Shown one piece after another: positions 1 through 64,000 of a DNA stretch of 64,000 nucleotides. Source of the stretch: Methanolobus vulcani (GTDB lineage: Archaea; Halobacteriota; Methanosarcinia; Methanosarcinales; Methanosarcinaceae); assembly GCF_006546655.1 (NCBI RefSeq), contig NZ_VIAQ01000015.1, positions 310,001 to 374,000 on the forward strand, given 5' to 3'. A program made the translations under genes and the position numbers. The notes under the pieces are model-generated. The model did not search any database. It was given only the letters and a program-made list of their open reading frames with translations, and had not been told where the DNA came from. How positions within the stretch are numbered: the first letter of the stretch is position 1; the number at the start of each line of letters is the position of its first letter.

Positions 1-719
1 TGGCATCAAAGAAATTCAAGGTAGAGACAAATCCTCTGGTCGATGAGATTGTTGAGGTTCTCCCTGGAGCTAACTGTGGTGCCTGTGGTTACGCAGGTTG
101 TGCAGACTTTGCAGAACGTGTTGTCAACGAAGGTGCTCCTATCAACGGTTGCCCTGTCGGTGGGTTTGATGTTGCCAAGGAAATTGGTGGCATTCTCGGA
201 CAGGAAGTTGTAGAGGGCGAAGAACAGTATCCATTCGTCAGATGTAATGGTGGCCTTAATTGTGTCGACCGTTTCGATTATGTTGGCTTTGAGGACTGTA
301 AGGCAGTTATGATGCTGTCAGACGGTGAAAAAGGCTGTAATTACGGATGTATGGGCAGAGGTACCTGTGTACGTGCATGTCCTTTCGGTGCTCTTTCCAT
401 TGGTGAGGACCGCCTTCCACATGTGAACAAGAACCTTTGTACGAGTTGTGGACTTTGTATTGCATCATGTCCGAATGACATACTTGTGTTTGCAAAGGAA
501 ACAGAAAAGGTACATGTACTCTGTATGTCACATGATAAAGGTAAGGCAGTTAAGGAGTCCTGTACCGTTGGTTGTATCGGATGTAAGATATGTGAGAAGA
601 GTTGTCCTGAGGAAGCCATCAAGGTAACCAATTTCCTTGCGGAGATCGACCAGGAGAAATGTACTGCATGTGGATTATGCGTGGAGAAATGTCCACAGAA
701 CTCAATTTCAATCAGGTGA
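1..719 (+). CDS. rnfB: Ion-translocating Rnf complex subunit B (5' truncated by window edge)
   Basis: Iron-sulfur subunit of the membrane Rnf complex, which in Methanosarcina couples ferredoxin oxidation to sodium transport and electron delivery toward heterodisulfide reduction. The frame is open from base 3, so the N-terminal membrane anchor lies outside the window. Visible in order are the RnfB signature CGACGYAGC with a later Cys, then several ferredoxin-type motifs: CNYGCMGRGTC, CTSCGLCIASCP, CTVGCIGCKICEKSCP and CTACGLCVEKCP. This gives room for several [4Fe-4S] clusters. TGA is at 717-719, and a DUF4870 gene starts 4 bases later, the same order as the end of the M. acetivorans rnf operon. 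The family call is firm; the electron path is family knowledge. Confidence 0.95.
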   Translation, partial: ASKKFKVETNPLVDEIVEVLPGANCGACGYAGCADFAERVVNEGAPINGCPVGGFDVAKEIGGILGQEVVEGEEQYPFVRCNGGLNCVDRFDYVGFEDCKAVMMLSDGEKGCNYGCMGRGTCVRACPFGALSIGEDRLPHVNKNLCTSCGLCIASCPNDILVFAKETEKVHVLCMSHDKGKAVKESCTVGCIGCKICEKSCPEEAIKVTNFLAEIDQEKCTACGLCVEKCPQNSISIR

Positions 720-723
720 TCAT

Positions 724-1056
724 ATGACATATAAGACAAAGGTTGGTCTGAACGAAAATATCGTAGCAGCCCTCAGTTATGTAGGATTCTGGATCACAGG
801 GATTATTTTCCTGCTCATTGAGCCGGATAACAAGTTTGTCAGGTTCCATGCAATGCAGTCATTATTGATATTCCTCCCACTTTCACTTATCATTTTCATT
901 GTGGGATGGATTCCATATGTTGGCTGGATCATAGCCGATTTCCTTGGATTCGGTTCATTGTTCTTCATACTGGTGCTTGTTATAATGGCATGCAAGGGTA
1001 CAATGCTTAAGATCCCTGTTGTGGGCAGTTACGCTTACAAGCTGATCTATCAGTAA
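724..1056 (+). CDS. DUF4870-type small membrane protein at the end of the rnf operon
   Basis: A 110-residue integral membrane protein. The ATG at 724 lies 4 bases after the rnfB stop, so the two are cotranscribed and probably translationally coupled; a longer in-frame reading would run far into rnfB. It has a hydrophobic segment near residues 14-32 (ending LLIEP), the FVRFHAMQS motif of the DUF4870/Tic20-like family at about 37-46, and two more hydrophobic stretches to about residue 92. It corresponds in position and family to the small membrane protein that follows rnfB in Methanosarcina acetivorans. A role in Rnf assembly or stability is inferred from context only. Confidence 0.85.
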   Translation: MTYKTKVGLNENIVAALSYVGFWITGIIFLLIEPDNKFVRFHAMQSLLIFLPLSLIIFIVGWIPYVGWIIADFLGFGSLFFILVLVIMACKGTMLKIPVVGSYAYKLIYQ

Positions 1057-1085
1057 AATCAGAAATACACAGAAATACAAAATCA

Positions 1086-1126
1086 GCAGGGTGCCATCTG
1101 GCATAATCCTGCACATCTTTTTTTTA
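1086..1126 (+). terminator. Hairpin plus T-tract after the rnf operon
   Basis: Nested inverted repeat GCAGG (1086-1090) with CCTGC (1108-1112), and inside it GTGCCA with TGGCAT (one G-T pair). An eight-T run at 1118-1125 follows. It lies 30 bases after the last rnf-operon gene and before the rfcS promoter. Archaeal termination depends mainly on the T-tract, so the hairpin role is inferred. Confidence 0.6.
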
Positions 1127-1161
1127 TCTACGAAAACTTAAAAAACTACATCTTCCTATTA

Positions 1162-2160
1162 ATGCAGGTATGCATACTTCTATGCGGAGGGTTTGAAATT
1201 AAAGAAGAGATATGGATTGAAAAGTATAGGCCCTTTAAGCTTGATGACGTGGTCGGCCAGAAAGAGACTGTAGAAAGGCTTAAATCGTACATTAAAACGA
1301 GAAACCTTCCACATCTCCTGTTCTCAGGTCCTCCTGGAGTTGGAAAAACTGCAACTTCTGTGTCAATAGCACGTGAGCTTTTCGGGGAATCATGGCGTGA
1401 GAACTTCACCGAGCTTAATGCTTCTGATGAACGTGGTATTGATGTTGTCAGGACAAAGATCAAGAACTTTGCAAAAACAACACCAATAGGAGGCGCAGAT
1501 TTCAAGATAATCTTCCTTGATGAAGCAGATGCTTTAACCTCTGATGCGCAGTCTGCGCTCAGACGTACAATGGAACGCTACACCAACAATTGTCGTTTCA
1601 TTCTTTCATGCAATTACTCATCCAAGATCATTGAGCCTATCCAGTCAAGATGTGCAGTATACAGGTTCCGTCCGTTGTCTGATGAGGCTGTGGCAGAACG
1701 TGTAAGATTTGTAGCTAATAACGAGAATCTGGATATTGCAGATGATGGTGTGGATGCTATCAAATATGTCGCCCAGGGTGATATGAGAAAAGCTATCAAT
1801 GCTCTTCAGGCAGCGGCTCTGATTGCTGACACGATCCATAAGGATGCAATTTACAAGATCACTGCAACAGCACGTCCTGAGCAGGTGAAAGAACTGATCA
1901 CAACTGCACTGGATGGAAGTTTCAGTGCTGCAAGAAAACATCTGGACAGCCTTCTGCTGGAGCAGGGTCTTTCCGGAGAGGACGTTGTGGGTCAGATATA
2001 CAGGGCTATGTTTGATGTTGACATTCCTGAAAAGAAAATGGTCGAACTGATAGATGTTATTGGTGAGATCGATTTCAGGTTAACCGAAGGTGCAAATGAA
2101 AGAATACAGCTTGAATGCCTGCTGGCACACTTTGCATTATCAGGAAAGGAATGTAATTGA
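1162..2160 (+). CDS. rfcS: Replication factor C small subunit (clamp loader ATPase)
   Basis: AAA+ subunit of the clamp loader that opens PCNA at primer-template junctions. It shows an IEKYRPFKLDDVVGQ start, Walker A GPPGVGKT (about residue 56), Walker B IIFLDEAD, sensor 1 ILSCNYSSKI and the SRC finger IQSRCAVYRF. At 332 residues with no intein it matches the family. The start is uncertain. ATG 1162 is the only standard start codon, but it sits about where the transcript should begin (A/T-rich TATA-like sequence at 1135-1147) and has no Shine-Dalgarno site. A strong GGAGG at 1186-1190 is 7 bases from an in-frame ATT at 1198, exactly where homologues begin (EIKEEIW). The next gene overlaps its stop by 4 bases. 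Confidence 0.95.
   Translation: MQVCILLCGGFEIKEEIWIEKYRPFKLDDVVGQKETVERLKSYIKTRNLPHLLFSGPPGVGKTATSVSIARELFGESWRENFTELNASDERGIDVVRTKIKNFAKTTPIGGADFKIIFLDEADALTSDAQSALRRTMERYTNNCRFILSCNYSSKIIEPIQSRCAVYRFRPLSDEAVAERVRFVANNENLDIADDGVDAIKYVAQGDMRKAINALQAAALIADTIHKDAIYKITATARPEQVKELITTALDGSFSAARKHLDSLLLEQGLSGEDVVGQIYRAMFDVDIPEKKMVELIDVIGEIDFRLTEGANERIQLECLLAHFALSGKECN
1186..1200 (+). promoter_or_regulatory. Shine-Dalgarno site pointing to an ATT start of rfcS
   Basis: GGAGG at 1186-1190, then 7 bases, then ATT at 1198-1200 in the rfcS frame. No ATG, GTG or TTG in this frame lies at usable distance. Either rfcS starts at ATT or translation starts at ATG 1162 on a nearly leaderless transcript. Confidence 0.45.
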
Positions 2161-2663
2161 GTCTTGAAGTAGCAGTACTGGAATTACTTTCCTCTTTTCC
2201 TCATTGGCTTGCAACTGTGATAATCGGTGCAATGCCAATATTTGAATTAAGGGGTGCCATTCCTATTGCACTTGGGATATATGAAATGAGCCCGGTATCT
2301 GCATTCATTTTTGCAGTATTGGGTAATATGCTTCCTGTTGTTCCTCTGCTTTTGTTCCTGGAACCTGTTTCTACTTATCTTCGCCGTTATTCCATATTCG
2401 ACAAATTTTTCTCATGGCTTTTTGGAAGAACCCAACGTAACCATTCGGAAAGATTTGAGAAATATGGTACGCTTGCACTAACACTCTTTGTTGCAGTGCC
2501 GTTGCCTGTTACAGGTGCATGGACCGGATGTGCAGCAGCATTTGTTTTTGGCATCAAGTTCCGTCATGCATTTCCGGCAATACTTGCAGGAGTACTGATT
2601 GCAGGAATAATCGTAAGTAGTGTTACATTAGGTGGAATCGGCCTGGTAGACCTCATTAGCTGA
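2157..2663 (+). CDS. Small multidrug export family membrane protein (COG2426)
   Basis: A 168-residue integral membrane protein of the Sm_multidrug_ex family. It starts at TTG 2157, which overlaps the rfcS TGA by 4 bases and is preceded by AGGAAAGGA, so it is translationally coupled to rfcS. The family motif IFELRGAIPIALGIYEMSP is at about residues 28-46. At least four hydrophobic segments are visible, with a basic loop near residues 75-105. Members are common in archaea and Firmicutes; the multidrug function is by name only and the substrate is unknown. Coupling to a clamp-loader gene is probably only an operon arrangement. Confidence 0.8.
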   Translation: MSLEVAVLELLSSFPHWLATVIIGAMPIFELRGAIPIALGIYEMSPVSAFIFAVLGNMLPVVPLLLFLEPVSTYLRRYSIFDKFFSWLFGRTQRNHSERFEKYGTLALTLFVAVPLPVTGAWTGCAAAFVFGIKFRHAFPAILAGVLIAGIIVSSVTLGGIGLVDLIS

Positions 2664-2741
2664 AACGCATTCAAGGCTGATGTTTACAACAATAGAATTA
2701 CAGAATATTGAATAGAAATAAAAAAAGTAAGATATCCGGGA

Positions 2742-2954
2742 TTATTTGCCCAGCATCTCTTTTGCAAGGTTGATATCTTCAGCTTTTACTGTTTTTCTGC
2801 CAGCGTGCTCTGCGAGCTTGATAGCTTCTCTTGATATTTCAAGACCGTATTCTTCAAGTATGGCGGTGAGTGCCATTCCTGCAGACTCGCTTACTCTTTG
2901 TGCTCCGGCATTTCTTATAACTCTCTCAATAGGTGCGAATGGAATTATTGTCAT
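2742..2954 (-). CDS. Archaeal histone
   Basis: A 70-residue single histone-fold protein of the HMf type that wraps DNA as dimers or longer oligomers. Its start MTIIPFAPIERVIRNAGAQR is the classic archaeal histone N-terminus. Helix 2 (SAGMALTAILEEYG) and the C-terminal KTVKAEDINLAKEML complete the fold. The start at 2954 is chosen over a longer in-frame reading because homologues begin here and GAGGAT lies just upstream. It is monocistronic with its own strong promoter. There is no N- or C-terminal extension. Confidence 0.95.
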   Translation of the reverse strand: MTIIPFAPIERVIRNAGAQRVSESAGMALTAILEEYGLEISREAIKLAEHAGRKTVKAEDINLAKEMLGK

Positions 2955-3017
2955 AAATATCCTCTTATATGAATTATATTTTGAATCTGGTTTAGTATTC
3001 TCTAACAACTAGCAAAA

Positions 3018-3034
3018 GAACCTATATATAGTTT
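3018..3034 (-). promoter_or_regulatory. TATA box of the histone gene
   Basis: On the minus strand the sequence reads AACTATATATAGG, with the palindrome CTATATATAG at 3022-3031. It lies about 70 bases before the histone ATG, giving a leader of roughly 45-50 nucleotides if transcription starts about 25 bases downstream. It is one of the clearest TATA elements in the window, in keeping with high expression. Confidence 0.65.
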
Positions 3035-3119
3035 TTTAATAAAAATTCCAAATCAAATCAAGCCTATTTGTCTTTTCAGGGTCATTTGGATATTTTTTCC
3101 AATTTAAGACTAGATTAAT

Positions 3120-3557
3120 TCACTCTCTCTTTTTCATCTTGATAGCCAGGTCTTTTCCAAGTCTGATACATTCAGCCAGATCTTTTTCATTTGGTATGTA
3201 TTGTATCCTTAATACTGGATCAATTACTTCTACACCAGCTTTTCGAAGCTTTTCAGCAATCAGGACCGGTGCTTCCCCACTCCATCCATAAGATCCAAAT
3301 GCAGCACCCAGTTTACCTTCAATTCCTATGTCGATTAATTTATCCAGGAATTTAGCTATGGGTTCAAGCATTGTGTAATAGAATGTGGACGAACCTATGC
3401 AGATTGCATCATATTTTGCAACTTCTGCCGGGTCCCATTCATAAAAGTTGTCAACATCGACATCTATATGCTTTTCACGTGCACCCTCTGCAACGGCTTC
3501 AGCCATCATCTTTGTACTCCCCTGGGTGCTAAGGTATACTATAGCTAGTCTTGGCAC
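3120..3557 (-). CDS. Flavodoxin domain protein
   Basis: A 145-residue single flavodoxin domain. The FMN phosphate loop STQGSTKMMAEA is at residues 10-21, the second loop GSSTFYYTMLEP in the middle, and the aromatic loop GSYGWSGEAP around residues 90-99. The sequence resembles the flavodoxin half of A-type flavoproteins (F420H2 oxidase/FprA) without the metallo-beta-lactamase half. It starts at GTG 3557, with GGGGGT about 7 bases upstream. It probably carries electrons; partners cannot be named from the sequence. Confidence 0.85.
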   Translation of the reverse strand: MPRLAIVYLSTQGSTKMMAEAVAEGAREKHIDVDVDNFYEWDPAEVAKYDAICIGSSTFYYTMLEPIAKFLDKLIDIGIEGKLGAAFGSYGWSGEAPVLIAEKLRKAGVEVIDPVLRIQYIPNEKDLAECIRLGKDLAIKMKKRE

Positions 3558-3717
3558 TATTTAACCCCCAATTAACAAATGGCAGTTTTCACTACCATCT
3601 TACAATTATGTGGGGTGCACGTTCATAAACATTCCTGATTATAGAATTCACGTTAAGTTATCTTTATTGCCAATCAGGGAATACAATTATGGAGACTTCA
3701 ATAAAAGGAGAATCCCT

Positions 3718-5025
3718 ATGGACGAGAAAATCGCGCCACATATAGATGAATTAACCATGGCGCTTGGAAACATTAGCAGGGAAGAGATCAGCAGAGAGCT
3801 TGATAAACTTTTAAAATATCGTGTTCCGCTGGATGAAGCCAAGAGGATGATTAAAGCTAAGTATCTTTCAGTTTCATCTAATACAGTAAGTGTCAAAGAC
3901 CTCTCCCCGGGATTAAATGGCATCGAAATAAGCGGACGTATAATCGATATTGTTGAAAAGACCGTATCGATACAGGGTGAGCAGAAAACCATATTTTCAG
4001 GAACTCTTGGTGATGGAACTGGCATCTGTTCTTTCACATGCTGGGATGATATGTCATTAAAACCAGGAGATGCAATACGCATTAAAAATGCCTATACACG
4101 TCTCTGGAACAACCGGCCTGAACTTTATTTTGGAAAAAGGTCGACAATAACTTATCTTCAGGATAATGAACTTCCTGAATCGGAAGAGATGTCTCATTCA
4201 AATCTCAAGAAACTGGGTAATATTGTTCCTGCCGATGTACTTGTGAGTTCAGTTGTATTGATCGTGGAGATGTATCACCGTGAGATAATGCTCAAAGGTG
4301 AGAAAGTAACTGTCGTTGAAGGTGTTCTGGCAGATGAGACTGGAAAACTACCTTTCACTTCATGGGTACCTCTGGGAGGGCCTGACATTGGTGATTACAT
4401 TCGTTTTGAAGGGGCTTCTGTGAGAATATTCAGGGGTCTTCCATCCATAAATTTCACGGATGCAACCTCCATTGAAAAAATCTCAGATACATCTGAATTG
4501 CCATTTACAATGGAATCGGTAAGCAGGGCAAGTTCTTCGGTTGCCATTGAAAATCTCCTTGAGAAAGAAGGAATGTTCGATGTGACTGTCAGTGGAAATA
4601 TTATATCGATAAGGTCCGGTTCAGGACTTATCGAGCGCTGTCCACAATGTAATCGTGTAACACAAAAATCTTCCTGTCGTTCTCACGGTGAAGTGGAATG
4701 TCTGACTGACATGCGCATAAAAGCTATTCTTGATGATGGAACAGGTGCAGTTCACCTGATTCTTAACAGGGAACTTTCTGAGGCAGTTTATGGTAAAAGC
4801 ATGCATGATGCCGAGAAGATGGCACAGAGTTCACTTTCCGGTGATACAGTGTTCGAAGACATGAAAAAAGTACTTACCGGCAAATATATTGCAGCCAGAG
4901 GGAACTCATCCCGTAACGAGTTTGGGGTTTCGCTTGTTGCCAGGTCTGTATGGGTTCCGGAAAATGATGTTGAGAAGCATATTGAAGATCTTCTGGAAAG
5001 AATAGGTACAGGATGTGATGAGTAA
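3718..5025 (+). CDS. Replication protein A (single-stranded DNA-binding), two OB folds plus zinc finger
   Basis: A 435-residue euryarchaeal RPA that coats single-stranded DNA in replication and repair. The start is ATG 3718 with AAAGGAG at 3704-3710; the open frame extends 108 bases upstream, but that stretch lacks family similarity. An N-terminal helical region (about 1-60) is followed by OB folds at about 65-165 and 180-285. A zinc finger C308-x2-C311-x8-C320-x2-H323 lies inside a third OB-like region. The partner COG3390 gene begins at the overlapping TAATG. A shorter paralogue with the same finger lies at 11167, again with a COG3390 partner. Confidence 0.93.
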   Translation: MDEKIAPHIDELTMALGNISREEISRELDKLLKYRVPLDEAKRMIKAKYLSVSSNTVSVKDLSPGLNGIEISGRIIDIVEKTVSIQGEQKTIFSGTLGDGTGICSFTCWDDMSLKPGDAIRIKNAYTRLWNNRPELYFGKRSTITYLQDNELPESEEMSHSNLKKLGNIVPADVLVSSVVLIVEMYHREIMLKGEKVTVVEGVLADETGKLPFTSWVPLGGPDIGDYIRFEGASVRIFRGLPSINFTDATSIEKISDTSELPFTMESVSRASSSVAIENLLEKEGMFDVTVSGNIISIRSGSGLIERCPQCNRVTQKSSCRSHGEVECLTDMRIKAILDDGTGAVHLILNRELSEAVYGKSMHDAEKMAQSSLSGDTVFEDMKKVLTGKYIAARGNSSRNEFGVSLVARSVWVPENDVEKHIEDLLERIGTGCDE

Positions 5026-5897
5026 TGGTCGAAAGAGAAGTTGCATACAGGATGTTTGCTAGGGAGTTTAACGATTCACGCTTCCATTTATATTCTTCAT
5101 CATCGCCATCCGATCAGGATATCTATTCACCTAATTTTCTTATAAGTCCGACTGGTCTTAAAGTGAACAGGGTTTTCATTGTGGGTGTTGTGACCGAAGT
5201 GGATCGGCTCTCTGAGCAAAAAGGCAGTGAGCGTGAGTTATGGAGAGCACGCATTTCTGATCCTACAGGAGCTTTTACCATTTACGCTGGAAGTTACCAG
5301 CCGGAAGCATCCGTATTCCTGTCAACGATACAGGTTCCATCGTATGTGATGGTACTAGGAAAAGTTCGTTCATACGAGCCCGGTGATGGTTCAGTATTTG
5401 TTTCCCTACGTCCGGAGGAGATAAATTATGTTGATGAATCCATCCGTGACAGGTGGATTGTAGATACTGCCGAAATGACACTTAATCGTCTTGATGAATT
5501 TGACAAGTTCTTTTCAGGTGGTACTGTAGAAGGAAAACTTATGGACAGTATACTGGACAGCGGTGTTTCAGAATCATCTGCAAGTGGTATGTGTCTTTCA
5601 CTTGATTACTATCACAAGGATGCAGAATATTATAATTCATTGAAGGATGATGTCAGGAAAGCCCTCTGCTCAATAAGAAAATCCGGCAACAAGGCTGAAG
5701 AGATAGATTATGAAGCTGAGGTCCAGTCGATTGCCGAGGAACTTGATGATGGCAGTGGATTTGAGTATATTGCTTTTATTAACAAAGCAATTTCCAGAAA
5801 TATTCCGGAAAAGCTTGCAGATTCCACATTGAAGATACTTCTTTCAAAAGGTCATCTTTATGAACCCCGAGCTGGTGTTTTCAAAGTGATACACTAG
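5025..5897 (+). CDS. RPA-associated protein (COG3390), long form
   Basis: A 290-residue protein of the archaeal RPA-associated family, nearly always encoded after an RPA gene. Its ATG shares the A of the RPA stop codon (TAATG), so the two are translationally coupled. Residues 1-170 match the shorter paralogue at 12095 (MFAREFNDSRF, SPTGLKVNRVFIVGVVTE, WRARISDPTGAFTIYAGSYQPEA). This is an OB-fold-like core. The extra segment of about 110 residues is acidic and ends in a winged-helix-like region (LKILLSKGHLYEPRAGVFKVI). It probably forms a stable complex with RPA. Confidence 0.85.
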   Translation: MVEREVAYRMFAREFNDSRFHLYSSSSPSDQDIYSPNFLISPTGLKVNRVFIVGVVTEVDRLSEQKGSERELWRARISDPTGAFTIYAGSYQPEASVFLSTIQVPSYVMVLGKVRSYEPGDGSVFVSLRPEEINYVDESIRDRWIVDTAEMTLNRLDEFDKFFSGGTVEGKLMDSILDSGVSESSASGMCLSLDYYHKDAEYYNSLKDDVRKALCSIRKSGNKAEEIDYEAEVQSIAEELDDGSGFEYIAFINKAISRNIPEKLADSTLKILLSKGHLYEPRAGVFKVIH

Positions 5898-6026
5898 CAA
5901 GCTGTCTATATTTTGGGTGCGGAAATTTTATAGTTTTAATGCGATATGCTTAAGTATGCCGGAATATTACTGTTGAAGAGTTATTGACATATCTGCTTTG
6001 CTTACTCATATTATGAAGGGGTATTT

Positions 6027-6614
6027 ATGGAACATGATGAGATTATAGAGAATGTAAAAAACAGTATAATTCAGATGCAGGGTGTAGGAAATACCCTCCT
6101 GCTTAACGAAGAGGACAGGGAGATTATCAGAGAACTCGAGAAGAAAGCTGATGAAATGACTCTCATGGGACTTGGCAGAGGTGACAATAAAGGTGTAAAA
6201 GCAGTTCTGAAGAATAATGTTATATTTGCTTTTACCACAAGCATGGATTTCTGCTGGCCAGAAGGTCCGAATGTTATTCTTATGCATGATGGTTGTGTTG
6301 TTGGTCAGGATGTGGATGATGAGGCCAAACTTGAAGAAGTAAAATCATGCAAGGACAAGCTTGTTATCGGCAACATTGTGATATATGACACAAGTGTCCT
6401 TAAAAAGATGGATGTCAAGAACAATCCTCTTATCGTCGTATTGCCTCCAAAACCATGTGCAGACATAGAGGCAGTTGATAAGGTTTGCAATGTAATACTT
6501 GCTTCCCCGTCCCCGCCAAGTGATGAGTACCTTAAGGAGAAAATGGGACTTGAAAATGTCCACGGTACAGGTACATTCCTGTTGGGATTTGATTTTGATT
6601 GTTCCTGTGATTAA
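6027..6614 (+). CDS. Conserved protein of unknown function
   Basis: A soluble, acidic 195-residue protein with no signal peptide. The start ATG 6027 has AAGGGG 6-7 bases upstream. I do not recognise a named domain. An N-terminal helical part (residues 1-50) is followed by an alpha/beta region with the strand-like segments VIFAFTTSMDF, VILMHDGCVVG, LVIGNIVIYD and LIVVLPPKP. The protein ends in an unusual cysteine pair, DCSCD. The coding pattern and ribosome-binding site support a real gene. It is monocistronic, between the RPA operon and a convergent sensor kinase. Confidence 0.7.
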   Translation: MEHDEIIENVKNSIIQMQGVGNTLLLNEEDREIIRELEKKADEMTLMGLGRGDNKGVKAVLKNNVIFAFTTSMDFCWPEGPNVILMHDGCVVGQDVDDEAKLEEVKSCKDKLVIGNIVIYDTSVLKKMDVKNNPLIVVLPPKPCADIEAVDKVCNVILASPSPPSDEYLKEKMGLENVHGTGTFLLGFDFDCSCD

Positions 6615-6656
6615 ATCCTAAATAGCTGCATTGGCAGTTATTTCTCTATATTTTTT

Positions 6657-7634
6657 CTATTTTTTGAATCCGTGATTTGGAGTAGGCAGTTTCACATGTA
6701 CAGTTGTTCCAAGTTCCGGTTCACTTTCTATCCAGATGTCTCCTCTGTGAGCTTCCACTATGGTCTTTGCAATGTGCAGTCCAAGTCCGTTTCCTCCATA
6801 ACGTCTTGTTTTTGAACCATCTACCTGATAGAACCTTGCAAATATGTTCTCAAGTTCTTCTTCAGGTATTCCAATTCCCCTGTCAATTACCTTTATGTGA
6901 AGACTTTTGTAACCTTCGTGGATTATTAATTGTATATTCTGTCCATTCGGACTAAACTTACTGGCATTTTCCAGTATCTGGATCAACGCTTCCTTCAGGT
7001 ATTTTCTGTCACCTTCAATATATGGAAGATCAGGTCTGATATCAATATCTATCTCCTGATCTCTCTGGTTGAGCTGGTCAGCTATATCTGCAATAGCTCC
7101 TGTTGCAATATCATCGATTTTTAGCGTTGTAAATAAGTATTCGATATCTCCGGACCTTGCAACACTTATAAAGATTAGGGAATCAATGAGTCTCTCCAGC
7201 TTTTCTGAAGAATCGATCATCTTTTTGATTGCTTCTTTTTGTTTCGGGTTAATTTCGCCAAGGCTTCCATCATACAGGATTTCAGAGTAACCTCTGATTG
7301 GTACAAGTGGAGTTTTGAGTTCATGCCGAAGGTTTGCAATGAATTCTTCTTTGATGGCATCAATAGAATTGAATTCCTTAATTGCATCCCGGGTGTCATG
7401 ATATCTCCTGTATGCAAATATCAAGGATGCTGCCATGACAACTGTGATAGTTATCAGTACCTGTCCCATTGTCCAATCTTCAAGTGGGCATGGAGTATCT
7501 GAAAAAATGAATGAAAGATCGGTTATCAATGAAAAAAATAATATGCAGATAATACCGGCAACAAGTAGAACTGTATCAGTTACAATTCTTTTTGTATATG
7601 TTTCTTTTCTTAAGTTAATATATCTTTCATCCAT
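6657..7634 (-). CDS. Membrane sensor histidine kinase
   Basis: A 325-residue two-component kinase. Two transmembrane segments at about residues 20-42 and 58-76 enclose only a short outer loop, so there is no large sensor domain. The HisKA box NLRHELKTPL (phospho-acceptor H104) follows. The HATPase region has N-box ENASKFSP, G1 DRGIGIPEEE, F-box FARFYQVDG and G2 GGNGLGLHIAK. No response regulator is adjacent. It may sense membrane state or work with other components. Confidence 0.92.
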   Translation of the reverse strand: MDERYINLRKETYTKRIVTDTVLLVAGIICILFFSLITDLSFIFSDTPCPLEDWTMGQVLITITVVMAASLIFAYRRYHDTRDAIKEFNSIDAIKEEFIANLRHELKTPLVPIRGYSEILYDGSLGEINPKQKEAIKKMIDSSEKLERLIDSLIFISVARSGDIEYLFTTLKIDDIATGAIADIADQLNQRDQEIDIDIRPDLPYIEGDRKYLKEALIQILENASKFSPNGQNIQLIIHEGYKSLHIKVIDRGIGIPEEELENIFARFYQVDGSKTRRYGGNGLGLHIAKTIVEAHRGDIWIESEPELGTTVHVKLPTPNHGFKK

Positions 7635-7832
7635 GATGAGCCTGTTTTTCTTTATAGGAACTCAATTTCCTTTTCAATTTATATATAATTATTCTCATAT
7701 ACTTGCATCTATTTATCTTTCATTAATATTCAGTATGTGTTTACAATATGCCCAAAACAAAAAACCATAGCACAAACTAATAATATTACAATATGAAAAA
7801 ATATGCATGGTTATAACCATGCAAAATAAGAA

Positions 7833-8756
7833 TTATTCGCCGTTGTATATTTTCAGAGCATCTTCAACAGATGCATCCTCGACTGTTATGGCATAGATTG
7901 CATTACACATTCTGACGGCTTCATCGAGGGATTTCTGGTGTACATTTCTTCCGGTTGCGTTACCACATGCGCCACTGACATGGATCTGGGCATAGAGCTT
8001 CTCAAGGAATGATTTTGGATCATCGCTGGAACCGCCAGCACAAACAACCTTTGTCCTGCCAGCTGCCAGAACGGCTTCCTTGAATGATTCCTCAGTCGGC
8101 ATTCCCTCAGCTTTTGGATAGTTCACCTTTACAAAGTCTGCGTTAAGGCATGCACCGACACCGGTTGCACCTGCAATAAGGTGTGGGTCTTTCTCGTTTG
8201 CAACTGCTTCTCCTCTTGGATATATCCAGAGAACAGTTACCATTCCAAACTGGTGTGCCTCATAAATAAGCTGTGCAGCCTGGTAGAGCATTTCAGCTTC
8301 ATATTTGCTTCCAAGGTATATGGTGTAGCCAATACCAAGAATGTTGAGTCCACTGTTGTCACGGAACTGTGCTACCTGCTCCATGTCATACCACTGACCA
8401 CTGTATGGGTCATCCTGATTTGTTTTTACAAGGTGGGATTTTGAGTTTACTTTGACGAGATATGGTACATCTGCATAATCCATTCCATATCTTGCAATAA
8501 GTCCCAGCTGTGTTGCAAAAACACCAATCTTTGAATTTGCAGCTATTTTAAAAAGATGTTCCGGGTCGTTGTCATCTGCAGGGACGCCCTCTCCAAAAAA
8601 ATCATCATTGAGGTGTTCAACTTTCTGGTCACCTGCAAAGAGCATCATATTTCCGCTGTTTGATGTGATCTTCATATAATTTTTAATATACGTTTCACGT
8701 GCATCCTGCGGTACATCCAGTGGAACTTTAATATCTTCTTCTTTCATTAAGGCCAT
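7833..8756 (-). CDS. Class I (DhnA-type) fructose-bisphosphate aldolase family protein
   Basis: A 307-residue Schiff-base aldolase of the DeoC/LacD superfamily, archaeal FBP aldolase branch. Recognisable parts are MLFAGDQKVEHLND near the N-terminus (in place of the usual DHG), VTVLWIYPRGEAV, the Schiff-base lysine strand DFVKVNYPKAEG, VVCAGGSSDDPKSF and the phosphate-binding AGCGNATGRNVHQ-like end (ACGNATGRNVHQ). It would cleave or form fructose 1,6-bisphosphate. PGK, a GlpX-type FBPase and an ADP-dependent kinase elsewhere in the window fit this pathway. It is monocistronic. Other archaeal relatives make aromatic precursors, so the substrate is not certain. Confidence 0.85.
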   Translation of the reverse strand: MALMKEEDIKVPLDVPQDARETYIKNYMKITSNSGNMMLFAGDQKVEHLNDDFFGEGVPADDNDPEHLFKIAANSKIGVFATQLGLIARYGMDYADVPYLVKVNSKSHLVKTNQDDPYSGQWYDMEQVAQFRDNSGLNILGIGYTIYLGSKYEAEMLYQAAQLIYEAHQFGMVTVLWIYPRGEAVANEKDPHLIAGATGVGACLNADFVKVNYPKAEGMPTEESFKEAVLAAGRTKVVCAGGSSDDPKSFLEKLYAQIHVSGACGNATGRNVHQKSLDEAVRMCNAIYAITVEDASVEDALKIYNGE

Positions 8757-9141
8757 TTAAATCACTCAGCTTTATTAATTGGTCTTGTCTTCTAGTACCC
8801 TAAATCACGTTTTTCTATTTTAATTGTTGTGTAGTTAACACTAATATGAAAGTTTTCTTTTAAATAGATTGAAATTGAACTAACTAATAAAACGATTTAT
8901 TTAGTATAATTATTTTCCCGCATTGGTCAGCGATCAATTAGAATAATGAATTTTATTTGTGCACTATTTTTCTGAAATTAAAGAATAGCTATTTGTCTAT
9001 AGATGTGGATTTCCCAGTTTTGATATGGATTTTTGCATTAATATTTTATATTTACAGATCTATCAGATAATTATTACTTACTTAATAATTAACGTATCAT
9101 TAAATCCAATTTAATATTTTGTAGACTACCGGAGTATAAGT
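8757..9141. other. AT-rich divergent intergenic region, no gene seen
   Basis: This is a 385-base stretch between the divergently transcribed aldolase and antiporter genes. It is very AT-rich with stops in all frames. A TATA-like ATTTAAAAG on the minus strand near 8862-8870 may serve the aldolase. On the plus strand, A/T-rich sequence near 9100-9118 precedes the antiporter, whose Shine-Dalgarno CGGAG is at 9130-9134. No hairpin, repeat or small ORF stood out. Confidence 0.5.
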
Positions 9142-10977
9142 GTGGACTCAATATTTTTCCTTGAGATAGTTGTTTCAGTCCTTTTTATGAGTATGGTTGC
9201 GCAGACCCTCAGCAAGCACTTTAAAGTGCCAATAATCATGTTTCTCCTGTTGGAGGGTATACTTGCAGGTCCGGAGGTTCTAAACATAATTGATCCTTCC
9301 ATCTTTGGTGACGGACTTACAGCTATCGTATCTCTTTCGGTTGCTGTTATCGTATTTGATGGCGGTCTGCATATTGATATAAAAAGTATCCGTGCAATAC
9401 AGAAAACTGCTTTCAAACTTACAACAATTGGTGTTCTTATTACATTTGCATGTACCACACTGATCACATATTTTATACTTGGTGTGGAATTTAAGCTTGC
9501 AGCACTATTCGGTTCACTTGTAGCGGCAACAGGCCCGACTGTGATAACACCACTTGTCAGGAACATACATGTAAATCACAAAGTTGGGAAGATCCTTGAG
9601 ATTGAAGGTGTTTTCAACGATGCAGCCAGTGTAATTCTTGCTGCGTTTATGTTTGAATGGATAGTTTCACAGCTTGATGGTTTCAGTGCTGTATTTTTCA
9701 TATTACTAAGACTGATTATTGGTATTACAATAGGTGTAGTTAGTGGGAATATTCTGAAACGCTTTTTATCCAGTGGTTCCCTTGTAACGGATCAGACTGC
9801 CAGATTCTTTACATTGACGCTTGTTGTGTTCTCTTATGTGCTTTCTGAGCTTCTGGGAAACGAATCAGGTATTCTTGCTGTTGCAGTATTTGGTATTATT
9901 ACCGGAACATCTAATATTCCTCATAAGAATGCACTCAAAGAGTTCAAGGCAGATCTTGTGATGATGATGCTGTCGATAATTTTCATCCTGCTGGCAGCCA
10001 TGCTAAAGTTTGAGTACATTATAGGTATAGGTGTAAAAGGAATTATTGTAGTATTGTTGCTTATATTCCTGGTCCGGCCATTAGCTGTTTTCGGGTCAAC
10101 TGTGAATTCACACATGAGGACAAATGAAAAATTATTCATATCATTTATCGGACCAAGAGGTGTTGTTCCGGCATCAATTGCAACATACTTTGCACTTAAG
10201 CTTGATTCAATGAATATATTAGGCGGCCAGATGCTTGTGGGACTTGTATTCCTGACAGTTATTATTACAGTCATAATGACCGGGACACTGGCAAGAAGAG
10301 TAGCTAATCTTTTAGGAGTTATACCAATGGAGATCCTTATTATCGGAGGAGGAGAGGTCGGGAAGATCCTGGCCGAGAGATTTGAGAAACGAGGCGAGAA
10401 TGTTGTTGTAGTGGACAATTCAGAGGAGATGTGCCAACGCCTGTTAAAGCAGGGAATCCGTGTTGTCCACGGCGATGCAGAGGACATCAATGTCCTGAAA
10501 GAAGCAGGTATTGAGAAGGCAAAGTATGTAGTTGCCACTACTGACCAGGATAACACCAACCTGCTGGTTTCACAGATTGCAAAGAGCAAGTTCAACCTTA
10601 AGGAAGACCAGATAGTTGCACGGGTCAACAATGTTGAGAATCTCCATGCATTCTGGGATCTGTCTATCCGTTCCATGAGTCCCCAGATGACCACTGCACT
10701 GGTACTTGATAATATGGTGGGCAAGCCATCCATGTTCTCAATGTGTGAGGTTGGAGAAGAAGGTGAGATACTTGAAGCACGGGTCACCAATCCCAAGGTA
10801 GCAGGAAAAGCTATTAAGGAATTAAATCTCCCGGAGAACAGTCTTCTGCTCATGATCAGAAGAGGTGACAAATCCTATATTGCAAATGGTAATCTTGTTC
10901 TTGAATATGATGACCTTGTAACAGTTATTGGCGAGGACGATGCTGCAAGAGAAGTTGCAGACATACTTAACAGATGA
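9142..10977 (+). CDS. Cation/proton antiporter with cytoplasmic TrkA-N and TrkA-C domains
   Basis: A 611-residue CPA-family Na+(K+)/H+ antiporter. It starts at GTG 9142 with CGGAG 7 bases upstream. Residues 1-390 form about 12 membrane segments, with antiporter motifs ATGPTVITPLVR and the cation-site region EGVFNDAASVILA (ND pair), then FIGPRGVVPASIA. Residues 395-520 are a TrkA-N Rossmann domain beginning EILIIGGGEVGKILAERF with acidic VVDNSEE, expected to bind NAD(H) or a nucleotide. A TrkA-C domain ends the protein. Such fusions are gated by ligand binding. A hairpin terminator follows directly. Confidence 0.9.
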   Translation: MDSIFFLEIVVSVLFMSMVAQTLSKHFKVPIIMFLLLEGILAGPEVLNIIDPSIFGDGLTAIVSLSVAVIVFDGGLHIDIKSIRAIQKTAFKLTTIGVLITFACTTLITYFILGVEFKLAALFGSLVAATGPTVITPLVRNIHVNHKVGKILEIEGVFNDAASVILAAFMFEWIVSQLDGFSAVFFILLRLIIGITIGVVSGNILKRFLSSGSLVTDQTARFFTLTLVVFSYVLSELLGNESGILAVAVFGIITGTSNIPHKNALKEFKADLVMMMLSIIFILLAAMLKFEYIIGIGVKGIIVVLLLIFLVRPLAVFGSTVNSHMRTNEKLFISFIGPRGVVPASIATYFALKLDSMNILGGQMLVGLVFLTVIITVIMTGTLARRVANLLGVIPMEILIIGGGEVGKILAERFEKRGENVVVVDNSEEMCQRLLKQGIRVVHGDAEDINVLKEAGIEKAKYVVATTDQDNTNLLVSQIAKSKFNLKEDQIVARVNNVENLHAFWDLSIRSMSPQMTTALVLDNMVGKPSMFSMCEVGEEGEILEARVTNPKVAGKAIKELNLPENSLLLMIRRGDKSYIANGNLVLEYDDLVTVIGEDDAAREVADILNR

Positions 10978-10978
10978 T

Positions 10979-11030
10979 GGATTACAGAAGTATTCTGTTA
11001 TCCAGTCTCTTTTATTTCAATTTTTTAATT
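10979..11030 (+). terminator. Hairpin plus T-tracts after the antiporter gene
   Basis: GGAT-T-ACAGAA (10979-10989), loop GTA, TTCTGT-T-ATCC (10993-11003): a stem of ten pairs with one T-T mismatch. T-rich runs follow to about 11030. It starts 1 base after the stop codon. Confidence 0.6.
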
Positions 11031-11166
11031 GTCTATTTTATTTTTCTCATCAAATATTCTTTTATATATTACTTTCACATAGCTTAGAATTAGGTTATAT
11101 AGGGCGGATGCATACAAAGTATTGCCTCTCCATAGATGAAACAAACAAGAGGCTTGAGGATTTGAA

Positions 11167-12093
11167 ATGAAACAATTAGCACAGGAAATTAGTGCCAGGT
11201 TCAGCGAACTTGGAGTGGAGATCCCAATAGAGGATGTTGAAGAGCGTCTTGACAAAATGATCAATAAGTTCAAGGTGCCAAGGGAAGAAGCACGCAGAAG
11301 CGTTGTTAACTACTTTTTAAAATCATACAACATCAAGAGGAACGAGTTTTACACAGGACAGTCAGAATCTCCTCTTATCAACATATCCGACGTGGATGAT
11401 GGCAAGTGGGCAAATATCAGGGGAAAGATCGTCCAGTTGTGGGACAACACACATGAGTCCATATCCCAGGTAGGTCTTATCGGTGATGAAACCGGAACGA
11501 TCAAGTTCACAATTTGGGAAAGTGCAGGAGTCTCCTCTGTTGAAGAAGGAAAAAGCTACCTCCTGAAGAATGTGGTTGTGAATGAGTGGAACGGTAAGTT
11601 CCAGCTTAATGTTAACAAAAGCAGTTCTATTGAATTTCTTGATGAAGAAATAGAAGTCGGAAATGCCACAGTGGAGTTCAAAGGTGCAATGGTTGACATC
11701 CAGTCAGGTTCAGGACTTATCAAGAGATGTCCTGAGTGTAACCGTGCCCTGACAAAAGGAGCATGTATGGAACACGGGAAGGTGGACGGAGTTTATGATC
11801 TGCGCATCAAGGCTGTTATGGATGATGGCAGCTCAATACAGGATGCAATTCTTAAAAGAGATCTTGTGGAGGGAATTACCGGCATGACCCTGGAAAGCGC
11901 AATTACCCTTGCCGCAGATGCTCTGGATCAGGGAGTTGTCCTTGAGAAAATGAAAGATTCACTTGTAGGAAGGTATTATGACGTAAAAGGATCAAGGGTT
12001 GACAGATATCTGATTGTGGAATCCATATCTCCTACATTTACATACGATGCATCCGAGCTGGATGAGCTTATCGCAGCTGCAGAGGTGATTTAA
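11167..12093 (+). CDS. Replication protein A homologue, single OB fold plus zinc finger
   Basis: A 308-residue RPA paralogue, like the shorter RPA2/RPA3 proteins of Methanosarcina. It has an N-terminal helical domain (1-60), an OB fold at about 65-165 (NIRGKIVQLWDNTHE, GLIGDETGTIKFTIWE) and a zinc finger C188-x2-C191-x8-C200-x2-H203 in a C-terminal OB-like region. The finger spacing is identical to that of the RPA at 3718. The gene ends TAA, and one base later the COG3390 partner begins, so they form an operon. It should bind single-stranded DNA together with, or in place of, the longer RPA. Confidence 0.92.
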   Translation: MKQLAQEISARFSELGVEIPIEDVEERLDKMINKFKVPREEARRSVVNYFLKSYNIKRNEFYTGQSESPLINISDVDDGKWANIRGKIVQLWDNTHESISQVGLIGDETGTIKFTIWESAGVSSVEEGKSYLLKNVVVNEWNGKFQLNVNKSSSIEFLDEEIEVGNATVEFKGAMVDIQSGSGLIKRCPECNRALTKGACMEHGKVDGVYDLRIKAVMDDGSSIQDAILKRDLVEGITGMTLESAITLAADALDQGVVLEKMKDSLVGRYYDVKGSRVDRYLIVESISPTFTYDASELDELIAAAEVI

Positions 12094-12094
12094 A

Positions 12095-12661
12095 ATGGCA
12101 GGATACACAAGGGAAGTTGCCAGAAGGATATTCGCACAGGAATTCAGGGAATCCAATCTGAGTTTTAAGGACGGCGATGATCAGTATGCTCCGCAATATC
12201 TTCTTACACCAACCGGTGCTAAAGTGAACCGGATATTCATAGTAGGAACTCTCATTGAAAAAGAAGACATTGGTACTGATTCAGAGTACTGGCGTGGAAG
12301 AGTGACCGATCCAACCGGTTCATTCCTCATATATGCAGGCCAGTATCAGCCTGAAGCAGCACAGGTGCTTGCGGAATGTGAAACACCAGCATTTGTAGCG
12401 GTTGTCGGAAAGCCAAGCACTTATACCACTAACGAAGGCGATGTACTTACATCAGTAAGACCAGAGTCACTTCACATAGTTGATGGTCAGACAAGGGATA
12501 TGTGGGTAATCGAAACCGCAAAATGTACTCTTGACAGGATAAAAGAATTGGATGGTTCCTCTCCAAATGCTCAGAGAGCAAAGGAGTATTATGATCCTGA
12601 TGCAAAACATTATTCTTCAATGGTTTCCCAGGCATTGAAATCCCTGAAGGAAACATACTAA
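12095..12661 (+). CDS. RPA-associated protein (COG3390), short form
   Basis: A 188-residue partner of the RPA just upstream, starting 1 base after its stop. It shows the family segments IFAQEFRESN, TPTGAKVNRIFIVGTLIE, WRGRVTDPTGSFLIYAGQYQPEA and SVRPESLHIVD, closely matching the N-terminal 170 residues of the long form at 5025. It lacks that protein's C-terminal extension. The family is thought to form a complex with RPA; the two forms here may be dedicated to the two RPAs. Confidence 0.87.
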   Translation: MAGYTREVARRIFAQEFRESNLSFKDGDDQYAPQYLLTPTGAKVNRIFIVGTLIEKEDIGTDSEYWRGRVTDPTGSFLIYAGQYQPEAAQVLAECETPAFVAVVGKPSTYTTNEGDVLTSVRPESLHIVDGQTRDMWVIETAKCTLDRIKELDGSSPNAQRAKEYYDPDAKHYSSMVSQALKSLKETY

Positions 12662-12664
12662 CAT

Positions 12665-12698
12665 AATCAGGGCAAGCTCCCTGATTGTTATCTATTTT
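12665..12698 (+). terminator. Hairpin terminator after the second RPA operon
   Basis: Perfect 8-base stem AATCAGGG (12665-12672) and CCCTGATT (12679-12686) with loop CAAGCT, followed by a T-rich run ending near 12698. It starts 3 bases after the stop codon. Confidence 0.7.
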
Positions 12699-12791
12699 TC
12701 ATCAGAAATGATTGTTTCTAATTGGTTATTATTGGAATTTCCAACCAAAACCCCCATAAGCAACATTAGCATTGATTATATAGTGGGTGTT

Positions 12792-13022
12792 ATGAAGACT
12801 TATTTAGTACTCTGGTTCAACAGTAATGGTGCCCTGCCTTCTGAAGTAGACAGGAGTCTTATGTCCCTTGGATTCAAAGCTGTTCAGGGAAATTATGATT
12901 ATGTCTATGACTGGGGTAATAATGTAAATCTGGATGATATCCTTCGTTTTACTGACAAGATCCAGATGACACTAAAAGGCACAGGTGTAATGTTTAAAAC
13001 CGAAACTGTGAACGGTCAATAA
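12792..13022 (+). CDS. Small conserved protein of unknown function
   Basis: A 76-residue soluble protein beginning MKTYLVLWFNSNGALPSEVD. The start is set at ATG 12792, with GTGGGTGTT just before it; the frame is open 84 bases further but that part looks non-coding. The predicted pattern is strand-helix-strand-helix (MSLGFKAVQGNYDYVYDWG, then DDILRFTDKIQMTLKGTGVMFKTET), like a small ferredoxin-like fold. I do not recognise a named family. It lies alone between a terminator and a convergent phosphoesterase gene. Confidence 0.7.
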   Translation: MKTYLVLWFNSNGALPSEVDRSLMSLGFKAVQGNYDYVYDWGNNVNLDDILRFTDKIQMTLKGTGVMFKTETVNGQ

Positions 13023-13037
13023 TAGTTCAAAAACTGG

Positions 13038-13571
13038 TTAATTTCTATTTTCCCCAAGTTTGCGGGAAAAATCAATATAGCCGCAGGATTGGCCGGTTAT
13101 TGGAATGATGTTTGTTGTCACTGAACCATTCTTGATTTCCAGTTCAACTGCACATGGATCGGACATACGTGGTTTAGTCGGTGATCCCGGACATATCAGA
13201 AGTACATCACTCTTTTCTATGATTGGTCTGTGAAGGTGACCGAATATAAGAACATCAACCCCCATTTCAAGGGCCATGTATCTCGTTGCTGTAGTATCAA
13301 CAATAGAAAGTGATGCTTCGTGGATTACTCCTATCTTAACTCCTTCAACCTCAAAGATAAGCTTTTCAGGAAGAATCTCCCTTACAGCAGGTTCATCTGA
13401 GTTGCCGTGTACAGCTTTCAGCTTTCCTGTAGCTTCAAGCGCCCTGTAAAATGGAAGAGTATCAAAATCTCCGGCATGAATGATCATTTCATAGTTGTCA
13501 AAAAGCTCTGACAGGTAGGCAGGAATACTATCACTACTTGAATGTGTGTCTGATATGATAATGATCTTCAT
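13038..13571 (-). CDS. YfcE/MJ0936-type metallophosphoesterase
   Basis: A 177-residue calcineurin-like phosphodiesterase. Metal-binding motifs in order are SDTHSS (D8, H10), HAGDFD, HGNSDE, the position GVIHEAS (where most members have GHG) and FGHLHRP. The family hydrolyses phosphodiesters; the natural substrate is unknown. It is the last gene of a minus-strand operon, 15 bases after two winged-helix regulators, which suggests a regulatory or nucleotide-signal link. The HEAS variant replaces the usual HGH and may change metal binding. Confidence 0.87.
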   Translation of the reverse strand: MKIIIISDTHSSSDSIPAYLSELFDNYEMIIHAGDFDTLPFYRALEATGKLKAVHGNSDEPAVREILPEKLIFEVEGVKIGVIHEASLSIVDTTATRYMALEMGVDVLIFGHLHRPIIEKSDVLLICPGSPTKPRMSDPCAVELEIKNGSVTTNIIPITGQSCGYIDFSRKLGENRN

Positions 13572-13586
13572 GTTTTCCCAATTGGA

Positions 13587-14375
13587 TTATTGTATGCTGA
13601 GATCAACAAGTTCGTATTCCAGATTCTCAGTCTCAAGCCTGCTGAGTATGGTTGGAACTTCTTCGTCAATGGCAAGTACAAGTGATGACAGGCCATGGTA
13701 TGCTGCCTCGATTACAGATTCTTTTGCACCGAACATCACATGTGGTTCCATGTCTATTCTTCGAAGAGCTATCAGGGATTCTACACCAATTGTAGCAATA
13801 TATGCTTTTGATTTTGCAAGTGCCCTGAGTCTTTCAACATCAACATTGTGTGAGCCACCTTTTTCAACCCTGGGGATTCTGCACACAGTAATGCTGGCAT
13901 TCTCAAGGTCGATAAGTCCCATCAGGTCAGTAACACCTACATCCTCGCCCTGTTTTGCAGCAGAGATTGTTGTTCCGGTTGCATTGGTTACATCTGTGGT
14001 GCTTACATAAAGCAGTCCACTTTCCATCTTCAGGTAGACTTCTTTACCCTCTTCGAGATCTTCCCTTGCAATTGCAGTCCATGTAGAGACATGACTAATG
14101 ATGTCACTCATCACGTAGCGTGCATATCTTTTCATGTCTTCTGCATTCTCAAGTACCCATTCAACACCCTGCTTTGTGATCCTATAACGCACCCTGCCTT
14201 CTGAATAGATAAGACCCTCGGCAACCAGTTCTTTGATATATTCTGAAACTGCCTGAGGTGTAACTCCTATCTTCTCAGCAATCTCTTTCTGTCTGACATT
14301 TGGCTGATGTGCAGCTACTTCTATAAGGATCTGAAATTTAGTAATGCCACTTTTACTGTGAAGGAGTTCTATCAT
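13587..14375 (-). CDS. Winged-helix transcriptional regulator with C-terminal effector-like domain
   Basis: A 262-residue protein. Residues 1-70 are a MarR-like winged helix (KFQILIEVAAHQPNVRQKEIAEKIG, recognition helix TPQAVSEYIKELVAEG, wing SEGRVRYRITKQG). Residues 90-262 form an alpha/beta domain I cannot name, with segments LLYVSTTDVTNATGTT and GVTDLMGLIDLENASITVCRIP. It may bind a ligand. Its ATG overlaps the stop of the upstream regulator (ATGA), so the two are coupled. Similar proteins are conserved in methanogens. Confidence 0.8.
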   Translation of the reverse strand: MIELLHSKSGITKFQILIEVAAHQPNVRQKEIAEKIGVTPQAVSEYIKELVAEGLIYSEGRVRYRITKQGVEWVLENAEDMKRYARYVMSDIISHVSTWTAIAREDLEEGKEVYLKMESGLLYVSTTDVTNATGTTISAAKQGEDVGVTDLMGLIDLENASITVCRIPRVEKGGSHNVDVERLRALAKSKAYIATIGVESLIALRRIDMEPHVMFGAKESVIEAAYHGLSSLVLAIDEEVPTILSRLETENLEYELVDLSIQ

Positions 14376-14887
14376 TCTGCCTCTCCATTCTGAAGTACCT
14401 TGAGTCTCTGTCCCATTACAGAAAGCTTATCGGATCTGCGGGCAACTGCGCGAATATACAAGGGGCTCTTGTTTAACGCTCTGGTAAGACTACTCATAGA
14501 GTCATTACCCTGCTCTACCAGTTGTTCAAGTTCTTCAATGGCATCCTTTACTTCTTCATATGGCATAAAAGTGAGCATAATAATGTCGCTCATGTCTTCA
14601 AAAGAGCACTGGAAATTTGTCTGGACTTTAGAATAAGATGTACGATACTCTTTTTCAGGTGTCTTTCCGGGTTCCGGCATATGCCACTGACTCTCGATAA
14701 GCCCACTCTTTTTGAGTATACTGATACTTTTTGTCACATCAGTTCCTAAAAGCTCTTCAAGATCTTCCTTTGTCATCCAAAGGTTTAGAAGTGCATCAAA
14801 TACTTTTTTGTGTCTCTGGGATCCAAAAACCTGAAGTAGAGGTACGAGTTCGGAAGGATCATTGATAATTCTTGTTCGTTTACTCAT
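14372..14887 (-). CDS. ArsR-like winged-helix transcriptional regulator
   Basis: A 171-residue protein that starts the three-gene operon. The N-terminal half is an ArsR-type winged helix (GSQRHKKVFDALLNLWMTKEDLEELLG, recognition helix VTKSISILKKSGLIES). A charged linker with KTPEKEYRTSYSK and a C-terminal helical region (YEEVKDAIEELEQLVEQG) probably mediate dimerisation. No cysteine metal site is evident. Its stop overlaps the next gene's start by 4 bases. The target is unknown; autoregulation of the operon is plausible. Confidence 0.8.
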   Translation of the reverse strand: MSKRTRIINDPSELVPLLQVFGSQRHKKVFDALLNLWMTKEDLEELLGTDVTKSISILKKSGLIESQWHMPEPGKTPEKEYRTSYSKVQTNFQCSFEDMSDIIMLTFMPYEEVKDAIEELEQLVEQGNDSMSSLTRALNKSPLYIRAVARRSDKLSVMGQRLKVLQNGEAE

Positions 14888-14995
14888 CTAATTACCCCGT
14901 ATAGCCAACGGACCAGTACAAAATAGACACATTCAGGCACAGAAAGCCATGAAATGCGAAAATATCGCCTATGTGTTGTCTATTTTTAGTACCTA

Positions 14996-15433
14996 TCATA
15001 TGGAGGTTAAACTTAATAAATGTGTTGTGATTTCATAATGTTTCGAAATACATACTGGCCTTTCCACTGTCTCTTTTGAATGAAGGTATCTTCCAAACTG
15101 TTCTTTAGCATTCTCATGAAGTGCATTGGTTCGTATCCACCTGTCATCCGAAATATACATAAATGATGAAACAATGTTCGATTCAGCATTTTCTGCGCTG
15201 TGGCCTGCACCATAATTATATGGTATTCATGATATTTGCAGTTTCAATAGCGCATTAACAAAGCCGGTAAATTCCATATATTCCTTAAATTCCATGAGGG
15301 CATAGAAATATCTCTGATGTACTGTTGTATACAGGTTACAGGAGAGAACCGTCTTTCATGCAGGTAAAAGCCGCATGTACTTATACTGTATAACTCTATT
15401 TTCTCCTCTTATGAGGGACCCTAATAACGTCAT
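14996..15433 (-). pseudogene. Possible degenerate reading frame with two internal TGA codons
   Basis: This part of the 640-base gap has a minus-strand frame running 146 codons from ATG 15433 to TGA 14996, interrupted only by TGA codons near 15358 and 15230. The start has AGGA just upstream and A/T-rich promoter-like DNA beyond. The last segment reads like protein (SSFMYISDDRWIRTNALHEN, then SKETVERPVCISKHYE). I do not recognise it. It could be a decayed gene or chance; another frame (15013-15213) is also open here. Confidence 0.25.
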
Positions 15434-15526
15434 TATTCCTATTAAATGTACCTATTATCTGCTAAATTATATTTGAAAGAGACCGGCAAATATATCAGGT
15501 TTGTTATCAATTATGAAACAGTTATT

Positions 15527-16138
15527 ATGTCCGATAGCATCTATTTACTCATAAACGATATCCTAAAAGGTCGGCAGCTTTCTATTAGCGGAGTCACAAG
15601 GGAGCTTAAGAACAAAGGCGTTGATGAGCATCGCCTTGTAATGACAGGTTATCTGCGTGCTCTTAAGGATCTGAGAAAGCTGAATGAAGTTGAGATTCCT
15701 CCTTCAAAAGTCTACAGTCTTGTAGAAACAGAAGAGGCAGATACTGAAGATATATATTCTCTAATAGCTGAAAATATAAGATCAGTGGAGTCTGCCTACA
15801 TGGTTCCTGTGGCAGCTTATGTGCTTTCAAGGACAGTTGAAAGACCGGTTTTCAAGGAAGAATTTACACGTATGGGTATCGGCCAAAAAAGTCTGACTGA
15901 TTATCTTTCGTCATCGGATTGCGTTCTAAAACCTGCAGAAAAGAGTTCCAAGGAATATGCAGCAGGAATAACCAAACTGAAGATAACTTCCACAGACCCT
16001 GTCTATGAGGTAGGAAAAATAAATGAGACTATTCTTAAGCATTCAAATTGTATACTTCTTAAGATTCTCAGAAATTCCGTAGACCTCACCGGCCTGATCC
16101 CTAAAACAAAGTCCACTTCATTAGAGGATTTCAGTTGA
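15527..16138 (+). CDS. Conserved protein of unknown function
   Basis: A 203-residue soluble protein starting MSDSIYLLINDILKGRQLSI. The start at ATG 15527 fits better than in-frame upstream codons, which encode non-conserved-looking sequence. The N-terminal third resembles a winged helix (ISGVTRELKNKGVDEHRLVMTGYLRALKDLRKLNEV), so DNA or RNA binding is possible. The rest is helical with no motif I know. It precedes the TrmO-like gene by 48 bases on the same strand and may be cotranscribed with it. Confidence 0.65.
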   Translation: MSDSIYLLINDILKGRQLSISGVTRELKNKGVDEHRLVMTGYLRALKDLRKLNEVEIPPSKVYSLVETEEADTEDIYSLIAENIRSVESAYMVPVAAYVLSRTVERPVFKEEFTRMGIGQKSLTDYLSSSDCVLKPAEKSSKEYAAGITKLKITSTDPVYEVGKINETILKHSNCILLKILRNSVDLTGLIPKTKSTSLEDFS

Positions 16139-16186
16139 TTATCCCATTTCCAGTAAGAATAGTCACTGTTATGGTATGTGATATCT

Positions 16187-16588
16187 ATGTCTGAAAATAA
16201 CAATGATATTTCTATTGTAATGCATCCAATTGGATTTGTAAATAATAGTATCTCTGGCCCTGCTTCTGCAAGAGAGAAAAAAGATACAGAGTCTCTGATA
16301 GTTCTGAATAGTGAATATGCTGAAGGTCTGGATAGTATTACAGATTTTGAAAAAATACAGGTCTTCTTCTATTTCCATCTCTCTGAAGGCTTTTCCATGA
16401 TGCAGAAGCGCAGGTATGATGGAAAAGTGGCCGGTGTTTTTGCTTCAAGAAGCCCAAAAAGACCAAATGGAATTGGTGTTACAGTTGTTGATCTTCTGAA
16501 AGTAGATGATAATATTCTTCACGTAAAAGGACTTGATGCAATAAATGGCACTCCGGTTTTGGATATCAAACCTTATATCCCGCAATAA
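16187..16588 (+). CDS. TrmO/TsaA-like tRNA t6A37 methyltransferase
   Basis: A 133-residue beta-barrel protein of the TrmO (YaeB/VirR) family, which uses S-adenosylmethionine to add a methyl group to t6A37 of tRNA in bacteria. Family motifs are visible: PIGFVNN at the start, ASRSPKRPNGIGVTVV (usual form RSPFRPNPIG) and GLDAINGTPVLDIKPYIP at the end. It ends right after the barrel, so it is the minimal archaeal form without the bacterial C-terminal domain. ATG 16187 is preferred over GTG 16178. Two other t6A-related genes lie 6-9 kb downstream. Confidence 0.85.
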   Translation: MSENNNDISIVMHPIGFVNNSISGPASAREKKDTESLIVLNSEYAEGLDSITDFEKIQVFFYFHLSEGFSMMQKRRYDGKVAGVFASRSPKRPNGIGVTVVDLLKVDDNILHVKGLDAINGTPVLDIKPYIPQ

Positions 16589-16644
16589 GATTTTTCAGAA
16601 AAACTTCTCTTATTGCCAGTAATATGACCACGGAGATATCACTC

Positions 16645-17445
16645 ATGTCTGGAAAAAGCAGTATCAAAGCAGCCTGTATTCAGATGAGCATATCAGATTG
16701 CAATAAGCAGTCCAATATTGAAAAAGCATTAGCAATGGCAAAAGATGCAGTTTCTGCAGGCGCAGAACTTCTGGTCTTTCCTGAAGTCTTCTCCACCGGT
16801 TTCTGTTATGATAATATTGAAATGTCAGGCGAAACAGAAAGCGGTGAGACAATCAGGAAAATGTGTGATTTTTCAAAACAGAATGAATGTGTGATGATAT
16901 TTTCTACAATTGAAAAACAGATGTCTTCTTCAGGATTGGATTATTACAATCTGGGTGTATGTGTGGAAGACGGACATGTTGCAGGCACTTATCGAAAAAC
17001 CCACCCTTTCAAACGGGAAAAACAGTATTTTGCATCAGGGGATTCTATCCATCCCATCAGCCTTCCAAAAAGGGAATTTACAATTGGGCTACAGATTTGT
17101 TACGAGTTACGTTTCCCTGAAGTTTCCAGAAAATTGGCTTTAATGGGATCAGATATTCTTGTAACAATAGCTGAGTTCCCAAATCCAAGAGGGCATATAT
17201 GGCGTTCACTTACAATTGCAAGAGCCATTGAGAACCAGATTCCTCATATTGCATGTAACAGGGTTGGTGAAGGCTCCGATTCATCATTCTTCGGAGGTTC
17301 CATAATTGTAAATCAGTTGGGGGATGTGATGGAAGAAGCGGATAATAGTGAATCACTAATATTCAGCACAATTGATGTCGAAAGAACTATTAAAATAAGA
17401 AATGAGATTCCTGTGTTTGATGATCGCAGGACTGATCTTTATTAG
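16645..17445 (+). CDS. Nitrilase-superfamily carbon-nitrogen hydrolase
   Basis: A 266-residue amidohydrolase with the Glu-Lys-Cys triad: E47 in LVFPEVFSTG, K118 in TYRKTHPF and C152 in QICYELRFPE. The late motif NRVGEG with SSFFGGSIIVNQLGDV is also typical. Members hydrolyse amides such as omega-amidodicarboxylates or N-carbamoyl compounds; the substrate cannot be told here. The start ATG 16645 has GGAG 9 bases upstream, whereas ATG 16624 has none. It stands 56 bases after the TrmO-like gene, same strand. Confidence 0.88.
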   Translation: MSGKSSIKAACIQMSISDCNKQSNIEKALAMAKDAVSAGAELLVFPEVFSTGFCYDNIEMSGETESGETIRKMCDFSKQNECVMIFSTIEKQMSSSGLDYYNLGVCVEDGHVAGTYRKTHPFKREKQYFASGDSIHPISLPKREFTIGLQICYELRFPEVSRKLALMGSDILVTIAEFPNPRGHIWRSLTIARAIENQIPHIACNRVGEGSDSSFFGGSIIVNQLGDVMEEADNSESLIFSTIDVERTIKIRNEIPVFDDRRTDLY

Positions 17446-17478
17446 AACAGTATGGAAAAACGCTACAATTTTGTGATT

Positions 17479-19173
17479 TCATATCTTTGTTTTTTGCAAC
17501 GTTACTTTGAATGTTGTTCCTTCTCTGTCAGTTCTGTCAAAGACTTCAACTGATCCTTCATGCAGGTCAACTATACGCTTGACAATAGCAAGGCCAAGAC
17601 CGCTTCCTTTTATGTTGACTTTGTGTGCTCTTTTAAAACGGTCAAAAACAAATGGTTTCTCTTTATCAGGAATTCCCTCTCCTTCATCAGAGATAGTTAT
17701 CTCCCAGGTGTCATCGACATCTTTGACATCTATATTGATAATGGTTCCAGATGGACTGTATTTGATGGCGTTGCTTATCAGATTGGAAAAAACATCTTCT
17801 ATTGTTGTATTCACATCTGCAGGATAATTGCCCGATGGATTGAAATTTATATTCATATTCTTTTCTTCAAGCTTTGGCATGAGATGTTCTATTACTTCTT
17901 CTATTATCTCTTTCAGATCGAGAGTCTTAAAAGTCATATCATCCATGTTCTCAAGTTTGGCCAGGTGCGCTGCATTCTCTATGAGTTCGATAAGTTTTTT
18001 GTTATTCCTTTCAATAGCTTTCATTGCCTCTTTTTTCTGGGGTTCATCTTCCACTTCAATAAGGAATTCGACATAACCTTTGATAACAGTTGCAGGGTTT
18101 ATGAGATCATGCCTGAGTATGTCTGTAAAAAGATCCTTCAATTCATTTGAATCCTTCAGATCAAGAGAGTACTGCTTCAATTTTTCTTCTGCAATTTTCC
18201 TCTCTCTGATCTCAACTTCAAGTTCTCTGTTCTTTGAATTTAGTTCATATGTTTTCTCTTCAACTTTATTTCTGAGAGTAAGACTCAAAATTACAAATAT
18301 CAAAAGAAGCCCTACACCGATACCTACTGAAAATTTAAGCCATGAAGGACTTTCCCATGTAGAGAGATCTTCATCGGTCTTGCCTGTATCAATGTTCTCC
18401 TGCATATAGTGGATAGTCCCATTTTCTGTGATCATCTGGGTTATATCTGCATCTATCTGCTTTGCAATTTCAGGGTCAGTATCATCTGATAATGCAAAAA
18501 CCATCTCAGTAGGTGATATTACAAATGGTATTCTTTCAAGATCGAACTGGTCTTCGTAAACCTCTCCATATGATCTTGATATTATTCCCGCATCAATTTC
18601 TTTGTTTTCAAGATGTTCGAATATCTCAATATAGCTGCTAGCACTTATGAATGAATAGCTAATGTTCGAGTTTCTGGGGCTTGAGTTGAAATTTTCATAG
18701 AATATGTCGTCCATGTGTGCTATTCTTTTTCCATTAAGATCGCTCATGGAACTGATTCCTGAACCCCTGTATGTGTAAACTATTCCCCAATCCGTGTATG
18801 GAGTTTCAGTTGTTAAAATGTAATGTTGTTCAATTTCCGGAACATTAGGCACTGCAGGAAGAATATCTATACTGCCGTTATCAAGCTTTTGATAACATTG
18901 ATTAAGTGTACCTGGAACATACTTAAGCTCCCATCCTTCTTTTGAGGCTATACTTTCCAGTATCTCTGCATAAAGCCCGATGGCTGTTCCATTCTGTTCC
19001 TGTGATATTAGTGGCTCATTCGGATAGACTCCGACCTTAAGTTCCATAGTGGAATTAGCACCAGCACACGTGACCAGCAGGAAGCTGATTGTCATGAAAA
19101 CAAGAAATGTTCTGGCTGCAAGCCTGATTTTTGTTTTGTTGCTTTCATTAGGAGTCAGATATTGTTCGTTCAT
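17479..19173 (-). CDS. Sensor histidine kinase with periplasmic-binding-type (SBP_bac_3) sensor domain
   Basis: A 564-residue membrane kinase. A hydrophobic signal/anchor (about residues 20-42) leads into an extracellular solute-binding domain (about 45-275; MELKVGVYPNEPL, DILPAVPNVPEI, LNGKRIAHMDDIFY), which suggests detection of an amino acid or similar small molecule. A transmembrane segment (about 285-305) and coiled coil follow. Then come HisKA (ILRHDLINPATVI) and HATPase (SNAIKYSPSG, SDEGEGIPD, GSGLGLAIVKRI). ATG 19173 is used; GTG 19182 is also possible. No response regulator is nearby. Confidence 0.9.
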   Translation of the reverse strand: MNEQYLTPNESNKTKIRLAARTFLVFMTISFLLVTCAGANSTMELKVGVYPNEPLISQEQNGTAIGLYAEILESIASKEGWELKYVPGTLNQCYQKLDNGSIDILPAVPNVPEIEQHYILTTETPYTDWGIVYTYRGSGISSMSDLNGKRIAHMDDIFYENFNSSPRNSNISYSFISASSYIEIFEHLENKEIDAGIISRSYGEVYEDQFDLERIPFVISPTEMVFALSDDTDPEIAKQIDADITQMITENGTIHYMQENIDTGKTDEDLSTWESPSWLKFSVGIGVGLLLIFVILSLTLRNKVEEKTYELNSKNRELEVEIRERKIAEEKLKQYSLDLKDSNELKDLFTDILRHDLINPATVIKGYVEFLIEVEDEPQKKEAMKAIERNNKKLIELIENAAHLAKLENMDDMTFKTLDLKEIIEEVIEHLMPKLEEKNMNINFNPSGNYPADVNTTIEDVFSNLISNAIKYSPSGTIINIDVKDVDDTWEITISDEGEGIPDKEKPFVFDRFKRAHKVNIKGSGLGLAIVKRIVDLHEGSVEVFDRTDREGTTFKVTLQKTKI

Positions 19174-19307
19174 TTGATGCACAATAATTATTCATATTTT
19201 ATTGGCTTCAAATTTATATTTATCGCATATTTTAACGTTTATCGTAACGTAGAATGCAAACAATGAAAAAAGAAAAAGAGAAAAGCACTGATTAAAAAAC
19301 CAGCATT

Positions 19308-22196
19308 TCATTCAAGATATATTGCAGGTCTGAGTGGTGCTGCAAACCTGGATTTGCTTTCCGGGTCATATTCCGGTTCATCGGCACTATATACCTGTAT
19401 AGTACAGCCAATTTCGTTTGTAAGGCAGCCAATGTTCTCTTTTAGTATTGTCATCTCATCAAGGCTCATTCCAAGAAGCATCTCAAATCTTTCTGTCTTC
19501 ATGCTGCTCAGGTCAGGTACAAGCTTCTGGACATATTTTGGTATGTCTTTGCCGTACTTGCGGTTCTCAGGATCTGCCATCAATGTCTTGATAAGCTTTC
19601 CAGGATTGAGGTCTTCTTCATTCTTCATATCAAGAGCCATCTTGAATGCTTTGATCTTCCACTCGGGCGCGGTGTAAAGAGCTACCATCTTTGGTGTTAT
19701 CTTTGTGACCTTGATGATCTCTTCAATATCTGAAAGTGTGCTGCACATGAGTTCTTCGGCAAGTTCTGCATCATTATCAATGAACCTTGGGCAGAATATC
19801 GGATATGCCGCCTGAGATACGAAGTCCCCTTCACCGTGACCCATTGCACTCCAGAGTTCTTCACAGATGTGTGGTGTGAATGGAGCCATCAGGCGCACCC
19901 ATGTATCAAGGACATCGTAAAGCAGTGCGCTTCCACCTCTTCTCTGGTACCATTTTATATCATTATAGAGCAGGAAGAATGCATTCTGGAGCGCGCTTCT
20001 TGTCCTGATGGATGTCATGTCATTGTTAGTTTCCCTGACACACTGCTGGAGTCTGCTGAGCATCCAGCGGTCGATAAGTTTCAGTTCACCATCAATTCCT
20101 GATGTAGCACCGGAATCAATAATTTCCATTGCAAGTTTGTAGAACCTTTCAACCTGTTTCTTTGCGCTTTCAACGCCCACGTTTCTCCAGTCAGCGTCCT
20201 GGGTTTGCTCGGCACTTGAAAGGATATACATACGGGAAATGTCTGCTCCATAGTTGCCCACAGCTTCCATGAGGGTAAGTATCGGTCCCTTGGACTTGCT
20301 CATCTTTTGGCCTTCAAGGGATACGAATCCATTGACTGCAAGGCAGCGTGGCCATTTATCCTCTTCAAATATCGCAACGTGATGGAAGAGGAAGAACAAC
20401 AGGTGATTTGGTACAAGGTCCTTTCCTGAAGACCTCAGGTCAACAGGATACCAGTAATCAAAGTCAGATTTGATGTTAGCAATGAACTGTTCTGAAAGTC
20501 CGGTGTCAATGGCTGTCTGCTGTACTGAACCTTTTCCAAGCAATACATAATCAAACAGTGAAGGCTTCAGTTGCTCGACATCAACACCCTGTGCAAAGAA
20601 CTTGTTAGTAATGTAATACGACATGTAGATTGTAGAATCACCAAGGGACTCAATAAGCCAGTTTGTGTCAAACGGCAACTTTGTTCCAAGACCTTTCTTT
20701 CTGGCACATGCCTTATCCTTAAGCCAGTCTACTTTGTTGTTGAACTCAACTCTGATCTCTTCAGGGATGATTTCCATATTTTCAATACATTTGTAGACCT
20801 TTGCCTTCCATTCTGGATCCGAGTAGTTAAGGAACCATTGTCCTTTCACCATGTTTACGACACATTTTGTACCACAGCGGCATACAACAGGTTCACTGAA
20901 TTCGTAGAAAACTTCTCCAATGCCTTCATCAAGCAGGTCGCGTGTGAGAATATCCTTTATCTTAGAAACAGCAACACCTGCATATTTGCCGGTGTTCTCT
21001 TTCAGGACACCACCATGGAACTCACGGCGGTAAACGATCTTTGTTGCTTCCTCGGCTTTAGGATCATTCTGGTCCTTTACACCAAGCTGTTCAACAGCTT
21101 CAACTGCTGGGTATTCTCCGAATTCCTTGGCCTTGATAAGTGATATCAGTTTGATCTCTTTCAGGTCTTCTGTAATTCCGTATTCTGAAAGGTCTTTGTC
21201 ATAAAGGTCCTTGAGTGCAAGATAGTCATATGGCGCATGCGCAGGCACACTCATGACAATACCACTACCGTTTCCAGGTTTGACAAATGATGCCGGGAGA
21301 GTGATAACCTCCTTTCCTGAAAGTGGATTCTTGACTTTTATTCCTACAAGCTCTTTTCCAGGGACATTCTCGATAAATTCAACTTCCCTGTCTGTGAAAG
21401 TAAGTTTCCTGTGGGCTTCCGGACTGACAATCCATATCTCTTCGCGTCCATCTTTGGTAACCTTGATCTTTGCGTGTTCGATATCAGGATTAATCCAGAG
21501 ATTTGTAACACCGAAAATGGTTTCAGGTCGAAGTGTTGCACATGGAAGCACCATGCCGTCATAAGTGAATTTGACAAGTGTAAAATCAACAATAGTAGCT
21601 TCTTCACCATGAAGAATATCGTGGTCTTCTACTGGATTGTTGTCGTTTGGACACCATTTTACAGGATGTGCACCTTTGACGATAAGACCTTTTTCATGAA
21701 GAAGGTTGAATTGCCATTCTATGAACTTTTTGTAAGTAGGATCAGTGGTTGTGAACTTGCGTCTCCAGTCAATAGAGTAACCAATTGCACGCATTGCCTT
21801 TTCAGCTTCTACCTTGAAATAGTCCACTATGCTTTCAGGTGTTGTAAGCGTTTCAAGGATGTCTTCAGGAATCCCGTGAAGACGGGAGTAAACATCCATT
21901 GTTTGAGGATCCTTGTTTGCAATTTGTTCTGCAAGTCCTACAATAGGAGTTCCGGTAACGTGGAATCCCATCGGATAAAGTACATTGTAACCAAGCATTC
22001 TCTTGTGCCTGGCAATAACGTCACCAATGGTAAATGTTCTTGTGTGCCCGGCGTGTAAATTGCCGTTTAAGTATGGGTAAGGGATAGTGATAAAGAATTT
22101 TTCTCTTTCATCAGGTTCTGGCTCGAATATCCTGCTTTCATTCCAACGGCTTTGCCATTTGTCTTCTATTCTATGTGGATCATAATCCTGTTCCAT
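19308..22196 (-). CDS. leuS: Leucyl-tRNA synthetase
   Basis: A 962-residue class I aminoacyl-tRNA synthetase, archaeal/eukaryotic type. The HIGH motif appears as HAGH (residues 48-51, in NGNLHAGHTRTF), and KMSKS is at about residue 630 (EGQKMSKSKGP). A CP1 editing domain lies between (TLRPETIFGVTNLW; VKPGNGSGIVMSVPAHAP). ATG 22196 is chosen because AGAGGTG lies 6 bases upstream; GTG 22205 is less likely. The gene is monocistronic, with TATA-like GGTTAAATATTAAC at 22257-22270. Confidence 0.97.
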   Translation of the reverse strand: MEQDYDPHRIEDKWQSRWNESRIFEPEPDEREKFFITIPYPYLNGNLHAGHTRTFTIGDVIARHKRMLGYNVLYPMGFHVTGTPIVGLAEQIANKDPQTMDVYSRLHGIPEDILETLTTPESIVDYFKVEAEKAMRAIGYSIDWRRKFTTTDPTYKKFIEWQFNLLHEKGLIVKGAHPVKWCPNDNNPVEDHDILHGEEATIVDFTLVKFTYDGMVLPCATLRPETIFGVTNLWINPDIEHAKIKVTKDGREEIWIVSPEAHRKLTFTDREVEFIENVPGKELVGIKVKNPLSGKEVITLPASFVKPGNGSGIVMSVPAHAPYDYLALKDLYDKDLSEYGITEDLKEIKLISLIKAKEFGEYPAVEAVEQLGVKDQNDPKAEEATKIVYRREFHGGVLKENTGKYAGVAVSKIKDILTRDLLDEGIGEVFYEFSEPVVCRCGTKCVVNMVKGQWFLNYSDPEWKAKVYKCIENMEIIPEEIRVEFNNKVDWLKDKACARKKGLGTKLPFDTNWLIESLGDSTIYMSYYITNKFFAQGVDVEQLKPSLFDYVLLGKGSVQQTAIDTGLSEQFIANIKSDFDYWYPVDLRSSGKDLVPNHLLFFLFHHVAIFEEDKWPRCLAVNGFVSLEGQKMSKSKGPILTLMEAVGNYGADISRMYILSSAEQTQDADWRNVGVESAKKQVERFYKLAMEIIDSGATSGIDGELKLIDRWMLSRLQQCVRETNNDMTSIRTRSALQNAFFLLYNDIKWYQRRGGSALLYDVLDTWVRLMAPFTPHICEELWSAMGHGEGDFVSQAAYPIFCPRFIDNDAELAEELMCSTLSDIEEIIKVTKITPKMVALYTAPEWKIKAFKMALDMKNEEDLNPGKLIKTLMADPENRKYGKDIPKYVQKLVPDLSSMKTERFEMLLGMSLDEMTILKENIGCLTNEIGCTIQVYSADEPEYDPESKSRFAAPLRPAIYLE

Positions 22197-22520
22197 TGTC
22201 AGCACCTCTCACACCGGGTGTAATTAACCAAAAGAGTTAGCATATTTACTCTATCAGGTTAAATATTAACTTTCTGTATTCATCCTGTAAACTATAAATC
22301 TTAGTTGCATCCATAGATTCCGGGCTTTAATTGTGCCTGGATATTGGATAATAGTTCAGGGTGAAATTCAATTGTTTATTATCAGTAGTGTTTGATGTGG
22401 TAATAAATAACAACCTACATAAAACACACGGAAAAGACAATCTATGCTGCTCTTAAGAGTGCTTTCAAAAGTCAACAGGATTATTTCAGAACATAAAAAC
22501 AATGGTTTAATCTTATTACT
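22197..22520. other. Upstream region of leuS
   Basis: This holds 324 bases between leuS and the small zinc-ribbon gene, both on the minus strand. The likely leuS TATA box is at 22257-22270. The leader contains the short palindrome ACACC-G-GGTGT (22211-22221) just before the ribosome-binding site. The rest, 22280-22520, has no convincing ORF or repeat. Confidence 0.45.
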
Positions 22521-22670
22521 TCACCATTGTTTAGACATGTGTTCTCCACAAAAAGAACACTTGACTCCTCCATCATCACAACAATGGCAGGAATTTTGGA
22601 TTTCCATAATGTATCCGCAGTTAAGGCATCGAAAACGTTCTCCAATGGAATTTATAAAATGTTCGTGCAT
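22521..22670 (-). CDS. Very small zinc-ribbon protein (49 residues)
   Basis: A 49-residue protein beginning MHEHFINSIGERFRCLNCGY. Cysteines at 15, 18, 28, 30, 31, 38 and 41, with H29, form knuckles CLNC, CHCC and CSFC, enough for one or two zinc sites. Aromatic and charged residues surround them, as in rubredoxin-like or zinc-ribbon folds. The ATG at 22670 has AGAGGG 5 bases upstream, and TATATTTTTT near 22730-22738 fits a promoter. The short length makes it easy to miss. It could bind nucleic acid or serve as an accessory subunit; its function is unknown. Confidence 0.7.
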   Translation of the reverse strand: MHEHFINSIGERFRCLNCGYIMEIQNSCHCCDDGGVKCSFCGEHMSKQW

Positions 22671-22808
22671 GAATACCCTCTCTTCTATGTCATTAGTTCT
22701 AACACGTGATAAAGTTAACTAGTTGCACAAAAAATATACTATTAAGCATTATTTCTTCTTTTTTTCAGACCGTTATGCTTATTCTCGGTTACCGGTGTAT
22801 TCAGTAAT

Positions 22809-23318
22809 ATGGAATTCAAGACGATTGGTGGTTCTGTATCTATCCGCAGTGTACCTGCTTTTTTGAAAGAACTGGCATCTATTTCTTCTTCGCACGGGAC
22901 TGTTGTACAGGCAATGGATGCGGATAAAGTTGCAGGTGATGAACATATATCTTTTGCAGTTGAAAAAGCTCTAAGAGCTGTTGATAATGGATCAAATGTT
23001 GCCCGGGACATTGGCGTGGAGATCATGAGGTATGCTTCGGGGAAAAGACAGATAGAAGAAGCGTTTTCCATGGGTGTCCGTGAAGGTGATATGAATGTGG
23101 TCTTTGTGGTTCTCGGTGAACCCGAAAAAATCGAAGAGAGTCTTCAAGATATAAGATTGATCGTAGATGAAAAGCCTGTGGTAGACTATTCTGAAAACAA
23201 AAATGAAACTCTTGCCAATCAGTTCTCCATTACTGAACAGGAAATTAGAGCAACGGGAACAAATAATATTCAGCAGTTAGTACTGGAACGTGTTGCTCTT
23301 GTTGACATTTTAAAATGA
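22809..23318 (+). CDS. KEOPS complex subunit Cgi121
   Basis: A 169-residue member of the Cgi121/TPRKB family, the KEOPS subunit that binds Bud32 and helps tRNA recognition during t6A37 formation. Typical segments are the central VAGDEHISFAVEKALRAVDN, then the conserved EIMRYASGKRQIEEAFSMGV and the C-terminal LVLERVALVDILK. Length and fold pattern match archaeal homologues. A methylthiotransferase that acts on t6A lies 1.2 kb downstream. Confidence 0.88.
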   Translation: MEFKTIGGSVSIRSVPAFLKELASISSSHGTVVQAMDADKVAGDEHISFAVEKALRAVDNGSNVARDIGVEIMRYASGKRQIEEAFSMGVREGDMNVVFVVLGEPEKIEESLQDIRLIVDEKPVVDYSENKNETLANQFSITEQEIRATGTNNIQQLVLERVALVDILK

Positions 23319-23436
23319 GTGAGATCTAAAGGATTTATGATGATATATTCAAAGCCCTCGCAACTCTAATATAGTAACCATTAATACATGTGCCACACAA
23401 TCATTCATGAAAGAAATTGATAAGGAATAGATAATT

Positions 23437-24528
23437 ATGCCTCATCCTAAAACCGCCGAAGCTTTAATTAAATGTGCAGGACCAATCGAATGTTCCCTTT
23501 TACCCAGACTTTTACATGTTACCGAAGCAGCAGCAATTGCAGCATCTTACCAGATGGGTCGTGGTGACAAGAACTATGCTGACCAGGTTTCAGTTGAAGC
23601 CATGCGCAGGATGCTGAACTGTCTTGATATGAAAGGTGTAATCAAGATAGGTGAAGGAGAGCGCGATGAAGCACCTATGCTTTTTATCGGTGAAGAAGTA
23701 GGAACAGGTGAAGGCGACCTTGAAGTTGATATTGCGGTTGACCCCCTGGAAGGAACAAACCTCGCTGCAGATGGGATTCCCGGTGCAATATCCGTTATGG
23801 CTATGGCAGAAAGGGACGGACTTTTCCACGGACCTGACATCTATATGGATAAGATCGTTGTTGGTCCTGAAGTTGTCAAGTACGAAAAAGCACACCCTGA
23901 TGAAAGAATCGATCTGGATGCACCTGTGATACGTAATCTGGAAATTGTTGCAAAGGCTTTAAACAGGAATATTGACGAGCTTGTTGTTGTTATTCTTGAC
24001 AGGGAAAGACACAAGGATAAGATAAAGGAGATCAGGGGGACCGGCGCCAGAGTAAATCTCATTAGTGACGGTGACCTGATGCCTGGAATTGCAACTGCTA
24101 TCCGTGGTTCTGGAATTCACATGGTTCTTGGTGCGGGTGGATCAGGTGAGGCAGTTCTTACTGCTGCAGCAATGAAGATCCTTGGTGGTAAGATGCTTGC
24201 AAGACTTGTTCTTCCTACTGTTGCAAATGGTGGAACCCCTGAAGAAATTGAAAAGGAAAAGGCTGAAAAGATGCCAAGGCTTGAAACCATGGGAATTACC
24301 AAGGACAACATCAATGATGTGATGGGTATCGACAAACTTGCTCCTGGAAAGGATATTATATTCTCAGCAACAGGGGTAACTCCGGGAATCCTGCTTAAAG
24401 GCGTAAGTCTTTTTGGCGAAGGTGATGCCAGGGTTCACAGTATTACCATGGGTAGTTCCGGTGCTGTAAAATTCACTGACACTATTTACATCCATGATAA
24501 GGAAAAAACCCCACTCAGAATGGCTTGA
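23437..24528 (+). CDS. glpX: Fructose-1,6-bisphosphatase class II (GlpX-type)
   Basis: A 363-residue member of the GlpX family, which removes the 1-phosphate of fructose 1,6-bisphosphate in gluconeogenesis. Metal and substrate motifs are IGEGERDEAPMLFIGEEVG, VDPLEGTNLAADG (usually DPIDGT), DRERHKDKI and SDGDLMPGIATAI. Length matches bacterial GlpX. The DPLEGT variant keeps the acidic and Gly-Thr residues. GlpX is unusual in methanogens, which mostly use other FBPase types, so transfer from bacteria is possible. The next gene starts 20 bases downstream. Confidence 0.88.
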   Translation: MPHPKTAEALIKCAGPIECSLLPRLLHVTEAAAIAASYQMGRGDKNYADQVSVEAMRRMLNCLDMKGVIKIGEGERDEAPMLFIGEEVGTGEGDLEVDIAVDPLEGTNLAADGIPGAISVMAMAERDGLFHGPDIYMDKIVVGPEVVKYEKAHPDERIDLDAPVIRNLEIVAKALNRNIDELVVVILDRERHKDKIKEIRGTGARVNLISDGDLMPGIATAIRGSGIHMVLGAGGSGEAVLTAAAMKILGGKMLARLVLPTVANGGTPEEIEKEKAEKMPRLETMGITKDNINDVMGIDKLAPGKDIIFSATGVTPGILLKGVSLFGEGDARVHSITMGSSGAVKFTDTIYIHDKEKTPLRMA

Positions 24529-24548
24529 TAAGCTTGAAGTAACTTAAA

Positions 24549-25841
24549 ATGAAAGTACATATTTCTACATATGGCTGCTCTGCCAGTCAGGCATCAGCCG
24601 AAATTATGAAGGCAAGTGTCAGGGACGGAGGGCATGAACTTGTCCCTGAGAACAATGCCGAGGTTGTGGTTATCAACACCTGCACTGTGAAGTATAGTAC
24701 CGAGCAGAAAATACTCCATAAAATTCGGGAACTTGGTGAAAAAGGAATAGCTGTTATAGTTACAGGATGCATGCCGGAAGTACAGCTTGAGGATATAATG
24801 CACCAGAACCCCGATGCTCATATATTGGGTGTAAATTCAATATCCCGTTTAGGTCAGGTTCTTGATTCTCTTTCACGCAATGAACTTACAGGTGGCAGTG
24901 TAAAACTCTTCCTTGAGAAGCCGGAAGGATTCCAGAGTGTCCCAAGGATTCGCTATAATTCAAATATCCATATCTGCCAGCTTTCCCAGGGTTGTAATTA
25001 TGCGTGTGCTTATTGCATAGTGACCATTGCGCGTGGAAAGTTATGTTCTTTTGAACCGGAGGATATTGTTGATGATATTCAGAAAGCAGTTGATGAAGGT
25101 TGTCGTGAGATATGGCTAACATCCCAGGATAACGGCCAGTATGGAACTGACAAAGAAGTACTGCTTCCCCAGTTATTGAAAATGATATGCAGGATTCCGG
25201 GCAATTACAGGATACGTGTGGGAATGATGAATCCGTTCTCAGTTATTCCCATTCTTGATGACCTGCTTGATGCATTTGAAGATGAACGGATATACAAATT
25301 CCTTCACCTCCCAATACAATCTGCATCAGATGATGTTCTGAAGAATATGAACCGTTATCACTCGATTTCAGAAGCTAATACTATCATCGAGGCTTTCAGG
25401 GAAAGATTCTCTGATATGACTATCTTTACAGATATCATTGTAGGTTATCCTAAAGAGACAGACGATGATTTTGAAAAGACAGTGGAATGGGTAAAGGAAT
25501 GGAAACCGGAAAAGGTGAATATTTCCCGTTTTACTCCAAGACCTCATACAAAGGCATGGGACATGCGCAAAATTGATTCACGTATTGTTGTAAACAGGTC
25601 AAATGAGCTTCATGAGGTGTGTGAGGCTGTCAAGCTTGCTACTCGTGAAGGAATGATCGGAAAAGAGGTGGAAGTTTTCCTTTCCAAGCCTGCAAAGCAG
25701 AAAGGTATGATGGCCAGGACTGCGTCATACAAACCTGTTGTAATTCCTGAGTGTAACTTACAACCTGGAATTATATGTCGTGTATTTATCTATGATGCAA
25801 CCCCCGGATATTTCCTGGGTCGTATTGTTGATGATAATTAA
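24549..25841 (+). CDS. Archaeal threonylcarbamoyladenosine tRNA methylthiotransferase (MiaB/MtaB family)
   Basis: A 430-residue radical SAM enzyme that turns t6A37 into 2-methylthio-t6A. The N-terminal UPF0004 domain carries three conserved Cys (STYGCSAS, VINTCTVK, VTGCMPEV) for one cluster. The radical SAM cluster is C149-x3-C153-x2-C156 (CNYACAYC). A TRAM-like C-terminus follows (GKEVEVFLSK, IICRVFIYDATPGYFLGRIV). The sequence is of the e-MtaB/CDKAL1 type of archaea. It lies 20 bases after the FBPase gene and is probably cotranscribed with it. Confidence 0.92.
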   Translation: MKVHISTYGCSASQASAEIMKASVRDGGHELVPENNAEVVVINTCTVKYSTEQKILHKIRELGEKGIAVIVTGCMPEVQLEDIMHQNPDAHILGVNSISRLGQVLDSLSRNELTGGSVKLFLEKPEGFQSVPRIRYNSNIHICQLSQGCNYACAYCIVTIARGKLCSFEPEDIVDDIQKAVDEGCREIWLTSQDNGQYGTDKEVLLPQLLKMICRIPGNYRIRVGMMNPFSVIPILDDLLDAFEDERIYKFLHLPIQSASDDVLKNMNRYHSISEANTIIEAFRERFSDMTIFTDIIVGYPKETDDDFEKTVEWVKEWKPEKVNISRFTPRPHTKAWDMRKIDSRIVVNRSNELHEVCEAVKLATREGMIGKEVEVFLSKPAKQKGMMARTASYKPVVIPECNLQPGIICRVFIYDATPGYFLGRIVDDN

Positions 25842-25898
25842 CATAGATCAGTTTTAAAACTGGCAATATTTTCCGGATTTTTACTTCAAGAGAATGAT

Positions 25899-27659
25899 TT
25901 ACTGATCCGGATTCATTTTCTGAATTCTCTGGACTTTATCCAGTATCTTCTTGTCGTATAGCTTGACTATGTCACTACGGGTGATGATTCCAAGTAATTT
26001 AGTGTCATCTGATCTTGACACCACTGGGAGTCTGCCTATATCTTTTGCTGCAAGGCGTTTCAGTACAGTATTCAGTGTTTCATCCTGGTAGGCAACTGCA
26101 ACCTCCTTGGTGCATATTTCTGTGATAGCTTTTTCCAGTTCATCATGGCCAACTTTATCCCTTACGTCTTTAAGAGTTACAATTCCTGAAAGCTGTCCAT
26201 TAGAATCAAGTACAGGAAAACCTGCGTGTCTGCTTGATTGCATAAGTGCGATGAGTGCACCCACATTCTTGTTCTCTGAAACAGTCTGAACATTATGTTT
26301 CATTGCATCCTTTACAAGCAATGCTTCCATAATGTCGACCTCTCTTCCTTTCCTGATGGTAAATCCTCTGCGGCGTAGTCCTTCTGTGAATATGGATTCA
26401 GAACTAATTGAACTGGATATGACATTACTGACAACACATGCCAGCATGATTGGGAGTATCATATTGTAGTCTCGCGTCAGTTCGAAAAGAATTAAAATAG
26501 AAGTAAGAGGTGCCCGGCTTGTTCCTGCAAAGACAGCTCCCATTCCTACAAGAGCGTATGCGCCTGATTCTGCTGTGACATCAGGGAACATTCCATGGAC
26601 TATTGATCCGTAGCTTCCTCCCATCATTGCTCCTACAAAAAGAGCAGGTACAATTGATCCGCCTGAACCGCCGGAACCCATGGTAAATGAGAATGCAATG
26701 ATCTTCAAAAAAATCAGCAAAAACATAATTTTTAAAGTAAGATTCCCATTGAGGGCATCTGTTATCACATCATAACCGACACCAAAGACCTGTGGATAGA
26801 AAAATCCGATAAGTCCTACCAAAAGTCCTCCTATAGCAGGTTTAATCACAGGATGGATCTGCAGGGAATCAAAGGCTTTGTGTGTGCTGAAAAGGGATCG
26901 CATTAGTAGTGCGGATGTTAGCCCTGCAATTATTCCCAGAAGCAGGTATAGGGCGAATTCATAGAACGGATTAACGAATTCATAAGAAGCAACTCCTATA
27001 TTCTCAACACCAAACACGAGACTTGATACAATTGTTGCAAAAACAGCTGACACAACAATAGGTATGAAACTGCTTGCTTCAAGTTCTCCAAGAATGACTT
27101 CAACAACAAAGACCACGCCTGCAAGAGGGGCGTTATATGCTGCTGCAATACTGCTTGCTGCACCACATCCAATCAGTATTTTAACTCTATTTCCGTGTAT
27201 TCTTAGTAAGCTGGCAAGTGAGGATCCAATTCCGGAACCTGCAAGGACAACTGGTGCCTCTTTTCCGGCGGAACCTCCTGACCCAATAGATATTATGGAT
27301 GCCAAAACTTCAAGAAATGCATTCCGGGCAGACATTTTACCGCTACGAAGGGCAGTTGCTTCTATAATCTCTTCAATATTATATCTTCTGGAATTGATAA
27401 AAAAATAAGCAAGAAGACCTACAAGGAGTCCGCCTATTGCAGGCAGTAATATTATGAAGTATCTTGATGTTTGTGATGCCGTTCCAAAAAAAGATTCGTG
27501 ACTGAAATCTAATAAGGTATCATAGAATACTATGGCAAGTCCGGTCAAAACTCCGATGACAACTGCAAGTGAGTTTGAGATCAGTGACTCAGTATGCAAC
27601 CAATGATATGTGTTTTGTTTTAATTTTTGGAAGGCAGTTTTTTCATCCAAAGAGTTCAT
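25899..27659 (-). CDS. ClC-family chloride channel/antiporter with two CBS domains
   Basis: A 586-residue membrane protein. The selectivity-filter motifs are GSGGSAGKEAPVV (usual GKEGP), GSGGSGGSIVPALFVGAMMG and a region ending GTSRAPLTSILILFELT. About 10-12 hydrophobic helices span residues 20-430. Two CBS motifs follow (about 455-575; SRHAGFPVLDSNGQLSGIVT and IGRLPVVSRSDDTKLLGIIT), which probably bind adenine nucleotides. Whether it is a channel or a Cl-/H+ exchanger is not decided here. It is convergent with the MtaB gene. Confidence 0.92.
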   Translation of the reverse strand: MNSLDEKTAFQKLKQNTYHWLHTESLISNSLAVVIGVLTGLAIVFYDTLLDFSHESFFGTASQTSRYFIILLPAIGGLLVGLLAYFFINSRRYNIEEIIEATALRSGKMSARNAFLEVLASIISIGSGGSAGKEAPVVLAGSGIGSSLASLLRIHGNRVKILIGCGAASSIAAAYNAPLAGVVFVVEVILGELEASSFIPIVVSAVFATIVSSLVFGVENIGVASYEFVNPFYEFALYLLLGIIAGLTSALLMRSLFSTHKAFDSLQIHPVIKPAIGGLLVGLIGFFYPQVFGVGYDVITDALNGNLTLKIMFLLIFLKIIAFSFTMGSGGSGGSIVPALFVGAMMGGSYGSIVHGMFPDVTAESGAYALVGMGAVFAGTSRAPLTSILILFELTRDYNMILPIMLACVVSNVISSSISSESIFTEGLRRRGFTIRKGREVDIMEALLVKDAMKHNVQTVSENKNVGALIALMQSSRHAGFPVLDSNGQLSGIVTLKDVRDKVGHDELEKAITEICTKEVAVAYQDETLNTVLKRLAAKDIGRLPVVSRSDDTKLLGIITRSDIVKLYDKKILDKVQRIQKMNPDQ

Positions 27660-28026
27660 CTCTATTCATAATGGGTGGCAGTTGTAACATGTACATTATA
27701 GATATATTTTTTGAATCACTATTTTTATCTATCATAACATTGATTATGTTCCAATTGTCAATGCATTACTGATGTATTCATATCTTCAAAATATTAGTAT
27801 ATAAGTGCATACTATAATAATGCACTATTATTTATAAAAACGCAGATATTGAATACTTTTATAATATATCAGGATATATTGATAAGTGGAGTAATGTGGG
27901 GGCATCAGTGATACTACTGAATGTCCGTAAAAGCAATAGACGTAGTTGTATTTGTGGTTGTGTACAGCTCAAAATGTAGTATATGATATATCGGACTCAG
28001 ATCGCAGATATTTCAAGGGTGAGAGT
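27660..28026. other. Divergent promoter region with a long leader for the first giant surface protein
   Basis: A 367-base AT-rich gap. The promoter-like ATTGAATACTTTTAT at 27848-27862, repeated before the third surface-protein gene, lies 179 bases before ATG 28027, so the leader is long. Two tiny ORFs sit in it: a five-codon one at 27894-27911 behind GTGGAG, and a 21-codon one at 27921-27986 without a clear ribosome-binding site. Whether they are translated is unknown. Confidence 0.45.
27848..27877 (+). promoter_or_regulatory. Shared promoter motif, copy 1
   Basis: ATTGAATACTTTTATAATAT then ATCAGGATAT. The first 15 bases and the TATCAG block are identical to the copy at 35548-35576. The CTTTTATAAT part can serve as a TATA box. 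A weaker match, AATAGCTTTAT, occurs near 32842 before the middle gene. Confidence 0.5.
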
Positions 28027-31000
28027 ATGCATCCCTTTATAAAAAACAGTAAAGAAAACGGGGTATTGAATTATATCAGGGTGTTATTGTCGATTTCGAT
28101 AGTTCTATCGATATTTAACCCGATGCTTGTAGCAAGTGCAGCACCAAGTAGCCCTGTAATTGTAGGTAACACAACAGGCAATTTCTGGGTTCTCCATGAT
28201 TGGGAACCTATTAATGGAGATAATATTACGGACGGTTACAATGTTAGTTACAACGATACATGGACCTACGTAACTGAATCACAATTTAATCATACAGAAT
28301 TGAATGCACATGAATGGTCCAATATTACCATCTATGCTTACAACATAAGCAGTTCCACCATGTCAACTGGTGTTGTGGATAAGGTTCAGGTTCCAAACAA
28401 TCCGATCTTTATCGAAGATGTTGATCCTTCCCTCACCGTTAATGTGGGCGAAACAGTTTATGTGGATGCCAATTTCACCGATGAAGATGGTGATACTGCT
28501 ACATTTGAATGCAATCAGAGTGCTGAGCTGTTCACCGATTTTGATGCTGTAAACGGTACGGGCTCCTGGACTCCAGTGAATTCTGGAACTTACTACGTCA
28601 ACTTCACAGTTTCTGATAATTATGGATCAAGTGATTTCGCTATAATGCGCATCACTGTCAACGAAGTAACTCCTGATATTTACACCCCTGCGACCCCTGT
28701 TAACTTCGTCACTTCAACCGGTAATTTCTGGGTTCTTCATAACTGGGCTACAGGAACTGGAAATGTAACTGATGGATACAATGTCAGTTACAATGGAACC
28801 TGGTACAATACAACCGATTCAACCTATTCTGAGTTCAACACAACAAATCTGAATGCACATGAATGGTCTAACATTACAGTTTACGCTTACAATGCTACTA
28901 GCTCCGTTCTTTCATCACCTGGAATTGAAAGCAATGTTCAGATCCCAAACAATCCAGTTAGTATCGAAGATGTTGATCCTTCTCTCACGGTTGATGTAGG
29001 CGAAACCATTTATGTGGATGCCAATTTCACCGATGAAGATGGTGATAATCCAACATTCACCTGCAACTCCAGTGATTTTACTGACTTTGACAATGCAAAT
29101 GGTACTGGTTCCTGGATTCCAATGAATGCTGGTACTTACTCTGTAAACTTTACAGTTTCTGATGATTACGGATCAAGTGATTTCGCAATTATGACCATCA
29201 CTGTTAATGAAGTAGTACCTCCAGTTTATACTCCGGCAGCTCCAGTTAACTTCGTCAATACAACCGGTAATTTCTGGGTTCTTCATAACTGGGCTGCAGG
29301 AACTGGAAACATAACTGATGGATACAATGTAAGTTACAATGGAACCTGGTACAATATTACCGATTCAACCGATTCAGAGTTCAACACTACAACTCTGTCT
29401 CCACATAGCTGGTCAAACATCACAGTTTACGCTTACAATGCTACTAGCTCCATTCTTTCATCCGGAGTTGAAAGCAATGTCCAGATCCCAAACAATCCGG
29501 TCAGTATCGAAGATGTTGAATCCATTTATCATCTTGATAAGGGAGACACTCTGAATATCGATGCAAATTATACCGATGCAGATAATGATAGTGCGATATT
29601 TATCTCTGATAACGCCATCATTAAAATTGATTCATCATCAGGTGTAATCGGCTGGACTCCAAAGGTCAAGGAGGCTGGAACTTATTATGTTAATCTAACC
29701 GTATCAGATAATTATGGCTCTGAAGATTCACAGCTTGTAACGATTTCAGTAGCACAGAACAATGCTCCAGTGCTTGCAACAATTGATTCCCAGTCAATAC
29801 CAGAAGGTCAGGAACTTGCATTCTCTCTCAATGCAACAGATGCCGATGATGATACTCTTACTTATAATGTAACCGGCCTTCCTTCAGGTGTAATAGATGC
29901 CAATGGTAATTTCTCCTGGACTCCAGATTATGATATGGCAGATGACTACACTGCCAACTTCAGCGTCTCCGATGGTGAGGATATCGTCTATCAGGAAGTT
30001 GCTATCACTATAACAAACACTAACAGACTTCCGGTATTCACAGCAATTGAAGATCAGGTTATAAGTGAAGGTGAGACTCGGTCTTTCGCACTCAATGCTA
30101 CGGATGATGATGGTGATTCTCTCACATACGACGTAACCGGTCTTCCTTCAGGTGTAATAGATGCCAATGGTAATTTCTCCTGGACTCCAGATTATGAGAT
30201 GGCAGGTGACTATACTGCCAACTTCAGTGTAACAGATGGTGAAGATACTGTCTATCAGGAAGTTACTGTCACTGTAACAAACACTAATCGTGCACCTGTT
30301 ATCTCTTCAATTGAAGAACAGTCTGTCTATGAAAATCATGAGCTTAATTTCACTCTCGTTGGTAGTGATCTTGACAGTGATGACACCCTTACTTACTTTA
30401 TGAGTGATCTTCCAGCAGAAGCAACTTTGAATGAAACTACTGGTGACTTCTCCTGGACACCTGATTATGATACAACTACTGATTCCGTAATATTTAATGC
30501 AAATTTCACGGTTTCTGACGGCAAGGATTCTGTTTATCAACATGTGATAATCACCGTTTACAACACCAACAGAGCCCCGGAGTTTCCAGAATTCGGAATA
30601 GTTTATGCAAAAGAGGGAACAGAACTTGTATTGAATATCAGTGCAGTAGATCCTGATGGTAATTATCTTGAATACACTACGGATGCGAACTTTGGTACTA
30701 TAAGTGGTACAAACTTTGAATGGACTCCTGCTTTCACTGATTCCGGTTCTCACTATGTGGAGTTCAATGTTTCAGATGGTTCACTGAGCAATGTAACTGT
30801 GGTAACCATAGTTGTAGAGGATGTTAACCTTGCACCGGAAATAGACGCCGATTCGGTCAATCCGTATTATATTTTGGACGTAGGAGGAACTGTTTCCTTC
30901 AAGATTGTAGCATCTGATCCAGATGATAATCAAATTACTTATAACGTAACAGGATTGCCAGAAAGTGCAAATACCAGTCTTGATTCAAGCACGGGTGCAT

Positions 31001-32742
31001 TCAGCTGGACACCTGTGTCTGCTGATGGTAATGAGATTTTCAATGCTGTTTTCACAGTATCTGATGGACATCTTTCAGACTCTGTAGAAACTATATTTGC
31101 AGTTGCTGTGCCCAACAACCCACCAGTTTTGCAGGATATCGATCAGCAACAGGTAAATGAAACAGGGTATTTGAGGATTCAACTCAATGCAACTGATGAG
31201 GATGATGGTGATTCACTGATTTACAATGCAACAGAAATGCCAGATGGATCTACATTTGATGAAATAAATGGCGTATTTGAGTGGACTCCTTCCTATGAAC
31301 AAAGTGGAACTTACTCCGTGACATTCAGTGTAACAGATGGAATGGTAACTGATAAGGAAAAGGCATTTATCATAGTTACTAATGTGAACAGAGCCCCATC
31401 ATTTGGAATAATGCCAGATTACACGGTAAATGAGTCTGAAGAATTGAGTATCAAACTTAATGGAAGCGATCCTGATGGTACTACTCCAACTTATAGTGAT
31501 GATGTATCATATGGTTCAATAAGTGGTGATACTTTCACCTGGACACCAGGATATACTGCAAACCAGACATCGAATGGAACCTATAAAATAAACTTTACAG
31601 TTTCAGATGGTGAGTTTAGTGATGATACTGTTGTGACAGTTTATGTAAATGACGTGAATGCTCCTCCTGTATTCTGGACCATTGGCTCAAAGAGCGTTGA
31701 AGAAGAGGATGAACTTAGTTTTAACCTTACAGCAACCGATGTAGATGATGATACTCTGACATATTCTGCTCAGAACATGCCCGATAATGCAAGTCTTGAT
31801 AGTTCAACAGGAGAGTTTAGTTGGACACCTATAGATGGCGAGGCAGGATCATATTCTGTGATTTTCTACGTCACTGATGGTATTGACAATGATTATGAGA
31901 CAGTCACCATTACCGTTACTGAAACATCATCCAGCTCTAGCTCAAGTTCCAGCTCAAGCAGCAGTGGTGGCGGAGGAGGAGGTGGAGCTCTGTCTACTGG
32001 TGAAAACGTTGATAACATTGATTTCAAAGACTATACCCTAGAGTCTGTTGTAAGGGATGTCGAAACGACATTCTCTTTCTATAAGGAGAACAACAGCATT
32101 GTATCCCTGAGCTTTACTTCTGAGCTCAACGGTGGACAGGTCAAGGCAGTGATCGAAATGCTGAAGGATACTTCCTCTCAGGTAAAGTCTGTAGCACCAG
32201 GTGATGTTTACCAGAACATGAACATCTATACAGATTCAAACCTTGGAGACGATGTAATAGGTGACCGCATCATCAACTTCAAGGTTGAAAAGGTCTGGGT
32301 AGAAGAGAATAATATCGATGTATCGTTCATCACACTCTGCAGATACAACAGTGGTGAATGGGCTACACTTTCAACGGAAGCAACAGGAGAGGATGAATAC
32401 TACTATTACTTCACTTCCACAACACCCGGATTCTCTCCGTTTGCAATATCAAGTGTTGATCCATCTGCACTTGCCGCGGAAGCTTCAGCTGAGAAGATTG
32501 AAGCAACTTCAGTGGATATAGGACAATTGCAGTCTACAGAAGATAATGATGAATCACCATTGGATTCAGGAGCTGCTCTCCCACAAAAGAAAAGTTCATC
32601 ATTCCCATACCTGATAATCATAGGGCTTATAGGTGTGGTGGCTATCGGAGTAGTTGGTTACAGAAACAAGGATTACTACGAGAAAGTGAAGTTGCAGCTA
32701 GGAAATCCGGATGGAAAGCGTTACAGACGTTCCAAAAAATAA
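28027..32742 (+). CDS. Giant secreted surface protein: Fn3-like modules, about 11 Ig-like repeats, PGF-pre-PGF domain, membrane anchor
   Basis: A 1571-residue protein starting at ATG 28027, with AGGGTGAG upstream. A signal peptide occupies residues 1-45 (hydrophobic VLLSISIVLSIF, cut near ASAAP). Three modules containing GNFWVLH(D/N)W are each followed by Ig-like repeats, and more repeats follow to residue about 1295. Eleven FxWTP-type motifs followed by VSDG or VTDG mark He_PIG/cadherin-like domains. A long Ser run then Gly run (about 1301-1322) leads to a PGF-pre-PGF-type domain (about 1328-1480), then a transmembrane helix (about 1525-1545) and a basic tail (KRYRRSKK). Many N-x-S/T sites suggest glycosylation. 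It is likely a cell-envelope adhesin or stalk protein. Confidence 0.88.
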   Translation: MHPFIKNSKENGVLNYIRVLLSISIVLSIFNPMLVASAAPSSPVIVGNTTGNFWVLHDWEPINGDNITDGYNVSYNDTWTYVTESQFNHTELNAHEWSNITIYAYNISSSTMSTGVVDKVQVPNNPIFIEDVDPSLTVNVGETVYVDANFTDEDGDTATFECNQSAELFTDFDAVNGTGSWTPVNSGTYYVNFTVSDNYGSSDFAIMRITVNEVTPDIYTPATPVNFVTSTGNFWVLHNWATGTGNVTDGYNVSYNGTWYNTTDSTYSEFNTTNLNAHEWSNITVYAYNATSSVLSSPGIESNVQIPNNPVSIEDVDPSLTVDVGETIYVDANFTDEDGDNPTFTCNSSDFTDFDNANGTGSWIPMNAGTYSVNFTVSDDYGSSDFAIMTITVNEVVPPVYTPAAPVNFVNTTGNFWVLHNWAAGTGNITDGYNVSYNGTWYNITDSTDSEFNTTTLSPHSWSNITVYAYNATSSILSSGVESNVQIPNNPVSIEDVESIYHLDKGDTLNIDANYTDADNDSAIFISDNAIIKIDSSSGVIGWTPKVKEAGTYYVNLTVSDNYGSEDSQLVTISVAQNNAPVLATIDSQSIPEGQELAFSLNATDADDDTLTYNVTGLPSGVIDANGNFSWTPDYDMADDYTANFSVSDGEDIVYQEVAITITNTNRLPVFTAIEDQVISEGETRSFALNATDDDGDSLTYDVTGLPSGVIDANGNFSWTPDYEMAGDYTANFSVTDGEDTVYQEVTVTVTNTNRAPVISSIEEQSVYENHELNFTLVGSDLDSDDTLTYFMSDLPAEATLNETTGDFSWTPDYDTTTDSVIFNANFTVSDGKDSVYQHVIITVYNTNRAPEFPEFGIVYAKEGTELVLNISAVDPDGNYLEYTTDANFGTISGTNFEWTPAFTDSGSHYVEFNVSDGSLSNVTVVTIVVEDVNLAPEIDADSVNPYYILDVGGTVSFKIVASDPDDNQITYNVTGLPESANTSLDSSTGAFSWTPVSADGNEIFNAVFTVSDGHLSDSVETIFAVAVPNNPPVLQDIDQQQVNETGYLRIQLNATDEDDGDSLIYNATEMPDGSTFDEINGVFEWTPSYEQSGTYSVTFSVTDGMVTDKEKAFIIVTNVNRAPSFGIMPDYTVNESEELSIKLNGSDPDGTTPTYSDDVSYGSISGDTFTWTPGYTANQTSNGTYKINFTVSDGEFSDDTVVTVYVNDVNAPPVFWTIGSKSVEEEDELSFNLTATDVDDDTLTYSAQNMPDNASLDSSTGEFSWTPIDGEAGSYSVIFYVTDGIDNDYETVTITVTETSSSSSSSSSSSSSGGGGGGGALSTGENVDNIDFKDYTLESVVRDVETTFSFYKENNSIVSLSFTSELNGGQVKAVIEMLKDTSSQVKSVAPGDVYQNMNIYTDSNLGDDVIGDRIINFKVEKVWVEENNIDVSFITLCRYNSGEWATLSTEATGEDEYYYYFTSTTPGFSPFAISSVDPSALAAEASAEKIEATSVDIGQLQSTEDNDESPLDSGAALPQKKSSSFPYLIIIGLIGVVAIGVVGYRNKDYYEKVKLQLGNPDGKRYRRSKK
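28150..29760 (+). repeat. Three tandem copies of a ~540-base module inside the first surface protein
   Basis: Units begin near 28150, 28690 and 29226. Each encodes GNFWVLH(D/N)W, TDGYNVSYN, WSNIT(I/V)YAYN, then VQ(V/I)PNNP and an Ig-like repeat. Units 2 and 3 are much alike at DNA level, which points to recent duplication. A second internal duplication of about 90 bases (LPSGVIDANGNFSWTPDY) occurs at about 29876 and 30140. Confidence 0.8.
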
Positions 32743-32812
32743 ATGAAATGTATTTGGCAGCGGATGGTTTATTTCTGCTGTCCTATTTTTGTATCCGATT
32801 AAAAAAATAACT

Positions 32813-32830
32813 ATCCACATATATGTGGAT
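32813..32830. promoter_or_regulatory. Perfect 18-base palindrome between surface protein genes
   Basis: ATCCACATATATGTGGAT is exactly self-complementary. It lies 71 bases after the first surface gene and about 10 bases before the likely promoter (AATAGCTTTAT near 32842) of the second, so it could be an operator or part of a terminator. No T-run follows closely, which favours an operator. Confidence 0.4.
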
Positions 32831-32938
32831 TATTATACTCAAATAGCTTTATCCCACTAAAAGATAAAATAGAGTAGACTATAGAGGGGTTTGATAGCAA
32901 ACAGAACATACCTTCTCGTTTAGTTGGAGACGGGAAAA

Positions 32939-35461
32939 ATGGATAGTAATTTAAAAATAGAGCGTTCCTTTTTAAGATTTCTGCTAATTCTTATACTTCT
33001 CATATCATTACAATCAACGTCAGTTGCAGCTGTAACTGATACTCCTGTTCTTGATGTTATAGGTGATCATTCGGTCAATGAGAACAGTTTGCTGACTTTC
33101 ACATTATCTGCCGATGATCCCGAGAATGATACTCTTGAGTTTTCCTGTCCAAATATTGATTCGATTGCTGGCGCAACCCTGGATTCTTCTTCCGGTCTGT
33201 TTGAATGGACCCCCACTTATGAACAGGCTGGTGAATATCTTGTTCAGTTCGTGGTTTCCGATGGTTCCCACATTGATTCTGAATACATCACCGTTACAGT
33301 AAAAAACACAAATCGTGCACCGGTTTTTTCCGCGATTGCCGATTCTTCAACAAATGAGGATGAAGAGATTCAATTAATACTTGAGGCAACGGATGAGGAC
33401 TCAGATATACTTGCTTTTTCAAAGGATGTCTCATTCGGAACCCTTGAAGGTAATATTTTCACGTGGACACCTGATTATGATGACCAGGGTGAACATGAGA
33501 TTGTTTTCAGTGTAACTGACGGTTCTTCCTCAGTGAGCCAGACCGCTTTGATAACAGTTTCAAATGTGAACAGAGAGCCGGTTCTATTTTCCATAAGTGA
33601 TGTTTCAGTTCCTCAAAACACACCTGTTACAATTCAGCTAGAAGCTTTTGACGCTGATGGTGATGAGCTTACTTACACAATGGTGAGTAATCTACCAACA
33701 GGTGCATCATTTGATTCGGAAACCGGTTTGTTCCAATGGCCTACCCCTTCTGTATCTATAAAAGTTTTCACTTTTAGTGTAACTGATGGTATTGGTTCTG
33801 ATAGCTCGACTGCAATTGTTGTGATAGGCGATTCAAAAACCCCTCCAACAATGAGTACCATAGGCCCTCAATCCGTAGATGAGAACTCAGAACTTTCATT
33901 TATGATTTCTGCTGAATTTTATACAAAGAAACCTAGTTTCTCATTCCCAGATGGTTTTCCTTCTAATCCTACTATAACTATGCCAGACAGTTCTTCTATT
34001 CAGGTCACATGGACACCTTCTTATGAAGAGTCCGGTAGTTACAAGGTAGAATTCCAAATTTCAGACGGTACTTCTTATTCAACATATCAGGTAGTTGACA
34101 TCACGGTTAATGATGTGAACCGTGCTCCTGTAATAGATGCTGTAGATGATTATACTGTAAGTGAAAATGGAATTCTCTATGTTAACTTGAGTGCTACTGA
34201 TCCTGACGGAGATACTCTCACCTATTCAACAGATAGTAGCCTTGGTATTGTAAGGGGTAACACATTCATATGTACGCCGGATTATGCTGATGCAGGTGTG
34301 TATGATGTACAATACACCGTCTCAGATGGAAATCTGAAAAATAGTACGACAGCAACAATCACAGTTACAGATTCAAATATGCCTCCAAAGATTAACTCCA
34401 TAAGTCCGATGGAGGTAGTGGTAAACAATACACTGGATTTCTCTCTTTCAGTATCTGATGATGATGAAGGCGAATCATTCTCCTATAAAGCATTGGACAT
34501 GCCTTCAACTGCATCATTCGATGAGTCAGAAGGCATCTTTGAATGGACACCATCCAGTGAGGATGTTGGTGATTACTCAGTTAGTTTCTATGTAAGTGAC
34601 AGTTCTCAGGAAGACTATGAGACAGTTTCCATAACTGTCACTGAAACTTCTTCCTCTTCTTCTTCTAGCACGACCTCCAGCTCAAGCAGCAGTGGTGGCG
34701 GTGGCGCTCCACTGACCTCTGGAGAGGAATTCGATAACATTGATTTCAAAGACTATTCCCTTGAGTCTGTTGTGAGGGATGTCGAAACGACATTCTCCTT
34801 CTATAAAGAGAACAACAGTATAGTTTCCCTGAGCTTTACTTCAGAGCTCAACGGTGGACAGGTCAAGGCAGTTATCGAAGTACTGAAGGATACCTCTTCT
34901 CAGGTAAAGTCTGTAGCACCAGGTGATGTTTACAAGAATATGAACATCGACCTCGATTCTAATCTGGGAGATGATGTAATAGGTGACCGTGTCATCAACT
35001 TCAAGGTTGAAAAGGTCTGGGTAGAAGAGAATAATATCAATGTGTCTTTCATCACGCTCTGCAGATACAACAGTGGAGGATGGGATATGCTTTCAACTGA
35101 AGCAATGGAAGAGGATGACGGATATTATTACTTCACTTCCACAACACCCGGATTCTCTCCGTTTGCAATATCAAGTGTTGACCCATCTACACTTACCACG
35201 GAAGCTTCAGCTGAGAAGATTGAAGCAACTTCAGTGGATATAGAACAATTGCAGTCTACAGAAGATGATGAATCCCCATTGGACTCAGGAGCAGCTCTCC
35301 CACAAAAGGAAAGTTCATCATACTCATACCTGGTAATCATAGGACTTATTGGTGTGGTGGCTATCGGAGTAGTTGGTTACAGAAATAGAGAAAACTACGA
35401 GAAAGTGAAGTTGCAGCTTGGAAACCCTGATGGTAAGCGTTACAGGCGTATTAAAAAGTGA
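32939..35461 (+). CDS. Large secreted surface protein: six Ig-like repeats, PGF-pre-PGF domain, membrane anchor
   Basis: An 840-residue protein related to its two neighbours. The start ATG 32939 (GGAG about 10 bases upstream) gives a signal peptide (FLRFLLILILLISLQ, cut near SVAAV). Six Ig-like repeats span residues about 35-565. A Ser/Gly linker (about 568-594), a PGF-pre-PGF-type domain (about 599-750), a transmembrane helix (about 791-811) and a basic tail follow. From the linker on, it is nearly identical to the first surface protein, while the repeats differ strongly. The leader has a small TTG-started ORF behind GAGGGG (32883-32924 region). Likely envelope-anchored; ligand unknown. Confidence 0.88.
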   Translation: MDSNLKIERSFLRFLLILILLISLQSTSVAAVTDTPVLDVIGDHSVNENSLLTFTLSADDPENDTLEFSCPNIDSIAGATLDSSSGLFEWTPTYEQAGEYLVQFVVSDGSHIDSEYITVTVKNTNRAPVFSAIADSSTNEDEEIQLILEATDEDSDILAFSKDVSFGTLEGNIFTWTPDYDDQGEHEIVFSVTDGSSSVSQTALITVSNVNREPVLFSISDVSVPQNTPVTIQLEAFDADGDELTYTMVSNLPTGASFDSETGLFQWPTPSVSIKVFTFSVTDGIGSDSSTAIVVIGDSKTPPTMSTIGPQSVDENSELSFMISAEFYTKKPSFSFPDGFPSNPTITMPDSSSIQVTWTPSYEESGSYKVEFQISDGTSYSTYQVVDITVNDVNRAPVIDAVDDYTVSENGILYVNLSATDPDGDTLTYSTDSSLGIVRGNTFICTPDYADAGVYDVQYTVSDGNLKNSTTATITVTDSNMPPKINSISPMEVVVNNTLDFSLSVSDDDEGESFSYKALDMPSTASFDESEGIFEWTPSSEDVGDYSVSFYVSDSSQEDYETVSITVTETSSSSSSSTTSSSSSSGGGGAPLTSGEEFDNIDFKDYSLESVVRDVETTFSFYKENNSIVSLSFTSELNGGQVKAVIEVLKDTSSQVKSVAPGDVYKNMNIDLDSNLGDDVIGDRVINFKVEKVWVEENNINVSFITLCRYNSGGWDMLSTEAMEEDDGYYYFTSTTPGFSPFAISSVDPSTLTTEASAEKIEATSVDIEQLQSTEDDESPLDSGAALPQKESSSYSYLVIIGLIGVVAIGVVGYRNRENYEKVKLQLGNPDGKRYRRIKK

Positions 35462-35547
35462 GAGCTAACACAGCTTTCCAGTTTTTTTATTTATCTCTAA
35501 AACCGGCTTAATTTAGATATATTAATTATTAGTATTATATTTATGTT

Positions 35548-35576
35548 ATTGAATACTTTTATTACTTATCAGATAT
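35548..35576 (+). promoter_or_regulatory. Shared promoter motif, copy 2
   Basis: ATTGAATACTTTTAT followed by TACTTATCAGATAT, the counterpart of the element at 27848. It lies 153 bases before ATG 35701, giving the third surface gene a long leader as well. Confidence 0.5.
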
Positions 35577-35648
35577 TACGTTTATTAGCAGTGGGTGGTA
35601 TTACTTTGTTGTTAAAGGTTAGCTACTCCAGATGATCATATCATATGG

Positions 35649-35734
35649 TCAGAAGGAGGTATATGATCTTCCTTCTGAGAATGCTTTGTGGGGGTAAGGC
35701 ATGTTTCCCAGTGGAACAGAAAAATGTAATCTAG
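35649..35734 (+). promoter_or_regulatory. Leader hairpin over a Shine-Dalgarno site, with a short ORF overlapping the next start
   Basis: TCAGAAGGA (35649-35657) pairs perfectly with TCCTTCTGA (35670-35678); one G-T and one G-C pair extend the stem. The sequence AAGGAGGT (35653-35660) lies in the stem, and an ATG (35663) in the loop opens a 23-codon ORF ending TAG 35734, in a different frame from and overlapping the main ATG 35701. This arrangement could couple or attenuate translation. Confidence 0.45.
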
Positions 35735-38700
35735 TAAAATCTTTGTTGACATGCGTAGCTTTGCTGATAATCGTATTGCCTGCACTTTCCAGTGCAGTTT
35801 CCAATGAGTCCGTAACGATCGGGAATACTGTTGTAAATCCAGGTACATCTTTCTCGTTACCGATATTTGTTGGAAATGTAACGAATATGAGTTCACTGTC
35901 CATGGTTCTTGTCTTTGATCCATCTTTGCTATCTGCCGACAGTATAGTTGTAAACGATACCTTGTCAGGGTCGAAACTAACGTATTATCTTAATAATTCC
36001 ACAGGTTTTGCAAATATGACCTTGAGTTCCGTAGATGTTTCTGCGGAAGGACAGGTCCATGTTGCTGACGTTGTCTTCTTTGCTCTTACAAGTGGTATGT
36101 CCGATATAATACCAGAGAATGTTTCTTTTGAAAACGATACAATCTTTTATCCTGCAGAATTTGTTTCAAATGGGTCTGTGAGGATCAATTATCCGCCGGT
36201 GATCAATGATATTGATGATAAGGTGATCATTGCAGGATCAGAATTGTCATTCTCTGTATCTGCAACTGATGCTGATGACCTTGTACTCACTTATGGTGTC
36301 GAAGGTTTGCCTTTCGGATATGACCTGAATTTTGAAACAGGGTATTTCAAGTGGATTCCTGCAGAGGCTGATATTGGTACTCATATTGTAAATTTTTCGG
36401 TATCGGATAGTTATGCCTTTGACTTTACACAGGTTAATATCACTGTAAATGAACTCGTGATCGTCGATACTCCTCCGCAGCTGGAACCAATTGATAACAA
36501 GTATGTTAATGAGAATGAGACTCTCTCTTTCAATGTAACTGCCATTGATCCTGAGGAAGATGCAATAGAATATTCCGCATCAATGCTGCCTGAGGATTCT
36601 TCTTTTGATACTTCTTCCGGGGCTTTCATCTGGATGCCGGATTTTGATGATGCAGGCACCTATCTGGTGGAATTCACCGCAACAGCTAATGATCTTTCAG
36701 ATTCGGAAAATGTTACCATTACTGTCAATAATGTGAACCATGATCCCAAACTTTTGAATATCAAAAGCCAAACCGTAAATGAGGGAAGTATTCTGGAATT
36801 CACGATCGGTGCGAGTGATCCTGATGGAGATACACTTGAGTTCGGGATGAACGGTCTTCCACCTGAAGCAACTTTGAATGCTGTTACAGGTGAATTCTTC
36901 TGGACCCCTGATTATGAGGATGCCAAAGTTTACGACGTTGAATTTTCCGTATCTGATGGTTCACTTTCAGATTCGGAGAATATCACAATCACTGTGACTA
37001 ATGTAAATCGGGTTCCTGTACTTGATTTAATTGGTGACCGGAGCGTTTCTGAGGATTCAGCATTGATCATCACACTCTCAGCAACTGATGCTGATGAAGG
37101 AGATTCACTGACCTACCATACCAATGCAACATTTGGAACTCTTGATGGTAATGTGTTTATTTGGGATACGGGATACGGTGATGCTGGAAGGTATATCGTT
37201 GAGTTTAATGTGACCGATGGCATGGCTGTTGATTCTGAGATTGTGGAAATCACAGTTGATGATGTAAACAGAGCACCTGAACTTGCTCATATAGGTGCTC
37301 AGAGTGTCAATGAGGCTGAGATCCTGACCATCACACTCTCAGCAACTGATGCTGATGAAGGGGACTCACTGACCTACAATACCAATGCAAGCTTTGGAAC
37401 TCTTGATGATAATGTGTTTACTTGGGATACGGGATACGGTGATTCTGGAACCTATGTCGTTGAGTTCAATGTGAGCGATGGCATAGCAGTTTATTCAGAG
37501 GTTGTTGAAATCACAGTTGATGATGTAAACAGAGCGCCTGACCTTGATTTGATTGGTGATAGGAGGGTTTCAGAGGATTCACCATTGATCATCATCCTCT
37601 CAGGCAGTGATGCTGATAAAGATCCCTTGACCTATGGTACCAATGCAAGCTTCGGAACTCTTACAGATAACGTGTTCGTGTGGACACCTGATTATGATGA
37701 CGCTGGAACTTACATTGTTGAGTTCAGTGTAAGCGATGGTCTTTCAGTAGACTCCGAGATAATTGCTATCACCGTTACTGATTTTAACCGTGCTCCTGAA
37801 CTTGATCTGATTGGTGATCGGAGCGTTTCAGAGGATTCCCTTTTGAGCATTGCTCTCTCAGGTAGTGATGCTGATAATGATTTCTTGATCTACAATACCA
37901 ATGCCAGTTTCGGAACTCTTACTGGTAATGTTTTCGAGTGGACACCTGATTTTGGTGATTGCGGAACCTATATTGTTGAGTTCAGTGTAAGCGATGGTCT
38001 TTCAGTAGATTCCGAGATAATTACTATCACTGTTACTGATGTTAACCGTGCCCCCATGCTCATGGTAATAGGTTCGCAATCAGTAGATGAAAATAAGACT
38101 CTTACAATTATCCCGGATGCGACGGACGATGATGACGACACACTTTATTATTCACTGGTAGATTCCCCATCAGGTTCTAAAATAGATGAAACCACCGGCA
38201 AGTTCATCTGGACACCCACTTATGACCAGGCTGGTAGCTATGTGATCAGGTTCGTAGTTTCAGATGGATTCCTGAAAGATACGGAAGATGTAACCGTTAC
38301 AGTTAACGATGTGAACAGGCCCCCGGTCATGAATGCACCGGATAAGGTAGTTGTATCGGAGAACGCAACTGTTATTCTAGATTTGAATGCTTCTGATCCG
38401 GATGACGATGTCCTTGAGTATTCAACGGATGCATCTTTTGGTACCTTGCAGGGAACTCTCTTTTCATGGACTCCTGGTTATGAGGATGCAGGTATATATC
38501 CTGTCACGTTCACCGTGAACGATGCCGAGTTCAAGGTAAGCAAAACGGTTACGATCAATGTCACGAACTCCAATTCCGCACCTGTACTTTATTCCATATC
38601 GGATATATTGGTCAACGAACTTGAAACGGTAAATATTGCTCTGGAAGCTGTTGATATAGATGGGGACGAACTGAAATTCTCAAAGGATGTGCAATATGGT

Positions 38701-40554
38701 GATCTTGAAGGTAATATCTTCACCTGGACTCCCGGGATCAACGACAGTGGTTTCCACAAAATACTGTTCACAGTTACCGATGGTCAATTGTCAGATTCCA
38801 AAACCGGTACAATTGCAGTCGGCAATACCAATATCCCACCTATTATAGGATATATGGAAGATCAACAGGTAAAAGAAAACGAGATGTTGGTCTTCACTTT
38901 AAATGCATCGGATATTGATAACGACACACTTACGTATTCGGCTTCAGACCTGCCTGCAGGGGCTGATATAGGAATAAGTAATGGTACCTTCACCTGGATT
39001 CCGACATATGACCAGGCTGGCACTTATACAGTAGAGTTCATGGTATCTGATAAAATATACACCGCATTTGATACGGTGCTGATAGATGTGGAAAATGTCA
39101 ATCGTGGGCCTGCATTCGGCTATATCTCAGGTCACACCATAAATGAAACAGAAACTCTGGTGATCGATCTCAACGCAACTGACCCGGATAGGGATGCCAT
39201 CACCTTCTCGACAACAAGTAAAAAAGGAGATGTTATAGGTGATTCATTTATGTGGACCACAGGATATTATGACAGTGGGGATTATGATATCGACTTTAAG
39301 GTCACAGATGGTCATCTGACAGACAACACCACTGTTCATATCAGCGTGTGCCAGACCAATATGCCGCCGGAGTTCGAATATATCGGTTCGTATATCATAT
39401 CTGAATACGAGACATTACAATTCTCTGTAAAGGCAAATGATGGGGATAATGACCCATTGACCTATTCGGTCAGCGGATTGCCACAAGTTTCATCTTTTAA
39501 TACCTCAACAGGGGATTTCATCTGGAAACCGGATTACACACAATCCGGTACATATTCTGTTGAATTCCAGGTGACGGACGGGAAATTGAATGCTTCAAGG
39601 GCTGTGTCCATCAGTGTCATGGATGTGGATAAAACCTCAAATCCGAGTATATATGGATTTACAAGCAGCAGCAGCAGTTCGGGTGGCGGGGGCTCGTCAG
39701 GTGGTTCTGAAGATTATGAGAATATCGACTACATGGACTACTCTATGAAATACATAACACAGGGAATGGACATAGTATATGAGTTCCCAAATGATGAAAA
39801 TGACATCGAGTATGTAAAATTCCGTGCACAAAAAGCCGCCAGTCTGACAAAAGCAGTGATCGAGATACTGAAGGACCGGTCAGCCCTCGTCAGCAGCAGT
39901 CCTTCAGGAACTGTATATCGTTATATCAATATATGGGTAGGAGATGCCAAGTTCAATTCTGCCGGTTACTTCTCATCGGCGCAGATCAGCTTCAAGGTCG
40001 AGAAAAAGTGGCTTAGTGAAAACAATGCAGACCCTGCAACCATAAAGTTGTACAGGTATTCAGCTGGTTCCTGGAAGGAACTTCAAACTTCAAAGACAGG
40101 TGTTGATGATACTTATTATTACTACAAGGCCCTGACATCTGGATTCTCCTCTTTCTCAATTGTAAGTAAGGAAAAAATCCCGGTTTCCATAAGTACTGTA
40201 AAAAAGAGTACGGTTGAAGACGTAAAATACAGCTATGAAATCGAGTCAAGATTTGAGCCAGAGGTGTTCGATTCAACTGCAACGGCAACAAATATGGCAC
40301 TCGAGCCCAGCTCAACAAGCTCTCTAAATCTGGGCATGTTCCTGATGGGAATTTTTGGCATAATAGCTATTGGCTCTGTACTGTCTTACAGGTCTAGAAA
40401 TGAATCTTTAGTACTTTCCAGATATTATAGTACCTTATATGCAGTTTCTATTTCTGTAAAGAATGCCACAAAGCTGGAGAATATCAGGTCTACAGATTAC
40501 AGATCTCTCTACGATATAATAATTGCTGAAATAAAGGGAGAACTAAAAAAGTGA
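35701..40554 (+). CDS. Giant secreted surface protein: cohesin-like domain, about 13 Ig-like repeats, PGF-pre-PGF domain, membrane anchor
   Basis: A 1617-residue protein, ATG 35701 with GGGGGT upstream. The signal peptide (VALLIIVLPALSS) is followed at about residues 34-160 by a cohesin-like beta domain: VTIGNTVVNPGTSFSLPIFV, LVFDPSLLSADSI, VHVADVVFFAL. Thirteen Ig-like (He_PIG/cadherin-type) repeats span about 164-1313, several nearly alike (LIGDRSVSEDS, GTYIVEFSVSDGL). The Ser/Gly linker (about 1321-1336), PGF-pre-PGF-type domain (about 1339-1493) and transmembrane helix (about 1541-1563) follow. Unlike its neighbours, it has about 50 further residues inside the cell. No dockerin partner was seen in the window. 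Confidence 0.87.
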   Translation: MFPSGTEKCNLVKSLLTCVALLIIVLPALSSAVSNESVTIGNTVVNPGTSFSLPIFVGNVTNMSSLSMVLVFDPSLLSADSIVVNDTLSGSKLTYYLNNSTGFANMTLSSVDVSAEGQVHVADVVFFALTSGMSDIIPENVSFENDTIFYPAEFVSNGSVRINYPPVINDIDDKVIIAGSELSFSVSATDADDLVLTYGVEGLPFGYDLNFETGYFKWIPAEADIGTHIVNFSVSDSYAFDFTQVNITVNELVIVDTPPQLEPIDNKYVNENETLSFNVTAIDPEEDAIEYSASMLPEDSSFDTSSGAFIWMPDFDDAGTYLVEFTATANDLSDSENVTITVNNVNHDPKLLNIKSQTVNEGSILEFTIGASDPDGDTLEFGMNGLPPEATLNAVTGEFFWTPDYEDAKVYDVEFSVSDGSLSDSENITITVTNVNRVPVLDLIGDRSVSEDSALIITLSATDADEGDSLTYHTNATFGTLDGNVFIWDTGYGDAGRYIVEFNVTDGMAVDSEIVEITVDDVNRAPELAHIGAQSVNEAEILTITLSATDADEGDSLTYNTNASFGTLDDNVFTWDTGYGDSGTYVVEFNVSDGIAVYSEVVEITVDDVNRAPDLDLIGDRRVSEDSPLIIILSGSDADKDPLTYGTNASFGTLTDNVFVWTPDYDDAGTYIVEFSVSDGLSVDSEIIAITVTDFNRAPELDLIGDRSVSEDSLLSIALSGSDADNDFLIYNTNASFGTLTGNVFEWTPDFGDCGTYIVEFSVSDGLSVDSEIITITVTDVNRAPMLMVIGSQSVDENKTLTIIPDATDDDDDTLYYSLVDSPSGSKIDETTGKFIWTPTYDQAGSYVIRFVVSDGFLKDTEDVTVTVNDVNRPPVMNAPDKVVVSENATVILDLNASDPDDDVLEYSTDASFGTLQGTLFSWTPGYEDAGIYPVTFTVNDAEFKVSKTVTINVTNSNSAPVLYSISDILVNELETVNIALEAVDIDGDELKFSKDVQYGDLEGNIFTWTPGINDSGFHKILFTVTDGQLSDSKTGTIAVGNTNIPPIIGYMEDQQVKENEMLVFTLNASDIDNDTLTYSASDLPAGADIGISNGTFTWIPTYDQAGTYTVEFMVSDKIYTAFDTVLIDVENVNRGPAFGYISGHTINETETLVIDLNATDPDRDAITFSTTSKKGDVIGDSFMWTTGYYDSGDYDIDFKVTDGHLTDNTTVHISVCQTNMPPEFEYIGSYIISEYETLQFSVKANDGDNDPLTYSVSGLPQVSSFNTSTGDFIWKPDYTQSGTYSVEFQVTDGKLNASRAVSISVMDVDKTSNPSIYGFTSSSSSSGGGGSSGGSEDYENIDYMDYSMKYITQGMDIVYEFPNDENDIEYVKFRAQKAASLTKAVIEILKDRSALVSSSPSGTVYRYINIWVGDAKFNSAGYFSSAQISFKVEKKWLSENNADPATIKLYRYSAGSWKELQTSKTGVDDTYYYYKALTSGFSSFSIVSKEKIPVSISTVKKSTVEDVKYSYEIESRFEPEVFDSTATATNMALEPSSTSSLNLGMFLMGIFGIIAIGSVLSYRSRNESLVLSRYYSTLYAVSISVKNATKLENIRSTDYRSLYDIIIAEIKGELKK

Positions 40555-40645
40555 TGAATCAGTATTTTCAACTTTCTCTCTTTTCTCCCTAAATTTTATC
40601 TATCATTGAACTGTATAATAAAATGAAAAATATCAGGAAGAAATC

Positions 40646-42745
40646 ATGCTGGAAAAAATGTTCAATCCAGATTCTGTAGCCGTTATAGGCGCGTCCAGGA
40701 AAGAAGGTAAGGTAGGAAGAGCTGTACTTGATAATCTCATGCAGAACAGTAAGCTCAAGATCATACCGATCAATCCGAAAAGTGATGAGATCCTGGGGCT
40801 TCCGTGTTATCATAATATACTTGATGTCCCGGAATCGATAAAGGTCGATCTTGCAATAATCGTGGTTCCTGCAAAGTTGGTTCCCGGTTCCATTGATGAA
40901 TGTGGCCAGGCAGGTGTAAAAAATATAATAATTATATCAGCCGGTTTCAAGGAAGCAGGTATCGAAGGTGCACGCCTCGAACGCGAATGTATAGCATTAT
41001 GTGAAAAATATGGAATTAAGCTCATAGGTCCGAACTGTTTAGGTATAATTGATACTGCTTCGGGACTCAATGCATCCTTTGCGCCTAATATGGCATACAA
41101 AGGAAACATAGCCATGATGTCTCAGTCAGGTGCGATATGTTCTGTAACTCTGGACTGGGCGGAAAGGATCGGTGTCGGCTTTTCTAAATTTATAAGTCTT
41201 GGTAATAAAGCGGTTCTTTCGGAAAATGACTTTTTGCAATTGTTTGAAAATGACTCATCTACAGCAGTGATTGCTGCGTATCTTGAAGGTGTAAAAGAAG
41301 GCCCGGAATTCATAAAGATCGCCGAGCGTGTATCTCATTCAAAACCAATTGTTGTTGTTAAATCAGGGCGAACCGCAGTGGGTTCTAAAGCAGTTTCATC
41401 ACACACCGGTACACTGGCAGGTTCGGATGCCGCATATAACGCTGCATTTAAACAAAGTGGTGTATTGCGTGCAGATTCTATTGAAGAGATGCTCGATTAC
41501 AGCCGTGCCTTTTCAGTTTGTCCTTTGCCAAAAGGCAGGAACATTGCTATAATAACCAATGCAGGCGGTCTTGGTATACTGGCTGCTGATGCATGTTACT
41601 ATGCAGGTCTTACGATAGCCTCTTTTGAAGAGAAAACTGTTGAAAGGTTGAGGGAGAAATTACCTCCTGCAGCAAATTTCTATGATCCCGTAGATGTTTT
41701 GGGAGATGCAAGTCCTGATCTCTATGAATATGCTCTGGATGTTGTCCAGGATGATGCTAATGTAGATGGTATTCTTCTTCTTGTTTCTCCTCAGTCAACG
41801 ACAGATGTTCCAGGTATTGCGGAAAAGATTGCAACAACAATTAAAGGATCTAAAAAACCGATACTCTGTAACTTTGCAGGTGGCACCAGGATAGCACTTG
41901 GTGAGGATATACTCAGTAAACATGGTATTCCAAACTATTCTTCTGCAGAAAGGGCTGTTGCAAGTATGGATGCCCTCTGTACCTATTATAAAATAAAGAA
42001 TCACAAACGCGGTGACCCGGAAGAGATGCCGGCTGACAGGGAATATGCCCGTTCTTTCATAGAGAGCGCCTCCAAAAACAAAAGGAGGGTGCATGGTCTT
42101 GAATCAATGGACATACTGAAAGCTTACGATATCCCGGTTGTGGATGCCAGGGTCGCAAAGGACCTCCATGAGGCTGTTGAAGCGGCAGAGGATATGGGAT
42201 ATCCGGTTGTTATGAAGATTCTGTCACCTGATATTTCACATAAGAGCGATGTGGGTGGAATCCGTCTGAATCTCAAGCATGCTGATGAAGTTGAACGTGC
42301 TTACAATTCCATGATGTCGGATGTGAGGCACTACATGCCTGATGCTATTATTACAGGTGTTCAGCTTCAGAAAATGATGAGCGGAGGAAAAGAAGTTATC
42401 ATTGGAATGGACAGAGATCCGCAATTCGGTCCACTGCTTATGTTCGGACTCGGAGGAACATATGTCGAGTTTCTGAAAGATGTTTCTTTTGCAGTTGCTC
42501 CTGTCACCAGGGAGGAGGCAAAACACATGGTGTCTTCGATAAAGACCTATCCGCTGATAGCAGGTGTAAGAGGAGAAGCCGCGTCAGATATTGATTCAAT
42601 TATCCAGACACTGCTTAAGGTGTCGCAGCTTGTAACGGATTTTCCGGAAATTTTAGAATTTGAAATTAATCCTTTAATGGTAATGCCCGAAGGTCAGGGT
42701 TGTGTTGCAATGGATATCAGGTTCACCCTGAACCTAAATGAATAA
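40646..42745 (+). CDS. acd: ADP-forming acetyl-CoA synthetase, fused alpha-beta
   Basis: A 699-residue acyl-CoA synthetase (NDP-forming) that makes ATP and acetate from acetyl-CoA, ADP and phosphate, reversibly. The alpha part has the CoA-binding start FNPDSVAVIGASRKEGKVG, IGPNCLGIID, MMSQSGAICS and the phospho-histidine H253 in SSHTGTLAGSDAA. The beta part, an ATP-grasp domain at about 480-699, includes YPVVMKILSPDISHKSDVGG, GMDRDPQFGPL and EFEINPLMV. The next gene, a Pta-like regulator, begins 12 bases downstream, a common pairing in archaea. It faces acsA across a terminator. Confidence 0.92.
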   Translation: MLEKMFNPDSVAVIGASRKEGKVGRAVLDNLMQNSKLKIIPINPKSDEILGLPCYHNILDVPESIKVDLAIIVVPAKLVPGSIDECGQAGVKNIIIISAGFKEAGIEGARLERECIALCEKYGIKLIGPNCLGIIDTASGLNASFAPNMAYKGNIAMMSQSGAICSVTLDWAERIGVGFSKFISLGNKAVLSENDFLQLFENDSSTAVIAAYLEGVKEGPEFIKIAERVSHSKPIVVVKSGRTAVGSKAVSSHTGTLAGSDAAYNAAFKQSGVLRADSIEEMLDYSRAFSVCPLPKGRNIAIITNAGGLGILAADACYYAGLTIASFEEKTVERLREKLPPAANFYDPVDVLGDASPDLYEYALDVVQDDANVDGILLLVSPQSTTDVPGIAEKIATTIKGSKKPILCNFAGGTRIALGEDILSKHGIPNYSSAERAVASMDALCTYYKIKNHKRGDPEEMPADREYARSFIESASKNKRRVHGLESMDILKAYDIPVVDARVAKDLHEAVEAAEDMGYPVVMKILSPDISHKSDVGGIRLNLKHADEVERAYNSMMSDVRHYMPDAIITGVQLQKMMSGGKEVIIGMDRDPQFGPLLMFGLGGTYVEFLKDVSFAVAPVTREEAKHMVSSIKTYPLIAGVRGEAASDIDSIIQTLLKVSQLVTDFPEILEFEINPLMVMPEGQGCVAMDIRFTLNLNE

Positions 42746-42757
42746 GGAGATGGTAAT

Positions 42758-43837
42758 ATGGCTTCAATAATGATTAGTTCGTCAGAAGAGTTCTCTGGTA
42801 AGAGCTCTCTATGTATGGGTCTGGGGAAAATATTCAAAGAAAACGGTTTAAAAATAGGTTACATGAAACCTGTGGGAAACATTCTGATAGATGTGGATGG
42901 TTCTCTTACGGATGAAGATTCCGAAGGCATAAAGAATTTACTTGGAATTGATGACCCTGCCAAATATGTTACTCCAATTCATCTTACGGATAGTCTCATA
43001 GATGATGCACTCAGGGGTGTTGAAAAAGATCTTGAAATGAGACTATCAGATGCATATTCTGAAATCTCAAAAGATAAGGATGTTGTATTTGTGGAAGGTA
43101 CAGGCTGGATTGGCGGCGGTTCGCTATATGGCCTTTCCGATCCTGATGTAGCATCTAAACTTGGAATCCCTATGTTGCTTGTCGCACGGTTTAATTCGGT
43201 CTCCGCAGTAGACAGGATACTCTGTGATGTACGTATCATTGGCGACAAGGCAAAGCTTTCAGGTATTGTTCTTAATGAGGTTCCTCAGAGTATGGAAGAC
43301 AGAGTTACCGAAATCATTGTCCCGTTCCTTGAACGCAAAGGCATAAAGGTATTTGGAGTGATCTATGAGGATCACACCCTGCGTTCGGTCTTTATTTCTG
43401 AGATCGTAGAGGATCTGCATGCAGAGGTCCTTGTCGCTCCGGATAAGCTGGACCAGCTTGTTGAACACTATTTGGTAGGGGCAATGGAAGCCAGTTCTGC
43501 AATAAAATACATCAGGCGCCAGCCAAATAGTGCAGTTATTACTGGTGGTGACAGGGCAGATATACAGATGGCAGCAATCGACTCAAAGGTCAAATGCTTA
43601 ATCCTTTCAGGAAACATGCGTCCAAGCGGTGCTGTTCTTGCAAGTGCTGAGGAAGCAGGAATTCCGGTAATTCTTGCCCGTGGTGATACCATGAATACCA
43701 TCGAAAGAGTGGAAAAACTCATTGGTCATGCTCATATCAAACAGCAGGTAAAGATTGACAGGATAACCGAACTATTGAAAAATCATCTTGATATCCCTGC
43801 CATCGCAGAGGAAATGGGTGTTAAGTTAAAAGAATAA
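42758..43837 (+). CDS. BioD-like P-loop/DRTGG-domain protein (phosphotransacetylase N-terminal-like)
   Basis: A 359-residue protein of the COG0857 group. Residues 1-205 form a dethiobiotin-synthetase-like P-loop domain (ISSSEEFSGKSSLCMGLG, GYMKPVG, VFVEGTGWIGGG). Residues 215-330 form a DRTGG-type domain (AVITGGDRADIQMAA, ILSGNMRPSGAVL). It lacks the catalytic Pta domain, so it is probably regulatory, perhaps sensing nucleotide or acetyl-CoA state. It starts 12 bases after the acd gene with AAGGAG upstream, in the same operon. Confidence 0.85.
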   Translation: MASIMISSSEEFSGKSSLCMGLGKIFKENGLKIGYMKPVGNILIDVDGSLTDEDSEGIKNLLGIDDPAKYVTPIHLTDSLIDDALRGVEKDLEMRLSDAYSEISKDKDVVFVEGTGWIGGGSLYGLSDPDVASKLGIPMLLVARFNSVSAVDRILCDVRIIGDKAKLSGIVLNEVPQSMEDRVTEIIVPFLERKGIKVFGVIYEDHTLRSVFISEIVEDLHAEVLVAPDKLDQLVEHYLVGAMEASSAIKYIRRQPNSAVITGGDRADIQMAAIDSKVKCLILSGNMRPSGAVLASAEEAGIPVILARGDTMNTIERVEKLIGHAHIKQQVKIDRITELLKNHLDIPAIAEEMGVKLKE

Positions 43838-43840
43838 GAG

Positions 43841-43860
43841 AAGGGAGTAAGCCTCCCCTT
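43841..43860. terminator. Hairpin between convergent acd and acsA operons
   Basis: GGGAG (43843-43847) pairs with CTCCC (43853-43857); outer AA and TT extend it with a bulge. A T-rich stretch follows on the plus strand. It sits midway between the two convergent stops and may serve both. Confidence 0.5.
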
Positions 43861-43887
43861 TCCATCTTTCTTATTTTCATTCAACGT

Positions 43888-45831
43888 TTAATCTTCAAAC
43901 AGTTTTGTTTTTTCCTTGAGTGCCTGAACAACATCGGGATCCTGCAAAGTTGTAAGGTCACCCGGGTCTTTTTCATTTGCAATTGCTTTGAGCACTCTTC
44001 TCATGATCTTACCACTTCTTGTTTTTGGCAGATCATCTGCAAAAATTATCTGTTTAGGGCGTGCAAAAGGACCAATGTTTCTTTCAACATATATTCTGAG
44101 CTCTTTCTTGATATCTTCACTTTCCTCTACACCTGTTCTGAGGGTTACGTAGCAGTAGATGACTTCACCCTTGAGTTCATCTTCTTTTCCAACAACTCCT
44201 GCCTCGGCTACAGAGGGGTGGGATACCATGATGCTTTCAAATTCAGCACTTCCAATACGGTGTCCTGCAACTTTAATGACATCATCCACACGGCCAATTA
44301 TCCAGAAATAACCATCTTTGTCTTTCTTTGCTCCGTCACCTGCAAAATATGTCTTGTTATCCCATTTGCTCCAGTAAGTTTCAATGAATCTCTCTTCATT
44401 ACCAAACACCGTACGTACCATACTTGGCCACGGATTGAGGATTGCAAGGTAACCATTTTCTCCAGGTGCAACTTCGTTTCCTTTATCATCCAGGACTGCA
44501 GCTTTAATTCCGGGGAATGCCATTGTGGCACTTCCTGGTTTTGTTGTTGTGATGCCCGGAAGTGCTGATATCATTATCATTCCGGTCTCGGTCTGCCACC
44601 AGGTATCGACTATCGGACACTTTCCAAGTCCGATATTGTCATGATACCACAGCCATGCACCCGGATTGATCGGTTCACCCACAGAACCGATAAGCCTTAG
44701 TGTTGACATGTCATGCATCTGAGGCCAGGATGGTCCCCATTTCATAAATGTCCTGATGGCTGTTGGTGCAGTGTAAAGCATCGTTACCTTATGTCTTTCG
44801 ATTATGTCCCAGTACCTGTCCTTTTCAGGATAATCCGGCGCTCCTTCGTAGGTTACAAGGGTGGTACCGTTGGCCAGTGGTCCGTAAACTATGTATGAAT
44901 GTCCTGTGATCCATCCGCAATCCGCAGTACACCAGTAGATGTCGTCTTCTTTCAGGTCAAAGATGAATTTGCTTGTTGTATGGGTTGCAACCATATATCC
45001 ACCGGTGGTGTGGACGATTCCTTTTGGTTTTCCCGTAGTACCGCTGGTATACATCAAAAAGAGCATGTCCTCGGAATCCATAATTTCAGGTTCACATGAA
45101 GTGTCTGCACCTTCCATGACTTCATGCCACCAGATGTCTCTTCCTTCTTTCATCTCAACATCGTTGTCCTGATGCTTGACAACGACAACTTTGTCCACGA
45201 TTTTACTGGAGCTAATCCCGTCATCTACCTTGTTCTTTTGTTCAACTACTTTTCCACGGCGTGCATATCCATCACACGTCACAAGTACCCGGCTATTGGC
45301 ATTTTCAATTCTGGTTGCAAGAGATTCTCCGGAGAATGCTGCAAAAACAACACTGTGAGGTGCACCAATACGCGCACATGCGAGCATGGATATGATTACC
45401 TGAGGTATCATTGGGAGGTATATCGTAACAATATCTCCTTTTTTGACTCCTAGGTCTTTGAGTACGTTTGCAAATTTACAGACCTCGTCAAGCAGTTCTC
45501 TGTATGTATATTTGCGGATTTCACCACTCTCAGATTCCCAGATAAGTGCATGCTTATCCGCACGTTTTTTGAGATTCACATCAAGACAATTGTAACATGC
45601 ATTGAGTTTTCCTCCAACGAACCACTTTGAGTGAGGAGGCTCCCATTCCAGAACTTTCTCCCATTTGCTATACCACTCAATGTTCTCTGCATTCTTTTCC
45701 CAGAACCCTTCCGGATCTTCTTCAGCTATTCTGTAAATATCAGGATCATTGATATTTGCGTTTGCAGCGAAATCTTCCGGTGCCTTAAATAGAGCTTCGC
45801 TTTTTTGAGATTGGCCTGATTTTTCTCCCAT
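43888..45831 (-). CDS. acsA: Acetyl-CoA synthetase (AMP-forming)
   Basis: A 647-residue adenylate-forming enzyme that activates acetate with ATP and CoA. Motifs are the P-loop-like YTSGTTGKPKGIVHTTGGYM, WWQTETGM, GRVDDVIKVAGHRIG and the acetylation-controlled lysine in LPKTRSGKIMRRVL. The start ATG 45831 has GGGTG about 6 bases upstream; a TTG further up is less likely. Because the neighbour Acd runs the opposite reaction with ADP, the two loci together can set acetate use versus acetate release. Monocistronic. Confidence 0.95.
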   Translation of the reverse strand: MGEKSGQSQKSEALFKAPEDFAANANINDPDIYRIAEEDPEGFWEKNAENIEWYSKWEKVLEWEPPHSKWFVGGKLNACYNCLDVNLKKRADKHALIWESESGEIRKYTYRELLDEVCKFANVLKDLGVKKGDIVTIYLPMIPQVIISMLACARIGAPHSVVFAAFSGESLATRIENANSRVLVTCDGYARRGKVVEQKNKVDDGISSSKIVDKVVVVKHQDNDVEMKEGRDIWWHEVMEGADTSCEPEIMDSEDMLFLMYTSGTTGKPKGIVHTTGGYMVATHTTSKFIFDLKEDDIYWCTADCGWITGHSYIVYGPLANGTTLVTYEGAPDYPEKDRYWDIIERHKVTMLYTAPTAIRTFMKWGPSWPQMHDMSTLRLIGSVGEPINPGAWLWYHDNIGLGKCPIVDTWWQTETGMIMISALPGITTTKPGSATMAFPGIKAAVLDDKGNEVAPGENGYLAILNPWPSMVRTVFGNEERFIETYWSKWDNKTYFAGDGAKKDKDGYFWIIGRVDDVIKVAGHRIGSAEFESIMVSHPSVAEAGVVGKEDELKGEVIYCYVTLRTGVEESEDIKKELRIYVERNIGPFARPKQIIFADDLPKTRSGKIMRRVLKAIANEKDPGDLTTLQDPDVVQALKEKTKLFED

Positions 45832-45998
45832 GGTAACACCCACAGACAAATAAATCCTTTAAATAAATCCTTATATTTGTCCCTAAAATAAGATTGTATT
45901 AATTTGTTTATATGGTTTATCGTGGTCTTCTGTGAAACAATCAACAATAGTTGTACAAAGAAAAGGTGACAAAAAGAATAAGATATGAAGAAAATATT

Positions 45999-46562
45999 TT
46001 ATTTCTTCATCATATCAAGGACATCACAGACTTTGTTGATTGTATCGACTGCTGTTTTCATGCCTTCTTCATCTTCAGCAGCAGGTTTCTTTAGAATTCC
46101 ACCAAAGTGTCCGCCGTCACCTACAATTATCATTCCGTGGATGTGCATCCACTCATGGATAGTCTGGATTGTCTTTTCCTGGCCACCATTTCTTGAACCA
46201 CCAATTGCCATTGCAGCACCGAGTTTGTTGCTGAGCTTGAATCCCTGTCTTCTGTGGACAACACTTCTGTCACAGAGTGCTTTAAGCTGTGCTGTCATGG
46301 TTCCGAAGTAGACCGGAGAAGAAACCACAATTGCATCTGCTTCTAAAAGTTTGTCATATACTGGCTGCATGTCATCATCAATTACGCATTTTTCTCCTTT
46401 TGCGCAAACTCCACATGCAGTACATGGAGCAACTTTGGACTGTGAGAGGAAAACAGCATCAGTTTCAAATCCTCTTTCACTTGCGATTTCTAACACTTTT
46501 TTAATCAAAGTATCATTATTCTGGCCAACTTTTGGGCTTCCTGATATTCCGAGTATCTTCAT
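45999..46562 (-). CDS. Iron-sulfur flavoprotein (Isf-type NADPH-dependent FMN reductase family)
   Basis: A 187-residue protein with FMN-binding GISGSPKVGQNNDTLI at the start and the compact Cys motif CTACGVCAKGEKC at about residues 47-59, typical of methanogen Isf proteins, which bind one [4Fe-4S] cluster and FMN. The SSPVYFGTMTAQLKALCDR and GGSRNGGQE loops complete the flavodoxin-like fold. Isf proteins take electrons from ferredoxin and can reduce oxygen species or quinones. ATG 46562 is chosen because homologues begin MKILGISGSP. Confidence 0.88.
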   Translation of the reverse strand: MKILGISGSPKVGQNNDTLIKKVLEIASERGFETDAVFLSQSKVAPCTACGVCAKGEKCVIDDDMQPVYDKLLEADAIVVSSPVYFGTMTAQLKALCDRSVVHRRQGFKLSNKLGAAMAIGGSRNGGQEKTIQTIHEWMHIHGMIIVGDGGHFGGILKKPAAEDEEGMKTAVDTINKVCDVLDMMKK

Positions 46563-46776
46563 ATGATCACCATTTTGCAATGGAATACAAGTAATGATAC
46601 AAGTAATATTAGTTTTTGGCTGCCTTTCCTTTTTTCCTTAATGGAAAAGATATAATACGATTAGTTCGTTATGACAAAAAATTAGACAATATATGTCATT
46701 TATATACCTACGTGGACTTATTTACTATATATATTGATCATTGGTCATTCAGGTTATAATAAGCGGTGATGGAAGT

Positions 46777-48009
46777 TTGACTAGCAGGGACTATCTTACT
46801 ATTGATGATTTTGATGTGGACGGCAAGACCATACTTGTGAGAGTGGATCTGAATACTCCTATGGATATGGAAGGTAATATTCTCGATGATATGAGAATTA
46901 AGAGCCATATTCCTACTGTAATAGACCTTGAAGATGCAAAGGTTGTGCTTATGGCTCACCAGAGCCGTGCAGGAAAAAATGATTTCACCACCATGAAACC
47001 ACATTCCCAGAGAATGTCTCAATATCTTGGCAAGGAAGTCAAGTATGTAGACGATATTTTTGGAACATATGCACGTTCTTCCATTGCTTCCATGAAAAAA
47101 GGCGATGTGATCTTACTTGAGAATGTTCGATTCTATTCTGAAGAAAGTATAACAAGACCTGCAAGCGAACACTCAACCACACATATGGTACGAAAACTAT
47201 CTCCTCTTATCGATATATTCCTTAACGATGCATTTGCTGTTTCTCACAGAAGTCATCTTTCCATAATGGGTTTTACCGAAACACTTCCAACAGGTGCCGG
47301 TCGTGTTATGGAGAAAGAGATCTCATCCCTTGACAGGGGTGTAAAAGGTGGGGAGAGGCCATGTGTCTTTGTACTTGGTGGTGCAAAGGTGGATGATTCC
47401 CTGACGGTTGCTGAGAATGTGCTCAGTAATGGCGGTGCTGACAGAGTGCTTGTGACAGGTGTTGTTGCAAACGTTATGCTTGCAGCATCTGGTGTGGATA
47501 TCGGTTCTACTAATCTGAAATTCATAGAATCACAGGGTTATACTGACCAGATAGAAAGAGGAAAAGCGATCCTTGCAAAATTCAATGGTCAGATCGGACT
47601 TCCTATTGATGTTGCTTTTAATGATGGTGGAAAAAGGGTGGAAGTTCATGTAAGTGAATTGCCTGATGGGAACCTTCCAATTAATGATATTGGTCTTGAG
47701 ACCATTGTTTCTTTTTCTGATGAAATCAAAGCTGCAAAGACTGTGGTTCTTAATGGTCCGGCAGGTCTTTCTGAAGTTGAACCATTTGCTCTTGGTACTC
47801 ATGAGATCATCAAAGCTGCTGTGCAGTCAGAATATTCTATTGCAGGCGGCGGTCACATTTCAGCTGAAGTGAGGAACCTTGGTTATGAAGATAAATTCTC
47901 TCACCTCAGTACTGGTGGTGGAGCATGTATAGATTATCTTGCAGGAGCAGCGTTGCCGGGAATTGAAGCTCTTAAGACTGCAGCCACTCGATACAGACTT
48001 AACAGATAA
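46777..48009 (+). CDS. pgk: Phosphoglycerate kinase
   Basis: A 410-residue archaeal phosphoglycerate kinase that interconverts 1,3-bisphosphoglycerate and 3-phosphoglycerate. Motifs are TILVRVDLNTPMD, VVLMAHQSRAGKNDF, LLENVRFYSEES, LNDAFAVSHRSHLSI, VLGGAKVDDSL, LNGPAGLSE and STGGGACIDYLAG. The start is set at TTG 46777 (TSRDYLTIDDF follows), because homologues begin there and GGTGATGG lies just upstream; an earlier TTG at 46741 adds 12 unlike residues. A 9-base hairpin follows. Confidence 0.93.
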   Translation: MTSRDYLTIDDFDVDGKTILVRVDLNTPMDMEGNILDDMRIKSHIPTVIDLEDAKVVLMAHQSRAGKNDFTTMKPHSQRMSQYLGKEVKYVDDIFGTYARSSIASMKKGDVILLENVRFYSEESITRPASEHSTTHMVRKLSPLIDIFLNDAFAVSHRSHLSIMGFTETLPTGAGRVMEKEISSLDRGVKGGERPCVFVLGGAKVDDSLTVAENVLSNGGADRVLVTGVVANVMLAASGVDIGSTNLKFIESQGYTDQIERGKAILAKFNGQIGLPIDVAFNDGGKRVEVHVSELPDGNLPINDIGLETIVSFSDEIKAAKTVVLNGPAGLSEVEPFALGTHEIIKAAVQSEYSIAGGGHISAEVRNLGYEDKFSHLSTGGGACIDYLAGAALPGIEALKTAATRYRLNR

Positions 48010-48021
48010 GAACGAAATTGA

Positions 48022-48047
48022 TTTGCTGATGATAAAAAATCAGCAAA
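48022..48047 (+). terminator. Hairpin between pgk and the AMMECR1 gene
   Basis: TTTGCTGAT (48022-48030) and ATCAGCAAA (48039-48047), a perfect 9-base stem with loop GATAAAAA. There is no T-run on the plus strand, and the next gene's GGAG begins 4 bases later. It could be an RNA processing or stability element rather than a terminator. Confidence 0.4.
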
Positions 48048-48062
48048 AAAGGAGTGTTACTT

Positions 48063-48698
48063 ATGAGTGAAGGGGTAAAATTGCTTTCAGATACCGAAGG
48101 TCAGGTGGCTGTGCAGCTTGCCAGGGATGCCATCGAATTATATTTGAGAACAGGAGAGATGATGGATGGTTCAGAGATTCAGCTCCCTGCTATATTTGAT
48201 GAAATTAGGGGAGTTTTTGTAACCCTGGCCAAAAACCACGACCTGCGTGGTTGTATTGGTCATCCTTATGCCGATTCTTCATTAAGGCGTGCAATCACAG
48301 ATTCAGCCCTCTCAGCAGCTCTTCGTGACCCTAGATTTCCTCCGGTGAAAAAAGCAGAGATGGATGACATTACTGTGGAAGTGACCATACTCACAAAACC
48401 TGAACTTGTTGATGTTCCACCAAAAGACCTGCCATCTTCGATTAAAATAGGAAGACATGGGCTTATTGTTAAAAGTGGTTACAGGCAGGGTCTGTTATTA
48501 CCACAGGTAGCTCCTGAGAATGATTTTGATGAAATAGAGTTCCTGAATCACACATGCATAAAAGCAGGTCTTCCTCATGATGCATGGGTAACAGGTGCTG
48601 AGGTTTATGCTTTTGAAGGTCAGATATTTAGTGAATCTGAGCCACGTGGCGAAGTCACAGAAAAAGATTTCAAGGAAGGGTCATGTTCAGGTAAATAA
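48063..48698 (+). CDS. AMMECR1 domain protein
   Basis: A 211-residue protein of the widely conserved AMMECR1 family. The signature LRGCIGHPYADSSLRRA is near residue 63, followed by SALRDPRFPPV and HGLIVKSGYRQGLLLPQVAPE. In archaea the family often sits beside Memo-like or radical SAM genes, but not here. Its biochemical role is unknown. ATG 48063 has GGAG about 8 bases upstream. It is 53 bases after pgk and may be cotranscribed. Confidence 0.9.
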   Translation: MSEGVKLLSDTEGQVAVQLARDAIELYLRTGEMMDGSEIQLPAIFDEIRGVFVTLAKNHDLRGCIGHPYADSSLRRAITDSALSAALRDPRFPPVKKAEMDDITVEVTILTKPELVDVPPKDLPSSIKIGRHGLIVKSGYRQGLLLPQVAPENDFDEIEFLNHTCIKAGLPHDAWVTGAEVYAFEGQIFSESEPRGEVTEKDFKEGSCSGK

Positions 48699-48752
48699 TC
48701 GGTTACCTGACATGAATATTACTTATTTAGTCTATTAATTTCTTATTTTACT

Positions 48753-49181
48753 TTAAAGGTAGCTTTCAAGCACTTTGAGAATGGAATCCACATCTCGTTC
48801 AAGTGCTTCGATTGCCATCTCCATCATTAGATTAACGATACCTTCGTCACCGAATGTCCTGAAGTCGGTCTTAAGTCCAAGCACTGGAATTCCTTTTGCA
48901 TAGGCATAACCCATTTCCCATGCTGTTCCTGAATCCACATCGCTGCCACCATCAAGAACTGCCAGTACAATATCCGAGTTATCAATTCCCTGTACATCAT
49001 TGTCAAAAATTGTTTTCTGCCTGTCCTCCATACGGCTTGATTCGGTATCGTTACCGTCCTCCTGTGGCAGGAAAACTGAGAATCCCATTTCAACCAGTTT
49101 GTCCCTGAGCAGTACGTTAAAGTCCCTCTCCGCCTGCGAAAAAAGTGGCCCTGCTAAGTATATTTGTTTTTTTCCATCCAT
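48753..49181 (-). CDS. Nucleoside 2-deoxyribosyltransferase family protein
   Basis: A 142-residue protein starting MDGKKQIYLAGPLFSQAERD. Hallmarks are YLAGPLFS at the start, DVQGIDNSDIVLAVLDG in the middle and SGTAWEMGYAYAKGIPVLGLKTD, whose Glu is the likely nucleophile. Members exchange nucleobases on deoxyribose or hydrolyse deoxynucleoside monophosphates. ATG 49181 is used; ATG 49196 is also in frame and encodes a small repeat of MDG. It stands alone, convergent with the AMMECR1 gene. Confidence 0.83.
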   Translation of the reverse strand: MDGKKQIYLAGPLFSQAERDFNVLLRDKLVEMGFSVFLPQEDGNDTESSRMEDRQKTIFDNDVQGIDNSDIVLAVLDGGSDVDSGTAWEMGYAYAKGIPVLGLKTDFRTFGDEGIVNLMMEMAIEALERDVDSILKVLESYL

Positions 49182-49477
49182 TAATATTCCATCCATTAGA
49201 TTAAGAGAAATGTATAATTGACCACCTGCTTAATAATAGTGTTGTAAGCGGGGTGAAAATAATATATCAATTTATATGGAAAATGAAACCTTTAATTGAC
49301 TTACAGGATACGCTATGCAGACTGAAAAAGCAACTAATTTAATATAAGAGTTGGATAAAGTAATAGTGAACTAATTTATGTTGTTCTTGGCAATGGAATC
49401 TTATTTCATATTTACATTCGCGGGGTTATATCATTACTATACAGACTATTCAGTCAGACATCGATTTTGCAGAGGAT

Positions 49478-52400
49478 TTGACACCGGGTAATTCATACTC
49501 CCTGCTCTACGATACCACAAATCAACTTATGGATGCAGTTGCTTCTTTTTTTGATGCAGGACTCAGGAACGATGAGTGCTGCTTCTGGAGTGTGGCAGGA
49601 CAGTTTGATGTTGATAATGTTAAAGAATTGCTAAAAGATGCAGGACTTGATGTTGATAAATATGTTGAGAAAGGACAATTGATATTTTCGCAGTGTAATG
49701 AATGCTACATTGCCGGAAAAGGCGCTGTTTCTGATATAGATCTTCTGAAATGGGAAGAGACGTACAATCTTGCAATTGCTGAAGGCTACAATGGTCTGAG
49801 AATCGTTGACAAATTCACGATTGTAGATGGTGATTCATGGAATAGCTTTGTAGAATTCGAGAAAAAGGCCATGGACCTTATCAGGACAAAAAAGATCACA
49901 GGTCTTTTTGCATTTCTCCTTGAAGCACGTTCAAGGATGGAGATGATCGAACTTATCAGCATGCATGACGGGACCATCATTAAGAAGAATAGAAGGTGGA
50001 CACTACTCCAGAGTTCTTCCTCGTGCAAAAATGTAAGCAGGAGTCAGTATTTTAGGGATGAGATCCTTGAAAAAGTCTGGACAGGTTTCTGGGCAGTTGA
50101 TGAAAATGATAAGATCGTTTTTTTTAACAAGGGTATGGAATCTATATCCGGCTTGTCAAAAAGCGATGTATGCGGGAAGAAACTGACAAATTTCGTACCA
50201 CTAAGCGGTGAGGGTGAAGACCCTGGATTTGTTGATGTTTTCCAGGCTGTCAAAGAGGATTTGCAATCAAGAAGTTATAATGTTTTTCCATTTATCAAAC
50301 CCGATGGTCAGTTCATATATCATAGCGGTTTCCTGCTTCCTCTTACGGATGATGAAGGTAATTACAGCGGCATGATAGGTACCATCGGCAAGCTTGTAGA
50401 GCAGACCATCGACCACAAAACACTGCGTGACAAGTTCAAATCCATAGAAAAACTGGAAGATATCTATAGAATGAGTCCGGTTGTGGCATTTCTATGGAGT
50501 GCCGAAAAAGACTGGCCGATTGCTTTTGTTTCAGAGAATATTTTGCAGTTCGGTTATACTCCTGCGGACCTGACTTCAGGTAAAATGAATTACGGAGACA
50601 TAATCCATCCAGATGACCGGGATTATGTACGCAGTGATGTATCTGAGCTTGAAATTCAGGGTAAGATGTTTTTCTCAAAGGAATATCGTCTTATGACAAA
50701 ATCCGGGAAGGTTCGCTGGGTTACGGAAAGGTCCCATCTGATAAGAGATGAAAAAGGCAATCCAGCTTACTATCAAGGTATCATCATAGATATCACGGAA
50801 AGGAAAAAGGCGGAAGAAAAACTTCAAAAGAGTGAAGCGCTTCTTGCCGAGGTCAGCAGGATAGCCAAAATAGGGGGCTGGGAATTCGATCCCGCAACAG
50901 GGGAGGGGACATGGACGCCTGAAATTGCACAAATCCATGAATTAGATCCTTCAACTCCTACTGATGTTGAAATGGGGCTAAGTTTCTATTCTCCCGAGTC
51001 AAAGAAAATTATCAAAAAAGCGGTAAATGATGCTGTGAAAGAAGGCAAACCTTACGACCTTGAACTGGAAATGATCACAGCTAAAGGTACCCGCAAATGG
51101 GTAAGAACGATTGGCCATCCAATAATAAAAGATGGCAAGGTTGTGCATGTCACCGGGGCATTACAGGATATAACGGAACGTAAAAAGGCCGAAGAAGCTG
51201 TACATGAAGCCGAGAAGAAATACCGCCTCATCTTTGAGAACTCTCCGGTAGGAATTTTCCATTTTAATGCTGAGGGTATTGTTACCCATTGCAATGAGAA
51301 ATTCCTTCAGATAATAGGGGTGGAAAATAAGGATGACGTAATTGGTTTTAACATGGTCACCCAAACACAGGATGAGGGCATGAAAAAGGCAGTTTCAGAT
51401 GTTCTTTCAAGGAAGGACGGTCATTTTGAAGGTAAATTTCATACTGTTATCAGTGGTAAAGACCTTTATCTTAAAGCAGATTTCAGTCCCAATCTTGCAG
51501 ACGACGGAACTATGCTTGGAGGCATTGGTATCTACGGTGATGTTTCTATTCGTAAAAAGGCAGAAGAGGCATTGCGTCTTGATGAATCACGTCTGGAAGC
51601 ATTACTGAAAATAAGCCACGTCACAGACCTATCTCTCACTGGCGTTGCAGACTTTGTACAAGAAGAGGCTGTAAGGTTGACACAGAGTAAAATAGGTTAT
51701 CTTGCTTTTCTCAATGATACCGGTACTAAGCTTACTATTTATTCCTGGTCTAAGAGTATCATGGACAGATGCAGGGTGAAGGGAAAGAAGCTGGAGTACG
51801 CTATTGAAGAAACGGGCCTTTGGGGAGAGCCTATCAGGCAGAAGAAAGCTGTTATTGTAAATGATTTCGAAGCTCCAAATCCGTTAAAACATGGTTATCC
51901 TGAAGGGCATATCAGTCTCAGGCGGTATATGAGCATACCAATATTTGATGGAAAAAAGATCGTAGGTGTTGCCGGTGTTGGAAACAAGGAAGAAGATTAT
52001 GATAAGACCGATGTGCGGCAACTGACATTGTTCATGGAAGGAATGTGGAAACTTATCCAGCGTCAGAAATCAGAAGATACATTGCGTAAGTATGCCGATG
52101 AACTCTCCAAGGTCAACGAAGAGCTTTCAAAGGCCAACGAGGAACTTTCAGAGGCCAACGAGGAATTAAAATCTCTGGATAGGATGAAAGATGATTTCCT
52201 CTCAAACGTAAGTCATGAATTTAAAACACCGTTGACATCCATTCAGGGATACAGCCAGCTTATTTCGGACGGAACCCTTGGTGAAGTGAACGAGCAGCAG
52301 CAGAAGGCTGTAGAGACGGTTCTCAGGAATTCGGAACGCCTGCGCAGGCTTGTGGATTCGTTGTTGTATCTGAGTCGGGCACAGTCCGGCAAATTAAATT

Positions 52401-52870
52401 ATTCTTTTGAAATGCTTGAGATAAAGGATGTTATTGATCATTCTGTTCAGGACCTTGCACTTCAGGCTACAAGCAAGAACATAGAACTTATCACTGACAT
52501 CCCATCTGATATGCCACAGGTTGTTGTTGACCGTGACAAGATGATGGATGTTTTTGTGAACCTGATCGATAATGCTGTAAAATTTACTCCTGATGGTGGT
52601 AAAGTTACTGTTTCAGCACATGTGTCCGAGGATTCGATGTATCTGGATGTAATGGACACAGGCATTGGTATTCCAGAGGATAAGATACCGATGCTTTTCC
52701 AGCGTTTCTACCAGGTTGATTCTTCTGTGAAGAGAAGGTACGGGGGGACCGGTCTTGGTCTATATATATGTAAGAAAATAGTTGAAGACCATAAAGGCGA
52801 TATTTACGTCAACAGTGAAGAAGGTAAAGGAACAACTGTTCATGTCCGTCTTCCTCTGGTACAATCATAA
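49478..52870 (+). CDS. Sensor histidine kinase: MEDS, four PAS, GAF, HisKA, HATPase
   Basis: A 1130-residue cytoplasmic kinase with no membrane segment. An N-terminal MEDS domain (about 1-170; SLLYDTTNQLMDAVASFFDAGL), found in methanogen and methylotroph sensors, precedes PAS domains at about 195-310, 330-445, 455-565 and 570-695, and a GAF domain at about 705-865. A coiled coil with a SKVNEELSKANEELSEANEE repeat leads to HisKA (VSHEFKTPLTSIQGYS) and HATPase (DNAVKFTPDG, DTGIGIPEDK, GGTGLGLYICKK). TTG 49478 is the first standard start, but GAGG is too close to it. An in-frame ATT at 49433 lies 7 bases after GGGG. Confidence 0.9.
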   Translation: MTPGNSYSLLYDTTNQLMDAVASFFDAGLRNDECCFWSVAGQFDVDNVKELLKDAGLDVDKYVEKGQLIFSQCNECYIAGKGAVSDIDLLKWEETYNLAIAEGYNGLRIVDKFTIVDGDSWNSFVEFEKKAMDLIRTKKITGLFAFLLEARSRMEMIELISMHDGTIIKKNRRWTLLQSSSSCKNVSRSQYFRDEILEKVWTGFWAVDENDKIVFFNKGMESISGLSKSDVCGKKLTNFVPLSGEGEDPGFVDVFQAVKEDLQSRSYNVFPFIKPDGQFIYHSGFLLPLTDDEGNYSGMIGTIGKLVEQTIDHKTLRDKFKSIEKLEDIYRMSPVVAFLWSAEKDWPIAFVSENILQFGYTPADLTSGKMNYGDIIHPDDRDYVRSDVSELEIQGKMFFSKEYRLMTKSGKVRWVTERSHLIRDEKGNPAYYQGIIIDITERKKAEEKLQKSEALLAEVSRIAKIGGWEFDPATGEGTWTPEIAQIHELDPSTPTDVEMGLSFYSPESKKIIKKAVNDAVKEGKPYDLELEMITAKGTRKWVRTIGHPIIKDGKVVHVTGALQDITERKKAEEAVHEAEKKYRLIFENSPVGIFHFNAEGIVTHCNEKFLQIIGVENKDDVIGFNMVTQTQDEGMKKAVSDVLSRKDGHFEGKFHTVISGKDLYLKADFSPNLADDGTMLGGIGIYGDVSIRKKAEEALRLDESRLEALLKISHVTDLSLTGVADFVQEEAVRLTQSKIGYLAFLNDTGTKLTIYSWSKSIMDRCRVKGKKLEYAIEETGLWGEPIRQKKAVIVNDFEAPNPLKHGYPEGHISLRRYMSIPIFDGKKIVGVAGVGNKEEDYDKTDVRQLTLFMEGMWKLIQRQKSEDTLRKYADELSKVNEELSKANEELSEANEELKSLDRMKDDFLSNVSHEFKTPLTSIQGYSQLISDGTLGEVNEQQQKAVETVLRNSERLRRLVDSLLYLSRAQSGKLNYSFEMLEIKDVIDHSVQDLALQATSKNIELITDIPSDMPQVVVDRDKMMDVFVNLIDNAVKFTPDGGKVTVSAHVSEDSMYLDVMDTGIGIPEDKIPMLFQRFYQVDSSVKRRYGGTGLGLYICKKIVEDHKGDIYVNSEEGKGTTVHVRLPLVQS

Positions 52871-53001
52871 CTGTCTATAATTATTTTTTTACAATCATTT
52901 TTCAAAAACTTTTTAGTCCAATACTTAGATTAAAGGGTATATTTGCTTTAGGACCTACACTTACTGCAGACACTAATTAAGGTATTACCCACGGTGAAAA
53001 A

Positions 53002-54117
53002 ATGAAAGTCATAATTATAGGCGGTTTTCTTGGCAGTGGCAAAACTACTACTCTAAGGAATCTCGGAAAACATCTCATTGATAAGGGTCACAAGATAGCC
53101 ATAATTGTCAATGAGGTTGGAGAGGTTGGAGTAGATGGTGCAACAATCTCAAGCAGCGGACTTGTTACAAAGGAACTTACAAGCGGTTGTATATGTTGCT
53201 CACTCAAGGTTACCATGGAACTAACATTGGATAGCCTCATTGAGGATTACAACCCTGACGTTGTTATTATTGAGCCTACGGGAATTGCATTCCCTCTCCA
53301 GATCAAGGAGCACATTGAGCTTATGGACCTTGGTGAAGTTTCCTTCGCACCGGTTGTTACACTTATTGATGCCAGCAGGTTTGGTGCAGAGTGGGAACAG
53401 ATTCCAAAGTTCATTGAGAACCAGATCAAGGAGTCTGAGATCGTTTGTATCAATAAGATCGATCTTGTTGACAGGGAAACTATTGCATCTTCAACACAGA
53501 AGGCACTGGAGATAAATCCTGATGCTATTGTTGTAGAGTTCTCCGCAAAGAATGCCGATGATAAGTTTGAGAGATTCATGGATTTGTTGACCGGTGAAAG
53601 TGAGTTACATCAGGAACGTGAAGATGTGAATTCCATGGAAGTCTCAGGTGTCGGATCATATGCAGGTGAGTATTCTATTACTTCCAATGGTAAAGATACG
53701 GATCAGATAACTAACATGCTGGTTCATACACTTGTGAATATCAAGGACAAGGTTAAGGAGATAAATCCTGATTTTGTGGGTCATGTTAAGATAAGTTTCA
53801 AGTCATCTTCAGGTCTTGTAAAGGGTAGCCTGACATCATCGGATGGTGAACCCGTGGTTGAGATTCTCGATGAGAAAGGTGACGGGGAAGAACACCTCAA
53901 GTTCCTGAGTGCTGTGACAAAGGTTGATAAAGAGGAACTTGTGCATATCGTGGATGGGTGTATCCAGAGTAATCTGGAAAAGGAAGCTGTATCTTTTGAG
54001 AAAGTAAGTTCTACTCACGATCACCATGATCACGATCATGGGCACCACCATGAAGATGGTCACTACCACGAGCATAACCATGAGCATAATCACAAACATG
54101 GTCATCATCATGATTAA
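53002..54117 (+). CDS. COG0523 (CobW/P47K) GTPase with His-rich C-terminal tail
   Basis: A 371-residue metallochaperone-type GTPase. Walker A GGFLGSGKTTT is at residues 7-17, the metal site GCICC near residue 58, IEPTGIA in switch II, NKIDLVD for guanine recognition, and a CobW C-terminal domain. The last 30 residues are mostly His, with Asp, Glu and Gly (HDHHDHDHGHHHEDGHYHEH-like), a typical Zn, Ni or Co store. A likely role is metal delivery to metalloenzymes such as corrinoid or nickel proteins. The DUF2148 gene follows 115 bases later. Confidence 0.9.
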   Translation: MKVIIIGGFLGSGKTTTLRNLGKHLIDKGHKIAIIVNEVGEVGVDGATISSSGLVTKELTSGCICCSLKVTMELTLDSLIEDYNPDVVIIEPTGIAFPLQIKEHIELMDLGEVSFAPVVTLIDASRFGAEWEQIPKFIENQIKESEIVCINKIDLVDRETIASSTQKALEINPDAIVVEFSAKNADDKFERFMDLLTGESELHQEREDVNSMEVSGVGSYAGEYSITSNGKDTDQITNMLVHTLVNIKDKVKEINPDFVGHVKISFKSSSGLVKGSLTSSDGEPVVEILDEKGDGEEHLKFLSAVTKVDKEELVHIVDGCIQSNLEKEAVSFEKVSSTHDHHDHDHGHHHEDGHYHEHNHEHNHKHGHHHD

Positions 54118-54232
54118 ACAGACACTGTAAAGAAAAAGCACTCTGATTTTGTTACTTTTTTGGGCAGGAATAGTTCCTGTCCTGTCCAGTTTTATGTGAA
54201 TGTCTAAATATCATTGAAGCATTTTTTCTTTT

Positions 54233-54781
54233 ATGAAGCAGAATCCTGAACTTGAAGTACTTGAAACGCTTGCAAATACTATTCTTGTGGCTGCAAGAAC
54301 AGCACCAAAAGGTAAGGGTGTTGATGATATTGTGACCTATTTGTTCAATGATGATGACAGAATGGATCTTGCTGATAAGATGGAGGAGCTCAGTGAGACC
54401 AAAGGTCTGAAATTCCTGATTCGTGATGCTCAGAATGTGAAAGATGCTGATTGTCTTGTAATCATTGGCCTGAAGTCTTCTGGTGTGAGTTCACTTAATT
54501 GTGGTGCATGCGGATATGAGACCTGTGCCGATATGGTTATGCACAAGAAAGTAAAGGTAGAATTTACCGGTCCGCACTGCATGATCAAGTATGTGGATCT
54601 GGGAATTGCTGTTGGATGCGCTGCTGCCAAGGCAAAGGATTTGTGTATTGATAACAGGATTCTTTATTCTGCCGGTGCAGCTGCATGTTATTCAGGCATG
54701 ATTGATGCAGATGTTGCAATGGCAATTCCATTGAGTGTTAAAGGTAAGAATATATTCTTTGACAGAGCATCGACAAGGTGA
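54233..54781 (+). CDS. DUF2148 ferredoxin-domain-containing protein
   Basis: A 182-residue protein of the DUF2148 family. The N-terminal part has VLETLANTILVAARTAPKGKG, a start typical of nitroreductase-like relatives. Cysteines occur in NCGACGYETCADM, FTGPHCMIKYVDLGIAVG, KAKDLCID and AAACYSG, suggesting an iron-sulfur or metal site. The function is unknown. Its place after a COG0523 GTPase suggests it could be a client of that chaperone. Confidence 0.85.
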   Translation: MKQNPELEVLETLANTILVAARTAPKGKGVDDIVTYLFNDDDRMDLADKMEELSETKGLKFLIRDAQNVKDADCLVIIGLKSSGVSSLNCGACGYETCADMVMHKKVKVEFTGPHCMIKYVDLGIAVGCAAAKAKDLCIDNRILYSAGAAACYSGMIDADVAMAIPLSVKGKNIFFDRASTR

Positions 54782-54943
54782 ATAGCCGTTTGACTGTTAC
54801 AGGTTAAGACAATTTTATTATTTATTTCTCTTTTTTTCCCTGAATAACTCTTATAAGTTTTCAGTTCATTTTCTTTTATGTATTTAATATACATCTCTAA
54901 AATGTGTTTTAGGGTAATATAATAGGTTTAGCTTTCAGTTAGT

Positions 54944-56155
54944 ATGGAAGAAACATCTGTGGGGAAATATTTCATGGCTACAAAAGCATGTATTACTAAG
55001 CAGCCGCAAGGCCTTGCTTTCTTTGAAAGATACCTTCCTGTGTGGGTAATTCTATGTATTGTTGCCGGTATCCTGCTTGGCAGATTTGCACCGGGAGTTG
55101 CACTTTATCTTGACAGTCTGTCAATATATGTTGATGAGGCTCCGGTGGTATCAATACCTATCGCTATCTGTTTGTTTTTCATGATGTATCCCATTATGGT
55201 AAAGATTGATTTCGGTGAGGTGCTCAAAGCAGGTCAGAACATCAGGCCTGTTGGTCTTACACTATTCATCAACTGGGCTATCAAGCCTTTCACCATGTAT
55301 GCTATCTCTATTTTCTTCCTTGGTACAGTTTTCCTTGGATTTATCGGTCCTGAAGCAACTGACATTGTAAAAATGCCCTTCGGACTTGACCTGCCGGTTG
55401 GTGCAAGTTATGGAGAAGGTACAGTTGTTTTGCAGGATGGGATTAAAATGCTTGAGGTGCCGCTGTGGAGAAGTTATCTTGCAGGTTGCATTCTTCTGGG
55501 AATTGCTCCATGTACTGCCATGGTGCTTGTGTGGGGATACCTTGCACGTGGAAATGACTGCCACACGCTTGTGATGGTTGCAATAAACTCACTGACCATG
55601 CTTTTCCTCTATGGTCCTTTGGGAGGTTTCCTGCTTGGTGTTGGAAAACTTCCGGTTCCATGGCAGGCGCTGGCATTGTCCATTGGGATATATGTAGCAC
55701 TTCCGCTGGCAGCAGGCTATATTTCCAGAAAACTGATAATACGTGCAAAGGGTGAGGAATGGTTCAAAACAAGTTTTGTCCATTTGCTGACACCGGTGAC
55801 CATTACAGCTTTGTTGATTACATTGATATTGCTTTTCAGTTTCAAGGGTGAGGTTATAATGTCACAGCCATTGACAATTCTGTGGATAGCTGTACCGCTT
55901 TTCATACAAACTGTGTTCATCTTCACTCTTGGATATGTGCTTGCAAAGCTGCTGAAACTGAGCTATAAGGACGCTGCTCCTTCTGCAATGATAGGAGCGT
56001 CTAATCATTTTGAAGTAGCTATTGCCACGTCAACTATACTGTTCGGATTGTCATCAGGTGCTGCTCTTGCAACTGTTGTAGGAGTTCTTATTGAAGTTCC
56101 TGTGATGTTGATGCTTGTAAGGATTTGCCTGCGGACGGAAGAATGGTTCAGCTGA
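54944..56155 (+). CDS. ACR3-family arsenite efflux transporter
   Basis: A 403-residue membrane protein with about 10 helices. The family motifs are [16 protein letters not shown], the catalytic-Cys helix [21 protein letters not shown] and [15 protein letters not shown]. It would export arsenite from the cell, driven by the proton motive force. No arsR or arsC is adjacent. An alternative start is ATG 54974, which has GTGGGG about 10 bases upstream. Confidence 0.9.
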
Positions 56156-56372
56156 ATCCCCTTTTCTCTTTTATTATCTTTTCTTTATGGTCATCTATTT
56201 ATTAGATGGACAACTAACTCTTCTTCACATTAGCCATATATTTGGATTATGTGCAAAAATATTGTTGCTAATATGATGGCTTAATGGTGCATATGGGTGC
56301 TGGATATTTCAATAGTAGCTGTATTGCCTATGGTGGGGTACGAAAAGGATAAATTGAATATGGAGGACGTGG

Positions 56373-56831
56373 ATGAAAAATATAATTGTGATCTCACTGT
56401 TATTTATGATGTTGCTGATGCCAGTTGCCAGCGCGGATATTGTTGATGATCTTGAAAATGATATAGATGAATACAATGCTAATGTGGATGCTGTTCCCTC
56501 TTATCTTGTAACTCTTCTGGGTGATGAGACTATAAAGCTTGTAATAGTCGATGATGAAGGAGATGAGGTCTACATCAAGGCCATTACGGAAGATGCAGTC
56601 ATCACAACATTTGAAGAAGTTGATAAGGATGAAGACTTTGGTGCGACCATGGTTGTAGGTGCAAATGACTTCAGCATAAGGTCTGTTCTCAGGGTATCAG
56701 ACCCATTGTCAAGGTTCATTGCAGCAAAGGACAACGGTGAGATTGTTGTGGAACCTGTGACTGTTACAAGTACTGTAAAATATACCGTTGCCAGTGTGGT
56801 AATGGACGTAACATCATTATTTGGATTTTAA
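56373..56831 (+). CDS. Small secreted protein of unknown function
   Basis: A 152-residue protein with a clear signal peptide (KNIIVISLLFMMLLMPVASA, cut near residue 21) and a strong GGAGG about 7 bases before ATG 56373. The mature part is acidic with alternating strands (TIKLVIVDDEGDEVYIKAI, FGATMVVGANDFSIRSVLRV) and helix LSRFIAAKDNGEIVV. The pattern faintly recalls SCP2-like domains, but I cannot assign it. A decayed second copy of its end lies at 58801-58974. Confidence 0.75.
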   Translation: MKNIIVISLLFMMLLMPVASADIVDDLENDIDEYNANVDAVPSYLVTLLGDETIKLVIVDDEGDEVYIKAITEDAVITTFEEVDKDEDFGATMVVGANDFSIRSVLRVSDPLSRFIAAKDNGEIVVEPVTVTSTVKYTVASVVMDVTSLFGF

Positions 56832-56869
56832 TTGTTCAGCACCTTTTCATTTGAACATTTATTGGTTGC

Positions 56870-56992
56870 ATGAACGAAGTATGGATGGATGTCCACGGCG
56901 CCGGTGCACAGAGAAGCGATCCGAAATCAGGTGACCCGGATGATTTAATTATCAATAGGATGGATTATTCGTCCATCCTTGATTTTTATTAG
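56870..56992 (+). pseudogene. Possible gene fragment encoding a 40-residue HGAGAQRSDPKSGDP peptide
   Basis: An ORF of 40 codons, ATG 56870 to TAG 56992, between convergent genes. Its N-terminal half MDVHGAGAQRSDPKSGDPDD looks like conserved protein sequence; from memory it resembles the C-terminal part of large secreted proteins. The second half is encoded by the hairpin at 56957-56979. There is no Shine-Dalgarno site, and it overlaps the end of the gene on the other strand by 4 bases. It is probably a relic. Confidence 0.4.
56957..56990. terminator. Bidirectional hairpin terminator
   Basis: AGGATGGA (56957-56964) and TCCATCCT (56972-56979) form a perfect 8-base stem with loop TTATTCG, followed by a T-rich tract. 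It lies between the convergent small secreted protein gene and the PGF-CTERM-like gene pair. Confidence 0.6.
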
Positions 56993-57861
56993 TTTCTCCT
57001 TAATCCAATTGCCATGAAAAGCATGAATACTAGCATTTCTGAGCTGAAATCAGGTAATATATTTGTTTCAGAAGGAGCCTCTTCTCCCTCATCAAGAATT
57101 ATCTCTACGCCTCCTACAAAAACTACTGGTACATCATTTATACCTGCTTTTTCGTAATGAGCCTCGATAAGTTCATACATTTCGTCTATTGTTGATTCAT
57201 TCACAGTTGTCTGGTAAGTAGAATCAAAGTCCACAGTCAGGTATCCATTGATATCAGTTCCAAAACTTACCACATGTCCTCCATTTGAAACCATATACGC
57301 CTCAATTTTTGACACAGGGGCATTTGCATATAGCAGTCCATACCATTCTCTTTTCTTCCCACTTTCAGTTATATCCGGTATTGTTCCTCTGGCTTCTATG
57401 AAACCGGACAGTTTCTCTGCCTCTTCAAAACCATTTTGTCCCAGATCAGGTAGCGAATAGTCGGAATCTGTCCACATGAAAACTATTGGAACTTCACTGA
57501 GATTGTAATTTTGTTCGCAATAAACGGTTATTTTTGTGTATATCTCATCAATTCTTGTTTCGTTAATCTCTTCCTGATAAGCCGGGTCCAGTTCTACTTC
57601 AATCCAATTATCCCGGTGAGCACCGTAGCTGGCGATGGAAATATCAAATTGAGAATAAGGTTTGTTTTTTGTTAAATTAAAATAGCATTCAATTATTGAA
57701 TTATCCCATTCCTGGCTGATTGTGTCGGGAACTGTTCCTCTGGTTGTTATGAACCGCGGGCTGTCTTCTAGGTCACTCGTAAAAGCGTATGCGGTGCCAG
57801 TTAACAATAGAGTGACAAGTAGTGCAATTTGCAATGCTCCTCTGATTTTTCTCCCTAACAT
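56989..57861 (-). CDS. Secreted protein with two internal repeats and a PGF-CTERM-like tail (PDF variant)
   Basis: A 290-residue extracellular protein. A signal peptide (LQIALLVTLLLTGTAYA) precedes two copies of a roughly 120-residue domain. Each begins with RGT(V/I)PD, continues through E-x-N-E-(T/S)-x-IDE(I/M)Y and ends VP(I/V)VF. The end is ILPDFSSEMLVFMLFMAIGLRRN, a short hydrophobic helix and Arg pair like PGF-CTERM but with PDF in place of PGF. ATG 57861 has AGGAGG 8 bases upstream and is preferred over ATG 57867, which overlaps the previous stop. Function unknown. Confidence 0.78.
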   Translation of the reverse strand: MLGRKIRGALQIALLVTLLLTGTAYAFTSDLEDSPRFITTRGTVPDTISQEWDNSIIECYFNLTKNKPYSQFDISIASYGAHRDNWIEVELDPAYQEEINETRIDEIYTKITVYCEQNYNLSEVPIVFMWTDSDYSLPDLGQNGFEEAEKLSGFIEARGTIPDITESGKKREWYGLLYANAPVSKIEAYMVSNGGHVVSFGTDINGYLTVDFDSTYQTTVNESTIDEMYELIEAHYEKAGINDVPVVFVGGVEIILDEGEEAPSETNILPDFSSEMLVFMLFMAIGLRRN

Positions 57862-57863
57862 AA

Positions 57864-58748
57864 TCATGCCCTCCTGATCCCAATTACCAGCGCAAGTCCC
57901 AGAACTAACATAATTGAAGTAAAACCGGGTGTCGCTTCAATCTCTGTTTCCTCAATGTCTTTTTCTGACCATCTAAAGACCACAGGCACGTCATTGATTC
58001 CCTCTTCTTCAGCCTTTTCATCTATTATCTGGTAAATATCATTGATTACAGATTCGTTAATCAGTTCCGGAGTTTCTGAATTGAACTCTACTGTAATATA
58101 GCCGTTAAGGTGAACACCAAACCCAAATACAGTTCTCTCTCCGTACAGGTCATAATAATATTGTTCCAGTCCTTCAACATTTTCTGTGACTTTTGTGAGT
58201 TTGTCAGTCCACGCAATTTTCTCGCTGAGTTCGTCAATTTCGGGAACTGTTCCCCTTGTGGTTATAAGCCATGATTCATTCTGTATTCTTTCAAAACTTT
58301 CATGACCATATTCCGGGAACCACATTTCATCATCCTGCCACAGGAAAACAACAGGAACTTCACTGATTCCCTCTTGCTCTTCACAGTAATTTTCTATTAT
58401 GTTGTAAATCTTATCAATTCTCGCCTCATCAACCTCATCCTGATAATCAGAATTCAAATAAACATTTAATATTCTGTCTCTGGAACTTATGGCTCTGAAA
58501 GAACTATCAAATTCAGATCTTCCCATTCTTGTGAGATTTAGCCAGCAATTCTTAATTGAGTTATTCCATTCTTTATCCATTATATCAGGAAGCTTTCCAC
58601 GACATGCAAATATTTCCGGGTCATTTTCGTATTCTTCAAAGCATGCGTTTGAGTCATTTTCAATAGCATTTACTGTTGCAATCAAAAAAACACTAGCAAA
58701 TAAAGCAATTAATATCAATTGTACAATTATTCTCTTCCTGATTGTCAT
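57864..58748 (-). CDS. Secreted protein with two internal repeats and a PGF-CTERM sorting tail
   Basis: A 294-residue paralogue of the next gene. A signal peptide (IVQLILIALFASVFLIATVNA) is followed by two repeat domains (CRGKLPDIMDKEW to VPVVFLWQ; TRGTVPEIDELS to VPVVFRWS). The tail TPGFTSIMLVLGLALVIGIRRA is a standard PGF-CTERM signal, expected to be cut and lipid-anchored by an archaeosortase. ATG 58748 is used; GTG 58757 is possible. The downstream paralogue overlaps its stop, so they form an operon made by tandem duplication. Confidence 0.82.
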   Translation of the reverse strand: MTIRKRIIVQLILIALFASVFLIATVNAIENDSNACFEEYENDPEIFACRGKLPDIMDKEWNNSIKNCWLNLTRMGRSEFDSSFRAISSRDRILNVYLNSDYQDEVDEARIDKIYNIIENYCEEQEGISEVPVVFLWQDDEMWFPEYGHESFERIQNESWLITTRGTVPEIDELSEKIAWTDKLTKVTENVEGLEQYYYDLYGERTVFGFGVHLNGYITVEFNSETPELINESVINDIYQIIDEKAEEEGINDVPVVFRWSEKDIEETEIEATPGFTSIMLVLGLALVIGIRRA

Positions 58749-58800
58749 ATATATCACAAGTCTTTAAACAATAATTTCTTGTAATCTATAAAACATTTAT

Positions 58801-58974
58801 GTAGTTAATATAGTCCTTATTTCATCATACCTATTGTCAGAGTTCATCGCAGCAAAGGACAATGGTGAGTTAGTTGTGAGGCAGGTAGGTGTTACAAATC
58901 CTCTGATCAATTTTTTGTTAAAATTTCATGATAATTTTTTTATCTGGCGTTCTCTGCTGGCATATATTTGCTGA
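58801..58974 (+). pseudogene. Relic of a second copy of the small secreted protein gene
   Basis: The DNA at 58828-58900 closely matches 56700-56772 inside the gene at 56373. Its in-frame translation SEFIAAKDNGELVV corresponds to SRFIAAKDNGEIVV of the parent, with weaker similarity before (VLISSYLLSEF) and after (VTNPL). The frame runs to TGA 58974. No start codon, signal peptide or first two thirds of the gene is present. The rest of 58749-59045 shows nothing further. Confidence 0.65.
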
Positions 58975-59045
58975 CTTGAGGAAATTATTTATTTGTATGA
59001 AACTTGAAGGTATAATCTTCAATATACCGAATATAGGAAGAGTAC

Positions 59046-59723
59046 ATGAGCTTTGATATTGACATCTGGATGAAAGAATACTTAGAAAAGGTGAAATCCC
59101 TGTTTACTTCCCGGCTGGTGTTTGTCGGGCTTCAGGGGAGCCGTGGGCGCGGTGAAGCAACGGAGAGCAGCGATATTGACGCGGTTGTTATACTCGACCG
59201 TGTGGATGTGCAGGATTTGAAGGCATACAGTGCTGTTCTAGACACACTTCCTAACAGGGAGATGGCATGTGGTTTTATCTCCGGGAGACAGGAACTAGTC
59301 AATTGGGAAAAATCCGATTTGTTCCAGTTCTATTATGACACTACACCGATTTACGGAAACATTGACTTTCTGTTGAAGACAATTAAAAAAGAAGATATTC
59401 ATCGTGCTATCCGAATCGGAGCCTGTAATATATACCATATGTGTGGTCACAATATGGTGCATGAGAAAGATGCGGAGATGTTGAAAGCCCTGTATAAAAC
59501 AGCTGCTTTCACCGTACAGGCGGTTCATTATGACCAAACGGGAACTTATATAAAACTCAAAAAAGAGCTGATCTCAGTACTGGGGCCACTGGAACGGGAG
59601 ATACTGCAAACTGGTATTATGATTAGAACGCAACCTTCTGTGGTGCAGTCTAAGTTTGAGCCACTCTCTGAGTTGCTCTTCAATTGGGCGGCGGAAGTGA
59701 TTATAGAATACAAAGCTGATTAA
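59046..59723 (+). CDS. Nucleotidyltransferase-fold protein
   Basis: A 225-residue protein with the pol-beta-type nucleotidyltransferase core: GLQGSRGRGEATESSDIDAVVIL, giving the G-S motif (G31, S32) and catalytic acidic pair D43 and D45. The C-terminal half is helical. Such proteins include antibiotic nucleotidyltransferases and toxin-antitoxin MNT-like enzymes; no HEPN gene is next to it. The ATG at 59046 follows AGGAAGAG. Its lone position in an accessory-looking stretch suggests acquisition. Confidence 0.75.
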   Translation: MSFDIDIWMKEYLEKVKSLFTSRLVFVGLQGSRGRGEATESSDIDAVVILDRVDVQDLKAYSAVLDTLPNREMACGFISGRQELVNWEKSDLFQFYYDTTPIYGNIDFLLKTIKKEDIHRAIRIGACNIYHMCGHNMVHEKDAEMLKALYKTAAFTVQAVHYDQTGTYIKLKKELISVLGPLEREILQTGIMIRTQPSVVQSKFEPLSELLFNWAAEVIIEYKAD

Positions 59724-60037
59724 TTGAGTAGATTGTGTCTGTTCAAGAAAGAAGCATATAACCTACATAGTTTGGATTTTGAGATTGACCTGTGGGAACG
59801 GTTTGTTAAACTATTCGTTTGCTTCTGTTTTTGAGTTTTTTATTGGAATGAGGATTTCCGATTAGTCTGGATCATAGAAAATAAATTTCTACATATTCAA
59901 TCGCCTCAACAAAATCCAGGATTGCATATAAATGAAAAAGAGATTTAAGAACAGTTGTTAGAAGTCTTTCTTTCATCAGGGTGATTAGGCTACTTGCATC
60001 AAAATTTAATGTAGAATGATACGACACAAAAAAATAT
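59724..60037. other. Intergenic region with one weak small ORF
   Basis: This holds 314 AT-rich bases. On the minus strand, a 51-codon frame from GTG 60027 to TGA 59872 encodes a hydrophobic-ending peptide (LFHLYAILDFVEAIEYVEIY). It has no Shine-Dalgarno site and no recognisable family. It could be a degraded gene end or chance. No repeats or hairpins stood out. Confidence 0.35.
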
Positions 60038-60544
60038 ATGCATGACATTCATATTTTATTACTGATGGGGCTCAAACTTTGTACAAGTAATAAAACAAAA
60101 TATGTTCTTTGGCTTAAGACCGCCATTAAAAATCCATCAAGTTCCATATTCTTTATATTAGGCATCCCCTTTCTGTATGCATTATTCTGGGTTTTGCAAC
60201 CAGGTGGGGATTTATCGCCCCCTTTTATTTTAGTCCCAACTTTTACAGTAATTTGTTATGCATACTACACCAAAAATAAATTATCATCTGCAATATTAGG
60301 ATTGGCACTGTTCTCATTGACAATGTTTTATTTGGATTTCCTATATGCTGTCCTAAATTATTCAAACAATATTTTCATGTTTTTAACATGGAATCGAATT
60401 ATATCCTCGATTCTGGACATGTTACCATTTTCAATTATTCATTTAATAATAGGAGCTTCAGTTGCATCTCGAAAAAAGGAATATTTATTCATTGCAGCAA
60501 TTCTGATTTTATTGCTTGTGTTTATTGTTCGCGGTATCGATTAA
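60038..60544 (+). CDS. Hypothetical membrane protein
   Basis: A 168-residue, AT-rich, hydrophobic protein with about four membrane segments (SSIFFILGIPFLYALFWVLQ; ILVPTFTVICYAYY; AILGLALFSLTMFYLDFLY; EYLFIAAILILLLVFIV). There is no Shine-Dalgarno site at ATG 60038 or at the alternative ATG 60065. No family is recognised. The composition and orphan state suggest a recently gained or poorly conserved gene. Confidence 0.45.
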   Translation: MHDIHILLLMGLKLCTSNKTKYVLWLKTAIKNPSSSIFFILGIPFLYALFWVLQPGGDLSPPFILVPTFTVICYAYYTKNKLSSAILGLALFSLTMFYLDFLYAVLNYSNNIFMFLTWNRIISSILDMLPFSIIHLIIGASVASRKKEYLFIAAILILLLVFIVRGID

Positions 60545-60773
60545 GTATAATCTTTTCTGTCTTCACATTATGTTTTATCTCCCTTATCTATGGTTATTTC
60601 CTTTACTTGGCGTAATCTGAAAACGCATCTCTTTCTACAATAACCACCAAAGCGCAACCATTATACCCCTGCAACCACTTTTCCACCCTATATTCAAAAA
60701 ATCATAGACTATGTGGAATACTGCAACCATTAGGTGCAAATCCTGAAATATCATAGTAAAGTAAGGTATAATC

Positions 60774-61241
60774 ATGGACGTAAAAGATGTAATGAACACT
60801 GAAGTTGTAACCTGTTCCTCTGAAACACCTATCAGGGAGGTAGCACAACTCCTGAAGCAGGAAAAGATCAGTGGTCTTCCGGTAGTGGATGGCGACAAGG
60901 TAATTGGCATTGTTTCAGAGGGAGACATTCTTAAACTGCTTGAGGTTCCTGAACATGGTGGTCTGTGGCTTCCAAGTCCTTTTGAGGTTATCGAAGTACC
61001 AATTCGCGAGCTGCTCAACTGGGAAGAGACCAAGGACATGCTTGAGGACTTTGGTTCAAAACCTATCAAGGAAATAATGACCAAGAGTGTTTACGCAGTA
61101 GGTCCTGATACATTCATCGAGGATGCTGCCACAATCCTGAGCAAACACAAGATCAACCGTCTTCCTGTAGTAAACGAGGATGGCACGCTTGTGGGCATTG
61201 TAACACGTGGTGACATCATCGCCGGTCTCGGACAATTGTGA
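60774..61241 (+). CDS. Protein with a CBS-domain pair
   Basis: A 155-residue protein of two CBS motifs. The first is VKDVMNTEVVTCSSETPIRE, with SGLPVVDGDKVIGIVSEGDI. The second is IKEIMTKSVYAVGPDTFIED, with NRLPVVNEDGTLVGIVTRGDI. An insert of about 35 residues carrying HGGLWLPSPFEVIEVPI lies between. Free-standing CBS pairs bind adenine nucleotides or SAM and regulate partners. It precedes argJ by 69 bases on the same strand, but a functional link is uncertain. Confidence 0.9.
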   Translation: MDVKDVMNTEVVTCSSETPIREVAQLLKQEKISGLPVVDGDKVIGIVSEGDILKLLEVPEHGGLWLPSPFEVIEVPIRELLNWEETKDMLEDFGSKPIKEIMTKSVYAVGPDTFIEDAATILSKHKINRLPVVNEDGTLVGIVTRGDIIAGLGQL

Positions 61242-61310
61242 GTTCGGCCAAATTCTAACTATAAAAATTACAATTACAAAAAGATATTCAAATCGAGCAG
61301 AAGGCATATC

Positions 61311-62495
61311 ATGAAATTCATTGAAGGCGGTATCTGTGCTGTAAAAGGCGTGCGTGCCGGTGGAATCAAACCCGGAAAGATGGGACTGGCAATCATTCAG
61401 GCAGAAGGAAACGCTGCCGGAGTCTACACCAGGAACAAGGTTATTGCAGCTCCTCTTGTAGTAACAAGGGAGCATATCGCAAAGACCGGCAGACTCTCAG
61501 GCGTGATTGTGAACAGCGGCAATGCCAATGCTTTCACAGGTGTTCAGGGTCTCGCAGATGCAAGGATCATGGCATCTGCCCTCGCATCAAAACTCGATGT
61601 CAGCGAGGAACTCATAGGTGTGGCTTCCACAGGTGTTGTAGGTCGCAAACTTGACACCGGGTGGATAAGTGCTCATATTGACGAGGTTCTTGACTCGCTG
61701 GGTGAAGACGGCGATGCAAGCATGAAAGCAGCACGATCAATCATGACAACCGACACAGTCCCAAAGGAAATTGCAATCGAGATGGATTGTGGCATCCGCA
61801 TAGCTGGCATTGCCAAAGGTGCCGGTATGATCGAGCCGAACATGGGTACAATGCTTGCTTTCGTGTATACCGATGCAGAAGTTCACCCTGATGTATTACA
61901 GTCATGCCTGGCTGTTGCCGTTGACAAGAGTTTCAATATGATAGTAGTAGACGGTGACACAAGCACCAACGATATGGTACTTGTGACAGCCACAGGACAA
62001 TCCGGCATCACTCCTGAAGTTTCTGACCTTCAGGCAGGTCTTGACTTTGTTCTCACCGAGCTGGCAAAGATGATAGCAGTTGATGGTGAAGGTGCTACCA
62101 AGCTCATTGAATCTAAGGTAACTGGTGCAGCAACAGAAGAGGATGCATGTCTTGTAACCAAAGCAATTGTTCGCTCTCCACTTGTAAAAACCGCAATATT
62201 CGGTCAGGATCCAAACTGGGGACGCATTGTAGTTGCAGCAGGCTATTCGGGTGCTGATATTATACCTGAGAAGATCTCCCTTTCATTCTCAGCAGGAACC
62301 GAGGTTGTGGAACTTGTAAAGGACGGTGAGGTTGTCAGGAACGATGACGAAACCCTTTCCAAATTAAAAGAGATCATGGCAGAGGATGAAATTTACATCA
62401 TCACCGACCTTGGCATGGGTGATAAGAGTGCAACTGCGTGGGGTTGTGACCTGACCTACGATTATGTCAGGATAAATGCAGAGTATACAACCTGA
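61311..62495 (+). CDS. argJ: Ornithine acetyltransferase (ArgJ), arginine biosynthesis
   Basis: A 394-residue precursor that self-cleaves into alpha and beta chains. It recycles the acetyl group of N-acetylornithine to glutamate, and bifunctional forms also use acetyl-CoA. The autocleavage site is EPNMG|TMLAF, with nucleophile T180. Typical segments are IVNSGNANAFTG, STGVVGRKLD, DTVPKEIAI and the C-terminal FGQDPNWGRIVVAAGYSG. argC follows 53 bases later, so these are an arginine operon. Confidence 0.95.
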   Translation: MKFIEGGICAVKGVRAGGIKPGKMGLAIIQAEGNAAGVYTRNKVIAAPLVVTREHIAKTGRLSGVIVNSGNANAFTGVQGLADARIMASALASKLDVSEELIGVASTGVVGRKLDTGWISAHIDEVLDSLGEDGDASMKAARSIMTTDTVPKEIAIEMDCGIRIAGIAKGAGMIEPNMGTMLAFVYTDAEVHPDVLQSCLAVAVDKSFNMIVVDGDTSTNDMVLVTATGQSGITPEVSDLQAGLDFVLTELAKMIAVDGEGATKLIESKVTGAATEEDACLVTKAIVRSPLVKTAIFGQDPNWGRIVVAAGYSGADIIPEKISLSFSAGTEVVELVKDGEVVRNDDETLSKLKEIMAEDEIYIITDLGMGDKSATAWGCDLTYDYVRINAEYTT

Positions 62496-62548
62496 CCATA
62501 TTACCTGATTACTAATTTAATTGACAATTATTGATTTCGAGGAAGATA

Positions 62549-63490
62549 ATGTACAAGATATATGTGGACGGTCAACACGGAACGACCGGCTTACTGGTAA
62601 ACGAGCGTCTGGCAAAGCACCCGGAAGTAGAGATACTGGAGATTCCATACGAAGAGCGTCATAACAGGGAGCTGAGAACCAAGCTGCTCAATGAGGCAGA
62701 TCTGGTGTTCCTGTGTCTGCCGGATGAAGCTGTTGCAGACACTGTAGGTCTGGTAACAAATCCTGATACAAGGATCATTGATGCATCCACAGCAAACCGT
62801 ACAAACGATTCATGGGCTTATGGGTTGCCTGAACTCTCTGCCAAACACAGGGGAAATGTAGCCGGAGCAAGCAGGGTTTCAAATCCTGGTTGTCACGCAA
62901 GCGCATCCGTAGTTGCACTTTATCCTCTTGTGGAAGAAGGTATCATTTCAAAGGACACAGCAGTTCCGTTGTTCTCAATCACCGGATACACCGGTGGTGG
63001 AAAAAAGATGATCGAAACATACGAGACTACAGAAGAACAAGCTTACAAAGCTCCAAGGCAGTATGCACTTGGTCTGACACATAAACATGTGCCAGAGGTC
63101 AGAGTACGCTGCGGTCTTAATGTAAATCCGATTCTCATGCCTGTTGTTTCTAATTTCCCAAGGGGATTGGCAGTTACATTACCTCTATCAGTGAAAGATC
63201 TGGAAAAAACTGTAACAAAGCAGGACTTGTATGAGATCTACCAGAAATATTTCGGAGATTCAATATTCATCCGCGTTCACGTAGTAGACGACGCTGATGA
63301 CCTTGTAGACAATGCTTTTGATGTTCAGGGAAGCAACGACACCAATTATTCTGATATTTATATCTACGGCAACGATGAACAGATTCAGATAATCTCACGT
63401 CTGGACAACCTTGGCAAAGGTGCATCAGGTGCTGCAATACAGAACATGAACATCATGCTTGGCATGGATGAAACGACCGGTCTCCTTTGA
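62549..63490 (+). CDS. argC: N-acetyl-gamma-glutamyl-phosphate reductase, short (type 2) form
   Basis: A 313-residue NADPH-dependent dehydrogenase of arginine synthesis. The nucleotide-binding start is YVDGQHGTTGLLV, the active-site C115 is in SNPGCHASAS, with late HKHVPE. The GQHGTTG start, CLPDEAVADTV and ITGYTGGGKKMIE, and its length, match the type 2 ArgC of proteobacteria rather than the roughly 340-residue type 1 form usual in methanogens. ATG 62549 has GAGG 7 bases upstream. Confidence 0.92.
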   Translation: MYKIYVDGQHGTTGLLVNERLAKHPEVEILEIPYEERHNRELRTKLLNEADLVFLCLPDEAVADTVGLVTNPDTRIIDASTANRTNDSWAYGLPELSAKHRGNVAGASRVSNPGCHASASVVALYPLVEEGIISKDTAVPLFSITGYTGGGKKMIETYETTEEQAYKAPRQYALGLTHKHVPEVRVRCGLNVNPILMPVVSNFPRGLAVTLPLSVKDLEKTVTKQDLYEIYQKYFGDSIFIRVHVVDDADDLVDNAFDVQGSNDTNYSDIYIYGNDEQIQIISRLDNLGKGASGAAIQNMNIMLGMDETTGLL

Positions 63491-63608
63491 GATCGGTTAA
63501 TTAATTCTTTAAATCGCATTTTTTATTTCTTCTTCATTTTTCCACAATTTTCTCTCATCCATTGCGTATAAATACTCTCTAAACAATTAATATCAATTGG
63601 GTGAAATA

Positions 63609-64000
63609 ATGGAGATTGAGGAATGGGAAAAACGTTACGTTGAAGCCGTTTCCACTGTAAAGGGCGAGCTTTCAAACGTACAGGGCGTGTTCGTGGCTTA
63701 TAACAGCAACGTTGATGCCATGAAGCATGTGCGCAAGGATGACATCAAAAAGCTCACAAGTATCATTGGTTATGAGCAAGTGAGGGAAAGAATAATCGCT
63801 TATCCTCGTGAGATCAACGAACCGGCTGATTTTCTGGCAAGACTTATAATCGCAATGCGAGACGGTAAAGCTGCCGAGGTTCCAACTTATACATCTGACC
63901 TTCATGAATGGCTCATGGACAACATGGTCTTTGACTCTGCACGCATGGGCGGTCAGGCAGGAATAATCTCAAACTTACTTGCAAACCTTGGTGTGAAGAA
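63609..64000 (+). CDS. ADP-dependent phosphofructokinase/glucokinase (3' truncated by window edge)
   Basis: The first 130 residues of an archaeal ADP-dependent sugar kinase. MEIEEWEKRYVEAV leads to the substrate-binding VFVAYNSNVDAMKHV; then comes MGGQAGIISNLLANLGV at the window end, the ribokinase-like GGQAG motif. In Methanosarcinales this family phosphorylates fructose 6-phosphate (and often glucose) with ADP. It fits with the aldolase, FBPase and PGK genes. The catalytic GxGD motif lies beyond the window. Confidence 0.88.
   Translation, partial: MEIEEWEKRYVEAVSTVKGELSNVQGVFVAYNSNVDAMKHVRKDDIKKLTSIIGYEQVRERIIAYPREINEPADFLARLIIAMRDGKAAEVPTYTSDLHEWLMDNMVFDSARMGGQAGIISNLLANLGVK

Follow-up and report, generated by a model that had tools for sequence, protein, structure and literature searches.

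What are three adjacent genes for giant Ig-repeat proteins doing side by side on the chromosome of Methanolobus vulcani, and are they a fixed part of the cell envelope or something more changeable? We analysed them within a window of 64,000 nucleotides, the whole stretch of DNA examined here, and conclude that they probably belong to a fast-recombining island, specific to Methanolobus, that encodes adhesin-type surface stalks and occupies one fixed place on the chromosome. The open reading frames run from 27946 to 32742, 32924 to 35461 and 35701 to 40554, with likely starts at ATG 28027, ATG 32939 and ATG 35701. They agree with the lengths of 1571, 840 and 1617 residues given in a preliminary description, and an Ig model built in this analysis returned exactly its repeat counts of 11, 6 and 13. 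The features are as follows.

25899..27659, minus strand: left flank, conserved; ClC chloride channel with CBS domains
28027..32742, plus strand: gene 1, 1571 aa; signal peptide, three Fn3-like modules and 11 Ig repeats, Ser/Gly linker, PGF-pre-PGF domain, transmembrane helix, basic tail
28135..29490, plus strand: gene 1 tip, three Fn3-like modules alternating with Ig repeats 1–3
about 28135–28395, 28654–28947 and 29200–29490, plus strand: the gene 1 Fn3-like modules singly
28396..31911, plus strand: gene 1 Ig repeats 1–11, of which 1–3 are interleaved with the Fn3-like modules (Pfam Big_9/He_PIG)
32002..32454, plus strand: gene 1 PGF-pre-PGF domain, predicted GAIN/ZU5-like (TIGR04213, 150 bits; fold via the gene 2 homologue)
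32590..32667, plus strand: gene 1 transmembrane helix (hydropathy)
32704..32730, plus strand: gene 1 cytoplasmic tail motif NPDGKRYRR, island-specific
32939..35461, plus strand: gene 2, 840 aa, evidently chimeric; six Ig repeats, linker, PGF-pre-PGF domain, transmembrane helix, tail
33038..34633, plus strand: gene 2 Ig repeats 1–6, gene-2 type (72–78% identity to the G005, G017 and G024 orthologues)
34634..34723, plus strand: gene 2 Ser/Gly linker containing the apparent recombination breakpoint (sliding identity)
34724..35176, plus strand: gene 2 PGF-pre-PGF domain, gene-1 type, 89% identity to gene 1 (AF2 model from 34715)
35153..35158, plus strand: gene 2 Phe-Ser (model residues 147–148), predicted GAIN/FIIND scissile-bond position
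35312..35386, plus strand: gene 2 transmembrane helix (hydropathy)
35423..35449, plus strand: gene 2 cytoplasmic tail motif NPDGKRYRR
35701..40554, plus strand: gene 3, 1617 aa; cohesin-like tip, 13 Ig repeats, linker, PGF-pre-PGF domain, transmembrane helix, longer cytoplasmic tail
35812..36090, plus strand: gene 3 cohesin-like domain (Pfam PF00963, 32.4 bits, cut-off 24.1)
36187..39612, plus strand: gene 3 Ig repeats 1–13, neighbouring copies up to 87–89% identical in DNA
39709..40167, plus strand: gene 3 PGF-pre-PGF domain (TIGR04213, 169 bits)
40315..40392, plus strand: gene 3 transmembrane helix (hydropathy)
40393..40551, plus strand: gene 3 cytoplasmic tail of another conserved type (..DYRxIYxxKxAEIKERQK in relatives)
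40646..42745, plus strand: right flank, conserved; CoA-binding/ATP-grasp acyl-CoA ligase (ADP-forming type)

The three proteins share one architecture at the C-terminus, as the preliminary description had it, and the He_PIG, TIGR04213 and cohesin profiles proposed for checking it all scored above their cut-offs, cohesin in gene 3. Pfam He_PIG/Big_9 matched the array proteins with E values of 1e-40 to 1e-75 (He_PIG 228, 136 and 227 bits for genes 1, 2 and 3). Each protein contains one PGF-pre-PGF domain, out of 15 in this genome, and the TIGR04213 scores of 149.9, 154.4 and 169 bits far exceed the curated 28-bit cut-off. Hydropathy indicates a hydrophobic N-terminal segment and a single TM-like segment at the C-terminus of every protein, followed in all three by a basic tail. 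The proteins are strongly acidic (D/E 15–16%, K/R 3–5%) and contain 59, 6 and 37 N-glycosylation sequons in genes 1, 2 and 3 respectively. They resemble the PGF-pre-PGF surface proteins of Methanosarcinales and haloarchaea (TIGR04213) in their C-terminal domain and Ig-type ectodomain and in being secreted and membrane anchored. They differ from these in lacking the PGF-CTERM signal (PF18204), which has six sites in the genome and none in the array, and in the island-specific cytoplasmic tail of genes 1 and 2. This tail, NxDGKRYRR, terminates the gene-1/2-type proteins; all 43 of its matches lie inside the island, come from 21 of 24 Methanolobus genomes and are encoded by 40 distinct DNA spellings. 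It was found neither in 126 genomes of other genera nor in the other PGF-pre-PGF proteins of this genome.

Such an architecture suggests how the proteins may work. A signal peptide would export each of them, and a variable tip, cohesin-like or Fn3-like, would be displayed on a rod of Ig domains standing on a rigid PGF-pre-PGF base. Anchoring would be by the one transmembrane helix and the conserved cytoplasmic tail, rather than by an archaeosortase-processed PGF-CTERM signal, and the invariant tail may couple the stalk to something intracellular. The tips may bind cells of a partner, surfaces or secreted proteins that bear dockerins, and the pressure to diversify may come from shifts in partner or from viruses exploiting the stalks. 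A putative role in adhesion or cell aggregation is a reasonable inference from this architecture.

The base domain was modelled with AF2 from gene 2, with a pLDDT of about 95. In the VIA structural comparison the top 12 rows all belong to the GAIN/ZU5/FIIND superfamily (Z 9.0–7.0), and the next, unrelated, row scores 6.8; the best Foldseek E value is 6e-4. If the fold is assumed, the final two strands have a Ser/Thr at P1' between them, and the Phe-Ser pair lines up with P1/P1' of seven solved structures. At the alignment ends, F147 of the model falls on P1 of the cleaved chains 4dlq, 5kvm, 7qu8, 8hc0 and 6x6a, and S148 falls by offset on P1' of CD97 and BAI2. The P1 residues of the GPS in the aGPCR chains were taken from the PDB sequences, and P1/P1' of NLRP1 is F1212/S1213 (PMC9700037). 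Phe is kept in 65 of 65 PGF-pre-PGF domains and Ser in 64 of 65. The single AF2 model thus predicts a GAIN/ZU5 fold with a near-invariant Phe-Ser at the scissile-bond position.

The likeness could instead be a generic β-sandwich resemblance, with the conserved Phe-Ser serving as a structural turn, which we regard as doubtful but deserving of serious attention. The structural matches, at a DALI-scale Z of 7–9 and 10% identity, are near the aligner background, and sequence profiles did not recover the relationship. Searching PDB sequences with the PGF-pre-PGF profile gave a chance match only (E 0.31), 14 PGF-pre-PGF domains scanned against Pfam at E values up to 10 showed no GPS, GAIN or ZU5, and hhalign against GPS sequences did not rise above shuffles, with 23 of 100 column shuffles scoring equally high. 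The best local hhalign match pairs S-x-F-A-I with the GPS P1' segment. The GAIN assignment therefore draws solely on structure and register. The active site is recognised by a P2 His or CxH in GAIN, PIDD and Nup98 and by SF/S with a distant His in FIIND; P2 His and CxH were both missing from the PGF-pre-PGF domains, where P2 is Gly, Ala, Val or Ile and no His is conserved. Against a generic resemblance stand the single superfamily filling all 12 top rows, the coincidence of F147 and S148 with the cleavage positions, and the conservation of the pair. With no backing for homology from sequence profiles and no His at P2, self-cleavage remains putative.

A bolder proposal, which we consider speculative and rather unlikely, is that PGF-pre-PGF is a GAIN/ZU5 domain of archaea that cuts itself, and that the island encodes diversified, force-releasable receptors. 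If so, the tip and Ig stalk would be held non-covalently at a self-cut F-S bond adjoining the membrane, and the invariant NxDGKRYRR tail would report engagement or tether the stalk, which would make the system an archaeal equivalent of adhesion receptors in its layout. In the ectodomains of adhesion GPCRs and polycystin-1, and in ZU5/FIIND proteins, adhesive or PKD-type modules are likewise followed by a GAIN/ZU5-like domain and then the membrane, and the predicted fold and F-S bond position of the array domain would match those of adhesion GPCR and ZU5/FIIND proteins. The array proteins differ from adhesion GPCRs in having one transmembrane helix rather than seven, and their domain has no P2 His, GPS cysteines or GAIN subdomain A and shows no significant sequence similarity. 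Large bacterial cell-surface proteins with adhesion modules carry ZU5 autopeptidase domains with a CxH active-site motif (PMC3482391). The array would share with them a ZU5-superfamily domain (here predicted) in a large prokaryotic surface protein, whereas the archaeal domain lacks CxH. Should the predicted fold hold, a very common archaeal surface domain would join the GAIN/ZU5/Nup98 autoproteolytic superfamily, which would have a bearing on how the base domain of adhesion receptors arose.

Different N-terminal modules, Fn3-like in gene 1 and cohesin-like in gene 3, had also been described. The cohesin-like tip stands, at 32.4 bits over residues 38–130. The Fn3-like assignment is weaker: the gene 1 tip consists of three units of about 180 aa with 67–70% mutual identity and scores 19.4 bits against fn3, under the cut-off of 25, and the AF2 model of one module has a pLDDT of 43. 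Two proteins of the same genome carry dockerins, one with a CAP domain and the other an Ig protein of 1120 aa, and the gene 3 tip might dock these onto the cell as a cellulosome-like scaffold. As the whole explanation we think this unlikely: the cohesin match exceeds the Pfam cut-off but is only partial (profile positions 3–98 of 139), and there is a single cohesin per stalk, with none in genes 1 and 2 of the window. Docking of dockerins is nevertheless compatible with the surface-stalk explanation, being one of the ways in which tips could bind. The cohesin–dockerin surface proteins of ANME archaea (PMC9012536, PMC5244752) similarly combine a surface cohesin-like domain with dockerins in the same genome; here the cohesin is single and N-terminal, on a long Ig stalk in a variable island.

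We then compared the locus across Methanolobus, taking one genome per species. Relatives were gathered with the flanking ligase as query; a contig search with gene 3 confirmed no relative. The same flanks, the ClC channel and the acyl-CoA ligase, surround the array in nearly all 27 Methanolobus genomes, while the interval between them ranges from 3.2 to 18.3 kb, about six-fold. Repeat number varies as the preliminary description had led us to look for: gene 3 has 13–30 Ig repeats (2.3-fold) and gene 1 has 0–24, while gene 2 has six in all 12 species counted, which are that of the window and 11 relatives. In some species gene 3 or gene 2 is missing entirely. Intragenic repeats have recently expanded, repeats at least 85% identical making up 18 of 24 in gene 1 of G024, 9 of 16 in a G004 gene and 6 of 14 in a G002 gene, with identities up to 100%. 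Viral contigs searched with the anchor profile yielded no confirmed carrier, and anti-phage system models gave no match. Bacterial-type promoter and terminator scans were set aside as uninformative for an archaeon.

Gene 2 of the window is, to judge from its sequence, evidently a chimera. In 30-column windows it is 83–100% identical to its G005 orthologue upstream of the linker and, wholly downstream of it, 77–100% identical to gene 1, so that the anchor appears to have been copied from gene 1 with the switch inside the Ser/Gly linker, a gene conversion between neighbouring array genes. Alleles have evidently also been exchanged between species. The tree of the flanks groups the window with G020, G001, G007, G005, G041 and G010 (support 100/100), whereas in the tree of the gene 2 Ig part the window and G005 group with G017 and G024 (AU p=1.5e-4; p=1e-5 for the reverse constraint, with the Ig topology imposed on the flanks); the Ig part follows distant species and the flanks do not. 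Comparison of the array genes and their relatives indicates that tip modules have been exchanged too. The suggestion of a modular system, with differing tips on a common anchor, is thereby borne out, its modules being recombined, as far as sequences can tell, both between genes and between species.

Could the array proteins nevertheless serve the S-layer or envelope in a structural or accessory capacity, for instance as spacers or S-layer-to-membrane tethers, and not be adhesins? Their membrane anchor, acidity, many glycosylation sites and genus-wide presence would fit such a role. One frame of this genome (C14) combines PGF-pre-PGF and S-layer domains, and a Methanohalobium plasmid homologue is annotated as S-layer. 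However, the Pfam search found no PF07752 (DUF1608 S-layer domain) in the three proteins, and the array is unlike a lattice component because stalk length varies in gene 3 beside a fixed gene 2, genes are missing in some species and alleles are exchanged. We consider this reading distinctly unlikely. A fixed, invariant S-layer component, named beforehand as the contrary outcome, is not what the comparison shows, because locus length varies about six-fold and the genome encodes its DUF1608 S-layer proteins at other loci. Counted against the surface-stalk explanation is that S-layer-associated structural proteins could vary too.

That slippage and unequal crossing-over in repetitive coding DNA, neutral and without selection for diversity, account for most of the variability is improbable: tandem repeats and low-complexity linkers do recombine readily, the breakpoint lies in such a linker and near-identical neighbouring repeats are present, but adjoining gene 2 keeps its six repeats of the same type, its exchange between species and the swapping of tips exceed local instability, and the tails are invariant despite their many DNA spellings.

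The preferred explanation, a recombining island of surface stalks, has a parallel in VARTIG, the hypervariable Ig-protein module of Thermococcales, for which its authors reported no comparable case outside that order (PMC8416519). Both are archaeal loci for Ig-domain surface proteins diversified by recombination between species, and the array would make Methanolobus a second such lineage, beyond Thermococcales. Archaeal cell recognition and virus-receptor diversity thereby become testable in cultivable methanogens. The two systems occur in unrelated organisms and differ in domain order, anchor and host: in VARTIG it is the C-terminal Ig domain and the changing downstream genes that vary, and in the array the repeat number, the tip and the anchor.

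The 2.92 Mb archaeal genome that carries the window contains an array of three adjacent surface-protein genes, whose lengths are counted from the first ATG:

28027-32742, plus strand: gene 1, 1571 amino acids
32939-35461, plus strand: gene 2, 840 amino acids
35701-40554, plus strand: gene 3, 1617 amino acids

With an Ig model made from these loci, the proteins show 11, 6 and 13 Ig repeats respectively, identical to the counts in the preliminary description. The shared membrane-proximal anchor proposed there, a PGF-pre-PGF domain, was found once in each protein, and Pfam and NCBIfam concur with the domain content. Of the N-terminal modules proposed there, the cohesin-like domain of gene 3 scores 32.4 bits against a cut-off of 24.1; in gene 1 the likeness of the three N-terminal modules to fn3 lies below the cut-off. 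Our best reading is that the proteins are surface stalks that vary in length and have tips that can be exchanged. In Methanosarcinales, Ig-rich PGF-pre-PGF proteins are common, and the kind of protein is therefore already known. Recombining Ig loci are known as VARTIG in Thermococcales, where the authors found no counterpart elsewhere (PMC8416519). What is new here is a variable island throughout a genus, with a chimeric gene and a tail specific to the island.

Syntenic matches to records named M. vulcani, M. bombayensis, M. profundi and M. psychrotolerans assign the window's genome to Methanolobus, and the island lies between two neighbours that are kept across this genus:

25899-27659, minus strand: ClC channel with CBS domains
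40646-42745, plus strand: acyl-CoA ligase

We sampled one genome per species, and several of these are draft assemblies in which the island is split or masked; in the 19 genomes with both flanks on one contig, the interval between them is 3166-18253 bases (median 10162). Repeat number does change between relatives: for gene 3, the window's 13 Ig repeats compare with 14, 16, 24, 25, 28, 28, 29 and 30 in relatives, and the counts for gene 1 are 0, 9, 11, 12 or 24. For gene 2 the number is six both in the window and in 11 relatives, but seven in a deeper clade; gene 3 or gene 2 is missing from some species. In three relatives (G024, G004 and G002) many repeats within a single gene are 85-100% identical, so that expansion there is recent; no such near-identical copies were found within gene 2. 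If each Ig domain adds about 4 nm of stalk length, the gene 3 stalk could be about 50 nm long in the window and over 100 nm in relatives. The G002 island also holds an IS66-family transposase (L054:3771-5087, minus strand) between its first and second surface-protein genes. A single in-frame stop occurs in the flanking ClC frame of an M. vulcani genome (TGA, G041:C10:100405-102162) and another in an island gene of G008 (TAA, G008:C1:531316-532419); these may be sequencing errors or signs of a pseudogene, or the frame may have been read past its true end.

The flanks are 79-93% identical to those of relatives, against 34-62% for many island parts. At the gene 1 position, a cohesin-like tip replaces the window's Fn3-like modules in several relatives. 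The Ig part of the window's gene 2 is 72-78% identical to its orthologues in G005, G017 and G024, and its anchor clusters with gene 1 anchors, at 88-89% identity to that of the window's gene 1; along the protein, the similarity switches abruptly from one to the other in the Ser/Gly linker. Judged from these sequences, gene 2 is a chimera with an anchor acquired by gene conversion. In the flank tree the window falls with G020, G001, G007, G005, G041 and G010 (support 100/100); in the gene 2 Ig tree both it and G005 join G017 and G024. The gene 2 data reject the grouping of the flanks (AU p=1.5e-4), and the flank data reject that of gene 2 (p=1e-5). Such recombinational diversification suggests selection by changing partners or viruses.

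Proteins of the gene 1 and gene 2 type carry, genus-wide, a C-terminal G(N/S)xDGKRYRRxKK-like tail, which is absent from the other PGF-pre-PGF proteins of the window's genome; gene 3 has a longer, conserved tail of a different type. When a degenerate DNA pattern for NxDGKRYRR was searched, 43 matches came from 21 Methanolobus genomes, every one inside the island as judged by position or gene content, and none from 126 genomes of other genera; the reversed pattern gave none. One copy has Ser in place of Arg. The 43 copies have 40 different DNA spellings, and the peptide has therefore been kept by selection rather than by recent copying. The simplest inference is a putative cytoplasmic partner. 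PGF-CTERM occurs at six sites in the window's genome, none of them in the three array proteins.

The AlphaFold2 model of the gene 2 anchor, made with 14 input sequences, has pLDDT of about 95 over residues 10-160. Its top three Foldseek matches in the PDB are CD97 GAIN, ankyrin-B ZU5 and BAI3 GAIN, and after VIA re-alignment ZU5, GAIN or FIIND domains fill all of the first 12 rows (Z 9.0-7.0; next family 6.8). However, Z values so low can be background, and sequence profiles gave no support for a relationship of PGF-pre-PGF to GAIN/ZU5. We consider a fold relationship, short of membership, probable; this reading may be new. Bacterial surface proteins with ZU5 autopeptidases are known (PMC3482391). 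In BFVD, the best viral match of the base-domain model m2749b52b1107 is an unnamed protein of 175 residues (A0A5Q2W8E7, E 5.8e-7, 16% identity).

The conserved Phe-Ser of the anchor (F147-S148 in the model; 35153-35158, plus strand) bears on cleavage. By alignment ends, F147 corresponds to residues 837 of 4dlq, 382 of 5kvm, 249 of 7qu8, 566 of 8hc0 and 1212 of 6x6a. In the PDB sequences the GPS P1 Leu is the chain end in 4dlq, 5kvm and 8hc0, and is residue 249 in 7qu8. The CD97 and BAI2 alignments, known by their ends (157/540 and 155/919), place S148 at residues 531 and 912 by offset, which presupposes gap-free last ten residues. CD97 residue 531 is Ser in the PDB sequence, provided that the construct begins at residue 21; BAI2 residue 912 is also Ser. 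Phe is kept in 65/65 anchor domains and Ser in 64/65, and TPGFSPFAI is also present in Methanohalobium and Methanomethylovorans homologues of 34-38% identity. Cleavage occurs between F1212 and S1213 in NLRP1 (PMC9700037), and sites are SF/S in CARD8 and NLRP1 and HF/S in PIDD (PMC3210808). Self-cutting members, however, carry a P2 His or CxH motif (PMC3482391), which is missing from the PGF-pre-PGF domains, and the putative self-cleavage at Phe-Ser appears unlikely.

The architecture suggests that the stalks are likely to serve in recognition of partner cells, surfaces or dockerin-bearing secreted proteins. ANME archaea have cohesins and dockerins on their cell surfaces (PMC9012536, PMC5244752). 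Possible partners of the cohesin tips in the window's genome are two candidates:

L101:1951-5313, plus strand: dockerin protein, secreted, Ig, 1120 amino acids
L102:1336-2280, plus strand: dockerin protein with CAP domain, 314 amino acids

The PF07752 S-layer proteins of this genome are encoded outside the array. One single frame (G000:C14:35708-37924, minus strand) combines two PF07752 domains with a PGF-pre-PGF domain, and the base domain therefore serves S-layer-type proteins too. Elsewhere (G000:C1:78772-83080, minus strand), neighbouring frames of 1245 and 1266 amino acids carry two nearly identical PGF-pre-PGF domains and, from their sequences, make up another tandem pair of surface genes, one of recent origin. 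The window also encodes a sensor kinase of 1130 amino acids (49478-52870, plus strand) that has MEDS at its N-terminus and contains GAF and several PAS domains as well.

Follow-up and report, generated by a model that had tools for sequence, protein, structure and literature searches.

A downstream fragment of a secreted-protein gene in Methanolobus vulcani is probably the gene's own former 3' end, displaced by inserted DNA

The stretch analyzed here, termed the window, is 64,000 nt of Methanolobus vulcani DNA (assembly GCF_006546655.1, contig NZ_VIAQ01000015.1, positions 310,001 to 374,000, forward strand); its closest named relatives are Methanolobus species, and compared genomes are given by handle (G039 and so on). 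A gene for a 152-aa secreted protein, here the parent gene, lies between conserved neighbors: the order cobW, 182-aa gene, parent, CBS-domain gene, argJ was kept in 16 of 20 fetched stretches. The four stretches lacking it were those of G025, G035, G064 (where the parent sits in a different gene neighborhood) and the window genome's own paralogue. What lies between the parent and CBS genes differs by species: a nucleotidyltransferase, CTERM-like proteins, a Fic protein, a band-7 protein, a NosD/beta-helix surface protein, a cohesin-domain protein and a lipoprotein with an Lcl_C domain. With conserved flanking genes and cargo unlike between species, the interval from the parent to CBS-argJ is a gene-turnover hotspot. 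The window features that matter here are as follows.

56373–56831, + strand: parent gene, encoding a 152-aa secreted protein (signal peptide by eye; probably an SCP2-like fold)
56658–56666, + strand: GGTGCAAAT within the parent (nt 286), common to the CBS-argJ 5' flank, from sequence comparison
56845–56945, + strand: 3' remnant of an Lcl_C-domain (PF07603) lipoprotein gene, 101 nt, beginning thirteen nt after the parent stop
56989–57867, - strand: CTERM-like surface protein gene 1, probably inserted; below every CTERM model cut-off
57864–58757, - strand: CTERM-like surface protein gene 2, probably inserted; likewise below every CTERM model cut-off
58812–58906, + strand: proximal piece of the putative displaced original parent 3' end, a pseudogene piece equal to parent nt 312–406 (approximate bounds, from relatives' parents)
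58907–59758, + strand: putative later insertion with an NTP_transf_2-family nucleotidyltransferase gene (59046–59723), splitting the displaced end
59759–59782, + strand: distal piece of the putative displaced original parent 3' end, about 24 nt with the stop codon, from a G039 match
59783–59989, + strand: T, the parent downstream flank, a terminator-like hairpin plus about 150 nt, from sequence comparison
60597–60776, + strand: R, the CBS-argJ 5' flank and right hotspot border, holding GGTGCAAAT at 60733–60741
60774–61241, + strand: CBS-domain gene, the conserved right border gene, from domain search and gene order

By eye, the interval was also seen to hold argC in some species: the gene lies between cargo and CBS in G059, G045, G055 and G054 and was not seen there in the window's clade, while G042 seems to retain an argC stub. 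In G063 (L039) the interval from parent to CBS contains two small genes that by eye resemble a MazE/MazF-type pair. In G059 (L033) a 95-nt direct repeat (76%) was found at 746–840 and 4230–4323 from the parent ATG, one copy before a large NosD/beta-helix gene and the other over that gene's end.

Relatives of the parent protein were detected at E up to 0.001 in 26 of the 27 genus genomes. No curated family reached cut-off in Pfam or NCBIfam scans, which include no hit to a curated SCP2 sequence model, and a PDB sequence search gave a single marginal row, a lipoprotein at E 0.015. An AlphaFold2 model from 21 sequences had a mean pLDDT of 59.9, with the core better. Searched with that model (mean pLDDT 59.9), Foldseek returned SCP2 structures in all of its first ten rows; UbiJ-SCP2 6h6p_B scored E 7e-4 and TMq 0.45. 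VIA-align 2 likewise placed SCP2 folds first, aligning 106 residues with 6h6p_B at Z 9.8 and rmsd 2.7. On the strength of this model, the parent probably encodes a secreted protein with an SCP2 fold.

Downstream, the fragment 58824–58902 aligns with parent positions 56696–56774 over 79 gapless nt at 77% identity, and its frame is open across the matched codons (VLISSYLLSEFIAAKDNGELVVRQVGVTNP). The first-pass annotation had matched 58828–58900 to 56700–56772 in frame and called the downstream segment a decayed copy. Homology and decay both hold: the alignment it proposed confirms that the two segments are homologous, and with relatives' parents the match extends to approximately 58812–58906. 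The score of the parent against its own 3.9 kb downstream was 43, when the best of 200 dinucleotide shuffles reached 19. Nor is this a widespread short repeat, the outcome by which that annotation would have fallen; at E up to 1 the window's own genome gave two matches, the fragment itself and the parent. Chance similarity and a dispersed repeat are thus refuted by the shuffle scores and the own-genome search.

A functional small gene at 58834–58974 would be a third way to dismiss the fragment, and an open frame of 46 aa does exist there. However, only part of this ORF is homologous to the parent, and the sequence past 58906 belongs to the nucleotidyltransferase segment. Genome G060, assembled in two contigs, has the same feature, so an assembly artefact is unlikely. 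Between the window and G060, the fragments differ at 6, 7 and 6 sites in codon positions 1, 2 and 3 over 90 nt, against 3, 3 and 9 for the parents; so even a spread, over just 90 nt, looks like that of a pseudogene and speaks against a functional gene. The corresponding fragment of G059 has an in-frame stop and that of G062 has lost the frame. The window fragment would encode no more than the end of an SCP2-like domain, which could hardly fold by itself. A search of 54000–62500 found no Rfam family at gathering score, a further point against chance, repeat or small gene, explanations that we regard together as extremely improbable.

Beyond what the first-pass annotation described, a second piece of the same gene end lies at 59759–59782, and T follows it. 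Behind the nucleotidyltransferase gene, GTTTGGATTTTGAGATTG at 59770–59787 is identical over its 18 nt to G039 sequence that spans the parent stop codon. In G039 and G063, T stands directly 3' of the intact parent; in the window it stands 3 kb downstream of the parent, behind the fragment and the nucleotidyltransferase gene and adjoining 59759–59782. When joined, 58790–58906 and 59756–60030 align as a single stretch with the uninterrupted parent end and T in G039 (253/324 nt, 78.1%), and the same joined pieces match the parent end plus T of G063 at 261/336. Because the pieces and T line up with G039 in this way, the fragment is most plausibly a tail that the gene itself once had. About parent nt 407–435 of that tail are missing in the window, so its continuity rests on both ends.

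The arrangement in G060 is that of the window, and a profile of the gene end plus T matched it at E 7.8e-10 (E 0.48 with the T profile alone); the former profile contained the window, so that the G060 match alone is independent. G039, G063 and G046 were the sources of the T profile and match it by construction. The distance from the parent stop to T is 1.5–4.6 kb in the window, G060, G062 and G046. Among outgroups, T signals were clear in G051 (E 5.5e-20) and G057 (1.2e-8); both arise in the outer part of T, a part with further weak matches at other places in G063 and G059. The inner part gave E 0.0057 right behind the G051 stop codon. Direct adjacency of parent and T thus appears to be the older state, as judged mainly from G039 and G063 with partial outgroup support. 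In a concatenated tree with several supports below 0.85, G063, whose locus is uninterrupted, falls within a group of interrupted species, and this requires that loss or exchange took place. G059 shows the opposite polarity, with weak T signals (E 0.041 and 0.25) after its parent, not after its fragment.

We searched for more examples in relatives. Coding fragments of the 3' end alone were found downstream of the parent at 4 of 24 Methanolobus loci (the window, G060, G062 and G059), and at none of 14 paralogue loci when each gene was used as query. Two non-coding matches were left uncounted, a flank repeat beside the G045 paralogue and a flank match upstream of the G062 parent. Three of the 27 genomes provided no parent locus, G041 and G052 having only matches of about 40% and G049 none; G053, which starts at a non-ATG match, was omitted from profiles. 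The downstream reach of the 24-locus scan was about 145 nt in G048 and about 4.5 kb in G047. All four fragments are downstream of the parent, in its orientation, comprise its 3' part only and start at about nt 284–313; those of G062 and G059 reach the stop codon or beyond. Left of the fragment, no trace of parent nt 1–283 was detected in any of the four genomes (best same-strand E, 0.21).

These results bear on the reading given by the first-pass annotation, that an older tandem array was split. In such a history, a full duplication of the parent would have been followed by entry of the CTERM-like pair between the two genes, the downstream one then decaying to the present piece. The fragment's frame and orientation are those expected, and tandem arrangements do occur elsewhere in the family: in another genus, G033 has a tandem pair of the parent's relatives (C1:66326-67439), and G035 has a nearly whole decayed second copy, nt 54–456, 3.6 kb downstream (L043, 8853–9250). 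Against it, the four Methanolobus fragments are all 3'-only, start within about 30 nt of one another and show no 5' trace, and the stretches scanned at the 24 Methanolobus parent loci yielded no further full-length copy. Moreover, a duplication including the flank would have given T to both copies, yet the window has T joined to the tail and not to the intact parent. We consider an array of whole genes quite unlikely; the annotation's proposal that the CTERM-like pair is part of DNA inserted between the two segments is borne out, apart from its label "PGF-CTERM", since no curated CTERM model reached cut-off.

The fragments may not trace to one event. In a tail tree with moderate support, the window and G060 fragments grouped at 0.88 and joined that of G062 at 0.77, and the G059 fragment grouped with its own parent at 0.97. 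In G062 the tail lies before the Lcl_C and 218-aa genes; in G060 and the window it lies after remnants of one or both. A single event for the G062 and G060/window fragments was rejected on this gene order, which complementary loss could mimic.

The junction in G062 was the most informative about how such a tail might arise. Its fragment has on its left an R copy that matches best the R of G039 (69/76; 65/75 for its own R), and rightward from the fragment G062 is collinear with the parent end and Lcl_C gene of G046. There are three R copies in G062, all at this locus, and one in the window's genome. The extra copies in the G062 hotspot (L032) lie at about 8028–8114 and 12568–12677, as if three units were stacked. 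R and the parent have GGTGCAAAT in common, and G062 switches from R to tail about 20 nt behind it; its R and tail also share GGTGCAA near the junction. From these alignments, G062 looks like two species' versions of the locus joined end to end, with the conserved parent gene apparently serving as anchor and a short match completing the join. The G059 fragment starts exactly at GGTGCAAAT, with a left neighbor that is not R; given the T signals by its parent, G059 may have added a unit on the right.

The same observations could suggest a partial tandem duplication, running from the parent tail to the CBS-argJ flank by unequal exchange at GGTGCAAAT-like repeats and followed by complementary gene loss. 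The three R copies and R-to-tail junction of G062 would fit, as would the exact start of the G059 fragment and the presence of GGTGCAAAT in both parent and R; the window has 4 copies of it where 0.71 are expected, and 0 of 100 shuffles had as many. But the G062 units hold different genes rather than decayed copies of one set, and two of them are like the single versions seen in G046 and G061. A search of the window at E up to 1 revealed no R copy ahead of the fragment, and T does not adjoin the parent there. These points make a partial duplication unlikely.

The G062 junction suggests recombination anchored in conserved flanks. To the window this mechanism carries over by analogy only, because the window's left junction has neither an R copy nor GGTGCAAAT.

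The stretch from before the CTERM-like pair to behind the nucleotidyltransferase gene is 88% shared with G060, and G058 has one gene related to the pair. A long Lcl_C-type gene, of which the window keeps the remnant, comes after the parent in G046 and after the fragment in G062. With matches counted up to E 1e-20, 3 of 27 genomes have the nucleotidyltransferase gene, always at this locus; it lies inside the old tail in the window and G060. In G044, some ORFs resemble transposase by eye.

Some integrative elements use the 3' end of a tRNA or protein-coding gene; when they encode an integrase, the gene is made whole again by a 3' end that they bring along, and its former end stays beside the native flank. 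A virus or plasmid encoding an integrase, since lost, might have used the parent 3' end as its attachment site, making the tail the displaced half. Such an event would leave the same displaced-end anatomy by another mechanism, and the recurrent fragment starts agree with it. So does a 3' piece (about nt 237–454) of the parent's gene family in G025, of another genus (L042:6948-7161), since it adjoins a putative phage terminase-like frame. This degenerate frame directly precedes the piece and, by its motif, resembles a phage terminase C-terminus; it had no Pfam match. The region that holds the piece shows partial collinearity with the parent neighborhood of G064.

Yet tyrosine integrases (PF00589), present in 27 of 27 genomes, were absent from the four fragment loci, the nearest in the window's own genome being about 76 kb away. 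Ten cargo proteins from relatives carried no mobility domain. No relative of the parent was found in plasmids or phages, and none of either the parent or the G025 piece in viral contigs, where the scans detect close relatives only. As for an identical core repeat at the borders, only short exact stretches are left between parent and tail. We judge site-specific integration rather unlikely.

Displacement by other means is the favored explanation: the fragment and 59759–59782 are probably what remains of the 3' end that the parent originally had, pushed downstream by an insertion, and not the relic of a second gene. The comparisons pointing to this are the tail joined to T, the 3'-only anatomy, its recurrence in relatives and the lack of a whole second copy in the loci scanned. 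Foreign DNA would have entered the last third of the parent, at about nt 300 of 459, its left edge bringing a homologous replacement 3' end so that the parent stayed whole. The cargo, made up of the CTERM-like pair and an Lcl_C-domain gene of which a remnant survives, would thereby have come to lie between the parent and its old tail. That tail, with neither start codon nor selection, would have decayed, and the nucleotidyltransferase gene would have split it afterwards; this order of events is our reconstruction. The incoming DNA was presumably this interval as carried by a related species; one side would have joined through pairing of homologous sequence within the conserved parent gene, the other through a match that was short or poor.

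The parent's present 3' end is accordingly read as a replacement end. In 36 of 36 pairs among 9 genomes, the last 150 nt of the parent were more alike than the first 300 nt; selection alone could account for these closer 3' ends. Comparison of 5' and 3' identity was also tried as a donor finder and named no donor for the window.

Like the integrative elements that use 3' ends, the incoming DNA would have restored the gene with its own 3' end and left the old one at the far border. Unlike them, the locus has no tyrosine integrase, no identical core repeat was seen, and the cargo is small (about 2 kb in the window).

The type of event is already known; what is unusual here is how legible it is. 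Chromosomal gene-turnover hotspots, many of them free of mobile elements, are described for bacterial species by Oliveira et al. 2017 (PMC5635113); here the hotspot is shared by species of an archaeal genus, and a single insertion can be read from the displaced 3' end. Homology-facilitated illegitimate recombination, as outlined in PMC6382021, combines a homologous anchor with a join at a short match, in segments of 3–10 bp, in naturally transformable bacteria. G062, with an apparent homologous anchor and GGTGCAA shared near its junction, is suggestive of this process; the window junction shows no clear short match. A looser analogue is provided by the VARTIG loci of Thermococcales (PMC8416519), which encode a large Ig protein with a hypervariable C-terminus. 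There too an upstream gene recombines near its 3' end while downstream gene sets change, though in our case the gene is small and its last 150 nt are more alike than its first 300. Among the literature matches listed, none reported this locus, and we do not claim its absence from print.

The finding corrects a natural misreading, in which a truncated copy is taken for a decayed duplicate, and searching for the native downstream flank is a check that can be reused elsewhere. It is possible, if doubtful, that the tail of the SCP2-like gene and the CBS-argJ 5' flank serve as standing anchors at which Methanolobus species exchange and stack versions of the interval, integrase-free. If so, each addition would leave a displaced tail as a scar, and the locus would preserve, in order and in legible form, how a methanogen captured genes from other species. 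The way in which methanogen species acquire genes from one another could be traced here event by event, and integrase-free insertion in archaea could be tested directly.
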